A stretch of DNA of 64,000 nt from Watersipora subatra (lineage: Eukaryota; Bryozoa; Gymnolaemata; Cheilostomatida; Watersiporidae): assembly GCF_963576615.1 (NCBI RefSeq), contig NC_088716.1:3720001-3784000 (forward strand), given 5' to 3'. Below are positions 1-64,000 of the stretch, one piece after another. Under the pieces are notes generated by a model. It worked only from the letters and a program-made list of their open reading frames with translations, was not told the DNA's origin and did not search any database. The stretch's first letter is position 1, and the number at the start of each line of letters is the position of its first letter. The translations under genes and the position numbers were made by a program.

Positions 1-424
1 GCAATTGTCTAAATTTGGATATAAAAATAAAAGAACAAAAGTTTACCAATAAAGTTTACAAAATCATTGCTCACCTAGATTGCTGTTTTTTTATTTTATG
101 TAATCAAGATATCTCATAAGATGACCTAGAAAGCTCTTTAGTTAGTGAGATAAGAATTCAAAATAATGTAAACAAGCAAGAAATTTGAGGTGGGTTTCAG
201 CGTGCCCTACATTTTTGAGCTTTTAAGAGCTCAAAAATGTTTTTTGAGCTTTTACTTGAACTTTTTTTTGAACTTTTAAAAATGCTTTTACTTTGTTTTT
301 GAGCTTTTAAAAGCTTGTAATCACATTTCCACATATTTGGCACCTACAACACAACAGAGTAAAACATGGTGAAGCTTTTGATACCAAATAACGGTAATGT
401 GAATTTTGTTGCAAGTCAACCTTT
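1..424. other. Non-coding flank left of the duplicated block
   Basis: AT-rich sequence with no convincing exon. About 200-310 contains a simple repeat of the type 'gagcttttaaaa'. It has no counterpart upstream of unit 2, so the left limit of the duplication falls near 425, where 'cttccgcagatcca' begins to match 20262 onward. Confidence 0.6.
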
Positions 425-1769
425 AAGCGCCTTCCGCAGATCCAAAAAAAGAGCTGCGGGTACAAGTTTGGTCTTCACTTGATGTCATGTTGGTGAGCTA
501 TTGGAGAGAGTAGCTATTGGAGAGAGTATGTGCGAGTTTTCCTACCTCGGCCTAAATGACATTTGGGATTACACATCATAGCTCAACTATCAAGCATAGA
601 CATTGTTCCAGGATACTGTTCTGTGTTTTACCAGCTTATAAGCTGATTGTTACAGGTCTGTAACAATGTGGTTCACTGATTTCCTGGCAGGAATATAACC
701 AGATCGAATCAACTAGAGCACTCACCAAGTTTTTTCCTGATTCAGAGTTTTAGCTGTTGTAAGTAGCGAAACTTTAGGCTCGCTTCAGCTAATTTTCTTT
801 TCTAGAAACTTTGCTTCTTAAAGCTCATTAATAACATCTGCTTTAGTTGTATTTTTGTGAAGACACTGTTAAGGAGGATTCTGTATTAGTTTGGGTCTCA
901 CTTGCCGAAATGTTTAAAGTTCGCATATCCATTGATTCAAGTTTGATTTACTTGACATCAGAAGAATTGAGTGTTTGGCTTGCAGAACCTTGGGTACTGG
1001 TTGTTTGTATGAATCTAGTGACTAGTGAGGAGAGTTTGGTGGCTTCCTTGAGGATCATTTACTCGTGATTTAACAAGGAAAGTGCTAGTAATTTAAGAGA
1101 GCCACGTTTTCAAGTGGTTACCACAATGTTGTTTTTGTTAACAAAATTTATGCTACTGCTATACATATCGATGAATAATGACATTCCAGTGTCGCTAAAC
1201 GGCACTCCTTTGTGTATATCGGTTGAAGGTGTCAACCACTATTTCTGAATTTGTTCTTATTTGGAGGAAAGTTATTTATCCTTATATGTCACAACATTGC
1301 CATGGTACTGGCATGTGAGGGCTTGGTTCACTATAAAGGTTTGGGTTTTTCCACTATAAAGGTTTGGGTTTTCCACTATAAAGATTTGGGTTTTCCCATT
1401 TTTTCCTTAACATTGTTCTTCAATTTTGTTGGTATTTATATTTACTTCTGCAAAGGGCTAAGCTAAGTGCAGTATGATAGTTGAGCAAGTTGGGGGCCTG
1501 TTCCGGACGGTTCTTATTAGGGTGAGAGAGCACAACTCTAACATAACACTATTGCTTTTGGGAAATGTTGACACCAGTAAGATATCTTTTGGCAAGTTAT
1601 TTTGACTATTATTACGAATAGGTTGATATCCATGCATGAATTATTTACATTACTGGAAATGAAGTAAATAGTGTTATCCTGTATCTAAAACTACTCAAGA
1701 TTTGAGTGTGAGAACTTAGGTGAAGAATACAGTACTAACAGTAATTAATAGTACTACCACACATTCTTT

Positions 1770-1836
1770 TAGAGCAGCCGTGGTCTAGAAAGACCGATCT
1801 ACAAACAGCAGATAGGGTTCAGTTCCCAAAAAAGTC
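1770..1836 (+). mobile_element. tRNA-derived SINE head (unit 1)
   Basis: A tRNA-like segment begins 'gagcagccgtggtctag' and ends with a box-B-like 'ggttcagttcc', a near match to the Pol III consensus GGTTCRANNCC. The duplicate lies at about 21668. It is too degenerate for a functional tRNA. Confidence 0.45.
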
Positions 1837-2344
1837 AATGGTAGGGACAGTAATGAAATTCAACACTTAAATTGCTTTCCGCAACTGGGCATGTCTCCAG
1901 TTGTCGAGGTTCCCTTACTGTAATGTTTATAGAAAACCCACAAAACTGCTGCATTGTGAGATTGTTGCGTGAGATTGATTTTACTGATGTATGGAATGAT
2001 AATGAGATGACAATAAATTTAGCCTCAGATTTTAATTCAATTTGATGTCACGCACGCTTTTAATACCATTTATGCCGTGAAGCCTAAGATAATATAATTG
2101 TGGCTAAATATACAAAACAAATTGTAATAAATTGATACACACTGCTTAATAAAAAGCAACATTACAAGCAAGTTACATAATAATACAGCTATTTTATTAA
2201 GCGTTATCATAATACAGATCATATGAACCGGAAGTATCAAAAGCAAGTCATATTTTAATAAGAATATGAGTGTGTTACAGGATAGTAAGTCAATGTAATA
2301 AAACAAGTAAAATGACTAACCTATGACGAATCAGAGTGCCCCGG

Positions 2345-2430
2345 GTTTGCAACCCAAGTTGATAAACCGAGTTATATTTACAAACTTGAGTTTGTAAATA
2401 TAACTCGGTTTATCAACTTGGGTTGCAAAC
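2345..2430. repeat. 86-nt near-perfect palindrome
   Basis: Two 42-nt arms (2345-2386 and 2389-2430) are exact reverse complements around a 2-nt centre. The outer end is 'gtttgcaaccc' and the inner end 'tttacaaact'. A half copy and another full palindrome of the same family occur in unit 2 (22214-22280 and 22438-22531). Confidence 0.9.
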
Positions 2431-3180
2431 TCGTTGAATACGGCTTGTGTGAAAACGGCAAACGATGAATAGGTTATGTATAATAGAGGCGTGTACTAAC
2501 CGGAGATTCCCGTTAATGCGCCCTAGATAGCTAGTAACGGCTAATAGTCCGAAAAGTGCGGTACTCTATAAGGCAGACACTCAATCACGCACGCACGCAC
2601 ACACGTACTAGAACATTCCTGAAATGGCCTTTCTATAGGTGACTTGTCTCATCAACACTGAGAGTTACAAAAATGGATAAAACCAGTTTTAATTGACACA
2701 TGTAAAGGGATATTAATTATGTCATTATTGATGATCCTAGTAATTGTTTTTACAGTTAGCCATCAATAATTTATTTTTAGACTGAGAGCCTAGAAGAATA
2801 GTATATTGCTAACCGCGAAAGATGACTCGTAGCGTAGATTCCACTAGTATGTGTGTACATATAGGTTAATATATATTGTATTGTACGAGTAGGAACTACT
2901 ATATGAGCATAGGACATGTTGAGTAGAACCATTACACTCGCCGAAACACTTCAAACATGCCTAGCTAAGATCATAGAAAATTTTTCGAGTAGTAACGCTC
3001 TTAAAAACCTGTGCGGCGTCTGCTGGTAATAAGCTAAACAGACATACTCGATCTTCGAGGAATTGCTCACACAGACACACACGTTCTAGAACATTCCTGA
3101 AATGGCCTTTCTATAGGTGACTTGTCTCATCAACACTACAGCTACCAACCATTTTAATTCTTATTTGACAGAACATACAG

Positions 3181-4564
3181 GACAAATGCTTCAAAGTGTG
3201 TGTCACCAAACCTGGAACATCTTTGAGTGGGTCTGAACAGGCAAGTCATATCGTGAATTACTAACATTCTTAAAACGGTTAATGACAGAATTTGAACTCA
3301 TTTTCTCACCTTTCAAAGATCCTCTCTCTTAAAACTCTTTCTTTCATGGAACGTTTTGTCATTTGTCTATATAGCGGTTACTCTGTAACTTCTGTTAGGA
3401 TCACCTCTACATATGAGTTCTACATAATATGAAATTTAAACAACTGCACATCTAACATACGAAGTGATTCTGATGTTTGAAATTTCTTGAACCATTACAG
3501 TACTTCATTCAAAACTAAGGAAGCCAGTGGAAACTAAAAACTAAATGCTAAAATCATGAAAACTATATAAATTAGTTTAATTTAAACTTGACCTGGTGTA
3601 AATTAAGAGTGAATAACACCATGTATATTTATCATTGACTCTACCACCGAACGCATGTACTGCTTACCGTAGGCTTCAGTTCAAGTACCTCTAGAATACA
3701 AAAACAATGAAAACTACTTTCTATCAGTTTTTGCTTTATTGTTAGAGTTTTTTGCATAGTTAATCAGTTCAGTTAGTTAGTCAGGAAAATCAGTTAATCA
3801 GTCAGTTCATAGTTAGTCAGGGAATTTGCTACTTTAGGGGGCCCAAATAAAATGTACTAAGTTTTGCTGAACATTTTCTTTCATTGATTGGCCTGATTAG
3901 GTGTTCCCCTAGATACATAGGGGATACATATGCTATAGGCTTAGTGGAAATTATTTTTATAACTTCTGAATCATATTGGATGTTTAGCGGGGCATGGAAC
4001 CTGGGCGCCCCTAGGTAACTTTCAGTGTTTAGGAGGTGTTTTTCAATTTGACCAACCAGGTGATTGGGGGTACGGTATCCAAGTCTGGGCCTATTCAGGA
4101 GGGTGTTTCTTTCAGAGTATCAACCCTGGGGTTCACGTACCTATAGAATGCACAAACAATAAAAACTACTTTCTATCGGTTTTTGCTTTATTGTTTGAGA
4201 GTTTTTCAAGTAGTTTGGAATAATGTGTATGTTTCAATGCTACTATAATTACTTGAAGTATTCAACTTTGGTATTTTTTATTACGGAGCGAATTAAACAA
4301 ATTGCCAAATATTCTTATTAGAGGGTTTGTTCCAACATATGAAGCAGTTATTGAAATGGATGTGAACCTTGCGTGTCAAGGCTTGATTGTACTACTGACA
4401 TGCTGTGACAGTGTGTGTACAGTTATCTGAACCTTTCTATTGGCTGTTTCTTTTAGAAATGTCTCGGGACATGTATGGACAGGTACTTGGATGCTATGCA
4501 AGTCGTTGAGAAGACCTATCTCACACGATTACAACAAGAAGGAGGTGGTAGTGGAGGCTTGTGA
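3181..4564 (+). CDS. TIMM13: TIMM13-like small Tim chaperone, last two exons (unit 1)
   Basis: Small Tim proteins of this family form a hexameric chaperone in the mitochondrial intermembrane space that escorts hydrophobic precursors. Exon 3181-3240 reads DKCFKVCVTKPG and on to SGSEQ; exon 4457-4564 continues KCLGTCMDRYLDAMQVV and ends in a Gly/Ser-rich tail before TGA. Together they give the twin CX3C motif, with the TIMM13-type KPG...SEQ linker and the MDRY...DA helix. The intron starts with GC (CAG|GCAAGT) instead of GT and ends with AG; both copies share this. AATAAA follows at 4759-4764. The first exon, with the start codon, was not found; it may lie left of the window. Exon 3 differs from unit 2 only by a silent change in this frame, which fits selection on the protein. 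Confidence 0.88.
3690..4210. repeat. Unit 1-specific insertion flanked by ~70-bp direct repeats
   Basis: A block containing 'aactactttctatc' and 'tttttgctttattgtt' occurs at about 3690-3760 and again at about 4138-4208, enclosing ~370 bp absent from unit 2, which has a single block at about 23550. It lies in the TIMM13-like intron. This is either a local duplication or an insertion that duplicated its flank. Confidence 0.65.
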
Positions 4565-4877
4565 TTGTTGTCATTCCAGTTCTCATAGGAAATATAACCA
4601 ATCAGTTTACACTCTGCCTACCAGATCCTGCTGGAGAGAGGACAACTCCGTGTGCTTGTAAATTGCGAACCATTTGATTGGAGTTGGCATTTCTGCTGTT
4701 GCTTATGGACTTAGATAGTAGTTGTGTGAATTCTATTGATAATTTATCTTCAATTAGGAATAAAAATGAATACATGAACTGAGCATAGTTTTGTCCTGCA
4801 ACAAATCTTTGTAAGCAAGAGAGAGTGAGCTTCTCTCACCATATTAGCAATAGCAGCCTCTTCAAATGGCAACTCTA

Positions 4878-5262
4878 AAAGTACAACAAACAACTCCAAT
4901 AATCCGCTTCGACAAAGTTTACGTTAAAAGATATTTACATAAACAATAAAATACATGTAAATTGTTTAATACCTTCCAAGATTTCCAAAGCCCTAAACTA
5001 AGCTTTACTTTGTAATTTAATAACTATACTATAACTCTAATATTATTGGTTTGTATTGACAACTTTTCTGATTTGTCACCACTTCTATTTGGTTTATTGT
5101 TAACAATTACAATAAATTTGTTAAATCATGGGGAGCGCACACCCTCAATGTCAATTTAAAACGGCTTTTCAAATAGCAAGTCTATGCTGCAAAGAAAGAA
5201 ATATGTCTAAAGTAAAACCAACAATACATATTTGCTATAGTAAGAGTGGTGTCTGTCTGTTC
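4878..5262. mobile_element. Interspersed repeat related to the element at 41214 (unit 1)
   Basis: The order of short blocks ('aaaatacatgtaaattgt', 'ttccaagat', 'atattattggtttg', 'agcaag/caaagtctat.ctgcaaag') matches the element at 41214-42090, and the copy at 24284-24690 matches even better. Its right part merges into a 29-bp minisatellite. Confidence 0.55.
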
Positions 5263-5264
5263 AT

Positions 5265-5660
5265 CAGTTTGACATAGATCTATCCACACTTGTATATGAG
5301 ACATAGAGCTATCCAGACTTGTATATGAGACAGAGAGCTATCCACACTTGGATATGAGACATAGAGCTATTCACACATGTATATGAGATATAGAGCTATT
5401 TACACTTGTATATGAGAGATAGAGCTATCAACACTTGTATATGAGGCATAGAGGTATCAACATTTGTATATGAGACATAGAGCTATCAACACTTGCATAT
5501 GAGACATAGAGCTATCCACACTTGTATATGAGACAAAGCTATCAACACTTGCATATGAGACATAGGGCTATCCACACTTGTATATGAGACATAGAGCTAT
5601 CAACATGTGTACTGTATATGCACCATAGATATATCAACACTTTTATACGAGACAGTTTCT
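5265..5660. repeat. 29-bp minisatellite (unit 1)
   Basis: Tandem units of the type 'acatagagctatccacac' + 'ttgtatatgag', about 12 copies with substitutions. The homologous array in unit 2 (24685-25110) differs in number and order of variants. It lies between the TIMM13-like and otopetrin genes. Confidence 0.85.
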
Positions 5661-6715
5661 TTATTGTCCTTTGCTTAATTGTATTAATATTTCGAACAAT
5701 TCTACATATGCCATTCAAAGTGACCTTTGCTTGTTCGTGTTTAATACAGCTCAGGTTTCTAAACAACTGAGCATGCACCTTTTGGTGGCGCTGCTTTCCT
5801 TATACAGTGATTTGACTATGAGATAGACTAAGAGTGATAGCAGCCGAACGTGTGCAAATGTGAGGCAAATGCTAACAATGAGGGGAAGATACATGTACAT
5901 ATAGAGCAAGATCTTTATGAGGCAGCATTCCTTATAAATAAATTATTCATGCAGAAAAACCAAACTGGACGCATAAAGTAAATTTTGAAACAAATGGATG
6001 GCTGCACTAACATCGGACAATGACTCATGATCCCAAAATAGATGAATATAAACCAACAATTCCTTTAGAAATAATAAGATAGTTTAATGATAGCAAGCTT
6101 GAATTCCATTAGTGTGTTACAGTGATTGGCTGATGATTAAACAAGTCGCTTCCATATAACAATACTTTTGCTGCTTGGCTCTCCAGTACACAACCTTCCT
6201 ATTTGTACTTATTAAAATAGCCAACTCCCAATTTTCACTTGAGACATAATTCCTCGTAGATGGAAATAGTTTAATACCTCCTGGCTTTATACCCATTCTA
6301 CCTTTTTGTTTCCTTAGATTAAAACAATATAGTAACCCTGGTTAAAGCCGTTCAGAGCAACTCGCTGAATTGTTATGAAATATTTCCTGGTTATAATGTT
6401 TATAGGAGATAATAGCTAATCAATTTACCTGTTGATGAGATAAGTACAATGGATCAATCATTCTGATGAACCTCGTGTTAGATCAAAGGACATTTCCTAG
6501 CGGCTCACCTTTACATATTCTTCTATGGTTCCACCCAAAGATACTGCTGTGCCGCACTGTTATCAGACGTGTTATCAGACGATTGTCGATAAGATATGGT
6601 GGTCATGAGACCAGCCTGTGTTTCCTGGTGTCTATCTTTGAGTGTCAGCCCTTTGCACCCTACAGGTTATTTATGGTCTACCTCTTCAGTAGTTCACACG
6701 CACTCCCTTGACAGG

Positions 6716-9700
6716 ATGACTTTTTGGAACACACGTAAGTTTCTTTCTACTCTAATTTAAAAGCAATATAATAAATAAATAATATTAACAATAATAATAG
6801 CAACTTAATAGACTATTATAGTGATAGAGTTAAACAAAGCTAAGAAATGCTATTTGATACTAAATGAATTGAACATAGAAAAGTCCATCTCTAAATGTCA
6901 TAGACCTATTAACTGTACTTAATATATAGTTAATATAGTATAGTTAATAGGTCTATGCTAAATGTAGTTTCTAGACTGTACTCTAGACACTTTATCGCTG
7001 CACAGAGGCAGCCCTATTCGTTCTGTTTGACTAAACTTACTCAACTGATGACTCAACAAATATGCTGGAACATTCCTGAAATGGCATTTCTATAGGTGAC
7101 TTGTCCCATCAACACTCTGCTGCAACCAACCGTTTCAATTCTTATTTAACAGAACATTTGATTTTTGTCATAATTAAAACTTTTAGAAAACAAGAAAGAT
7201 TTCTCTGCTTTAGTTCTAGCCCTGTTTAACCGAGCTATACAATTAGAGGCTCTTCAGCTCAATCATAGGTTATATATAACCTATGATTGAGTTATTAGCT
7301 CGGCTATTATTATTATTATTTTAGAATGCGACAATTAGCTAATTGTCGCATTTCATAGGTTATAACTAATTGTCACATTCTAAAATAATATTATTTTACT
7401 CTGACAGATTTATTTACCATTTTTTAAAGATAATTTCTTATATTTATGGTAACTTGGAGCAAGACCAACCGCTGCTAGCACTTCCTCATAGGGAGTTAAC
7501 ATGCATAAAGGCTAAGCAATTGATAACATGTGAGTCTTAATCAATGAGGGACCTAAGATGTTAATGATAGCCAGAAAACAAACTGGGTGTAACCAGGATT
7601 TGAACCATTGATTTCTTGTGAGCCGAAGACTTTATTCAGCGCTCTATGCTCACTCAAAACAAGACATACAAACAGCTTGTGTAGCTCCATCTGTCCAATC
7701 ATGTACTAACTCTCCACATATAATAGCAATGTAATATGATATATAATAGTTCAATATAATATGTAACATATATTACGGACTTCAAGTCAAAATGAAAGCA
7801 GACAAACAAGCAAGTGGACAAACAAGCAAGCGGACAAACAAACAAACTAACTGGATATATAAACACAAATAAACAAGCGAGCAAACGAGAGAACAAGAAA
7901 GCAAGCTAGCAAGCAAGCAAACGATCTATCGAACAAGCAAGCAAACGAACAAGCGGAAAGCAAAAAACAAAGAAACAAGTAAACGAACTAGCAACAGCTT
8001 TTAGGTGAAATTTACTGAATGCTTCTTTACTTTATTTCTGCTTTAGCTAGCTTATTCGCCCTTTTAGTGTGTTGGCACTGTGCCAACATTTAACTAAATT
8101 GATGTGATCTCACTCCTATGTGATGCTGAATCTCGACTAATCATTAGTTTTGACCAATCGATAGGCAGACTAGATTATTTATGGGATTTTATTGGTCAGA
8201 AGTACTTCTCGAGGAATATATCACTAACATAATTTGCAGTTAATAATTTGCCAAAAGTTTTTGTTTAAAAGCTTTAGGTGGTATTTAGATGGTATACCAT
8301 TTTAAGTGGTATTTAGGTGGTATACTAGGGTACTTTAAGTGGTATTTTGGTGGTATACTATTTTAGGTGGTATTTAGGTGGTATACTACTTGAGGTAGTA
8401 TTTAGGTGGTATACTACTTTAGGTGGTATACTACTTTAGGTGGTATACTACTTTAGGTGGTATACTACTTTAGGTGGTATACTACTTTAGGTGGTATACT
8501 ACTTTAGGTGGTATACTACTTTAGGTGGTATACTACTTTAGGTGGTATACTACTTTAGGTGGTATACTACTTTAGGTGGTATACTACTTTAGGTGGTATA
8601 CTACTTTAGGTGGTATACTACTTTAGGTGGTATACTACTTTAGGTGGTATACTACTTTAAGTGGTATACTACTTTAGGTGGTATACTACTTTAGGTGGTA
8701 TTTAGGTGGTATACTACTTTAGGTGGTATACTACTTTAAGTGGTATACTACTTTAGGTGGTATACTACTTTAGGTGGTATTTAGGTGGTATACTACTTTA
8801 GGTGGTATTTAGGTGGTATACTACTTGAGGTAGTATTTAGGTGGTATACTACTTTAGGTGGTATACTACTTTAGGTGGTATTTAGGTGGTATACTACTTT
8901 AGGTGGTATTTAGGTGGTATACTACTTTAGGTGGTATACTACTTTAGGTCGTATACTATTTTAGGTAATATTTAGGTGGTATACTACTTGATGTAGTATT
9001 TAGGAGGTATACTACTTTAAGTGGTATTTAGGTGGTATACTATTTTAGGTGGTATTTAGGTGGTATTTAGGTGATATACTACTTTAGGTGGTATTTAGGT
9101 GGTATACCACTTTAGGTGGTGCATAGACTCAAACAAAATCAATGGACTTTCAGTTAAATTTAATGGAACTTCTGATTTTTCTGTATTGCAGTTTCCGAAG
9201 TTCTCCTGGCCATCTTTACTGTTGGCCGCCACCGGCGTCAAGATAAGACTCCAGTACTGCAGGACGGTTTTATCACCGCAATCCTTCTTATCGTTTTCTT
9301 CTTTGGCCTTAGCGTAGCCATCTTGATGACCCAATACCTAAGTGCTGACAGGATAGACTACATACACAGTGAAACAAACTTTGGATTCATTTCTCCAATT
9401 TTTTCAGAAATATTTTTAATTGTTCTACTCATGCCTGGATATTTGACAATCGTTTACGCTTTTAATAAAAAGGGACTGAGTTTTTCCGACATATTCAAGT
9501 ATAAAGACATAGACATGTACGAGTTTGTTGAACACTTAGCTCTTTACTTATTTGGAATCTGTAGTGTAGCCTTCGATATCATTTCTATCGTCATGGAGAT
9601 TCTATGCGGTAGTTCAAAGAACATGGCGGACAACATAGTTGATATTATATTCTACATCTTTAAACTGTTTTTTACGCTTTGCCAGTGTTTGTTTGTAAGA

Positions 9701-12700
9701 CGATTCTACAGGTCTCACTTCAATTCCAAGCCTTTGCTCCAAATATCTTTGGTCAGCATTATAACAGCAAACATGGCTATCTGGCTGTACACCGCAATGG
9801 GTTAGTAATCCGTTGGTATCTGGTCTACGTTTGATAGCGATATGAAATCATCCATTCTAACATAAAGGTGTAGCTAGCTCATTTAAAGTATATTATGCAC
9901 AACATTTGAATTTTCTTCCAGTTTTAGATTTCCTGTTTCAATGGTAACACTTGTGTCACGTGTGAATATGACAGCAAATCAGCTGAGTTATGCAGTGACC
10001 TGTAAAACTAAACTGGGAGAAAAGTCAGGTAGCAGTATAGTTTAAGTACATTTGTATATTGCAGCTGGGATCAACAGACGGGTGGAGCAAGAAAATGTTC
10101 AAGCCTATGCCTACTTCTATAGCTTTATTGATTTGGATGCACCCATGTGGTATATATAGAGTTATTGTTGCAGACGACGATGCCTTGGACTTATTTTCAC
10201 CCGTCTGGCTAACCTCCGATGCCTACCTAAAGAAAGCTGAACCACAGCTGGAAGGTGGTTGTCCAACCACTTACCGAGACCTGTACGAAACCGTTGAGCC
10301 ATACTTTGCTCCGTTCAGCCTTGAGTTCTCGCTACTTGGTAGGAGTTGTCTAATCAATGGGGTGTGTTCACATTGACTGCTAAAGTGTTGCCAGATTTCC
10401 TGCTGAATAAAATACTGCCTGGTAGAGTGCTGATATAATGCCTTATGACAAGGTGCTTTGTGTAACTTAGTCCACAATAGTTCTCAATAAGAAGCTTTGG
10501 TTGTGATTGGTTATCAGAAAGAATCATCGATCATTATTGGTTATCAAGAAGAAACATTGGTTGTGAATGATTATTAAAAAGAAACAATGAGGTGCTTGGT
10601 TTTCGAGACAAACTTCTCCACCTTTATTCTTACAAAAAACAACTTTAGAAATGCTTGATCATTTTATTTGTCGTTCTTCAAGAAAACATTAAAGTAACTC
10701 ATCATGCATGTTTTAGATTACCAATAATTTTTTTGTTGAACAGTTTTTGAAAGAATCATATTTCTATGGGGCTCGATGACTGACTTGGACTGTCCAAGAG
10801 ACGTTGCAATTAGGAGAGTTCAGTTGAGCAACAATGAGCTACACAGCCTACAGACTGAGCTCAAACAGCAAAGCTTGGAACAAACTCTGTACAAAGACGA
10901 GCTCTCTTCATCTTTCCTCCGTACCTGGTCATATATAAGTGCTCTTTACAAGCCCCCTTTTCCAGACCCAGCAAGGCAAGACAACTCAATGGCAAAATGC
11001 GATGAGTAAGTATTTACACTTTGCTCCTCATAGTGATCGATTATCAGATCGTAACAAAAAGATGTGGGTGAATTTCCGATTTAACGTAAAACTGCAGAGT
11101 TATGCAGTACAGTCATACCTCTACATGTTCTAAATTTTTACCCAAAAGTATTATGAAACTAATATACAATGTGTTTATTAACTCAAAAATTAGTTACTGT
11201 CTGGACTCATGGGGAAATGCTCCATTTTTTTATTTAAAAAAAATACTAATATCACAAAAATGTCTAATGCTCATAATATTTAATAAACCACCACTAACTT
11301 TATCTCCATCCCTGTTTGTTCAGCTGTCTGTGTTGCTTGTTGATAAACTTTATCAGTATAAAATTCTCTTGATAGCTCACTCAAAATTTTATTCGAGTGA
11401 TGACGAAACCAAAAAAGATTCACGATATAACACCAGACTTTTAGAAACCAATCTACCTTTACCATTATTTTATACTGCTTCAGGTCAAAAAACAATCGAA
11501 TACAGAGTACCATCACAATGGAACAGTCTTCCAATAGACTTACACGAAGCCGCTGCATTTGCTAGTTTTAGAGTTAATGTTAAAAGCTATTTGTTAAGCC
11601 TAGATTAATTGAGACCTGCTGTTTGGGTGTGCCAATTCCTGTGGGCCCAGCGCTCGACTAGCTGCAGTGCTACTGCGCATGTGGGCCTCATCATGCCTCA
11701 ACGAGTAGAAACTAAGCTTTCATTTAATTTGTTTGACTTGATCAATATTATGACTATATCTTTATTTTTGTTTAATGTTATATTCCCACTATTGATTAAA
11801 TAAAATGCACACACACACATACGAGTGCCCAACATGCGAGAAGACTTTGTAGCGAGTTTCTTCCTTGAGATATGAGTAGTCTTTGAGCGTACGAGCCGAT
11901 TCTCAATGGCCACTATATGGCCAAGTATGTGAGAAGCTGCTTTCGAAAACAGCATCACTCGGTCTTTCTCGAATCAATTAGAAAAAAGTTTTTAAAAGGT
12001 TGGCTAAAAGTTATAATGAGTGTGAGGCAAAAGCGCAGAACCAGATACAGTACTAAAAAGTATGACGACAGAATTAATGTAAGTTTAGTAAAAGATTAAA
12101 ACTTGTCTTCGAGTGTGAGTTTAATAAATTAAATTAAATTCAAAGTTTCTATTACGCAAGGCCACAAAAGTTTAGATTACCAAATGGGTTGCAATCACGT
12201 CTTTCTCACACTGCCGTATGAACAACGCCCATCTCAAAGCATGTCACTGTATGGAGTTTTTACCATTCAAAAGTGAAAACCCATACAGTACATACAATCG
12301 CATACATAGGAACAAGAAAACAAAGAAAAGTTTCAAACAGTTGTTCATCAAGAATCAAACAAAAGTAGAGATGATGGGGGCCAGTGCGAAATAGCCGAGC
12401 TAACCGGTCGCAGGCCCGAGTCGACAGCATAAGGCGTAGACACTAATGCTCACCAAGCAGAGCTAAGGTGGAGCCTTATCTTTGTTTTAAACTCACCAAT
12501 AGGTTTTAGTAATTTCAACGACGCTGGCAATTTATTCCACAAAGTTGGATGTTCGTTGACCAGCAGATGAAGAATAAAAAGGAGTAGGAAGTGAGGATGA
12601 TTGAAATCGGGTGTTATAATGTGAAGGTTTTTGAAGGGTTTGTGAATGATACAGTTTGTGTGCTCTAATAAGTGATTTGTAATGATACATTCTATCAGCA

Positions 12701-15700
12701 GTCAAAATCTTACAGTTGTGAAATAAATCAAATGTTGGGTAACCAAAAGGCTTTTTATACATAATACGCAATATTTTCTTTTGAAACTTAATTAATTTGT
12801 CAAAGTGAACCCAAGAAGCATTTTCCCACGATTCTATCGAGTAGCATAATTTAGAGTGAATCAAAGAGTAGTAAAGCATTATCAGAATCTTTTTTGGAAC
12901 AGTAGTGCTTAATTGATCGAAAAAACAGTCCTGAAATAGGTCTTAAGTCAATCAGTAAATTGCATGTGTGTGAGGACCAACTCAAATTCTTATCAATTGT
13001 AATGCCTAAAAACTTAATTTCATCAACTTCAACAATATTTTTTATCATTTAAAGTTAATAAGTGTTCAAATTTAAAACTGTTCTGGTGGTTTTTGAAAAC
13101 AATGTAAGCTGTTTTGTCACAATTAATTGTTAGTTTATTTACTTCACATCAGTGGCTCAGTCTTTGAAGATCAGAATTAATTTTTGTGTATGATTCATTC
13201 AAGTCAGAAGAAGAAAAAAGCAAATTTGTGTCATCAGCATATAAAATTGGAGTTAGATAATGTAGAGATTGACAAAGATCATTTATATATAGTAAAAACA
13301 GAGTGGGCCTTAACACAGAACCCTGAGGCACACCGCATGTTATGTCGCAGGAATTAGAATATGAATCATTTATTTGTGTGACTTGAGTTCTATTCGACAG
13401 ATAACTATGGATCCAATTAATACTCAATGGATTAAAATTATAATTATTCAACTTGTTAAGTAATATATTATGATCAATGGTGTCAAATGCCTTACTAAAA
13501 TCTATGAAAATACTAATTAGACATTCTCTTTTATTAAAAGACTCTAGAATTTGATCAGTAAAAAAGAAAATTGCATTCGATATGCCTCTTCCTCGCCTAA
13601 AGCCAAATTGATTTTGATTGAGAAGGTTGTTGGATTCTAAGAAATCAAGAATTTGCTGATTTACAAGTTTTTCCAGTATCTTACTAAAAATAGGTAAGAT
13701 AGAAATAGGACGATAATTAGCACATTCGTCACAAGATCCTTTCTTATGTAGTGGAATAACTTTCGCAGTTTTTAATTGTGCAGGAACTTTCCCAGATTCA
13801 AATGAAAAGCTGATTATTTTAGATGGCGGCTCGGCTATAGCATAAAATATAGCTTTGGTAAATTTAGCAGAAATATTATCGAGTCCAGAAGATTTATTTG
13901 AATTCATATTTGACTGTATTAAAGTACTACGTTGTTCACATAGTCTGATTTACTTTTGTTTTCACAGAACAAAAGAAATGAACAAATCACAGACTATAGA
14001 GCTACAAGTGAAATCATAATTACATTTAAACCTCTTCTCACTAACATCATAGAAGTTTTTTGATAAACCATACAAAATTTCAGCATGTGACCAAACTAAT
14101 TTCTAATATACAGCACTCAAAGATTGTCAAAACATAGTGCCATAAGTTAAAATAAAAAACAGGTAAAAGTTAAATGTAAAAGTAATAACAAAATGTAAGT
14201 AAGTTGAACCATGTCAAGTGTAAATTAGAATAAGTTGACTTGTGTTTTCATGTCTCTATGGCAACATAATAATAAAACGTTTTTATATCACTTATAAAAA
14301 GAACAATGTGGGCAAACAGACCTATCATGCAGCCACAAATACTGCTGTTCCTGTTTTCATTGGCCAACTTTATACAGTTCTGCCCCAAACTCTCTTAATA
14401 TAATTTTTTTTATATAACTCAAGTGTTATATAAAACGTGTATACACTTATTTTTAGGGAATTTTTTATAACGAATTCATTTTACTGCTTTGCGTAACGAC
14501 CTGTAGTAATTTCTGTCAATATTTTGAGCTGTGAAATGAATTAAAGATGCGATCCAAGGTATTTTAACAGAAAACATTTGAAAGTGTTGTTGTTTGAACA
14601 AATAACTTTTGTAGGTATGTCAAGCTTCTATTGGGTTGTCACTGTAGAGTCAAAGTTACACATATTAAATCAATTTGGATTTTATGGCTACTAGTTAGCT
14701 TACTAGTTCTGTGTGCTGTGAGAGATTTTCATGAACAATCAGTATGTCAATAATTTTTCCATGAAGTGGTAAGGTGAACGAGTGGTGTAGTGATAGCTCA
14801 CTTGCCTTTGAATCTGATGCCCAGGGTTCGATCCCCATGCGAGTTTATATCTTTATCCTAATACTCTTAATGTGGCTTTGGACAAACATGTCTTATTATA
14901 GTAAGGATTGTCGTAACTTGCCCCAAATTATTACTGTTACTCAGCACACTAAACAGCTATTACTGTCACTCAGAAGCAGGTACTTGTTGCAAGTGGAATT
15001 TGGTTATGGAGCCAAACAGTTGCTTGAGTGCCGTTTGTAAACCACTCATATTCTTGCCTACATCTTCACAGATACATGCAGAAATTGGAGAAACATATCA
15101 ACACAGTAGAAGTGACATTAGATGAAAATCACTATGCCCGGATGCGTCTGCAGAAACTTATGCAAATTAATATAGTCTACAAAAGGCTACCAGAAATCAA
15201 CAACTTTCCGGCGCGCCTCCGGGTCTCCTGCGAAGCCCAGCGGTACAGACTCGAGCTTAACAGGTAATTATTGTTCTACTGTTTGGTAAGCCCAACCGCT
15301 TGTCACCAGGTCATCAAGTCATTTCAGTTATTTGTATCCAACAGAGAAAGTATACAGACAGAAATAAATGGTAAACTCGCAAGCCTAAGGGAAGCTTCTC
15401 AGCGAATTGATAACGAAAGACAAGTATGTTTTCATCTATATTTTCTATTAGAAGGAAATGCAGTACTACTACTAATACCACCAGTACTACTATTATTGCT
15501 ACTACTGCCACTATTGCTACTGCTAACACTACTATTATTACTGCTATTATTGTTACTACTACTATTACCGCTACTATTACTGTTACTACTCCTAATGTTA
15601 CTGCTACTACTACTACTACTACTACTATTATTACTGCTATTACTGTTACTACTACTATTACTGCTACTATTACTGTTACTACTACTAATGTTACTGCTGC

Positions 15701-15702
15701 TG

Positions 15703-15765
<63 letters not shown>

Positions 15766-15809
15766 TCACTACTACTACTACTATTACTACTACTATTACT
15801 ACTACTATG

Positions 15810-15846
<37 letters not shown>

Positions 15847-16886
15847 CAACTGCCACTACCACCACTACTAAAATGAAATTAAAACTATATTTATTTTAAG
15901 CTTTGAGGCTAAAGCAATGTTTGTTACAAGGCCTGAGGCTAAAGCTAAAACTATATCTATTGCAGGATCTATTACAAAATCGTATACAGTTGGCCAATGA
16001 CAACAGGACCTGCAATGCATGTGGCCTTGGGTGCACGATAGGTCTGTTTACAGGTGTAGTCTTATTAACTACTGGACTCATCTTCCTTCTAATTTATGGT
16101 GATGATGATCTCAACTCCATCAAGAACTCAAAGTTGTATAACCTTACAGACTGCGTTAGTGAAAATGAAACAGCATTGGCCCCTACTGACCTGGCAAATG
16201 AGATACTGGCCTATCTCATCACCTTGGATTGCCTTTCTTTTGCCTTCAACCTCATGAACATCGGCGTCCTTCTCTATGGTTTTTTGGTCTTGGTCACATT
16301 CCAGTCAAATTACAAAACATACAAGTTTACTGATACTTTTTACTGCCTTTCCTGTGGCGGATCTGTAATATTTTTGTCATTTTCCATTATTGCGAATTTA
16401 TCGACGGTGAAAGGAACGACAGTACGCGACTGGCATTACCTCACTAACACGACCTCCTCTATTGATGGCCGAGCGATTCCAATGAATACGACATTATTAG
16501 GGAATCCACAGTGCACTTCGCAGAGGGTGTCGGACTTTTCAAATTTTAATGTTGTTTATGAGATCTCACAATTGGTTCAGATTTTACTTTCGAGCTCTTT
16601 TGTGCTGCACGCGAGTCGTCTGCTCCCACATGGTAGGATGCAGGAAAACCATCACGTGAGCGAAGTGCTGCAGTTCCTCGGGGTCACCCATTTCTTCCTT
16701 TGGGCGATCAACAGTTTTATTTACAGTCCTCATGCTAAACAATTTTTCTACGTGGAAACCTTTTACTACGGGGCATCCGCGTTCAATGTCATAGCTCGTC
16801 TAACCTTTCCAATAATTGTTTTTTATCACTTTACAACTGCCTTACGGTGCTTAAAATTGTTTAACAAATATGAATCAAAACCGTAA
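6716..16886 (+). CDS. OTOP: Otopetrin-family proton channel (unit 1 copy)
   Basis: Otopetrins are 12-helix dimeric proton channels of the plasma or vesicle membrane. Exons: 6716-6734, 9192-9800, 10174-10338, 10744-11005, 15072-15263, 15345-15423, 15966-16886; phases all agree and the total is 2247 nt, 748 residues. The start MTFWNT is the first usable ATG, directly before a GTAAGT donor, but the frame is open a little further upstream. About six hydrophobic helices lie before and six after a charged linker rich in Gln/Glu (exons 4-6). Family hallmarks seen: EPYFAPFSLEFSLL (N-domain end), ITANMAIWLY, FFLWAINSFIYSP and FPIIVFYHFTTALRC (last helix). NLT, NET and NTT sequons fall in outer loops. 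Poly(A) signals at 17109 and 17138. The unit 2 paralogue has identical exon lengths. Selectivity and pH response cannot be read from sequence. Confidence 0.92.
6898..6958. repeat. Imperfect palindrome (unit 1)
   Basis: 'catagacctattaactgta' is followed after about 20 nt by 'tatagttaataggtctatg'. The same hairpin is at about 26426-26487. It lies in otopetrin intron 1. Confidence 0.7.
7068..7160. repeat. Interspersed ~95-bp repeat ('cattcctgaaatgg' family)
   Basis: The same sequence, ending 'ttcttattt(g/a)acagaacat', occurs at about 3090-3176, 22945-23036 and 26578-26672. A shorter piece is at about 2610. Two of these copies sit immediately before TIMM13-like exon 2. Confidence 0.75.
7258..7400. 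repeat. Nested palindromes in otopetrin intron 1
   Basis: A 34-nt perfect palindrome (7258-7291, arms 'ctcaatcataggttata') is followed by 'gcgacaattagctaattgtcgc' (about 7328-7349). A further inverted copy of 'ttctaaaataatattatttta' follows. Unit 2 retains only the right-hand part. Confidence 0.7.
7585..7662 (-). mobile_element. tRNA-derived SINE head (unit 1)
   Basis: On the - strand, 'gagcatagagcgctgaa' and 'ggttcaaatcc' stand in tRNA-like order; the latter is a perfect Pol III box B. The duplicate is at about 27010-27088. Confidence 0.5.
8278..9118. repeat. 17-bp minisatellite in otopetrin intron 1 (unit 1)
   Basis: Tandem 'gtggtatactactttag' units, alternating with longer 'ggtggtatttag' variants, about 840 bp. 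It ends only ~75 bp before the acceptor of exon 2 (9192). The unit 2 array (27643-27988) is less than half as long. Confidence 0.95.
10065..10149 (+). other. Exon-like segment not used in the in-frame model (unit 1)
   Basis: It is preceded by a good acceptor (ttgcag) and reads GINRRVEQENVQAYAYFY in the phase left by exon 2. Joining it to exon 3 breaks the frame, whereas exon 2 joins exon 3 directly in frame. In unit 2 the same segment is interrupted by a hairpin. It could be a relic or a rarely used cassette exon. Confidence 0.35.
11104..12291. mobile_element. Interrupted TIR element (unit 1)
   Basis: It corresponds to the left part of the uninterrupted element at 30241-31022, beginning 'tacagtcatacctctacat'. 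A non-LTR fragment splits it at 11126, and a second retroelement has replaced its right end. It lies in the otopetrin intron between exons 10744-11005 and 15072-15263. Confidence 0.7.
11127..11820 (+). mobile_element. 5'-truncated non-LTR retrotransposon (fragment A)
   Basis: The frame ending at 11608 matches the C-terminal tail of jockey/CR1-type ORF2 proteins: NSKISYCLDSWGNAP, then a Gln-Lys region, KLYQYKILLIAHSKFY and VPSQWNSLPIDL before the stop. A short 3' UTR with an (AC)n tail follows. Unit 2 keeps the empty site: 'ctctacat' runs straight into 'acgagtgccc', and 'acat' is repeated at both ends of the insertion. Endonuclease and RT domains are missing, so it is dead on arrival. Confidence 0.88.
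12292..13936 (-). pseudogene. Broken non-LTR retrotransposon with reverse transcriptase (fragment B)
   Basis: On the - strand the frame 13907-13149 is an RT core: NKSSGLDNISAKF, VIPLHKKG, NYRPISILP, FGFRRGR, FIDFSKAFDTIDH, GVPQGSV and the catalytic YADD. It continues in other frames through KFLGITIDKNLSW (about 13048-12851) and HSKLCYSIESWENA (12879-12532), ending near WNKLPASLK. At least one in-frame stop near 13148 and frameshifts near 13045 and 12870 inactivate it. The endonuclease and the start of RT are missing. Relative to unit 2, it replaced about 290 bp, including the right end of a TIR element. The clade is probably jockey/CR1-like; the exact family is not determinable here. Confidence 0.9.
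14770..14846 (+). mobile_element. tRNA-derived SINE head (unit 1)
   Basis: 'gagtggtgtagtgatagctc' carries a box-A-like core, and 'gggttcgatcccc' contains a perfect box B (GGTTCGATCC). The duplicate is at 31872-31948. It is directly upstream of otopetrin exon 5. Confidence 0.6.
15455..15870. repeat. (CTA)n-type trinucleotide repeat in otopetrin intron 6 (unit 1)
   Basis: About 400 bp of imperfect ctactactatta units, 32 nt after the exon 6 donor (15424). No stop occurs in the exon frame across most of the repeat. The unit 2 counterpart, 32595-32940, differs in its distal part. Confidence 0.95.
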
Positions 16887-18365
16887 AATCAGCCACTCCA
16901 GGGGAATTGCAGTTTTTTTATTTTCAGAAAATGACTCATTTCGACATCGCAACACATGGCGCTAAACCTTTACGCATGGCATGAAATAAGCTGCTGCAAT
17001 CACAGCTGACTTGAAATTGCTTTCTGGTTTGGTCAGCCGCAACCGAACATTAAGTTCTGATTGGCTAATATGTTACTGGCTTTTAGATTATACAAATCGT
17101 TTCTCAACAATAAAAAGAATTGCAGTAAAAAAGCAAGAATAAAGTCTTCTGAGACTGTCTTCTTGCCATGTTTATTGTGTTTATTAGCAAAATTATTTTT
17201 CACCCAACTTTTACGCTAACAGATAAAACTCCTCTGTTTGGCTTCATAGACTGTGTCTTTGCTAACTTAGATGTTTGTTCTATTATTCAACTAAACTCAG
17301 ACCTTTGGAATTTCATAGCCAATGCAATACCAAGTCTTTCACACAATTTTGGTCATCAAGGTGACAAATTTCACCTTTTAGAATTAAATTGACATCTAAT
17401 GATAAGTTATTTTAAACCTTTTACTATGTATAAATTTCATTGCAACTCGTCGAGTCATTTCACATTGGCTACGTTAAAATGTATTGAGTTAAGAATCTTT
17501 GATATCATCCTAAATCTGATAAAATGAGCTTATGAAGTGGTATTGCTTACATGGTAAATGTTTACACTTCCTGTTTTGTAAGAATGCAGCTACTGGAACC
17601 ATAGGAAATGTAACTCATGTAAATATACATTTTCACTGCCAAGACAAAATCATATCTGTTCAACTTTCTGCTAGCAACTATCAACATTATAGCTGACGTT
17701 TATATTATTTATTTTCATATTTGTTATTGATCCATTATAATACAATACATAATAATGTATTACAGATAGAATATGCATCTATCGCTTAGTTAATACTGAT
17801 AACTGCTACAGTTGAAATAAATTTTGATTGTTCTCTAATTAATTTTGTTGAACAACATAATACTATACGTAATTAGGTATTATTTACCTACATATGTATA
17901 AATATAAATCTCAGAGTCTATCAGTCATAGCGCAAAATCTTTAAAAATGAAAAAACTGCTGCGCACTGGATTTGAACTCGGAACAGATATTTATCCGATA
18001 CTCTAAATTGTTCAACTAGCTATACTATGGAATTAACTGTGCACATACTTAGTGCATCTGCCAATCTTTCGCGACTTCCCTTTGCTTACCATTTTAGCTT
18101 GTGGAAGGCATAAAACCGTACCAGAAAAAAAAATATGTGCCTACATGTGAAGGAAAATGGTTAAACTATTGCAACACTACTGCAATCAGTATAGAGCTGT
18201 AAAATGCACTGCAGCCAGTACAGTATCAATTACACAGAAATAAACACAATACATAGAAACAAACGCAGTACACAGAAATAAACAAACACCTTAAATTAAA
18301 ATTTAGAATAGTGAATGTTGTATATGTTGATTAAAAGTAAATGTTCTGTTCAATAATTCTTTTTA
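16887..18365. other. 3' UTR and non-coding tail of unit 1
   Basis: Candidate poly(A) signals lie at 17109-17114 and 17138-17143. The remainder is AT-rich, without a supported exon. A tRNA-like head on the - strand lies at about 17958-18032 (box B 'agttcaaatcc'), followed by the decayed end of the duplication. Confidence 0.55.
17958..18034 (-). mobile_element. tRNA-derived SINE head (unit 1)
   Basis: On the - strand 'gtatagctagttgaacaa' and 'gagttcaaatcc' are spaced as in a tRNA. The duplicate is at about 35068-35148. Confidence 0.45.
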
Positions 18366-18629
18366 TTACCCACTGGGCATCCACTTATATACAATAACTA
18401 GCTGTGCCTCCTGGCGGTGCCTGAGTATTAAAAATCAGCTTATAAACAATGAGAAGTGATGAGATTTGCTTGCCACTTGCTGGCAGGCTACTCTCCAGCA
18501 AGTGGCAGGCTATTGTCAAGTGGCCTGGCACATTGCCAATGGAAAATTCTACTACCTTAGTAAGCTTCAAATGCCGGTAGGCAATGACATTGCGTCAGCA
18601 TTGTTGCCCAGTTAGGCTATGCTACTAAT

Positions 18630-18785
18630 AGCTATAGCTATATATATAAATATATATATATATATAAATTTAAACATATATATATATATATATAGTACAT
18701 AAATATCTATATAGTATATAAATATTTATATATTTATATATATATACTGAGCCGTTATATACAGTATATAACGCTCAGCCGCCTC
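18630..18785. repeat. AT microsatellite and hairpin
   Basis: (TA)n tracts at about 18645-18745, then 'gagccgttatata' paired with 'tatataacgctc' (about 18750-18779). Confidence 0.75.
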
Positions 18786-18932
18786 GTCTTTCCATCGGTT
18801 ATCGGAAATGAATGCCTTCCTGCATTGGATATCTCGCTTGCCAATGAAATTGTGGTTGCATGGGACACACAATCTAGTCTGGCCTACTCGGTGGAGTCAC
18901 TCCCTCATGGCACTGTTCAGGACCATCACTGA
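18775..18932 (+). pseudogene. Short protein-like open segment, unidentified
   Basis: A frame of about 50 codons, ending TGA near 18932, reads NECLPALDISLANEIVVAWD with protein-like composition in an otherwise AT-rich spacer. No family was recognised. It may be a scrap of the same broken gene as the exon-like piece at 19198. Confidence 0.25.
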
Positions 18933-19197
18933 TTTCAAAGTCTGTTCGCTAGAAAATATTTAATTTTTCATCACTCTCTATCCAGGACAGTCTACTCATG
19001 ATGACGCATGTTTTCTTCTTTTAAAATTGAGCTCTAAATATGTTTTACATATGTTCTAGATTTTTGTGGAACAGTATATCATTTTTTTGACACCTGTCAA
19101 CAATACTTTGGTTATGGTTTAATTAAGATGTTAGTGCGAAAGCGTCATTTATATTTACGTGACTGTCAACCAACTCTAGCTTTTTTTTCCTTGTACA

Positions 19198-19313
19198 AGC
19201 TTACCTGGGAGCATGGGGTTTAGCGGATGCAGAGCGTCTTTATCAGGATTGAAATGCAATCCATATAGCTGTTAGTCCAGGTGCAGTAACAGAAAGTCTT
19301 GGGAGCATTATGG
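19198..19313 (+). pseudogene. Broken exon-like relic with an in-frame TGA
   Basis: Between an AG (acaag) and a donor-like GTTAGT the frame reads AYLGAWGLADAERLYQD, TGA, then NAIHIAVSPGAVTESLGSIM. The composition looks coding and the single TGA could be a decayed Trp codon. No family was recognised. Confidence 0.35.
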
Positions 19314-19570
19314 GTTAGTTTCATATTTCAAATTCACAGAGTATGTTGACTAGACCAACATGGCTTCAAGTAGATCAACATGGCTTGAGTGTGTTGCTGT
19401 AGAGTAGGGAAGGGTGGACACGTTGCAACCGAAAATGCATTTTTTGCTGCAAAGTTTCCCTAAAATATTGGAATATAATTTAAATAATCGCATAGAATGC
19501 AGAAATATGTTTTACATATGTATGCCAATTCTGCTGGTTGTATACTTTGAAAAATATAACATAATTACTA

Positions 19571-19633
19571 GTTGCATAATTGGTGTGTCAACGTGTCCCG
19601 GTAGGGCTACGTTGACACAGCAATTATGCAACT
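19571..19633. repeat. ~25-bp-arm hairpin
   Basis: 'gttgcataattg' ... 'gtgtcaacgt' is mirrored by 'acgttgacac' ... 'caattatgcaac' around a GC-richer loop (tcccggtaggg). It may be a tiny foldback element. Confidence 0.75.
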
Positions 19634-21667
19634 GGTGCAATTGACCATGACGTCCTTGACTTTCATTGTAAATTTTTGTTTTAGACTTGTCTTTCCTTGG
19701 AATTTATTTTCAATCAAACAATTCAAATTGCCACTATTTATCTGAGCAAGAAAAAATTGACAAGAGTTAGCTATAAACTTCAGAACACTGTACAGCAATC
19801 ACGACAAACAAACTTCCACAGTCTTTGTGATGCCAATAACTTGTGATAGGAGATATCTAAGTGATGTCAGTGTTTACAGTGAAAAGATTCATTACTCCAT
19901 TTAATAGCACAACTTGCTTTCTGAAGGTTAATCTTCAGCTTCCCATTTTTATTTAATCAAAGAATTTTTGGCACTTTTCGTTCATTTTCTGTTATATATT
20001 TTGTCTGTCTGTGTCAAATAACAATATAGACATCAACACACAATAGGCCTGTTCTATCAGTAGCATGTCTCTTATGTATATGATGAGCCCAACAGAAGAA
20101 ATAGAAAAAACATTTTTCTGAGGCATCCCAATGTTACAGGTTATGTTAATTTAATCATTCATTTGGAGATTCGTTTTTCTCCGTAAAGAAAAAAAACTGA
20201 CCACTTGACAGTTGCTAAAATTAGTAAATCAGACATGATGACTGGTGGTGTTAAGTACCTTCCGCAGATCCAAACAAAGAACTGCGGGTACAAGTTCAGT
20301 TTTCACTTGATGTCATGTTAGTGAGCTATTGGAGAGAGTAGCTATTGGAGAGAGTATGTGAGAGTTCTCCTATCTCGGCCTAAACGACATTTGGGATTAC
20401 ACATCATAGCTCAACTATCAAGCATAGACATCGTTCCAGGATACTGTTCAGTGTTTTACCAGCCTATAAACTGATTGTTACAGGTCTGTAACAATGTGGT
20501 TCACTGCAAGCAGTCCCTGGTCTAGGCAGGAATATAACCAGATCGGAAACATTTCATCATCATTTTTAACGTTCTCTACCAACAATGTAGAGCAATCACC
20601 AAGTTTTTTCCTGATTCAGAGTTTTAATTATTGCAAGTAGCAAAACTAGGCTCTGGCTGCTTTTCAGCTGATTTTTTTTCAGAAACTTTGTTACTATTTT
20701 GATTTTTTTGTTTCTTGAAGTTCATTGATGACATCTGCTTCAGTTGTATTTTTGTAAAGAAACTGTTATGGAGGACTCTGTATTAGTTTGGGTCTCACCT
20801 GCCGACATGTTTAAAGTTTGCATATGCATTGATTCAAGTTTGATTTGACATCATGATTGAGTGTTTGGCTTGCAGCACCTTGGGTACTAGTAGTTTGTAT
20901 GCAGCTTTTGATTAGTGAGGAGAGTTTGGCTGCTTCCTTGAAGATCATTTACTCGTGATTTAACATGGAAAGTGCTAGTAATTTAAGAGAGCCAAGTTTT
21001 TAAGTGGTTACCACAATGTTGTTTGTGAAAAAAATTTATGCTACTGCTATACATATCGATGCATAATGACATTCCAGTGTCGCTAAACTGAACTCCTTTG
21101 TGCATATCGGTTGAAGGTGTCAACCACTATTTCTGAATTTGTTCTTTTTATTTAGAGGAAAGTTATTTATCCTTATATGTCACAACATTGTCATGGTACT
21201 GGCATGTGAGGGCTTCTTTCACTATAAAGGTTTGAGTTTTTCCACTATACAGGTTTGGGTTTTTCCACTATAAAGATTTGGATTTTCCCATTTTTTGCCT
21301 TAACATTGTTCTTCAATTTTGTTGGTATTTATATTTACCTCTGCAAAGGTCTAAGCTGAGTGCAGTATGATAGTTGAGCAAGTTGGGGGCCTGTTTTGGA
21401 CGGTTCTTATTAGGGTGAGAGAGCTCAACTCTAATAACATTACACTATTACCTTTGGGAATTGATGACACCAGTAAGATATCTTTTGGCAAGTTATTTTG
21501 ACTATTATTACGAATAGGTTGATATTCATGCATGAATTATTTACATTACTGGAAATAAAATAAATAGTGTTATCCTGTATCTAAAACTACTCAAGATTTG
21601 AGCGTGAGAACTTAGGTGAAGAATACAGTACTAACAGTAATTAATAGTACTACCACACATTCTTTTG

Positions 21668-21735
21668 GAGCAGCCGTGGTCTAGGAAGACCGATCTACAA
21701 ACAGCAGATTAAGGTTCAGTTCCCAAAAAAGTCAA
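21668..21735 (+). mobile_element. tRNA-derived SINE head (unit 2)
   Basis: Copy of 1770-1836, with 'gagcagccgtggtctagg' and 'aggttcagttcc'. Confidence 0.45.
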
Positions 21736-22213
21736 TGGTGGGGACAGTAATGAAATTCAACACTTAAATTCGCAACTGGGCATGTCTCCAGTTGTCGAGG
21801 TTCCCTTACTGTAATGTTTATAGAAAACCCACAAAAGTGCTGCATTGTGAGATTGTTGTGTGACATTGATTTTACTGTTGCATGGAGTGACAATGAGATG
21901 AGAATAAATTTAGCTTCAGATTTTATTTCAATATGATGTCACGCACGCTTTCAATACCGTGAAGCCACAATTTGTAATTGTGGCTAGATATACACACCAA
22001 ATTATTATAAATTTATACACACTGCCTAATAAAAAGCAACATTACAAGCAAGTTACATAATAATACAGTTATTTCAATGAGCGTTATCATAATACAGATA
22101 ATATGAACCAGAAGTATTAAAAGCAAGTCATATTTTAATAAGAATATGAGTGTGTAACAAGATAGTAAGTCAATGTAATAAAACAAGTAAAATGACTAAC
22201 CTATGATGAATCA

Positions 22214-22531
22214 GAGTGCCCCGAGTTTGCAAGCCGAGTTGATAAACCGAGTTATATTTACAAACTTGAGTTTGTAAATATAAGGTGCAGTATACTGGTA
22301 TTACTGGTATTACGGTAGCATAACGGTAGATCGGGTTATATTAACAATGGTACACCGGCAGGCACCCATTAGCTAAGAGAAATTAAACTATGTATGTATG
22401 TACTGTAAAACTAGAAGTTATGACAGATTAGAGTGTCCCGAGTTTGCGACCCGCGTTAATAAACCGAGTTATATTTACAAAATCGAGTTTGTAAATATAA
22501 CTCGGTTTATTAACTCGAGTTGCAAACTCGG
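22214..22531. repeat. Truncated and complete foldback palindromes (unit 2)
   Basis: At 22214-22280 one full arm and part of the second of the 2345 family are present. At 22438-22531 a second, full palindrome has arms starting 'ccgagtttgc'. Each is preceded by 'agagtg(c/t)cccg'. Confidence 0.8.
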
Positions 22532-23041
22532 GGCGCTATAAGGCTCCATACTAACCTGTACTTCTTTATTAAACAATCTCTAGAGTATATATATGTACCT
22601 TCTGCCATACAGTCAAATATGGTCAGTTTTCTGTGACAGACTATAGTTCTTAGGTCTCATATCTGCTCAAGCTATACTGAGAGTTACAAAAATTGATAAA
22701 ACCAGTGTAAATTGACACATGAAAAAGGATATTAATTATGTCATCATTGATGATTCTAGTAATCATTTTTACAGTTAGCCATCAAGAATTTATGTTTAGG
22801 CTGAGGGCAAAGAAAAATAGTATATTGCTATGACTTGTAGTGTAGATTCCACTAGTATGTGTATACATATAGGTTAATGTATATTGTATGAGTGGGAACT
22901 ACTATATATTCTAAGAATACTATATGTTCTAGTACACAAACGTACTAGAACATTCCGAAAATGACCTTTCCATAAGTGACTTGTCTCATCAAAACTCTAC
23001 TGCTACCAATCATTGTAATTTTTATTTGACAGAACATACAG

Positions 23042-23977
23042 GAGAAATGCTTCAAAGTGTGTGTCACCAAACCTGGGACATCTCTGAGTGGGTCTGAACA
23101 GGCAAGTCATATTGTGAATTACTAACATTCCTACTTAAAACGGTTAATGACAGAATTTGAACTCATTTTCTCACCTTTCAAAGATCCTCTCCCTTAAAAC
23201 TCTTTCTTTCATGGAACGTTTTATCATTTGTCTATATAGCGGTTACTCTGTGACCTCTGTTAGGATCACCTCTACATATGAGTTCTACATAGCATGAAAT
23301 TTAAACAACCACACATCTAACATACGAAGTGATTCCGATGTTTGAAATTTCTTGAACCATTCCAGTATTTCATTTAAGACTAAGGAAGCCAGTGGAAACT
23401 AAAAACTAAATGCTAAAATCATGAAAACTATATAAATTAGTTTAATTTAAACTTGACCTGGTGTAAATTAAGAGTGAATAACACCATGTATATTTATTAT
23501 TGACTCTAACGCTGAACGTATGTATTGCTTAGCGTAGGCTTCAGTTCACGTACCTATAGAATACAAAAACAATAAAAACTACTTTCTATCGGTTTTTGCT
23601 TTATTGTTTGAGAGTTTTTCAAGTAGTTTGGCATAATGTGTATGTTTCAATGCTACTATAATTACTTGAAGTATTCAACTTTGGTATTTTTGATTACGGA
23701 GCGAATTAAACAAATTGCCAAATATTCTTATTAGAGGATTTGTTCCAACATATGAAGCAGTTATTGAAATGGATGTGAACCTTGCGTGTCAAGGCTTGAT
23801 TGTACTACTGACATGCTGTGACAGTGTGTGTACAGTTATCTGAACCTTTCTATTGGCTGTTTCTTTTAGAAATGTCTCGGGACATGTATGGACAGGTACT
23901 TGGATGCTATGCAAGTCGTTGAGAAGACTTATCTCACACGATTACAACAAGAAGGAGGTGGTAGTGGAGGCTTGTGA
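23042..23977 (+). CDS. TIMM13: TIMM13-like small Tim chaperone, last two exons (unit 2)
   Basis: Exons 23042-23101 (EKCFKVCVTKPG...SGSEQ) and 23870-23977 (KCLGTCMDRYLDAMQVV...). The protein part is identical to unit 1 except Asp to Glu at the first residue. The same GC-AG intron is present (GCAAGT donor at 23102), 768 nt long against 1216 in unit 1. AATAAA is at 24172-24177. No first exon was found between the left limit of unit 2 and this exon. The copy is therefore either a 5'-less duplicate or is spliced from a distant upstream exon. Both CX3C motifs, needed for the disulfide-bonded hairpin of small Tims, are intact. Confidence 0.82.
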
Positions 23978-24283
23978 TTGTTGTCATTCCAGTTCTCATA
24001 GGAAATATAACCAATCAGTTTACACTCTGCCTACCAGATCCTGCTGGAGAGAGGACAACTCCGTGTGCTTGTAAATTGCGAACCATTTGATTGGAGTTGG
24101 TATTTCTGCTGTTGCTTATGGACTTAGATAGTAGTTGTGTGAATTCTATTGATAATTTATCTTCAATTAGGAATAAAAATGAATACATGAACTGAGCATA
24201 GTTTTGTCTTGCAACAAATCTTTGTAAGCAAGAGAGAGCTTCTCTCAAAATGTTAACACTAGCAGCCTTTTCAAATGGCAACT

Positions 24284-24690
24284 CTAAAAGTACAGCAGAC
24301 GCTCCTACACTCCAATAATCCGCTTCGACTAAGTTTACGTTAAAGGATATTTACATAAACAGTAAAATACATGCAAATTGTTTAATACATTCCAAGATTT
24401 CCAAAGCCCTAAACTAAGCTTTACTTTTCAATTTAATAACTATACTATAACTCTAATATTATTGGTTTGTATTGACAGCTTTTCTAATTTGTCACCACTT
24501 CTATTTGGTTCAGTGTTAACGATTACAATAAATTTGTTAAATCATGGGGAGCACACACCCTCAATGTCAGTTTAAAACGGCTTTTTAGACAGCAAGGTCT
24601 ATGCTGCAAAGAAAGAAATATGTCTAAAGTAGAACCAAAACATATATTTGCTATAGTAAGATTGGTGTCTGTCTGTTCATCTGCTTGACA
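24284..24690. mobile_element. Interspersed repeat related to the element at 41214 (unit 2)
   Basis: Begins 'cagcagacgctcctacac', close to the terminus 'gcagtagacgctcctataac' at 59436, and then follows the same block order as the 41214 element. Confidence 0.55.
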
Positions 24691-25115
24691 TAGAGCTATC
24701 CACACTTGTATATGAGACATAGAGCTATCCACACTTGTATATGAGACACAGAGCTATCCACACTTGTATATGAGACATAGAGCTATCCACACTTGTATAT
24801 GAGACATAGAGCTATTCACACTTGTATATGAGACATAGAGCTATCCACACTTGTATATGAGACATAGAGCTATTCACACTTGTATATGAGACATAGAGTT
24901 ATCCACACAAGTATATGAGACAGAGCTATCAACACTTGTATACGAGACAGAACCATCCACACTTGTATATGAGACATAGAGCTATCAACACTTGTATTTG
25001 AGACATAGAGCTATCAACACTTGTATATGAGACATAGAGTTATCAACACTTGTATATGAGACATGGAGCTATCGACATGTGTACTGTATATGTACCATAG
25101 ATCTATCAACACTTA
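24685..25115. repeat. 29-bp minisatellite (unit 2)
   Basis: Homologue of 5265-5660 with a more uniform core ('cacacttgtatatgagac'). Confidence 0.85.
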
Positions 25116-26186
25116 TATGAGACATAGTTTCTTTATTGTCCTTTGCTTAATGACATTAATATTTCGACGAATTCTACATATGCCATTCAAAGTGACCTTT
25201 GCTTGTTTGTGTTTAATATAGCCCAGGTTTCTAAGCAACTGAGCATGCACCTTTTGGTGGCGCTGCTTTCCTTATACAGTGATTTGACTATGAGATAGAC
25301 TAAGAGTGATAGCAGCCGAACGTGTGCAAATGTGAGGCAAATGCTAACAATGAGGGGGAAGATACATGTACATATAGAGCAAGATCTTTGAGGCAGCATT
25401 CCTTATAAACAAATTATTTATGCAGAAAAACCAAACCACACATAAAGTAAATTTTGAAACTAAAGGATGACAGCACTAACATTGGACAATGACTCATGAT
25501 CCCAAAATAGATGAATATAAACCAACAATTCCTTTAGAAATGATAAGACAGTTTAATGATAGAAAGCTTGAACTCCATTAGTGTGTTACAGTGATTGGCT
25601 GATGATTAAACAAGTCGCTTTCAGATAGCAATACTTTTGCTGCTCGGCTCTCCAGTACACAACCTTCTATTTGTACTGCTTAAAATAGCCAACTCCCAAT
25701 TTTCACTTGAGACAAAATTCCTCGTAGACGGAAATAGTTTAATACCTCTGGCTCTATACCCATTCTACCTTATTGTTTCCTTAGATTAAAACAATATAGT
25801 AACCCTGGTTAAAGCTGTTCAGAGCAACTCGCTGAATTGTTATGAAATATTTCCTGGTTATAATGTTTATAGGAGATGATAGCTATTCTATTTACGTGTT
25901 GATGAGATAAGTACAACAAATGAATCACTCTGATAAAACACGTGTTAGAACAAAGGACTTTCTAGAAGCTCACCTTTGCAAAGTTATCTATTGTTCCACC
26001 CAAAGATACTGCTGTGCCGCACTTTTATCAGATGTGTTATCAGACGATTGTCGATAAGATTGGTGGTCATGAGACTAGCCAGTGTTTCCTGGTGTCTATC
26101 TTTGAATGTCAGCCCTGTGCACCCTCGCTACAGGTTATTTACGGTCTACCTCTTCAGTAATTCACACGCACTCCCTTTTGAACAGG

Positions 26187-29100
26187 ATGACTTTTTGGAA
26201 CACACGTAAGTTTCTTTCTACTCTAATTTATCTTTCTAATCTATTATAATTATTTATATTTATATGTATTATTATTCTGATCTATTATAATCTATTATAA
26301 TAAATAAATAATATTAACAATAATAATAGCAACTTAATAGACTATTATAGTGATAGAGTTAAACAGAGCTAAGAAATGCTATTTGATACTAAATGAATTG
26401 AACATAGAAAAGTCCATCTCTAAATGTCATAGACCTATTAACTGTACTTAATATATAGTTAATATAGTATAGTTAATAGGTCTATGCTAAATAATAATAA
26501 AATAAATAAAATACATGTAGGTCTAGCCCTATTCGTTCTGTTTGACTAAACTTACTCAACTGATGACTCAACAAATGTGCTGGAACATTCCTGAAATGGC
26601 CTTTCTATAAGTGAGTTGTCCCATCAACACTCTGCTGCAACCAACCGTTTTAATTCTTATTTGACAGAACATTTGATTTTTGTCATGATTAAAACCTTTA
26701 GAAGACAAAAAAGATTTATCTGCTTTAGTTCTAGCCCTGTTTAACCAAGCTATACAATTAGAGGCTCCTCAACTGAATCTTAGGCTATAGCTAATTGTCA
26801 CATTCTAAAATAATATTATTTTACCCTGACAGATTTATTTACCTTTTTTTTTAAAAATAACTTTTTATAGTTTTGGTAACTTGGAGCAAGACCAACCGCT
26901 GCTAGCACTTCCTCATAGGGAGTTAATATACATAAAGGCTAAGCAATTAATAACATGTTAGTCTTAATCAATGAGGGACCTAAAATGTTAATGATAGCCG
27001 GAAAACAAACTGGGTGTAACCAGGATTCGAACCATTGATTTTTTGTGAGCCGGAGACTTTATTTAGCGCTCTATGCTCACTGAGAACAAAACATACCAAC
27101 AGCTTGCATAGCTCCATCTGTCCAACCATGTACTAACCCTCTACCTATAATAGCAATGTAATATGATATATAATAATTCAATATAATATGTAATATATAA
27201 TACAGACCTCAAGTAAAAATGAAAGCAGACAAACAAGCAAGTAAATAAACAAGCAAGTGGACAGACAAACAAACTAACTAACATGTGAACAAGCAAGCAC
27301 ACAAACTTGCGGGCAAGCAAAAAACAAGGAAACAAAGAAACGAGTAAACAAACAAGCAACAGCTTTTGAGGGAAATTTACTGAATACTTCTTTACTTTAA
27401 TTCTGCTTTAGCTAGCTTATCCGTCCATTCAGTGTGTTGGCACTGTGCCAACTTTTAACTAAATTGATGTGATCTCACTCCTATGTGATGCTGAATCCCG
27501 ACTAATCATTAGTTTTGACCAATCGATAGGCAGAATAGTTTATTTATGGGAATTTATTGGTCAGGGGTACTTCTCGAGAGATTTATCACTAAAACATAAC
27601 TTGTGGCTAATAATTTGCCAAAGGTTTTTGTTTAAAATCTTTAGGTGGTATTTAGGTGGTATACCACTTTAGGTGGTATTTAGGTAGTATACTACTTTAG
27701 GTGGTATTTACGTGGTATACTACTTTAGGTGCTATTTAGGTGGTATACTACTCTAGGTGGTATTTAGGTGCTATACTATTTTAGATGGTATTCAAGTGGT
27801 ATACTACTTGAGGTAGTATTTAGGTGGTATACTACTTTAGGTGGTATTTAGGTGGTATACTACTTTAGGTGGTATACTACTTTAGGTCGTATACTACTTT
27901 AGGTGGTATACTACTTTAGGTGGTATACTACTTTAGGTGGTATACTACTTTAGGTGGTATTTAGGTGGTATACTACTTTAGGTGGTGCAGAGACTCAAAC
28001 AAAATCAATGAACTTACAGTTACATTTAATGGAATGCTGATTTTTCTGTATTGCAGTTACTGAAGTTCTCCTGGCCATCTTTACTGTTGGCCGCCACCGG
28101 CGTCAAGATAAGACTCCAGTACTGCAGGATGGTTTTATCACCGCAATCCTTCTTATCGTTTTCTTCTTTGGCCTTAGCGTAGCCATCTTGATGACCCAAT
28201 ATCTAAGTGCTGACAGGATAGACTACATACACAGTGAAACAAACTTTGGATTCATTTCTCCAATTTTTACAGAAATATTTTTAATTATTCTACTCTTGCC
28301 AGGATATGTGACAATCGTTTACGCTTTTAATAAAAAGGGACTGAGTTTTTCTGACATATTCAAGTATAAAGACATCGACATGTACGAGTTTGTTGAACAC
28401 TTAGCTCTTTACTTATTTGGAATCTGCAGTGTAGCCTTCGATATCATCTCTATCGTCATGGAGATTCGATGCAGTAATCGAAAGAAAATGGCGGACAACA
28501 TAGTTGATATTATATTCTACATCTTTAAACTGTTTTTTACGCTTTGCCAGTGTTTGTTTGTAAGACGATTCTACAGGTCACACTTCAATTCCAAGCCTTT
28601 GCTCCAAATATCTTTGGTCAGCATTATAACAGCAAACATGGCTATCTGGCTGTACACCGCAATGGGTTAGTAATCCGTTGGTATCTGGTCTACGTTTGAT
28701 AGCGATATGAAATCATTCATCCTAACATAAAAGCGTAGGTATCTCATTAAAAGTATATTATGCACAACATTTGAATTTTTTTCTTCCAGTTTTAGTTTCC
28801 TGTTTCAATGGTAACGCTTGTGTCACATGTGAATATGACAGCTAATCAGCTGAGTTATGCAGTGACTTATAAAACTAAACTGGGAGAAAAAGGTCGGGTA
28901 GCAGTAATAATAGTTTGAGTACATTTGTATATGGCAGCTGAGATCAACAGACGGGTTGAGCATGAAAATGTCCAAGCCTATGCCTACTTCTATTATAGAA
29001 GTAGGCATAGACTTGGAATAAATAAATACGACAATAAATACGACAATACGTCAATAAATAATCAATAAATAAATCAATACGACCATGTGGTATAAATAGC

Positions 29101-32100
29101 CTTATTGTTGCAGACGACGATGCCTTGGACTTATTCTCACACGTCTGGCTACCCTCCGATGCCTACCTAGAGAAAGCTGAACCCCAGCTGGAAGGTGGTT
29201 GTCCAACCGCTTACCGAGACCAGTACGAAGCCGTTGAGCCATACTTTGCTCCGTTCAGCCTTGAGTTCTCGCTACTTGGTAGGAGTTTTTTATAGTTTGT
29301 GGAATAAAATGTGCTGTTGTCTATCAATGGGATGTGTGCACATTGACTGCTAAAGCGTTGCCTGATTTCCTGCTGAATAAAGTGCTGCCTGATAGAGTGC
29401 TGATGGATGTAACGCCTTATGACAAGGTGCTTTGTGTAACTTAATCCACAATAGTTCTCAATAAGAAGCTTTGGTTGTGATTAGTTATCAAGAAGAAAAA
29501 TTGGTTGTTATTGGTTATCAGAAAGAATCATCGGTTGTTATTGATTATCAAGAAGAAACATTGGTTGTTATTGGTTATCAGAAAGAATCATCGGTTGTTA
29601 TTGGTTATCAAGAAGAAACATTGGTTGTTATTGGTTATCAGAAAGAATCACCGGTTGTTATTGGTTACCAAAAATAAACTTTGGTTGGGAATGATTATTA
29701 AAAAGAAATAATGACGGTGATTGATTTTCACCGTAAACTTCTTCACCTTTATTCTCACAAGAAACAACCTTGGGAATGCTTGATCATTTTATTTGTCGTT
29801 GTTCAGGGAAACATTAAAGTAATTCGTCGTTTATGTTTTAGATTACCAATACTTTTGTTGTTGAACAGTTTTTGAAAGAATCATATTTCTATGGGGCTCG
29901 ATGACTGACTTGGACTGTCCAAAAAACGTTGCGATTAGGAGAGTTCAGTTGAACAATGATGAGCTACACAGCCTTCAGAATGAGCTCAAACAGCAAAACG
30001 TGGAACAAACTCTGTACAGAGACGAGCTCTCTTCATCTTTCCTCCGTACCTGGTCATGTATAAGTGCTCTTTACAAGCCCCCTTTTCCAGGCCCAGCAAA
30101 TCAAGACAACTCAATGGCAAGATGCGATGAGTAGGTATTTATAATTTGCTCATTATAGGGATCGATTATCAGACCGTAACAAAAAGACAAGAGTGTTTGT
30201 TTTAAGAATAAACTTTCAATTTAACGACTGAAGAGTAATGCAGTACAGTCATACCTCTACATACGAGTGCCCAACATGCAAGAAACTCGAGATGCGGGAA
30301 GACTTTGTAGCGAGTTTCTTCCTTGATATATGAGTAATCTTTGAGCGTACGAGCCGATTCTCAATGGCCAGTATATGGCCAAGTATGCGCTTTCGTAAAC
30401 AGCATCACTCGGTCTATCTCGAATTACTTAGAAAAAGTTTTTCAAAGGCTGGCTAAAGATTATAAGGAGCGTGAGGCAAAAGCACAGAACCAGAAACAGT
30501 GCTAGAAAGTATGACGACAGAATTAAAGTAAGTTTAGTGAAAGATTAAACCTTAACTTTGAGTGTTTGTTTAGTAAACTAAATTCAATTAAGTTAAATTC
30601 AAAGTTTCTATTACGTAGCGTCACAAAAGTTTAGTGTACCAAATGGATTGCAATCAAGCCTCTCTCACACTGCCGTTATCCACAACGTCCATCTCAAAGT
30701 ATGTCACTACTGTATGGAGTTTTTACCATTCTAAGGTAAAACCCCCATACAGTACTGTATATGGTGATGTTACATTTTATTGCAGATCGTAACAACTAAA
30801 TAGGTATCTGTTACAATGTTAGCGTAGGTACTGAATTATAACAATTAAAAACATGTTTTTCTACCGCAATATCCTGTTCAGGTGGTTTTTCATAAAATGG
30901 CAACAGATTAATTTGTACCTAGGTATTTTAGATAGAAAATAGCGCCTTGAGATCTGAGTAACTTGATGAACGAGCTCAAACCTATAACGCATTAAGCTTG
31001 TATGTCAAGGTATGACTGTATATTTCTTTTTACTCATTTCACATGGCCTGATTTACTTTTGTTTGCACAGAACAAAAAAAATGAACAAGTCACAGACTAT
31101 AGAGCTACAAGTGAAATCATAATTTCATTTAAACCTCTTCTCACTAACATCATAGAATTCTTTGATGAACCATATAAAATTTCAGCATGTAACCAAACTA
31201 ATTTACAATATATAGCACTCAAAGATTGTCAAAACATGGCGCAATAAGTAAAAGTAAAAAATAGGTAAAAGTTAAATGTAAAAGTAATAACAACATGTAA
31301 GTAAGCTGAACCATGTCAAGTGTAAATTAGAATAAGTTGACTTGTGTTTTCATGTCTCTATGGCAACATAATAATAATACGTTTTTATATCACTTATAAA
31401 AAGAACAATGCGGGCAAACAGACCTATCATGCAGCCACAAATACTGCTGTTCCTGTTTTCATTGGCCAACTTTATACAGTTCTGCCCCAAACTCTCTTAA
31501 TATAATTTTTTTTATATAACTCAAGTGTTATATAAAACGTGTATACACTTATTTTTAGGGAATTTTTTATAACGAATTCATTTTACTGCTTTGCGTAACG
31601 ACCTGTAGTAATTTCTGTCAATATTTTGAGCTGTGAAATGAATTAAAGATGCGATCCAAGGTATTTTAACAGAAAAAATTTGAAAGTGTTGTTGTTTGAA
31701 CAAATAATTTTTGTAGGTATGTCAAGCTTCTATTGGGTTGTCACTGTAGAGTCAAACTTACACATATTAAATCAATTTGGATTTTATGGCTACTAGTTAG
31801 CTTACTAGTTCTGTGTGCTGTGAGAGATTTTCATGAACAATCAGTATGTCAATAATTTTTCCATGAAGTGGTAAGGTGAACGAGTGGTGTAGTGATAGCT
31901 CACTTGCCTTTGAATCTGATGCCCAGGGTTCGATCCCCATGCGAGTTTATATCTTTATCCTAATGCTCTTAATGTGGCTTTGGACAAACATGTCTTATTA
32001 TAGTAAGGATTGTTGTAACTTGCCCCAAATTATTACTGTTACTCAGCACACTAAACAGCTATTACTGTCACTCAGAAGCAGGTACTTGTTGCAAGTGGAA

Positions 32101-33953
32101 TTTGGTTATGGAGCCAAACAGTTGCTTGAGTGCCGTTTGTAAGCCACTCATATTCTTGCCTACATCTTCACAGATACATGCAGAAATTGGAGAAACATAT
32201 CAACACAGTAGAAGTGACATTAGATGAAAATCACTATGCACGAATGCGTTTGCAGAAACTTATGCAAATCAATATAGTCTACAAAAGGCTACCAGAAATC
32301 AACAACTTTCCGGCGCGCCTCCGGGTCTCCTGCGAAGCCCAGCGGTACAGACTCGAGCTTAACAGGTAATTATTGCTCTACTGTTTGATAAGGCCAGCTG
32401 ATTGTCACCAGGTCTCCATCAAGTCATTTCAGTCACTTTTGTACTGTATAAAACTGGTAGGATGTATTTTGTATCCAACAGAGAAAGTATACAGGCAGAA
32501 ATAAATGGTAAACTCGCAAGCTTAAGGGAAGCTTCTCACCGAATTGATAATGAAAGACAAGTATGTTTTCATCTATATTTTCTATTAGAAGGAAATGCAG
32601 TACTACTACTAATACCACCAGTACTACTATTATTGCTACTACTGCCACTATTGCTACTGCTAACACTACTATTATTACTGCTATTATTGTTACTACTACT
32701 ATTACCGCTACTATTACTGTTACTACTCCTAATGTTACTGCTACTACTACTACTACTACTACTACTACTATTATTATTAATACTACTACCACTGCTACTA
32801 TTACTACGGCTATTACTACTATTATTACTACTACTATTATTACTAATACCACTACTTTTACTACTACTACTACTACTACTACTACTATTACTACTATTAT
32901 TACTACTACTACTCCAACTGCCACTACCAACACTACTAAAATGAAATTAAAACTATATTTATTTTAAGCTTTGAGGCTAAAGCAATGTTTGTTACAAGGC
33001 CTGAGACTAAAATCAAACTATATCTATTGCAGGATCTATTACAAAATCGTATACAGTTGGCCAATGACAACAGGAACTGCAATGCATGTGGCCTTGGGTG
33101 CACGATAGGTCTGTTTACAGGTGTGGTCTTATTAACTACTGGACTCATCTTCCTTCTAATCTATGGTGATGATGATCTCAACTCCATCAAGAACTCAAAT
33201 TTGTATAACCTTACAGACTGCGTTAGTGAAAATGAAACAGCATTGGCCCCTACTGACCTGGCAAATGAGATACTGGCCTATCTCATCACCTTGGATTGCC
33301 TTTCTTTTGCCTTCAACCTCATGAACATCGGCGTCCTTCTCTATGGTTTTTTGGTCTTGGTCACATTCCAGTCAAATTACAAAAGCTTCAAGTTTACTGA
33401 TACTTTTTACTGCCTTTCCTGTGGCGGATCTGTAATATTTTTGTCATTTTCCATCATCGCGAATTTATCGACGGTGAAAGGAACGACAGTACGCGACTGG
33501 CATTACCTCACTAACACGACCTCCTCTATTGATGGCCGAGCGATTCCAATGAATACGACATTGTTAGGGAATCCTCAGTGCACTTCGCAGAGGGTGTCAG
33601 ACTTTTCAAATTTTAATGTTGTTTATGAGATCTCACAATTGGTTCAGATTTTACTTTCGGGCTCTTTTGTGCTGCATGCGAGTCGTCTGCTCCCACATGG
33701 TAGGATGCAGGAAAACCATCACGTGAGCGAAGTGCTGCAGTTCCTCGGGGTCACCCATTTCTTCCTCTGGGCGATCAACAGTTTTATTTACAGTCCTCAT
33801 GCTAAACAATTTTTCTACGTGGAAACCTTTTACTACGGGGCATCCGCGTTCAATGTCATAGCTCGTCTAACCTTTCCAATAATTGTTTTTTATCACTTTA
33901 CAACTGCCTTACGGTGCTTAAAATTGTTTAACAAATATGAATCAAAACCGTAA
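26187..33953 (+). CDS. OTOP: Otopetrin-family proton channel (unit 2 copy)
   Basis: Exons: 26187-26205, 28057-28665, 29114-29278, 29869-30130, 32174-32365, 32482-32560, 33033-33953; total 2247 nt, same exon lengths and phases as the unit 1 gene, no stop in frame. The last exon differs at only a few residues (for example YKTYKF to YKSFKF and LLSSSF to LLSGSF). Differences are commoner in exons 2-4 (Asn for Ser near SSKN; several in the Gln/Glu-rich linker). All otopetrin hallmark segments are kept: PYFAPFSLEFSLL, ITANMAIWLY, FFLWAINSFIYSP, FPIIVFYHF. The poly(A) signal is at 34176-34181. Two intact neighbouring paralogues suggest recent duplication with both copies retained; separate expression cannot be judged from sequence. 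Confidence 0.92.
26578..26672. repeat. 'cattcctgaaatgg' interspersed repeat (unit 2)
   Basis: Counterpart of 7068-7160. Confidence 0.7.
27010..27090 (-). mobile_element. tRNA-derived SINE head (unit 2)
   Basis: Counterpart of 7585-7662; box B on the - strand reads 'ggttcgaatcc'. Confidence 0.5.
27643..27988. repeat. 17-bp minisatellite in otopetrin intron 1 (unit 2)
   Basis: The same 'gtggtatactactttag' unit as 8278-9118, but about 345 bp long. It ends about 70 bp before exon 2. Confidence 0.92.
28973..29017. repeat. Unit 2-specific hairpin inside the exon-like segment
   Basis: 'caagcctatgcctacttcta' is followed at once by its inverted copy 'tagaagtaggcatagactt'. An (aataaata/cgac) simple repeat comes next. 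Unit 1 has only the left arm, so the right arm arose after duplication. Confidence 0.8.
29462..29700. repeat. 30-bp repeat expanded in unit 2
   Basis: Alternating 'ggttgttattggttatca' + 'agaagaaacatt' / 'gaaagaatcatc' units, about seven. Unit 1 (about 10495-10590) has only about three. It lies in the intron after exon 3. Confidence 0.85.
30241..31022. mobile_element. TIR element, uninterrupted copy (unit 2)
   Basis: The left end 'tacagtcatacctctacata' and the right end 'tatgtcaaggtatgactgta' are inverted copies of each other with two mismatches. The element is ~780 bp and has no transposase frame, so it is a non-autonomous (MITE-like) DNA element. It lies in an otopetrin intron. Confidence 0.7.
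31872..31948 (+). mobile_element. tRNA-derived SINE head (unit 2)
   Basis: Counterpart of 14770-14846; box B 'ggttcgatccc'. Confidence 0.6.
32595..32940. repeat. (CTA)n-type trinucleotide repeat in otopetrin intron 6 (unit 2)
   Basis: Counterpart of 15455-15870. The first ~150 bp are almost identical; the remainder diverges in unit order. Confidence 0.95.
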
Positions 33954-36450
33954 AATCAGCCACTCCAGGGGAATTGCAGTTTTTTTATTTTCAGAAAATG
34001 ACTCATTTCGACATCGCAACACATGGTGCTAAACCTTTACGCATGGCATTAAATAAGCTGCTGCAATCACAGCTGACTTGAAATTGGTTTCGGGTTTGGT
34101 CAGCCGCAACCGAACATTAAGTTCTGATTGGCTAATATATTACTGACTTTCAAATTATACAAATTGTTTCTTAACAATAAAAAGAATTGCATTAAAAAAG
34201 CAAGAATAAAGTCTTCTGAGACTGTCTTCTTGCCATGTTTATTGTGTTTATTAGCAAAATCAATTTTTAACCAATTTTTTACGCTAACAGATAAAACTCC
34301 TCTGTTTGGCTTCACCTGACTGCTGATTACGGAAAGAGTTTTCTGGATATATAGAGTTTTTGAAAGTGTCTTTGCTAACTCAGATGTTTGTTCTATTATT
34401 CAACTAAACTCAGACCTTTGGAATTCATAGCCATTGCAATACCGAGTCTTTCACGCAATTCTGGTCATCAAGGTGACAAATTTCACTTTTTCGAATTAAA
34501 TTGACATCTAATGATAAGTTATTTCAAACCTTTCACTCCGGATGAATTTCAATGCAACTCGTCGAGTCAATTCACATTGGCTACGTTAAGATGTATTGAG
34601 TTAAGCATCTTTGATATCATCCTAAATCTGATAAAAATGAACTTATGAAGTGGTATTGTTTACATGGTAAATGTTTACACTTCCTGTTTTGTAAGAATGC
34701 GGCTACTGGAACCATACGAAATGTAACTCATGTAAATTTACATTTTCACTGCAAAGACAAAATCATATCTGCTCAACTTTCTGCTAGCAACTATCAACAT
34801 TCTAGCTGACGTTTATATCATTTATTTTCATATTTGTCATTGCCCCATTATAATACAATACATGATAATGTATTACAGATAGAATATGTATCTATCGCTT
34901 AATTCATATTGATATCTGCTACAGTTGAAATAAATTTTGATTGTTCTCAAATTAAATTTGTTGAACAACATTTTACTGTACGTAATTATGTATTATTTAC
35001 CTATAAATATATATAAATATAAATCTCAGATTCTATCAGTCATTGCGAGAATGCTTTAAGAATGAAAAATCCACTGCGCACTGGATTTGAACTCGGAACA
35101 TATTTATCCAATACACTAAATTGTCCAACTAGCTATACTATGGAATAAATTGTGCACATACTTAGTACACCTGCCAATCTTTCATGACATCACGCTTAAC
35201 ATTTTAGCTTGTGAAAAGCATGAAACCCTACCAGAAGAAAAATATGTGCCTACATGTGAAGGAAAATGGTTAAACTATTGCAACACTACTGCAATCAGTA
35301 TAGAGCTGTAAAAGGCACTGCAGCCAGTACAGTATCAATTACACAGGAATAAACACAATACATAGAAACAAACACAGTACATACACAGAAATAAACAAAC
35401 ATCTTAAATTAAAATTTAGAATAGTGAATGTTGTATATGTTGATTAAAAGTGAATGTTCTGTTCAAAAACGTTTTATATTACCCGAGCAATGCTGGGCAT
35501 TCACTTAGTAAAATATATAAAAATGACATAAAAACACTCAGCCATGGCTCCGCTGGTGGCGAGACCCCAGAATAGATGTTATTTCGGCAAGTTATGAGGG
35601 TTCACACCCTCAACTGTTTTAGGCATAAAAAGTTTGACGAAATAACAAATGTGCAATCTCTGTCTTTGCTGAGCATGGAGATTTGACCGTGGCTTCAAGT
35701 ATAGACATTTCATAAAGAACTTGGGCATTACCAGCTTGCAAGGCTCTGCTCTAGCCGAGTGCCAAAAAAAGAGAGAAAGCAATGATATAGCCTTATTCAT
35801 AACACATGTTTGAGAACATTTTGGCTGGCCGACTTCTGTATACTGTTTTATTTAATTTAACAAACTGACTAGAAATGTTTTAATATCTGTAAACGATAAG
35901 GACAGAAAACAAGAAGTGTGTAGTTGCAGAAAAAACTGCTTTTTAACCCAAGGGCCAAAGTACATGCCACTTTTTTTAGTTGTGTGGTTCTGGTACCATA
36001 AACGCATCTTTATGTGGCGCAGCAAGAGAAGAGCTATTGATTTCCCCATATTCACCGGATTGGCCAATCAGAATGTCCGGTTTAGCAACTCTACATTTAT
36101 GTTATCAACAAGTCACTGATAAGATGTTTACCCTGCTGTAGACCAAATGTTATAATGGTCGGGTGCACTCTCTTAACACCCTTGATGCTATTGAGAATTG
36201 CAGCAAGAAACTCTAGCTGATAAATTCAACACAATTTTCAGGTGCTGAATTTATTGATTTACGTTACTCTGTACCGTTTCCTTGAATATTATTCACTGTT
36301 AGTTGAGATTATTCGGCCATATGAAGGTTCTTCCTGTTATGATCTTTTCCAATTATATGGATTAGACATTTTATGAGAGTCTAGGAAAATGCTAAGATTG
36401 TTTTCCATTACCTGCATTGAAAATTCCTGTCAGAATTGTCTCCCTTGAGG
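33954..36450. other. Non-coding tail of unit 2 and spacer
   Basis: 3' UTR with AATAAA at 34176; tRNA-like head (- strand) at about 35068-35148; end of the duplication near 35475. 35475-36450 is AT-rich and I see no supported gene. Confidence 0.5.
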
Positions 36451-36863
36451 CTAGTTCACACTATATCGCAATGTGTCCATCTTATATCCCGCAATACAAC
36501 CGTGATCGTCTGTGATAACATTGTTCATACCATTATAAATCCATTCGAGTTTACATCGGGAACAGTCCGCGGCATAGCGTTCTCGTCACACAATGTGGTC
36601 GCTGAAACGATAAAACACTAGTCTCGCAGTGACTATCATAAAGGAAATATAGAGTAAGCAATTCGTGACAAGCCCCATTGTCGGAGTGGAGCACATTGCA
36701 CAGACTGTTGTGGATGCTTGGCGATATATCAAGAAAGTTTGACAGCTGCGATAATTCTAGACATATCCGCATTGTTTTGTCGATGTCATCAGTTTTGCGG
36801 TGCTCAATAAATAATTGTCGAGAGGACAACCCTGATATACGACGATACAGTGTGAACCAGCTT
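36451..36863. mobile_element. MITE-like element with 'ggctagttcacact' ends
   Basis: Left end 'ggctagttcacactatatcg'; the right end 'cgatacagtgtgaaccagc' is its inverted copy with few mismatches. ~410 bp, higher GC than its surroundings, open in several frames but with no recognisable transposase. A clean target-site duplication was not identified. Confidence 0.65.
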
Positions 36864-36887
36864 TTAACACAGGGATTGGATGCCCTT

Positions 36888-36964
36888 GCTGACATAACTT
36901 ATCAAAGCTTGAACCCCGGACCTCCTTGGTAGTCCACAACGCGCTGACCACTACAGCATAATAA
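36888..36964 (-). mobile_element. tRNA-derived SINE head
   Basis: On the - strand 'gtagtggtcagcgcgttgtg' gives a good box A; 'gggttcaagctt' is a damaged box B. It lies next to the TIR element. Confidence 0.5.
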
Positions 36965-37617
36965 AGCATCAAATTCCCTTTAATTTGACTGACAAAAAGA
37001 AGTCACAAACCGACTGAAAGTATATACATAGCTTTTATTGCTATTAGCAATAATCAATGAAACAATGTTTTTCGCTACACGCCAGAAAAAAGATGAGAAG
37101 GCAGAAATCATGAATTATTGAGGGAGTTAAACAGAAGTGCTTTAAAAACTGGTAATTTAATAGAATTACGAAGGAGTAGGATAGTGAGTTGAAGGTTGTA
37201 GTAATAGAGAGTTCATAAACTCAAGCATGCTATAGTGGATTTAGTATGTTAGATTGATCATCTGGAGAATAATAGTTGAGTTGGTTTTTTTTATCAACAA
37301 AAAAAGATATCATACTGTACTCAGTCGAGTCTCTGATAGAAGACTTTAAAATTTGAACAAATAAAAAAGGCTAAAGAATTAAAATACAAAAAATTTATGA
37401 GGAGTAATCCAGAGGCTTGTTCATCGAATTTCCAAAGTGAGAGGAAAAAGATATTTCAAGCTATATTAATCTCTAATAACCAGCTACTCAGCGTGTTCAA
37501 CAAATATATAGCATAACCATCTTCTTTTGTACGGAATATATATGAACATGATGATACGGTGAGAGTCTTATCTATAATCATGTTGACGCTGGTGCAGATG
37601 AGAGTTCCCAGTGAGTG

Positions 37618-40600
37618 ATGAGGGGTCTAAGTAGGCAGCTGTATTGCAAACCAGTCAGCATGAGGGACAGAACTAACTGGTTACAGGCCATAGTCGGCCT
37701 CCTTCAGCTACTAACTGGAGCCACCATAGTCGGTGTCGAGGCTGAGATAATACGCCTAGAAGAGCCGGGCACCCCCGGAGCGTTCTCTCTCCTGCATAAA
37801 GAAGTTGCTCTTAAAGGTAAACTCAGGTTGGCATGTTGCATTAAGGTTTCAAAACTATGAGTATGTTCATACTTAATTCTGCAACTTTTGCCTGACTATG
37901 CAAGGTCAGAAGGTCAGAGTTATGGTCAGAAGGTCAGAGTCATGGTCAGAAGGTCAGAGAGCATTGAAAGCTGGTTCATCTTCTCATAGATTGCTTTCAT
38001 TTTTGAAAGGGTTAGGCCTGATATACTTACGAATTTTTATGTGGAGGTGATCATTAGTAGCAGTATTGTATTCACATACTATATTATACCTTATTATAAT
38101 TATATCATAAATCAATCATCTTTATTTAGCACTTGCCTAAAGTTATCATCTCAAAAGGCAGTAAATTAACTGTTTTATTAATTCCACTAGTTTAGTGCTC
38201 CATAAATTACTGTGTTGTCATGGTAACTGTTGGTTTTTTCAAGGAAACGTGATATCAAGTAAGTAACCTTGATTATTACCACAAGGTATAGCAGTATATA
38301 ACTATGCGGCTGGTAAGGCAAGAAATTATTCTAAAATATTAGACTGCCATAAAATTTCCTCCTAAATGGAAGTAGCGGCAGCAACCTCAACAACAGATAT
38401 GATAATCTAAGTAAGTCATTGGCTAAGTTACCGCAAAAATGGATTAATTTGAATTACCAAAAGCTAATAGCCTACTAATTGACTAGTGTCTCCTCTTCTT
38501 TCAGTTTTTCCCATTTATGGGTTTATGGCCCCCACCAATGGTATTTATGGGTTGCCCCCACCAATGGTATTTTCTGAGAGTTGGCTCATGAGATTCGGTA
38601 CAAAAGCGATTGTAGCCTGATGCCCTTCCTAACACCACCAGTGGTCCTTCTGTGATTTGAACCACTGACCTTCTGATTATATGCCAGCGTACTAACCACT
38701 GAACCACTGCTGCTCCCTTCTAATAGACTAGTGCAACGGGTGGTAAGGCTGGTGGTCACACATCAGCCTTAATTTTTGATGAAGTGACTCATAAAAAACA
38801 AGTTAAAAAACTCAAATCTAAGATAATTGTGTAACTAATTGATTTATTTTTTAATTTAATTTTTAATTAATTAATTTAACTTTTAATTCAATTTAATTAG
38901 ATTTTAATTTAATTCCATTGATTTAATATCTTTAGTGACAAGTACGAGTGCTTCCTGCAGTAGATGTGGTTATGAAAATAAATACATACAACCACGAATA
39001 CTTGGGTGCATTCAGATTTGAATGGGTACACTAGGCAACAAATCTATTCTGGAATTGGCAACACAGCCAGTCTTCATTAGGTCAGACTATGGAGTTATCT
39101 TCTACCATCAAGAAAACAGTTTTAGCATCTGCATGTGAAATAGTAAACGAGTGGAATCGATAAAAGAGTTGCTGCCTCGTTTGCTGCCTTTTGATACACA
39201 TGCTCAAAGATAAACTTATTATACTAAATTATAATATAACATGTAAGTACAATATACCTACTTATGCTCACCTCTACATACAAATATTTCTACTTATGCT
39301 CACCTCTACATACAAATATTTCTACTTGTGATTGTCTCTACATACAAATATGTCTACTTACGGTTGCCTCTACATACAAATTTCTGCAAGATATGAGATA
39401 AAATTTAAACAAATACTAATCTCAACTCACAAAGTGACAACATTGACAATTTTCTTTAACCATGGCAACATTGTAAAAGGAAATCGCTTATAAGAAGTAA
39501 AGAAAAATGAAAAATTACATTTTGCTCCATTAAAAAATTCTTTACATTCTTGCTTTTTCAAAAAATCACTACACCTCATACCAGACACCAACACCTTGCC
39601 AATTTACGTTATAGAACAGCGTTATACAGAAATAGCTTTTTCTTTCAACAAACATAATTTACTTACTTACTTACTTACTTACTTACTGTCTCATGGTCTA
39701 ATTTGCTTTAAACTGGCGTGTATAACGTTATAATCTATCTATAAATTATTCAATTAATTTACATTTGGTATAAATCTATGGTGAGTTCAAGTAAATTTTG
39801 AGGCATATTTCTATCACTCATGCTTTCTATCACTCACGCTTTCTATCACTCACGCTTTCTATCACTCATGCTTTCTATCACTCATGCTTTCTACCACTCA
39901 TGCTTTCTATCACTCATATTTCTATCACTCAAGCTTTCTATCACTCATATTTCTATCACTCATGCTTTCTATCACTCATGCTTTCTATCACTCATGCTTT
40001 CTATCACTCATGCTTTCTATCACTCATGCTTTCTATCACTCATACTTCTATCACTCATGCTTTCTATCACTCATACTTTCTATCACTCATATTTTTGTCA
40101 CTCATATTTCTATCACTCATGCTTTCTATCACTCATGCCGTAATGCTTCCTTTCATGAATGTGTTTTTAAAGCAAACTAAAAATGAGATATGAAAGAATA
40201 AAAATATACATTCTGAATAAATTTAGGCCATGCATAAAATAACTTAAAGCAGGTGAAGTCACACGTTTCTATCACCAACTCTACTACCTTATCTATGGAT
40301 TGCCATGTATTTCAACTATAAAAATTTTTATTTCATTTTATTTTATGTATAACTAGGCTCTTGAGTGTAGCTTTTCATATAATTATATATAATATATTTG
40401 TTTTATGCTATAATACATAACTTCTTTGATTGCTATCATTGTTCTTCTGGCTCAAGAATGAAGTAAACAACTTCGAAATACAATGGTTTTGAAATACAAA
40501 GTGGGTGTCAGAACAGATTAATTTTGTAAGTCAAAGTTTGGTGGCAATTTAGAATAGCTTTATGAATTTGGCGTTAAATTTTAATAATTATTTAATATTT

Positions 40601-42637
40601 AATAATGCTAATTGTCTATATAAATTTGATGTTTAGTTTTAATTAAATTTTAATAATTATTTTATTTACTATTTAATATTTCTGGATGTCTTAAAGAATT
40701 TGATGTTTACTCCGACTGATTTGTTAGTTTAATCAGCAAAAGGAAGTTTTCATAAACCGCTTTTCACCATTTGCTTTACTGTTATCATCCTATCTATCAG
40801 TTATCAGTTGCCTACTCTTGTCTGTGCAGGGCTATGCCAACTGGTGAGTGGTGTCGTTGTTTGGATTCAACTGTGCAGGAAAAATACGTTAACAATTCTA
40901 TTGGCGCTTGTCATGTGCAGCATGAACTCTCTTACTCTTGCCTTCCTAATATGGCAATGTGGCTACGGTAAGCAGTTCCTTAAAAGCAATGACAATCATT
41001 CCCTTATATGGCAATGTGGCTACGGTAAGCAGTTCCTTAAAAGCAATGACAATCATTCCCTTATATGGTAATTCGGTTATTGTATACAGTTCCTTATAAG
41101 GCAATGAGACTGGTAGATTTGGAGTTGAACATTTTTTAACGAGGTTATGGCAGCAGGGCAAACATTTTCTAAATAGGTTGTGTGAAAACTGCAAAAGTTT
41201 TTTGCAGTTTTGTCTGTGATGACTACATCCTAATACAGTAGGCGCTTTCGCAATGTAAATAACCATTCCAAGAACGTTTACGTTATAGGGATTTTACGTT
41301 ATAGGAACAGTAAAATACATGTAAATTGTCTAGTCCATTCCAAGATCTTTTCAAACTACCTCTTTGGCCATTCAAAAATACTAGACTTATCTTTTTAATT
41401 TATTGGCTGTATCGTAACTGTGATATTATTAGTTTGCATCGACAACTTGTCTCCTTTTTCTGATCAATTTTACTAGTTTTGTCGACTACAATGGCAGTAA
41501 TTTTTACAATGAATTGATAGGGAACACACATATTCTACGTAAACTTACTAAAATTCGCTTATTTTTTCTAGACAGCAAAGTCTATTCTGCAAAGTAAAAC
41601 TAATAAAAATATTTTATACGTCTACAATAAATCAGATCAAAAATACCTTTTTACTATAAAAAGTGGTGTTTACCTGTTTGTCGCCTATTTGTATCCAGGG
41701 GTCAAGGTTAGGATAAAAAATAACTTCCGACGATACTCCAACTTGTGACATTCACTGTAACACCTGCACCAATTGATTGCCTTCAAGTACTAATGAACAA
41801 TTACGCAGCTACCTATTTTCGGTTGTCGACACATTTGACGATTTATCACCACAAACTAAGATGTCATGGAAGTTGTGTGTATAATAAATACAAAGCTATA
41901 CGCACGCCGTTTTTCCTCTCACAATTGTGGTGAGATATGTTACCATTCAAATCGATTTTGAAAACTTACCCCGCCTTGACACTACGTTATATGGAACTTT
42001 TTATGTAGCAAAAACTTTGCACAATTTTCTTTACGTTATCTGGAATTTACATTATAGGAGTTATACGTTATAGAAACATCTACTGTACAGCAGTATGGCT
42101 ATGATATACAACTCCTGATGTACATTATGTGATGTACTATGCCTAACACAGAAGGGGAACTTTGATGAGAATTTCCTAGTACAATAATGTAGCTTAGATA
42201 AAGTTTCCTAATAATATAGAAATACCACAAAAGGTTGTTTTCTTTAGAAGTTGTCAAGCCACTTTGTTGGTCTTACCTAATATCGACATGGGTGAAAAGA
42301 TCATTTTTAACTTAAAACACCTGATCTATAAGGCATAACCCCTGCTTAAGTAGCTCGTATATATCGTGTTGTAGGAATATCGAGTATCAACGAGCAGTGC
42401 GATATGTACCCTGAGTCCTGCGTCAAGGGAACTATGGCGGCATACAGCAGGTCGCTGTTAGAGACCCAGGAGTCCATGTTTGCGATAGGAACAGCGAGTT
42501 GTCTCCTCGCTATCTTCCTACTTATACAGCGAATTAAACGCTCCATAGCTGAGTTAGAACTGAACTTAAAAACTCTTCAGAACCAATTCATCCAGCGCGA
42601 CAACCAATATGACAATGTTGCCTTATATAGCAAGTAA
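37618..42637 (+). CDS. Four-transmembrane protein, MS4A-like
   Basis: Exons 37618-37816, 40830-40967 and 42375-42637 join in phase 1 throughout; 600 nt, 199 residues. Helix 1 is WLQAIVGLLQLLTGATIVGV. Exon 2 encodes helices 2 and 3 (GLCQLVSGVVVWIQLC; TILLALVMCSMNSLTLAFLI). A Cys-containing outer loop (INEQCDMYPESC) precedes helix 4 (MFAIGTASCLLAIFLLIQ) in exon 3, and a charged, probably cytoplasmic coiled tail ends in TAA. The layout (four helices, Gly-rich helix 2 after a charged first loop, Cys pair in the last loop) resembles MS4A/TMEM176-type tetraspans. No diagnostic motif fixes the family, so the function is not assigned. The start is the first ATG of the frame; a second ATG lies 15 codons later. 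The exon 2 donor is duplicated in tandem 57 bp downstream. Confidence 0.72.
37900..37965. repeat. 18-bp repeat in MS4A-like intron 1
   Basis: 'atggtcagaaggtcagag' repeated about three times. Confidence 0.8.
38636..38722 (-). mobile_element. tRNA-derived SINE head
   Basis: On the - strand 'gcagtggttcagtggttagt' (box A) and 'gtggttcaaatcac' (box B, one mismatch) are spaced as in a tRNA. Confidence 0.5.
39240..39385. repeat. 33-bp tandem repeat
   Basis: 'tctacttatgctcacctc' + 'tacatacaaatattt' about four times. Confidence 0.75.
39805..40138. repeat. 16-bp minisatellite
   Basis: 'tatcactcatgctttc' repeated about 20 times with small variants. Because 16 is not a multiple of 3, all three forward frames run open as Leu/Ser/His-rich strings; these are not genes. 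Confidence 0.92.
40951..41066. repeat. Tandem duplication of the exon 2 splice donor
   Basis: The 57-bp block 'atggcaatgtggctacggta' ... 'cattcccttat' occurs twice head to tail, so the intron begins with a second copy of the exon end and GTAAGC donor. Confidence 0.88.
41214..42090. mobile_element. Non-autonomous TIR element in MS4A-like intron 2
   Basis: Left end 'tacagtaggcgct', right end '...catctactgta': inverted TACAGTAG termini about 870 bp apart, with subterminal 'acgttatag' motifs near both ends. No transposase frame. Related copies are at 4878, 24284 and, as a terminus only, 59436. Confidence 0.65.
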
Positions 42638-42931
42638 TGATAACTCCGAATTGTAGCAATGCTATATTGGCCATCTGCCAAATAGCGGCACAGTTAGAAG
42701 TATGTATGACCTTGTGTGTATATATAAGTTAATGAAGCACGAAACCTGACGACAGCATGGAACAGAAAGAATTGCTACTTTTATGAATGGGTCTGCTACA
42801 TTCAATATACATATACCTACGTGTATATGAGTAATCAAATCTAAATATTTCAAAATTGCTGAAATTCTGCAGTTGGCTAAATATGAATGGAAATACTTAA
42901 TGCTACAGCAAGTCAAGGTGTGTGGTCTTAG

Positions 42932-42967
42932 CTCTGAGCACATATGGTTATATGTGCTCAGAGACGG

Positions 42968-43035
<68 letters not shown>
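42932..43035. repeat. Hairpin followed by (TA)n
   Basis: Perfect 13-bp arms 'ctctgagcacata' / 'tatgtgctcagag' (42932-42963), then about 65 bp of pure (TA)n. Confidence 0.85.
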
Positions 43036-43681
43036 CAATTTCTGCGCGCATATTTAGGATGCATACATATATGGTAAATAGTCTTTAAAAATAGGCTATG
43101 TCCAGCATCAATTCTTCATCTTTGATACCTGTTCTATATTGAATAGTATAAGTCAACACAGAGGGTGAAGAAAATCATAAACTGCAGTTTTGCGAGAAAG
43201 GGAAAAATTCCAAAGAAAATTTTTTGCAATTTTTTATGAAAGATTTATTCCCAAAATAATCATGACCGAACGTGAACATGATCTTTAAAATGAATGCTAA
43301 AGTGTATAATGATCACCAGCGACAGCAGTATTGTATGCATACCATAACATAGTCAACAAATTATAGAGAAAAATAATGAAATGAATCTGATTCTGCTAAA
43401 TAAAGTATGTAACATTCGTGCACATTGCCAGTTACTGTAGTACATAGTTGAAAGTGACAATCACCTGCTAGTGCAAATCACTTGCCATGGCTACTGATGG
43501 ACATTTGACAATAAAGCGCTTGTCAAAGCTAGCCATTAACCCTGCAAACAAACAATTGTCATAGCTGGTAACTTCCCACAGTAGAGCACTTGCCACGGTT
43601 AATGACACGCTGCAACCAGGCACCTGCTATAACTGTCACCTGCAGCAGATGATCATACCTACAACCTATACAGTACACCTG

Positions 43682-46600
43682 CTAATCACTGTCAGTGAAA
43701 GAGGCTTCAGAATCACTATCATCTCCGATAAGCTCAGCAGCAGGGGCAGGAGCATCAGGTGTGTCTAATAAATCTGGGTTAAAGCCTTCGGATTTCATCT
43801 TCATCTTTACGGCTGGAGGAGGAACGCCCTGCAGTAAAAAAAATATGTAGACTACAAGTAGATGATACAGAAAAGAATTTTATACCCTCCACTACTGCGA
43901 GTCATTGTTAAGTTTAGCCATCGTTCACGTGACTCGTACAGCAAGAATATGAGATTTGTACGCATGTTCAGTGCAGCTATGATAAACCCAAGTTTAACCC
44001 TTTAAAACCTGGGCTCAAAATAATTCGGGGAGTTGTTTTCCCACCTGATCCTATGCCCAAATAAAATCATCTTCGTAGTTTGGCTTTTTTGTACTCTCGA
44101 TTTATGTAGAATGATGAGGCTTTGGTCGCTTTGTGCCTAATTTTCAGTGTAAGTCTGAAGTTTAAGCCGATTGGCCGATAAGTTCTTAAGAAATTGTCAA
44201 AAACCGAGAGCACTTCTAACTGACCGAAAAATGAAAAATGGTTTTCTAATGACATGCTGATTGAAGTTCTTTTCTATTCATAAAAAAATACACTTTACCA
44301 GACTCGGATTACTGCAATCATTATGTTTCTTCAGTTATTTCTAAAACATTTTTTTTGAGAGTGTGAAATAAGAACTATGTACTTTATTTGATTTCTGTTT
44401 CTTTGATTAGAATTTCAAAATAATGTTTGATTTGAAAGGAGTTGTGCTCCTTTATGCGCTTTCACAATGTACAGTTGTAACTACTGCCTAGGAACAGACC
44501 AGCTTGTAAATGCAAGACTAGGCTTCAGTAAGCTTTAGAATCCCCCTACGAAGGGTCATACATGTGGAGTATGGACTCCAAATGAGCAACTATAAAAGAA
44601 CTAGCTGAATGCTCGGCGTTGCATGGGCATTAAAAACAGCTTATAAACAGTTGCAAGTAATGTAACTGCCTGCCACTTGCCATTAGCCTGGCACATTGCC
44701 AAAGACTTAATTGACTACGCTATTATCCGTATTGCTAAACTTACTAATAAAAGCCGTGAGAGCAAGCTTTAGTGACGTTGCGTAACGTAGAATGCTATGC
44801 CTATTTTAACCAACATAACTGCTGATATCGCCTCAGATTTCAATGCATCTCGCTTAGGTTAATTAATGAAATATTTGCCGGGCAAACGTAAAATTCCAAG
44901 TCCAAATCCAGGATGAAATAGATATTTCATTCCTAAATTTTAATAGCTATAGCTGGACAAACCGAAACACAAACTTTGAGATTTATAAAAATAGAATATG
45001 GTAGCGTTTTGCTTGGTTGAGGAATACAAGAGTAGACAACAACTGAGTCAGGTAGGATCTGTAAAAGCGCATGCATGGCACCTCATTAAAGATTAAAATG
45101 AAATTAAAACTCTTACTAAAATTTACACCAAATTTTAGTGCAATGTATCAGAAAAGATCCGTATTTTTCTATAATTGGTGAATGTTTTTACTGTTTGGGC
45201 TGATTAAACAGCCAGAATATTCAAAAAATGAAATCAACAAAAATTGATCGCGGTTAAAATGCTTGGATCAACCCTATGTGTAATTATGAGCATGTGAAGG
45301 ATGTTGAAGTACAAGCTTGAATTTGAGTTTTTATACTGTGAACAGACAACTCCACATTTAAACAAATCAGCTCTTCCTACCAAACTAACATGAATAAGGT
45401 TTATAAACATTTGCACAAACTCTAAGACTTGGGCCCCCATTAAGACTTGGGTACCGCGGGCTCTAGTGCCCCCATTAAGACTTGGGTACCGCGGGCTCTA
45501 GTGCCCCCCTTAAGACTTGGGTACCGCGGGCTCTAGTGCCCCCATTAAGACTTGGGTACCGCGGGCTCTAGTGCCCCCATTAAGACTTGGGTACCGCAGG
45601 CTCTAGTGCCCCCATTAAGACTTGGGTACCGCAGGCTCTAGTGCCCCCATTAAGACTTGGGTACTGCGGGCTCTAGTGCCCCCATTAAGACTTGGGTACC
45701 GCAGGCTCTAGTGCCCCCATTAAGACTTGGGTACCGCAGGCTCTAGTGCCCCCATTAAGACTTGGGTACCGCAGGCTCTAGTGCCCCCATTAAGACTTGG
45801 GTACCGCAGGCTCTAGTGCCCCCATTAAGACTTGGGTACCGCAGGCTCTAGTGCCCCCATTAAGACTTGGGTACCGCAGGCTCTAGTGCCCCCATTAAGA
45901 CTTGGGTACCGCGGGTTCAACTGCTGAAACAAACACCTACCATGTTGAGCATCTTGAAAAACTTGATATATCTGGGATCCTGTGAGATTTTAGGCAGGTC
46001 TGGCTCAGGCTGAAATGAAATAAAACTTAAAATCAAAGCTAAAACAGAACAATCTATGACAAAACAAAGGATGCTATGACTGTACCATCATGACAACAAG
46101 TTATTAATTTCAAATGCATAGTGGCCTGTCTGTCCGTCTGCAACCCCTACGGCCTAAAATTTCTACGCAAAACCTCCTCTAGATTGTTGCAAGCAGGAGT
46201 CATACATGGTGAGACATTGCACCGTGAAGTCTGATGAACCTAGTCTAATGTCTCTGAGCAATACGGAGAAGCTGATTGGATGCTAGCCTGAGCAAATGAT
46301 GCTAAATAAGAGAATAGATAAACATTGAGAGTGAATTGTTATTATTGGTCAATGCAACACAGGCTGAAAAGTAGATCAAAGTTCAGATTCAGCCGATTAT
46401 TCCATGACAATAACCAATCAGAAGTGACTCTAACACCCAATGAGTGTAGTTTCACTTGGTCGATAACAACAATCAGTTTTCCTTTTAAACACGTTTTACA
46501 GAAGTATGTTTTATTTTTAAAGTTTTGTATAAAAAGGCCACAAGATCTTTGTTAAACTCCAGTCGTTAAACTGAGTGTACCGACCAATTTATAACATAAG

Positions 46601-47980
46601 CAATAACTGCAATAGACAACACAAGTGAGGTGCTTAACTCGCATCCACTTTTCGAATACATACTATTATCGACTACATACTACCCTTGTAGTCTAGTGCG
46701 CTAGATCAACAAGTGTAAAGACTACCTGTACAATTATTTGAATAGAGCAGTGAGCTGTTGCGTAGCGCAATAGTTAGAGCATCAATCATCCATGTCAAAA
46801 GTTGAGAGTTCGAATCACATATAATGCAATATCTTTTCTAACCACAAGAAAAATGCCTTTTGTCTTGATTACAATGCAGCAGGTTCCAAACTACCTGTTT
46901 CGACATGTCAGTCAAAAAAACAATGGGGTACTAAGGCATTGCATAGAACCTTGGGAAGGTCAACTGTGATCAGATCTACTACCACTGCTATACCGAGTGC
47001 CCAGCTCTTACCAAATAGCACTACCATAAATCCTACACATCACTATTAAATTTAGCATGAGAGCCATATGAACGACGCTAACCAGTAACAACCTAACACC
47101 ACTGTTCCATTTGGTAACTAAAACTGGTGAATTGATTGCAACTTTAAAAAAAGTCATAGAAAGCACTGTCTTTAAACCCAAAGAGCGATCGTCTATTCGA
47201 CTATTATTAAAATATACATTGTCTATAGAACTAACTATGAACAAAGCATAAACCCAAATCCACAAAATAACGTACTGCAATAGGAGCTGCTGCCTCTTCC
47301 TCTGTTTCTTGAGGAACAGCAGGAGCTGCTGCCGGAGCAGGTGTCGCAGCGGTTGCCTCCGCAGCCGGGGCTGACACAGGAGCAGCGTTATCTGTTGAGT
47401 CACTAGGCTTCTCCGCTAGAGTGATGGCATCCATACCGGGTATAGATGAGAGCTGAGACAAATGATCATAGGCTATGAGAGAAGACGGGAGAGGGAGGAA
47501 AAGAGTGTGAGATGAGAGAGTGGGGCAAAAAACAATACGGACAAGGGATGGAATAGAATGAAAAAAAAGTAAAAATAATTTAACCCCAATTCCCAACATA
47601 TTCCAAGCATCCATAAAGCGGACAACTGCTTACTGAATCTTGCTCAGTGCTAGACAATATAGAAATGTTCACTGTGATGTCGACACTTATGCAATTGATG
47701 AAAATAGACAGCAAGTGTATGAACAGAAGGAAAAATCTGCAGACGTGTAACCTATTCAGTGTGAAATAAAACTATGGTAAAAGAAAAAGGTCAAAGGTAA
47801 AGAAAAACCTTATGAACAGAGAGCAAATGGAAGATGGAAATACATACAGAAGAGGAAACACAATGAAGACGAGGAAGAGATTTCTTGCCGTAGATGACAT
47901 AATAATAGTGGTGAGAGGATTTTTAGACGGGGAGAGATAAACAGAATAAATACATGTATACATACAGACAGATAATAGGT

Positions 47981-48035
<55 letters not shown>

Positions 48036-48074
48036 ACCAAACCTAGCTTCCAAGCAGTTGGATTACAAGAGTGC

Positions 48075-48117
<43 letters not shown>

Positions 48118-50390
48118 GAGAATAGGGATACACATATATATATATACATACAGACAGAGAATAGGGATACACATATATATACAGACAGAGAATAGGGATA
48201 CACATATATATACAGACAGAGAATAGAGATACACATATATATACAGACAGAGAATAGGGATACACATATATATATATATATATATACAGACAGAGAATAG
48301 GGATACACATATATATATACAGACAGAGAATAGGGATACACATATATATATATACAGACAGAGAATAGGGATACACATATATATATACATACAGAGAATA
48401 GGGATACACATATATATATATATATACAGACAGAGAATAGGGATACACATATATATATACAGACAGAGAATAGGGATACACATATATATACAGACCGAGA
48501 ATAGGGATACACATATATACAGACAGAAAATAGGTATACACATATATCCAGACAGAAAATAGGGATACACATATATACAGACAGAGAATAGGGATACACA
48601 AATATGCAGACAGAAAATAGGGATACACATATATATACAAAGTTTACAAAAAGAAGATATACAAAGGAAGAACTAGAAAGAGGATAGAGATAAATTTAAT
48701 TCATGAAGCCCGTGAGAATGATAACAAGAAGAACAGGTGGGTAAAGAGTTGATGGAACTAAAGAATTGCATGAAACACATGCACAAATAGAATATGGCAA
48801 AAGGAAACAGGTACCTTTCTGTGTATGAAATACATGCACATATAGAATATGGCTATGGAGAGCAGGTACATTTGTGTGTGTGATGCATATATCCTTCGTT
48901 TTTTGTGACGTCATTTTATCGTTGTTGGCCATCTTTATAGACAATTTTATCGTTAAAAACACGAAGCTTTTGCAATGAATTTTTGAAAACGATGCTTTTG
49001 TTTGCAATTTTCTTTATTATATGTAGTATCAAAACAACACCTAAAAGTACTATTAAATAAAAAAATAACGATCGTTTTCTAAAAATATGGCGGCTTTTTC
49101 ATGGACGAGCGCATGTGCAAACAACTTGATGATGTAAAAAAACAATGGATAGAATATGACAATTGGAAGCAAGTGCCTTTGCATGTGTAAAACACACGCA
49201 CACATAGAATATGACAATGGAAAGCAGGTACCATTGTGTGTATGAAACACATGTGCATATAGAATATGGCAATGAAAAGCTGGTACATTTGTGTGTATGA
49301 AACACACGCACACATAGAATATGACAATGGAAAGCAGGTACCATTGTGTGTATGAAACCCATGCGTATATAGAATATGAAAATGGAAACCATGCGCCTTT
49401 GTGTGTATGAAGCGAATTAGTATATGAAATATGACAATGGGAAGCAGGTGCCTTTGTGTGTATGAAGCACATGAGTATATAAAATATGACAATGGAAAAC
49501 AGGTACCTTTGTCTCTATGATACACATGGTAATCTCAAGCCGGTGTAGCTGTGATTCTATCTTAGTCATCTTTTCCTCACAGACACCTGAGAAGTGGTTG
49601 AGAAACTGTACTGTGTGTGTCACATAATGATTGATGAAGGCAAGCAGTCTCTTCTGATCGAGTGGTTTCACCTGCAACAGTTGTCACAATCAGCCTCATG
49701 GTTTGTGAAGAGACAAATTAGAAATAATTGAACATGTCACCTTGTTTATTGTGTCCTTTCGTAACACCTGCGATATGCATTTCATAGTAAAATTTGAACA
49801 ATATACGAGTCGTCACCAGCAATAAACAATCTACACCATAACCACAATGCACCATCTTTTCTGTAGTTTATGATACCCAGATATAGCTTCACGATTTTCA
49901 AAAATCACCGAATAATTCGATATTACAAAAAGATGATTCCGAGATATACCACGATGATATTATTATGTAAAAACAACTTGTACATTTTTGTTAATATTTC
50001 TTTTGCATATTTCAACTTGAAAAGTAGCTGTTTTGTGTTTATGATAGTTAAAAACATTTATTCCATGAATGCCTGTGTGTGTGGAAGGCTCTGGAGTGAC
50101 TTTATTATAAGACTAGAAGACTCGTGTGTTTTAGTTCCAGTATCGCTCTCTCTGAACATCATCAGGTGGGAGATAAATCGCCATTACACGATGATATCGT
50201 ATATCGATATTGGCAATATATTTTTTCAAAGGTGGCGAATTTCTAAATGTCTACCTTAAAAATGACCACCAAACAATTAAACTGCCATATCGTGAAGCTC
50301 TATAAACAAACCGTGTTTGCCAACATTTTGCTACCATACCTTAGTGTAATCAATACCAGTTCCAACTATAGGTAGACCATCCTGGTCCAT
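43682..50390 (-). CDS. WASHC3: WASH complex subunit 3 (CCDC53)
   Basis: WASHC3 is a small coiled-coil subunit of the WASH complex, which activates Arp2/3 on endosomes for cargo sorting. Exons in transcript order: 50390-50340 (MDQDGLPIVGTGIDYTK), 49671-49507 (KRLLAFINHYVTHTVQFLN, then VCEEKMTKIESQLHRLE, a heptad helix), 47452-47276 (LSSIPGMDAIT, then an Ala/Pro-rich low-complexity stretch), 46009-45941 (QDPRYIKFFKMLNM) and 43828-43682 (GVPPPAVKMKMKSEGFNPDLL, ending in an acidic Ser/Asp tail). Every intron is phase 0. The total is 202 residues, close to the ~190 of vertebrate orthologues, with all conserved blocks in order. Introns 2-4 hold long minisatellites, two of them touching splice donors. 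A TTTATT at 43244 could serve as the poly(A) signal. Confidence 0.95.
45424..45914. repeat. 35-bp GC-rich minisatellite in WASHC3 intron 4
   Basis: About 14 head-to-tail units of 'taagacttgggtaccgc' + '(a/g)ggctctagtgcccccat', nearly identical. It ends ~26 bp from the exon 4 boundary (45941) and is strikingly GC-rich in AT-rich surroundings. Confidence 0.95.
46748..46824 (+). mobile_element. tRNA-derived SINE head
   Basis: 'gcgtagcgcaatagttagag' (box A) and 'gagttcgaatcac' (box B) are in tRNA spacing, within WASHC3 intron 3. Confidence 0.5.
47985..48645. repeat. (TA)n and ~30-bp minisatellite in WASHC3 intron 2
   Basis: (TA)n at 47990-48032 and 48077-48114, then about 17 units of 'cagacagagaatagggata' + 'cacatatatata' with variable TA length. 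It creates long open frames rich in Ile/Tyr/Cys on the - strand that are not genes. Confidence 0.93.
48770..49506. repeat. ~60-bp tandem array carrying copies of the WASHC3 exon 2 donor
   Basis: Units read on the + strand 'ggaaagcaggtacc(t/a)ttgtg' + 'tgtatgaaacacatg' + 'cacatatagaatatgacaat'. The last unit overlaps the true exon 2 end (49507), where 'aggtaccttt' is the genuine donor on the - strand. About six more units follow to about 49165 and two beyond an unrelated ~260-bp interruption (48880-49140). Confidence 0.85.
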
Positions 50391-50877
50391 GCCTTTAGCA
50401 GCCGAATGCTAGGAACTTCTAAAAAGAAACCTGCAAATGAACAAGAAGATCTGAATTATCTTTTGTGTTAGCTAGTGATGCGATAATATGTTTAGGTAAC
50501 AAAATAGAGATTGATTGTGAAAAAATAAACCGAATTATAAGAATAATATTTACACCTCATTTTCCAACAACCTGTAGAGTGCTGCTCTAAATTCTACATT
50601 TACATGGCAAAAGGTTGCATTTTTATTTGCAAAATATTCTATGTGAAACATAAAATGTCTTTTCTCAACTCTCATTTTAAATTCCTAGTTTTTACAATGA
50701 TATACAGTCTCCCCCCCATATACAGCCCAGGGGCTGTATATATATTTTTGGTTTTTAAAGGAATAAAGCTTCACATTTGGTAATTCATTCCTGTTTACAC
50801 TTCCTTTCTTTAAACAATGTGATGTTTTAGCCACCTTTTTGTGCTGGTAAAATGAGCTATAGATTTTACTGTGAACA

Positions 50878-50970
50878 TAGTGTCTCCTCCACAAAGAAAA
50901 TAGTGTCTCCTGCACAGAAAAAATAGTATCTCCTGCACAGAGAAAATAATGTCTCCTGCACAGAGAACAA
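50878..50970. repeat. ~24-bp repeat
   Basis: 'gtctcctgcacagagaaaat' in four to five diverged copies. Confidence 0.75.
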
Positions 50971-51477
50971 GTATGAAGCAATTCCAAAGCAAAGGTTATC
51001 TTTATTTACAGTTTTATTTAGACAAAAATAACAAAACAACTTGAACAGAAATTGTTTTATTAGAATTAGCTGATAAAACTTTGAGTCTTTGCTGTAAAAA
51101 GAGAAATAGTAACAACCATAATAATAAAAATATAGCAAATAAAAAAGCAAGCAGCCCTTACACTATGTCGCATTAACCAACCTGATGACAAGACAAAAGT
51201 GTAATTAAACAGAGTTAACCTGGTCTGATACACGTTTAGTACGTAAAAATTGTTCAGTTACAAAAAATTTCTTAAACATATATTATATTTATTTAATTTA
51301 TTACGGAGCCTTGATTATTTTGACTAAATACATATTTGAAAGATATTTAACATTACAACTAATGTACTAAATAAAAATATGAAAGAATTTGAAGTAAAAA
51401 GTCAAGTTAATAGAATACTAATCAATATTTTTATTGTTACTTTACCTTAGAGACATGTGAACAACTTGGACTAGGAC

Positions 51478-51632
51478 TAGCAGGTAAGACTAGCAGTGGA
51501 TATGTTCAGATGTGACCAACAGTGTAGGACTAGCAGTGGATATGTTCAGATGTGAACAACAGTGTAGGACTAGCAGTCGATATGTTCAGATGTGAACAAC
51601 AGTGTAGGACTAGCAGTGGATATGTTCAGTAG
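51478..51632. repeat. 40-bp repeat
   Basis: Almost four copies of 'ggactagcagtggatatgtt' + 'cagatgtgaacaacagtgta'. Confidence 0.88.
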
Positions 51633-53036
51633 TAGAGCCATAGAAATACGGTGCATGACTTACTTTAATTAACTTGGACTAATATAGTTTAAATTGCTTC
51701 AATGTTTAAAATTACTTTCATTTTTTTCAGTTCTATTGTTAATTTCTATCAGTGTTTTAGTTTATTTACAAAGCTTTTAGAACTTTCAGAGGTTTTATTT
51801 TGCATTTTTCGGCAATATTTCAGATTTTTGATTGTAAAGAATTCAAGAAATATTCATCAGACTTAATGTTTTTCCAATGCATTGTGAAAAATTAATTCTG
51901 ATAACATTGAGACTATAATTATATTACAAATAAAACTTGTTTTCACGACAAACATAAAACGATCTTAAACAAAACTCTCTAAAAAGGCTCTCTTCATGGA
52001 ATTAGGTCTATCTAGACTCTAGAGCGTTTCCTTTCATTTGAGTTGTAAATTTCCTTCATGTCGGTAAATTGTGACAAAACACTTCAAAGCTTTTTTTTAT
52101 TAAATTAGGTTAAGGTAAAAAGAAGCTATGCGAAGACAAGTCATCCAGATCATTTAGATCTTTATCAGATAGTCAGCTAATCAGATAGTCAGCTACACAA
52201 CTACAGGTATAATGACTGTAATTTCCGGTACTCCTGATGCACAAGCATTCGAAACGATTACAAATCATCCCTTGATAAAAGTAATTTTGACTTAGATAAA
52301 GTGATCAATCAGTTTGACAACATCAATTGACTTCTCTATTGACACATTTCTTTTAACTTGCAACGCAATGAAGCAACGCAATGTCGCAACGCAATGTCGC
52401 AACGCAATGTCGCAAGTTTAACTTGATCATAGTAAAATAATGAAAGCACTTGGTTTTATGTCTACGACTAAGAAAATTTCTAAGAAAAGTTAGTAACAGA
52501 TTAGGTCAGTGTTCAAGGTCACTCCCAATGTCATTTGGCTCACCCCAAAAAAGGCCTGAGAGAGTGCATGAAACAATATATGCATTTTAAACAGTGTTGT
52601 AATCATTTTTTTTGAAATAATTTTTTTGACGTAGAACCTACAAACTAAATCTTTTTCATACCCTTTCACAGCTTAAATATAATACGTACTCTTTTGTTGC
52701 TGGTTCAAAGACGGTTATAATATCGATGAATTTGTTTCTTATCTACACTTTCAACTTCCATTAGAAAGCTTTTAAACTATCTAATTGTTATTGTTTTTGT
52801 TCTCTACCTGCAAGTAGAGGCTTTTTCTCTATTTACAATATTTCATCATTTTTGTTAAGCAAGTTCTTCCAACTAGTTGGCTAGTATGGTGACACATTGT
52901 CTTTTCTCTATTTAGCTCTTATTTTATCTGGTTCTCCTAGAATTTCCGCTATTACTGGTTTTGAAAAGTTGAAGTAAATTCTGCTCAACAAGAATATACA
53001 ACTCCGAACTCAAGAGCGAGTTCACGCAAACTCGAT

Positions 53037-53590
53037 GAGTTGATGAACAGACTCGTGGGCGAGCTGATAAACAGACTCGGAGGCGAGGCGATAAACAGAC
53101 TCGTGGGTGAGCCGATAAACAAACTCGTGGGTGAGCTGATAAACAGACTCGTGGGTGAGCCGATAAACAGACTCGATGGTGAGCCAATAAACAGACTCGA
53201 TGGTGAGCCGATAAACAGACTCGCGAGTGAGCCGATAAACAGACTCGCGGGTGAGCCGATAAACAGACTCGCGGGTGAGCCGATAAACAGACTCGAGAGT
53301 GAGCCGATAAACAGACTCGCGGGTGAGCCGATAAACAGACTCGAGAGTGAGCCGATAAACAGACTCGAGAGTGAGTCGATAGACAGACTCGTGGGTGAGC
53401 CAGTAAACAGACTCGTGAGTGAGCCGATAAACAGACTTGAGAGTGAGCCGATAAACAGACTCGATGGTGAGCCGATAAACAGACTCGATAGTGAGTCGAT
53501 AAACAGACTCGATGGTGAGCCGATAAATAGACTCGCGGGTGAGCCGATAAACAGACTCAAGAGTGAGCCGATAAGCAGACTCGATGGTGT
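53037..53590. repeat. 24-bp minisatellite, open on both strands
   Basis: About 23 units of 'gtgagccgataaacagactc' + 'g(n)gg'. With a 24-nt period both strands stay open: the + strand as repeated E-P-I-N-R-L-x-x and the - strand as F-I-G-S-P-x-S-L. Variation is concentrated at one or two positions of the unit. No start context, promoter or splice evidence favours a gene. Confidence 0.9.
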
Positions 53591-54240
53591 CTTTTCTCAG
53601 CTATTACACCCCAGCAAGCCAAGCACAATAATTCTTGATGTTCGGTCAAGAGCACTTATAGTGAAAGCAGCTATGATACGCTGGCTAATATCACAATGCT
53701 AAAGTCAGAAACAGTGACAAAAATTTTATACCCTATTTACTTTTGAAAATCAAGCAGAGCTTATTGTAAAGAACGCAGTATCTTTAATGGTGTTATATCT
53801 CTCAGTACCAAGCAGTAACACACCAGCAATGATGAAACTGACAGGTTATATAGCAATCCCCGGGAAAAATCTACAATTGATTGGCTGCACAGTAATTAGG
53901 TCAACCAATTCCACAATAACATATTTCGAATACAAAAACGATAACATTTGTCACTAACTAATCACATAATACGAGTATTAATAATTTTTTTGTGTTTGTA
54001 TAGTAACATACAAATCTTAGAACAATATGGTAATAAATGGTTAACATAAAAAAATTGCTAGTATAACACATACATATACACTACATTGGACAAGTGTTAA
54101 GCGTGCGCCTTATACATGACTATTCAAATTTGTCTGAATTGCGACGAATGTAATATAGTTCCATTGAGTCAGCAATTTGAAGCTGCCGAATTATAGGCTT
54201 AGAAAAAACGTCATCAACTCTTTTACGCATGCTGACTGTC

Positions 54241-54248
54241 TATAAATA
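54241..54248 (+). promoter_or_regulatory. TATA box of the zinc-finger/stem-loop unit
   Basis: TATAAATA, 48 nt before the first ATG (54289). A start site near 54270 would give a very short 5' UTR. Confidence 0.6.
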
Positions 54249-54292
54249 CGAGTACACACTGATTCACAGTTCATTCGCTTTTACAAGCATGA

Positions 54293-54691
54293 AGCACTCG
54301 AGCACTTTTTTGCGATTTTTCTTGCAACAATGAGCGTGACCTACAGAGGCACGCTCGTGTACACAGACACCGCTGCTACTACTGTGATGAGGTGTTCACC
54401 ACTCAGCTTCTCCTGCAAGCGCATGTCTCTGCTGAGCACCAAAGAACACAGTCTACCCAGACTGAACCCCAGATACCGAGGGTGTGTTCACCCCGTCGCC
54501 AACACCATCACCACGGGCAACGCTACACCAGGCCACGGCAGGACCGACGGCCGTACTGGAGGCCAGCCCGTGATGCTTGCCCTACTCCATGGCATGAAGT
54601 GGAGTCCAAGATCGGTCCATCGGTAGACTCCATCGGGGATGATAGTGATCCTCTCGGGCTACTGGACTCACAAGACAAAATCGATTTCTGA
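54293..54691 (+). CDS. Intronless C2H2 zinc-finger reading frame with a histone-type 3' end
   Basis: No family was recognised. The frame is open from 54293 to the TGA at 54689-54691. It contains one good C2H2 finger, HRCYYCDEVFTTQLLLQAHV...H (C-x2-C-x12-H-x4-H with the usual Phe and Leu). Before it stands an incomplete finger, CDFSCNNERDLQRHARVH. A Gln/Thr/Arg-rich middle follows, then an acidic tail (SIGDDSDPLGLLDSQDK). It is much richer in GC than its neighbours. The first ATG (54289) opens a different 14-codon frame whose TGA overlaps the next ATG at 54330 (third frame, ends 54626); the next in-frame ATG, 54392, would cut the finger. A one-base change in the T run at 54306-54311 would connect 54289 to the finger frame. 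It may thus be a pseudogene, an assembly error, or use another start. TATA box and stem-loop fit a replication-dependent histone-like unit. Confidence 0.5.
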   Translation, partial: STRALFCDFSCNNERDLQRHARVHRHRCYYCDEVFTTQLLLQAHVSAEHQRTQSTQTEPQIPRVCSPRRQHHHHGQRYTRPRQDRRPYWRPARDACPTPWHEVESKIGPSVDSIGDDSDPLGLLDSQDKIDF

Positions 54692-54717
54692 GTGCCAGTA
54701 GTCCCACCAACCACCTC

Positions 54718-54737
54718 GGCCCTTCTCAGGGCCACCA
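54718..54737 (+). promoter_or_regulatory. Histone-mRNA-type 3' stem-loop
   Basis: GGCCCTTCTCAGGGCC then ACCA. A perfect 6-bp stem with a four-base UCUC loop fits the metazoan histone stem-loop consensus GGYYYUUHUHARRRCC at every position, with the usual ACCA flank after it. It begins 26 nt after the stop codon at 54691, the normal distance in histone genes. Thirteen bases further is 'taagag', which may be a weak U7-binding (HDE-like) purine element. In animals this signal is bound by SLBP and replaces the poly(A) tail. Confidence 0.8.
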
Positions 54738-54876
54738 TTTCCATTTTAAGAGTTTTGTTCTGCGTCGAAAATGGTGGAAAATCAGTGTCGTACTTATCAT
54801 CCACTTTTTTATTACAAAATGAATATCTTTTCTTTTTTTCATACCCAACCGAGTGAAGAAACTTGTGAAGTTTAAA

Positions 54877-54882
54877 ATAAAC
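54877..54882 (+). terminator. Candidate poly(A) signal downstream of the stem-loop
   Basis: AATAAA about 140 nt after the stem-loop. Histone genes often keep such a backup signal, but in AT-rich DNA it could be chance. Confidence 0.3.
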
Positions 54883-57800
54883 TTTACAAACGAACCGCTT
54901 GACGGTATATAATTACGGTTTGCTGATTTACTAAAAATAATAAATGGTTAAAACGCATCTGCACTCAACTGTGATTTCTTGATACCTTGCATAACAAAAT
55001 TTCGTTAGAGAGTATATTGCACAACTTGGCAAATTCTAAATAAAAGCTTGTACTGTTGCAAACTATTTCTATGTATAGCTCTTTTCTGTGATATAGTCAT
55101 CCAGTGTAGACTTAGTTGCATTGACTGCACACATTGTCAAGGCTGTTAAAGCAGACTCTTATTTGATACATATTCATTAGGTTTTCATGCTTAGATCCTG
55201 TCGTCCCAACTCAACATTTTTTTACATATTTTCTTACTCAACCAATTTTCTTTGCATTTTGATGTAGTTGCTTAAGATAATTTGTGTTGTTTACTGTTTT
55301 GCTTTAGTTGTTTTCCTGCTCACAACCTGTGTACTAAGCTTTCTGCTTATGTAGTAGATAGCCTAAGTGACAGACTTGATTGTTTGCTAGATCATAAAAA
55401 CTAAATATTCAGTAAAATGAATGCACACACAATCACACATATCTAACAATAAAAACTATTAACCAAAATATTACGACCGCCGTTACATTGACAGAGAAAC
55501 TTTTACCAAGCTCGTATTGCCACATTTGTAATGAATGCAACATGTCCAAACAATACTGATTTTGGGTTTTAGTGCTTCATTAGATACGACGATTAAAAAT
55601 CTGAAACCATTCGCTAAAAACATTGTTCCATAACTTAGTTAACATGGTAAAGACAACAGCACATACAATTATCAAATTTATTGACTAAATGTATGGAAGA
55701 ACGATCCTCGATTCAACTTTAATACAGCTTTCATAACAAGGATCTAAATTTCAATCAACGTATTCGTCCTTGCGAACCAGAAATAGGCGTGTATGAAGCC
55801 TTTGCGCAAACCTAATCAAACAAACATACGATACTTAACGTTTTTTAAATTTAACAGAGTAAAATAACTAAGGCTACAGATATTCTAAACATTGTTTTCT
55901 GACGACTCAAGCTGGCACGCTTTCTTAGTTACTTTCTAGTCGCTAGTAAATTACCTTTGTAGATCCTATTATTTAAAAAACCCTTAAAACGTGACAAACA
56001 TTTTCAATTGGGTAAATGTTTTCTTTTTATTTTTTTGTTTTTTTTGGGCATATTTTCAAAGGTATAATTACTGCACTCTTTTTCATTTCGCTTGATCTCG
56101 GTTGTTGGAAGCAAGTTCTGCTTGATGTATGAAAGCATTGAGTGGAAGCATCTTAATTATCTGATTTTTTGGGCAATAACTAACTGGCCTAAAGTAGTTT
56201 AAATTGAACTTTAAATCTTTAATTAATTACTTATCACAAAAAAGGTCTGAGAGAATGTATGTATTTAAAATTACATTTTTACTGTTATTGTAAAATGAAT
56301 AGCTTAGTGTTGGTGATTGATAGAACAGGATTATCCTACCTATTACTCTACACTGAACCTGGAATGGCGTAGTTTATTTATGGTTACTTTTATTAGTTAT
56401 TGCTAATAGCTCCAAAATAGATTCTGATCTAGATTATTCACTGTTTTGATCAATTTATCTTGTTTATTGATGTAACCAAAATCTTACAGTTGAACTTTCC
56501 AGATGCTGCAATTTAGAACTACAGAACCAAAGGAGAATTCTTAAAGTAAAGAATATCAAGGGTTCTTCCCAAGACCTTACGTTTATTTTAGAACAAAAAT
56601 ATATGATAAGTTATACCTCTAGACCAAATTGTATGGAAAAGTAATGTCTGAGACTTAAAATAGAGTCACCCTCTTGTTCTCTCGGTAATCGACTCTTTGG
56701 CTTGTTCTGCTGACATGTCTGTCTGCCATGATGCAGCTGTATTGAGGAAGTGAAGAGTGAATATTCGTTCTTTTATATTGACTTAAGTGTTGAAGTGCCG
56801 GAGTGAAACTATATTTTTTAAGTTTTCAATTGTAAATCTTGTAGTTTTAGAGGGTTTTGGTTACTTTTTGTTGTTATTCGTTCACAGAGATTTTATCATA
56901 TGTAATCAGTGATTATAATCCTTGGTCTGGTATAGATTGATACCAGATGCGGATCTTGATATACCGCAAGATGTTATAGTCTGGGTGTTGTCACTGATAG
57001 AGGGTCTGGTTAGGCGTAGATCTTAGATTTCCCTCTTTAGGAGTTAGACCATGGTTTCAGTCTGTGCTATAATTAGATTAAAAATCTTTTGGTGGTTATC
57101 TGACATTTTCTTTTGCTAAGTTCTCAATGTTCTAGTCGTAGAATGTGGTTCGAAATCTGAAGTTGGCTTGTAATCTTCCCATCTCTGAAATTTGTAGGTG
57201 CTGTAACTGTGGAATCTGCAATGAAAATTGCAATGGTGATGTAACTTGTTATTCCCTTTATTTTCTATCTGTACAGATCTTTTATCTGATATCAGATATA
57301 ACAGCCTTTTCACTTTTATATCTTACTGCATCATCTATACCTCGTATTCGAGATAATGTGTATTTTACAATGAAGTTGAAAATTTCTTAATAACTCAACA
57401 GTCGACTAAACTTACATATAAACCTTTTAATGGATCAACAACAATGGACGGTATTTGATTCATGGTTTTTACAAGCAGTTAGTTTTTAGCCATTGCTCAG
57501 TAGTTTGTTGCGGCATTGTATATGAATAATTTGAAGAATGTCCAAATGCATCTATGAGCCTATGTATAAAACTATACACTAGTTTTGGTACATCTATAAA
57601 TTATCATCTATTTGGCATGCATTCAAAATATTATGCAAAAATCTTTCAATGATATCTTTTAGCAATTTTTGTTTTCATGTATGTGTGGACATTCATATTT
57701 AAACTTCCAGTTCACTGACTCAATGCAATATATGCACGTGGTGTATATTTCGATACAATGCGGAATTCGGTAAAAATATCAAACTATTACAAGTTATTGA

Positions 57801-58001
57801 ATGGTCACTTCAAACTTAAATTCATTTGTTTATTTTTTGAGATTCAGTTTTAGCTGCCCGAGTTTAGCTCTTTATTACGGAGCTGCCTAATAATAAGCAG
57901 CATAATATGTCTAACCTCCAACTAATGAGCGGATAGGAGTAACAGCTGTAAGGGCTATGTGGTGGTGTTAGTGACTCACGTATTCAGTTCTTTGTAGAGG
58001 G
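54883..58001. other. AT-rich intergenic spacer
   Basis: No exon, RNA gene or clear repeat supported; only short open frames of low quality. The final ~150 bases may contain the 5' UTR of the GalNAc-transferase-like gene. Confidence 0.5.
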
Positions 58002-61000
58002 ATGAAAAAGCTAATTTATTCGGTTTTGTGCCTTGGACTCTTTGCCTTTCTCCTATTATATTTGCGGAGGAAAAGGGAACACGCTGTGACAACTCCCGAT
58101 CAATATGAACAGTCTTGCAGTAGTTCATTTCAACATATTACCTCACGTAAGTCAACTCATTGTGTAGTCGTATTGTCACAACTTAGCCTGTTGTCACGGC
58201 ATAGAGAGATACCTTATATCTAAAAAGAGAACAACTGCTGAGGCCTAGCCACATGTACTGTGATGACAAATCTATCGAAAATGTTTTACTAATTTTTTTC
58301 ATATGATAATATATGTCGTGGCTATAAGTAATGTTTTTAAGTGTGCTGCCGTATGACAACTAATAAGGCAGGTGTAACAGTGGTAGAACTACTGGTTCTT
58401 CTGATATGTTCTTCTGATATAAAACTTAACATGTTAATTATGGATTTCCTGCATTTCTTTAAATAATAAATAATAATAATAACAAATGCAACCAGTTTTT
58501 GTGAACATGAAAATAATGACTCTAGATACCCTGATGTTCTCCAGATAAGAAACACAACCAGCTTTATGGAAACTCACGATAAACATTTTTTGCCATATCA
58601 ATTGTTTCTAAATACACTGTTTGCATAATGATAACAGATAAAACTGTTGAGAGTTATCATCTCTTTAAAGAATAGAAATTTGCTGACAGATTTTTTAATT
58701 GCTTCGGTGGATTACCCAAATACACTATCTAAACAGAGTCAAGCGGATCAACCAATTAAAATCGAAAATTGTTCAGTAATATTGTCACCTCTGTCCCACT
58801 GTCTCTGTCTGTTTGGGCAGGCCTTGCAGAAAGTGTAGCCATCATTTATGACTATTCCACTATTACTCCCACCAAGCTGAAGGAAGATGTTAACATTCTT
58901 CGAACATCTCTCAATCAACCCCTTATTTCCAAGCTCATCCTTGTCGAAAACAACTGTGAGAATAAAGAAACATCTGCAGCCGCCGTAGATCTGGCGAGAC
59001 AAGATTCCAGAACCAAAGTTATTGTGATCGAGGCTGAACAGACAGTGTCTAGAGGCCGAAGTAGAATTGTTGCCATGGAGGGTGTGACAGCACCTTTTGT
59101 CCTATTTGTCTCCTCTGGCAGCCTACCTGACTCAGAAATGTTTCTTGGTAAGTGTGTTTTGCTGGCCAATGGTATCTTGTCTAACTCGCACCACCTGCTA
59201 CTCGTGCCATTCAATAGAGATTTACCTGCACATGATGTCATCTGCTGGACATAGTATTTGTTAAGAATGTTACATGGATGTAAGCTGATGCTGTGTCAGA
59301 TGCTAGTCATTCTTACTACTCACTTTGATGAATAGTTTCTTTTTAAACGAATATAATATCTAACATATGCAAAAATGTGTAAAAGCAATTTATAATATAG
59401 TGTAATGTATCAGACTCTCTGTAAAAAGTACTAGGTGCAGTAGACGCTCCTATAACATATACCTCCTATAACGTATACCTCCTATAACGTATACCTCCTA
59501 TAACGTATACCTCCTATAACGTATACCTCCTATAACATACCTCCTATAACGTATACCTCCTATAACGTATACCTCCTATAACGTATACCTCCTATAACGT
59601 ATACCTCCTATAACGTATACCTCCTATAACATAAAACTCCTATAACATAAAACTCCTATAACATATACCTCCTATAACATTTACCTCCTATAACGTATAC
59701 CTCCTATAACGTATACCTCCTATAACGTATACCTCCTATAACGTATACCTCCTATAACGTATACCTCCTATAACGTATACCTCCTATAACGTATACCTCC
59801 TATAACGTATACCTCCTATAACGTATACCTCCTATAACGTATACCTCCTATAACGTATACCTCCTATCACGTACATATACCTCCTATAACGTACATATAC
59901 CTCCTATAACGTATACCTCCTATAACGTATGCCTCCTATAACGTATACCTCCTATAACGTACATATACCTCCTATAACGTACATATACCTCCTATAACGT
60001 ACATATACCTCCTATAACGTACATATACCTCCTATAACGTACATATACCTCCTATAACGTAAACCTCCTATAACGTATACCTCCTATAACGTATACCTCC
60101 TATAACGTATACCTCTTATAACGTATACCTCCTATAACGTATGCCTCCTATAACGTATACCTCCTATAACGTATACCTCCTATAACGTAAACCTCCTATA
60201 ACGTATACCTCCTATAACGTATACCTCCTATAACGTATACCTCCTATAACGTATACCTCATATAACGTATACCTCCTAAAACGTATACCTCCTATAACGT
60301 ATACCTCCTATAACGTATACCTCCTATAACGTATACCTCCTATAACGTATACCTCCTATAACGTTTACCTCCTATAACGTATACCTCCTATAACGTATAC
60401 CTCCTATAACGTATACCTCCTATAACGTATACCTCCTATAACGTATACCTCCTATAACGTATACCTCCTATAACGTATACCTCCTATAACGTATACCTCC
60501 TATAACGTATACCTCCTATAACGTACATATACCTCCTATAACGTATGCCTCCTATAACGTATACCTCCTATAACGTACATATACCTCCTATAACGTACAT
60601 ATACCTTCTATAACGTACATATACCTCCTATAACGTATGCTTCCTATAACGTATACCTCCTATAACGTACATATACCTCCTATAACGTACATATACCTCC
60701 TATAACGTACATATACCTCCTATAACGTACATATACCTCCTATAACGTATACCTCCTATAACGTACATATACCTCCTATAACGTATACCTCCTATAACGT
60801 ACATATACCTCCTATAACGTATACCTCCTATAATGTACTTCCTATAACATATACCTCCTATAACGTATACCTCCTATAACGTATACCTCCTATAACGTAT
60901 ACCTCCTAAAACGTATACCTCCTATAACGTATACCTCCTATAACGTATACCTCCTATAACGTATACCTCCTATAACGTATACCTCCTATAACGTATACCT

Positions 61001-63400
61001 CCTATAACGTATACCTCCTATAACGTATACCTCCTATAACGTATACCTCCTATAACGTATACCTCCTATAACGTATACCTCCTATAACGTATACCTCCTA
61101 TAACGTATACCTCCTATAACATATACCTCCTATAACATATACCTCCTATAACATATACTTCCTATAACATATACCTCCTATAACATATACCTCCTATAAC
61201 GTATACCTCCTTTACAAAATTCCACATTTTACAACATTTTTTAAGCTTAACTTATATATGAAATATGCATATTTATGAGTTTTTTACGATAAGTTGGTAG
61301 TCTTTACATTATGAATACAGCGAACAGTGTTAGTTAGCAATAAACACCTGAGATTACTAGGTTGAACTGGAATAAATTGAGAGAAGATTACGCCAAACAT
61401 ATGGATTAATTGATTAATTTTATGCAAAATCCTAAAATAGGCATACTCAAGAAAACTGACATACTCAAGAACTTCTTTAGGAATAAAATCATAGCCTCTG
61501 TTTTTAGTTTTTATCATGTGTCTGATTTAACTTTTCAATTATAATTTAGGTTTTGAGTTTATTGCAACTGGAGGACAAAATTTTTTTGACAAAACTGATG
61601 ACGCAGTTCTAAGACGAGGTGGTGAATGTAAAACTATCACTGATCAACTTGTGTGTTACAGAGAATATGCTGGAGACCATGAAAGGTGGTAGTCTAATAG
61701 TCGTTCCTTCTAAAAGAGGTGCTTCCGCAAGTTATGACACAGTGTCCTGGTCCCTGAGGCTAAGGCGACAGGTCATCCCTCAACCCACTCATGAAAGCCA
61801 AGGTCTTCACCTACCACTTATAGACAATGAAATATTCCTTATCAGATCAGATATGTATGAGGTAAGACGTTACTTCCTCATTTACCTCAGATTGGTTGTA
61901 TCTAATGTGTCATCAAGAGACAGGTTGCTGGGTGGCTGATATCTAGTGTGTCATCAAGAGACAGGTTGCTGGGTGGCTGATATCTAGTGTGTCATCAAGA
62001 GACAGGTTGCTGGGTGGCTGATATCTAATGTGTCATCAAGAGACAGGTTGCTGGGTGGCTGATATCTAGTGTGTCATCAAGAGACAGGTTGCTGGGTGGC
62101 TGATATCTAGTGTGTCATCAAGAGACAGGTTGCTGGGTGGCTGATATCTAGTGTGTCATCAAGAGACATGTTGTGGATAATATATTCAGAGGTGAACTAC
62201 TCTTCGCTAATTGCGCTATAACCCTTAACTTATATGTTGTTTAAACTGGATATTTAATAACCCATAGAGAGAAATCACGAGAGATATTTGTGGTACTGTT
62301 TGTACCACAAATACCTGGCAGGCTTGTTTGTAGTGCAACTAACAAACAAATTGGGGCTACATGAGACTTCTTCGCTTCTTAGGTATAGAGATATATAGAG
62401 GTTATTATCTCTATTATAGAGGTATAGAGATATATAGAGGGTATTATCTCTATTAAAGAGGTATAGAGATATATAGAGGGTATTATCTCTATTATAGAGG
62501 TATAGAGATATATAGAGGGTATTATCTCTATAGAGATATAAAGAGGGTATTATCTCTATAGAGGTATAGAAATAATACTAGTAAACACGAACTACTGCTT
62601 ACCTTAATCTCACTTTCAATGTTGTCTGTAGTCTCAACACATGCTATATGTGCTAGTGACCTAGCAGTCTGTGATAAAATATAAACGATTGTCAGGTGTA
62701 ATAACTCTATTTACAATTATTCCGAAATGTAGTGAGGTGGTTGGAAAGCGCAGATGGCAGCGCGCCTGGCTGCTGGGCCAAATGTCGGAGAAACGCGATA
62801 CAAAAAATCAAAATCCATTTGCTTCAAAATTGCGATGCAATCTTTTTCCCAACATCGTTGAGAGAAAGATTGGGTGTTGCTTCGGACAAACAAATGGACA
62901 GACAAACGGACAGACAAATGGACAGACAAACGGACAGACAAATGGACAGACAAATGGACAGACATGGCTCTTATAGCAGAGTTTTATCATTATTTATTAT
63001 TATTATTCATTTATTACAAAACTTTTAAAAATGGTCCTAATATAGGAACTGCCATGTCACCCACTACATTAAAAATTCATAACAATATTCTGTCAATGCT
63101 TTCTCACTCCTCCGTTCTCTGAAACATTTGCAGGCCGTCGGAGGTTACGATAGTTTCTTTTACAAAAGAGACGGGGCTGATGGTTTAGCACTGAGTCTGG
63201 CAGTCTGGCTGTGTGGAGGTACAGTAGTACGCTGTGAGTGTGCATTCTCTCAACCGCTGCCTGCTGCCGAGGCATCAAAAGAGCTGGTTACTTACCTTCA
63301 GCATGCCAAATATATTCAACACGTGTTTGGTGGGTCTCTCAAGCAACAGATAACCTATCCTGGAATTGAGCTTTATAAACCTTCTTCTTATGATCTACAT
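58002..63400 (+). CDS. GalNAc-transferase-like type II membrane protein, 5' part
   Basis: Exons 58002-58146, 58821-59147, 61550-61618, 61662-61861 and 63134-63400 join in consistent phase; the gene continues beyond the window. MKKLIYSVLCLGLFAFLLLY is a signal anchor followed by RRKRE, typical of Golgi enzymes. Exon 2 has a GT-A-like start (ESVAIIYDYSTITP, ILRTSLNQP, LILVENNCEN). Exon 5 has GGYDSFFYKRDGADGLALS followed by AVWLCGG, resembling the 'GGxN-E-S-R-W-CGG' Gal/GalNAc-T region of polypeptide GalNAc-transferases (GT27). The usual DxH metal motif is not evident: the matching segment reads APFVLFVSSGSLPDSEMF. The second intron is filled by a 16-bp minisatellite, the third is only 43 nt. 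Identity at superfamily level is likely; substrate unknown. Confidence 0.68.
59436..61212. repeat. ~1.8-kb, 16-bp minisatellite in the GalNAc-T-like gene
   Basis: About 100 units of 'cctcctataacgtata', with a 20-bp variant (extra 'cata') clustered at about 59875-60070 and 60525-60800. The left edge 'gcagtagacgctcctataac' matches the terminus of the TIR family seen at 24284 and 41214, so the array begins inside an element end. It fills most of intron 2. Confidence 0.95.
61895..62172. repeat. 41-bp minisatellite
   Basis: Six to seven nearly identical copies of 'gtgtcatcaagagacaggtt' + 'gctgggtggctgatatctagt', starting about 35 bp after the exon 4 donor (61862). Confidence 0.93.
62285..62315. 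repeat. Hairpin
   Basis: 'atttgtggtac' / 'gtaccacaaat' with a 5-nt loop. Confidence 0.8.
62378..62575. repeat. ~39-bp AT-rich repeat
   Basis: 'ggtatagagatatatagagg' + 'gtattatctctattata' in about five copies. Confidence 0.85.
62882..62965. repeat. 12-bp repeat
   Basis: 'ggacagacaaa(t/c)' repeated seven times, in the last intron of the GalNAc-T-like gene present here. Confidence 0.92.
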
Positions 63401-63419
63401 GTAAGTTTTAAGCCCTCTC

Positions 63420-63490
63420 AGATACAATTATAGCCTGAGGTCAGCAGATACAATTATAGCCTGAGGTCAGCAGATACAATTATAGCTTGG
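63420..63490. repeat. 26-bp repeat after the last exon in the window
   Basis: 'tacaattatagcctgaggt' + 'cagcaga' about 2.7 times, starting 20 bp after the exon 5 donor. Confidence 0.85.
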
Positions 63491-63757
63491 GGTTTCAATA
63501 ATATTTTAGTTTAATGTTGATCAAAGACAAGTACCAGGTTTTATTAAAATTTTTCAAGTCATGTAAAGTAGAGATGCCCCGATTCTAAATTCACCAGCCG
63601 ATTCAGATACCGATCCGATATACCAATTCTTATCGAAAAATAATCCGATTCAGATCTTTTGTGTTGCATAGATAATTCATTTAGATAGATTCCTTTCATA
63701 GATAGTTCATTTTATTTATTATGGTAAATATAAATATTACTGTATTTATTAGTTACT

Positions 63758-63795
63758 GAATGACACCAATCGTCACACGATGATTGGTGTCATTC
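63758..63795. repeat. Hairpin near the right edge
   Basis: 'gaatgacaccaat' / 'attggtgtcattc' separated by 12 nt. The rest of 63491-64000 holds no supported exon. Confidence 0.8.
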
Positions 63796-64000
63796 TGTCA
63801 ACAGTGCTTAGGAGTTAAGGCAAGACTTATAAATATGAGGCAAAGTTTTTGGCATTTATGGAAGCTGCTTCGTCTTTAGACTATAACTATCTGCCATATT
63901 GTGTAACCATAACAACGTCGCGTTGTGAGGAGCTATGGAAAAATGCATAAGAATGGCAACCAACCAAAGTGCTTTTGTCTTATGTTCACGCATTGGCTAA

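Follow-up and report, generated by a model that had tools for sequence, protein, structure and literature searches.

Metazoan histone mRNAs are described as ending in a stem-loop in place of a poly(A) tail (PMC2781718, PMC12775136). The unit analyzed here resembles the 3′ end of such replication-dependent histone mRNAs in its stem, its loop, its ACCA flank and its distance from the stop codon, and it also matches the downstream element found in the histone genes of its own genome. In contrast to histone genes, it encodes a C2H2 protein inside a long terminal repeat (LTR), and its use as a processing signal is putative. The element to which this LTR belongs shares with Ty3/gypsy elements the gag knuckle, the order RT-RNase H-integrase, the purine tract, the primer site, the LTRs and the 4-bp duplications, but it differs from them by its long LTR (1.5-2.0 kb), a minisatellite and a complete antisense gene. 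HBZ of HTLV-1 is a protein gene transcribed antisense from a retroviral LTR region. As far as this layout is concerned, the gene described here is similar, whereas it encodes a two-finger protein, is located wholly inside one LTR and has a histone-type 3′ signal. Tc1/mariner transposons of the same genome, like the LTR unit, have a histone-type stem-loop and a downstream element past the stop codon of their protein, but they are DNA transposons and have the loop in transposase sense, inside the terminal inverted repeats. Among the open-licence papers listed by exact-wording searches, which cover part of the literature, we recognised none on transposons that have a histone 3′ end, which is weak evidence of absence. 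As set out below, the features of this locus make it likely that both LTRs of a Ty3/gypsy element, and hence its solo LTRs, carry a small antisense gene with a histone-type mRNA ending.

The window unit lies in a solo Ty3/gypsy LTR

The window is a 64-kb stretch (C9:3720001-3784000) of the Watersipora subatra genome, whose 784-Mb assembly was searched. A first-pass annotation of the window had described a TATA box, a C2H2 frame and, 26 nt past its stop codon, a stem-loop with ACCA as a non-histone zinc-finger unit. All of these features are present at the sites given there (Table 1), but they are situated on the antisense strand of a multicopy LTR. A DNA search with positions 54200-54900 as query gave 345 candidates, of which 40 were scored, so that there are at least 40 copies; the other 39 scored copies were 91-93% identical to the query. 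Among the 40 were five same-strand pairs with a spacing of 6.4-6.6 kb.

Table 1. Positions of the features of the LTR and its antisense gene in the 64-kb window.
Feature	Position	Strand	Remarks
Solo LTR, Ty3/gypsy retrotransposon	52970..54816	- (retro-sense)	starts TGTAATA, ends ACTTCA
24-bp minisatellite, 22.8 units	53042..53589		Tandem Repeats Finder; inside LTR
Candidate retro-sense TATA box TATATAA	53846..53852	-	motif only; putative function
Antisense TATA box TATAAATA	54241..54248	+	starts 54241
ATG of antisense gene	54289..54291	+	in the window out of register with finger frame
C2H2 frame, stop TGA 54689-54691	54293..54691	+	two fingers, Arg/Pro-rich middle, acidic end
Histone-type stem-loop with ACCA flank	54718..54737	+	RF00032 33.3 bits; native-histone model 38.6 bits
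Downstream element AGAGTTTTGTTC of histone type, candidate site for U7 snRNA pairing	54749..54760	+	motif match

To map the edges of the repeat, 5.5 kb around the unit were compared by Blast with 29 further copies, with at most five pieces each. The left edge was found at 52954-52970 in 25 of the 29 copies, whereas all 29 have their right edge at 54813-54824, and past 54816 the flanks differ between copies. In 23 of 30 LTRs the two ends could be identified, and 16 of these LTRs had no inner-edge marks. Twelve of these 16 LTRs are flanked by an exact 4-bp target duplication, three by a duplication with one mismatch and one by none; the window LTR, whose own 4-bp flanks agree at three of four positions, is among the three with a mismatch. 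Not all scored insertions are independent, since L010 and L023 have the left flank in common. Matching outer flanks were also present in two complete elements (L022/L028 and L015/L031). The interior between the paired LTRs of other copies comprises gag, which has a zinc knuckle, and pol, in which RT, RNase H and integrase are found in this order. At the inner edges, there is a purine-rich tract ahead of the right-hand LTR and a shared primer-site-like sequence after the left-hand one. In these paired-LTR copies, gag-pol and the C2H2 frame are encoded on opposite strands. Thus, the repeat has the TG/CA ends and target site duplications of Ty3/gypsy elements, and the arrangement of two LTRs around RT-RNase H-integrase is found in other copies, the window containing a single LTR. 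The dispersed edges, the 4-bp duplications and gag-pol between the pairs identify the window unit as a solo LTR in minus orientation, with the C2H2 unit on its antisense strand. Belonging to a dispersed LTR, the unit cannot be a single host gene. A sense-strand LTR transcript ending at the stem-loop is likewise ruled out, as gag-pol is located on the opposite strand.

The length of the LTR ranges from 1501 to 2016 bp, a spread which is attributed mainly to the 24-bp minisatellite array. The retro-sense and the antisense TATA motif are about 390 bp apart and directed away from each other, and AATAAA motifs are present on both LTR strands. The two LTRs of a pair differed at 7 of 1233, 18 of 1234 and 54 of 1230 sites, indicating that the insertions range from recent to older, and the mean divergence of the LTR copies was 3.9% (n = 28). 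As a side observation, a second gypsy interior (L044), whose pol is 61% identical to that of L041 over 724 residues, is flanked by LTRs of the same type, and L044 with L038 (C1:62577482-62586078) shows a pattern as if an LTR had been exchanged between lineages.

The antisense strand of the LTR carries a small zinc-finger gene

The TATA box, the C2H2 frame and the stem-loop are all located within the LTR and antisense to gag-pol. CTATAAATA of the antisense TATA box is intact in all 30 copies analyzed. A frame open from the ATG and comprising 134 or 136 amino acids is present in 20 of the 30 copies, and the order in intact copies is fingers, Arg/Pro-rich middle and acidic end. In the other ten copies, which include that of the window, the protein frame is broken. 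The window ATG opens another frame with a stop after 14 codons, and the finger frame is uninterrupted but lacks an in-frame ATG; the window copy has intact signals and a broken protein frame. The break in this copy had been missed in the first-pass annotation. A programmed frameshift linking the ATG to the finger frame was discarded as an explanation, since in other copies the frame continues from the ATG without a shift.

The zinc-finger family PF00096 was detected in two stretches of the window frame with an E-value of 8.3e-07, above the cut-off, and in the intact L022 protein with an E-value of 1.2e-04, below the cut-off. The finger spacing C-x2-C-x12-H-x3/4-H was found on reading the sequence by eye. 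Zinc fingers lead the Pfam matches of the window frame and the intact L022 protein and no histone family is among them, so that the histone fold protein of a replication-dependent histone gene is missing from this unit. A comparison of the intact protein with PDB sequences gave six weak matches (best E-value 0.036), mostly to CTCF fingers, and the window frame folded alone and without alignment reached a mean pLDDT of 46.9, which is no usable model.

Sequence variants were compared in 18 intact copies, i.e., the 20 open ones minus one LTR of each of two pairs. Variants shared between copies comprised 6 nonsynonymous and 11 synonymous changes and private variants 50 and 21, respectively, at a neutral expectation of about 2.5:1 (2.51), so that the private variants look neutral and the shared ones favor synonymous changes. 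The contrast between shared and private variants had a Fisher p of 0.011. It was absent from four of the five other frames; one antisense frame did show it (p = 0.018), yet this frame contains three stops. Both p-values are rough because of the common descent of the copies. In the 20 open copies, pN/pS was 0.37 for the whole frame, 0.23 for the first 50 codons containing the fingers and 0.61 for the downstream part. This is the pattern expected if the gene was under selection during multiplication of the element and decays after insertion.

The 3′ signal matches the histone 3′ ends of the host

In the window, the stem-loop GGCCCTTCTCAGGGCC occupies positions 54718-54733 and ACCA follows immediately at 54734-54737, the stem-loop starting 26 nt past the TGA of the C2H2 frame. 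The downstream element AGAGTTTTGTTC is located 11 nt past ACCA. Chance occurrence of the downstream-element motif is given by 157 of 18,278 32-nt stretches of the window that fit it. The unit has the 6-bp stem, the 4-nt loop consensus and the ACCA flank of the RF00032 3′ end, and a search of 701 nt matched RF00032 over 46 of 46 positions with an E-value of 9.2e-08. A default Rfam scan of the 64-kb window gave zero entries because the score of 33.3 bits is 0.7 bits under the cut-off of 34 bits. Such scores are common in the genome's own histone loci, where 21 of 37 RF00032 rows were under 34 bits (range 27.6-36.7 bits; the loci overlap and some sites are counted more than once).

For comparison with the host, histone genes were collected by a genome search with PF00125, which gave 25 matches that by eye form five clusters in addition to scattered ones. 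The histone loci L067-L085 contained 20 distinct stem-loops located 19-37 nt past the stop codon, and in 19 of these 20 native ends AGAGTTGTTC or a near form of it is found 7-10 nt past ACCA, compared with the 11-nt spacer of the window unit. The 20 native ends were used for a covariance model, which was run on 71 sources with 292,611 bases; left out of this run were L009, L028, L039, L043, L067-L071 and L073-L084, mostly the histone loci behind the model. The window 3′ end scored 38.6 bits (E-value 9.8e-08), and the next-best match in the window reached at most 12.4 bits. All 28 other LTR loci searched scored 22.5-41.0 bits, the LTR piece L042 40.5 bits and all 28 Tc1-type loci described below 33.3-56.3 bits. 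Outside the window, these LTR and Tc1-type loci, L042 and the second gene described below, no match exceeded 13.9 bits, and eight further PF00125 loci (L072 and L085-L091) had scores of at most 13.6 bits.

These results bear on a chance match. For the bare 16-mer, 0.69 matches with at most one mismatch are expected in the 64 kb; two were present, and 13 of 100 shuffled sequences reached two as well, so that the stem-loop consensus by itself is only mildly surprising. With its flank and downstream element and scored by the histone model of its own genome, the 3′ signal is far beyond chance, with an E-value in the order of 1e-7 in 293 kb, and it recurs in register past a conserved frame, both in numerous LTR copies and in the diverged second gene described below, which makes coincidence hardly credible as an explanation. 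The histone-type signal that the first-pass annotation had assigned to a non-histone C2H2 unit is therefore borne out by both models. Its view that the signal exceeds chance was right as well, and the covariance-model match that it had suggested as a check was obtained in the 701-nt search, at a score under the Rfam cut-off.

The stem-loop is intact in 27 of 30 LTR copies when C or T is permitted at one loop position, and the stem is damaged in the other three. The downstream-element motif fits 25 of 29 LTR stem-loops in L009-L038 (L009 is the copy of the window), most LTR copies having AAGGG where the native histone genes mostly have AAGAG or GAGAG. As the copies are young, conservation of a 20-nt motif among them is weak evidence when taken alone.

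A second, diverged zinc-finger gene has the same layout

Locus L024 comprises a copy of this LTR and a second frame (L024:697-1128) of 143 residues, whose predicted protein shows 37% identity to the first antisense protein (E-value 3e-18). This second gene, which is known from this one locus, has zinc fingers and a basic middle, an ATAAATA motif upstream, and a stop codon followed after 24 nt by a stem-loop scoring 39.7 bits with the native-histone model. Since the layout of stop codon and stem-loop is kept at 37% identity, it is the best evidence that the stem-loop and the gene belong together. In the region L024:697-1199, the second gene is situated on the strand opposite to the adjoining LTR gene.

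The similarity of the signals could also be a relic, if an ancestral LTR had picked up either a histone 3′ end or a host gene with a histone tail and the signal had since been carried along unused, any transcript being polyadenylated elsewhere. In favor of this are the AATAAA motifs on both LTR strands and the low divergence of the LTRs, at which inherited sequence stays alike without function. We consider this explanation unlikely because the diverged second gene keeps both the stem-loop and the downstream element at a similar distance, because the protein was spared by the shared variants, and because the signal is found in four Tc1-type 3′ regions. Alternatively, the stem-loop might act in the retro-sense strand, e.g., as an LTR structure of the retrotransposon RNA, its likeness to histone ends being secondary. 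It starts at retro-sense LTR position 84, in a stretch that in L042 is also open in pol direction, but the loop, ACCA and the downstream element are asymmetric, the models match the antisense direction only, and in both of the diverged genes the signals follow the antisense stop codon, so that this possibility appears very remote.

Tc1/mariner-type transposons carry the same type of signal

In a genome search with RF00032, the best 75 of 137,633 candidates were scored, 74 of them above the cut-off. The 28 of these 75 loci that were inspected (L001-L008 and L047-L066) were all Tc1/mariner-type copies with no histone gene among them, and by position none of the 75 best-scored matches falls in the PF00125 histone clusters. 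This is a pitfall for annotation: of the 75 top Rfam matches to histone 3′ ends in this genome, the 28 inspected mark transposons and not histones. According to their 3′ regions, ten of the 28 loci belong to type A, 14 to type B, three to type C and one to type D; types C and D were defined by loci of this same set, type C resting on one pair of repeats and type D on one locus with a partial transposase. Transposase similarity was detected in 20 of the 28 loci. Types A and B have the Pfam domains Tc3_2 and DDE_3, and their transposases are 63% identical. The stem-loop is mostly located past the transposase stop codon, at a distance of 24 nt in type A (L003) and 53 nt in type B (L050), and terminal inverted repeats lie on either side of it in several copies of types A and B and in L062, a type C copy. 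The downstream-element pattern was present in 10 of 14 type B and two of four type C or D loci and in none of the ten type A loci, which were missed because of a wider gap. Internally deleted copies of Tc1/mariner type still keep the stem-loop, and the RF00032 scores of the Tc1-type loci (33.5-42.9 bits) are mostly above those of the genome's own histone genes.

As types A, B and D are related, the signal was likely inherited from one ancestor within Tc1, and the gypsy antisense gene is a case separate from Tc1. On balance, these comparisons favor the view that two unrelated transposon classes took over the pathway for histone mRNA 3′ ends, Tc1/mariner elements for their transposase mRNA and the Ty3/gypsy element for its antisense gene. 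The presence of the signal in two unrelated classes could also mean that many host mRNAs are processed by the histone 3′ pathway and that the transposons use an ordinary signal of the lineage; scoring of the best 75 of 137,633 candidates leaves room for other host genes. That the inspected 28 of those 75 were all of transposon type and that the window contains no second match above 12.4 bits makes this rather improbable.

Proposed expression of the antisense gene

From the arrangement of these motifs we infer the following course of expression for the LTR gene. The antisense gene's own TATA box would direct the synthesis of an RNA that is about 475 nt long, has a very short leader and encodes a basic two-finger C2H2 protein. 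Its end would most likely be formed like that of a histone mRNA, with SLBP binding to the stem-loop and the U7 snRNP pairing with the AGAGTTNGTTC-like element. Cleavage just past ACCA would then give an S-phase-linked mRNA without poly(A). The two-finger protein probably binds nucleic acid and serves the element, e.g., by regulating its own LTR.

If both transposon classes use the signal in this way, their expression would be coupled to S phase, or to the early embryo with its abundance of histones, and freed from poly(A)-based control, and histone genes would no longer be the only users of the pathway. Mobile elements with a complete, host-matched signal would show that the histone pathway can be hijacked and would offer natural reporters for it. 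They would also point to a simple means by which transposons could synchronize their expression with DNA replication.

Other features of the window

Two regions, 9323-16886 and 28188-33953, contain pairs of open frames that by eye are near-identical and are located about 17-19 kb apart, which suggests a large tandem duplication. An open frame on the minus strand at 13149-13907 looks reverse-transcriptase-like by eye and probably belongs to a non-LTR element. Finally, a 16-bp unit repeated in tandem about 106 times is located at 59447-61211.
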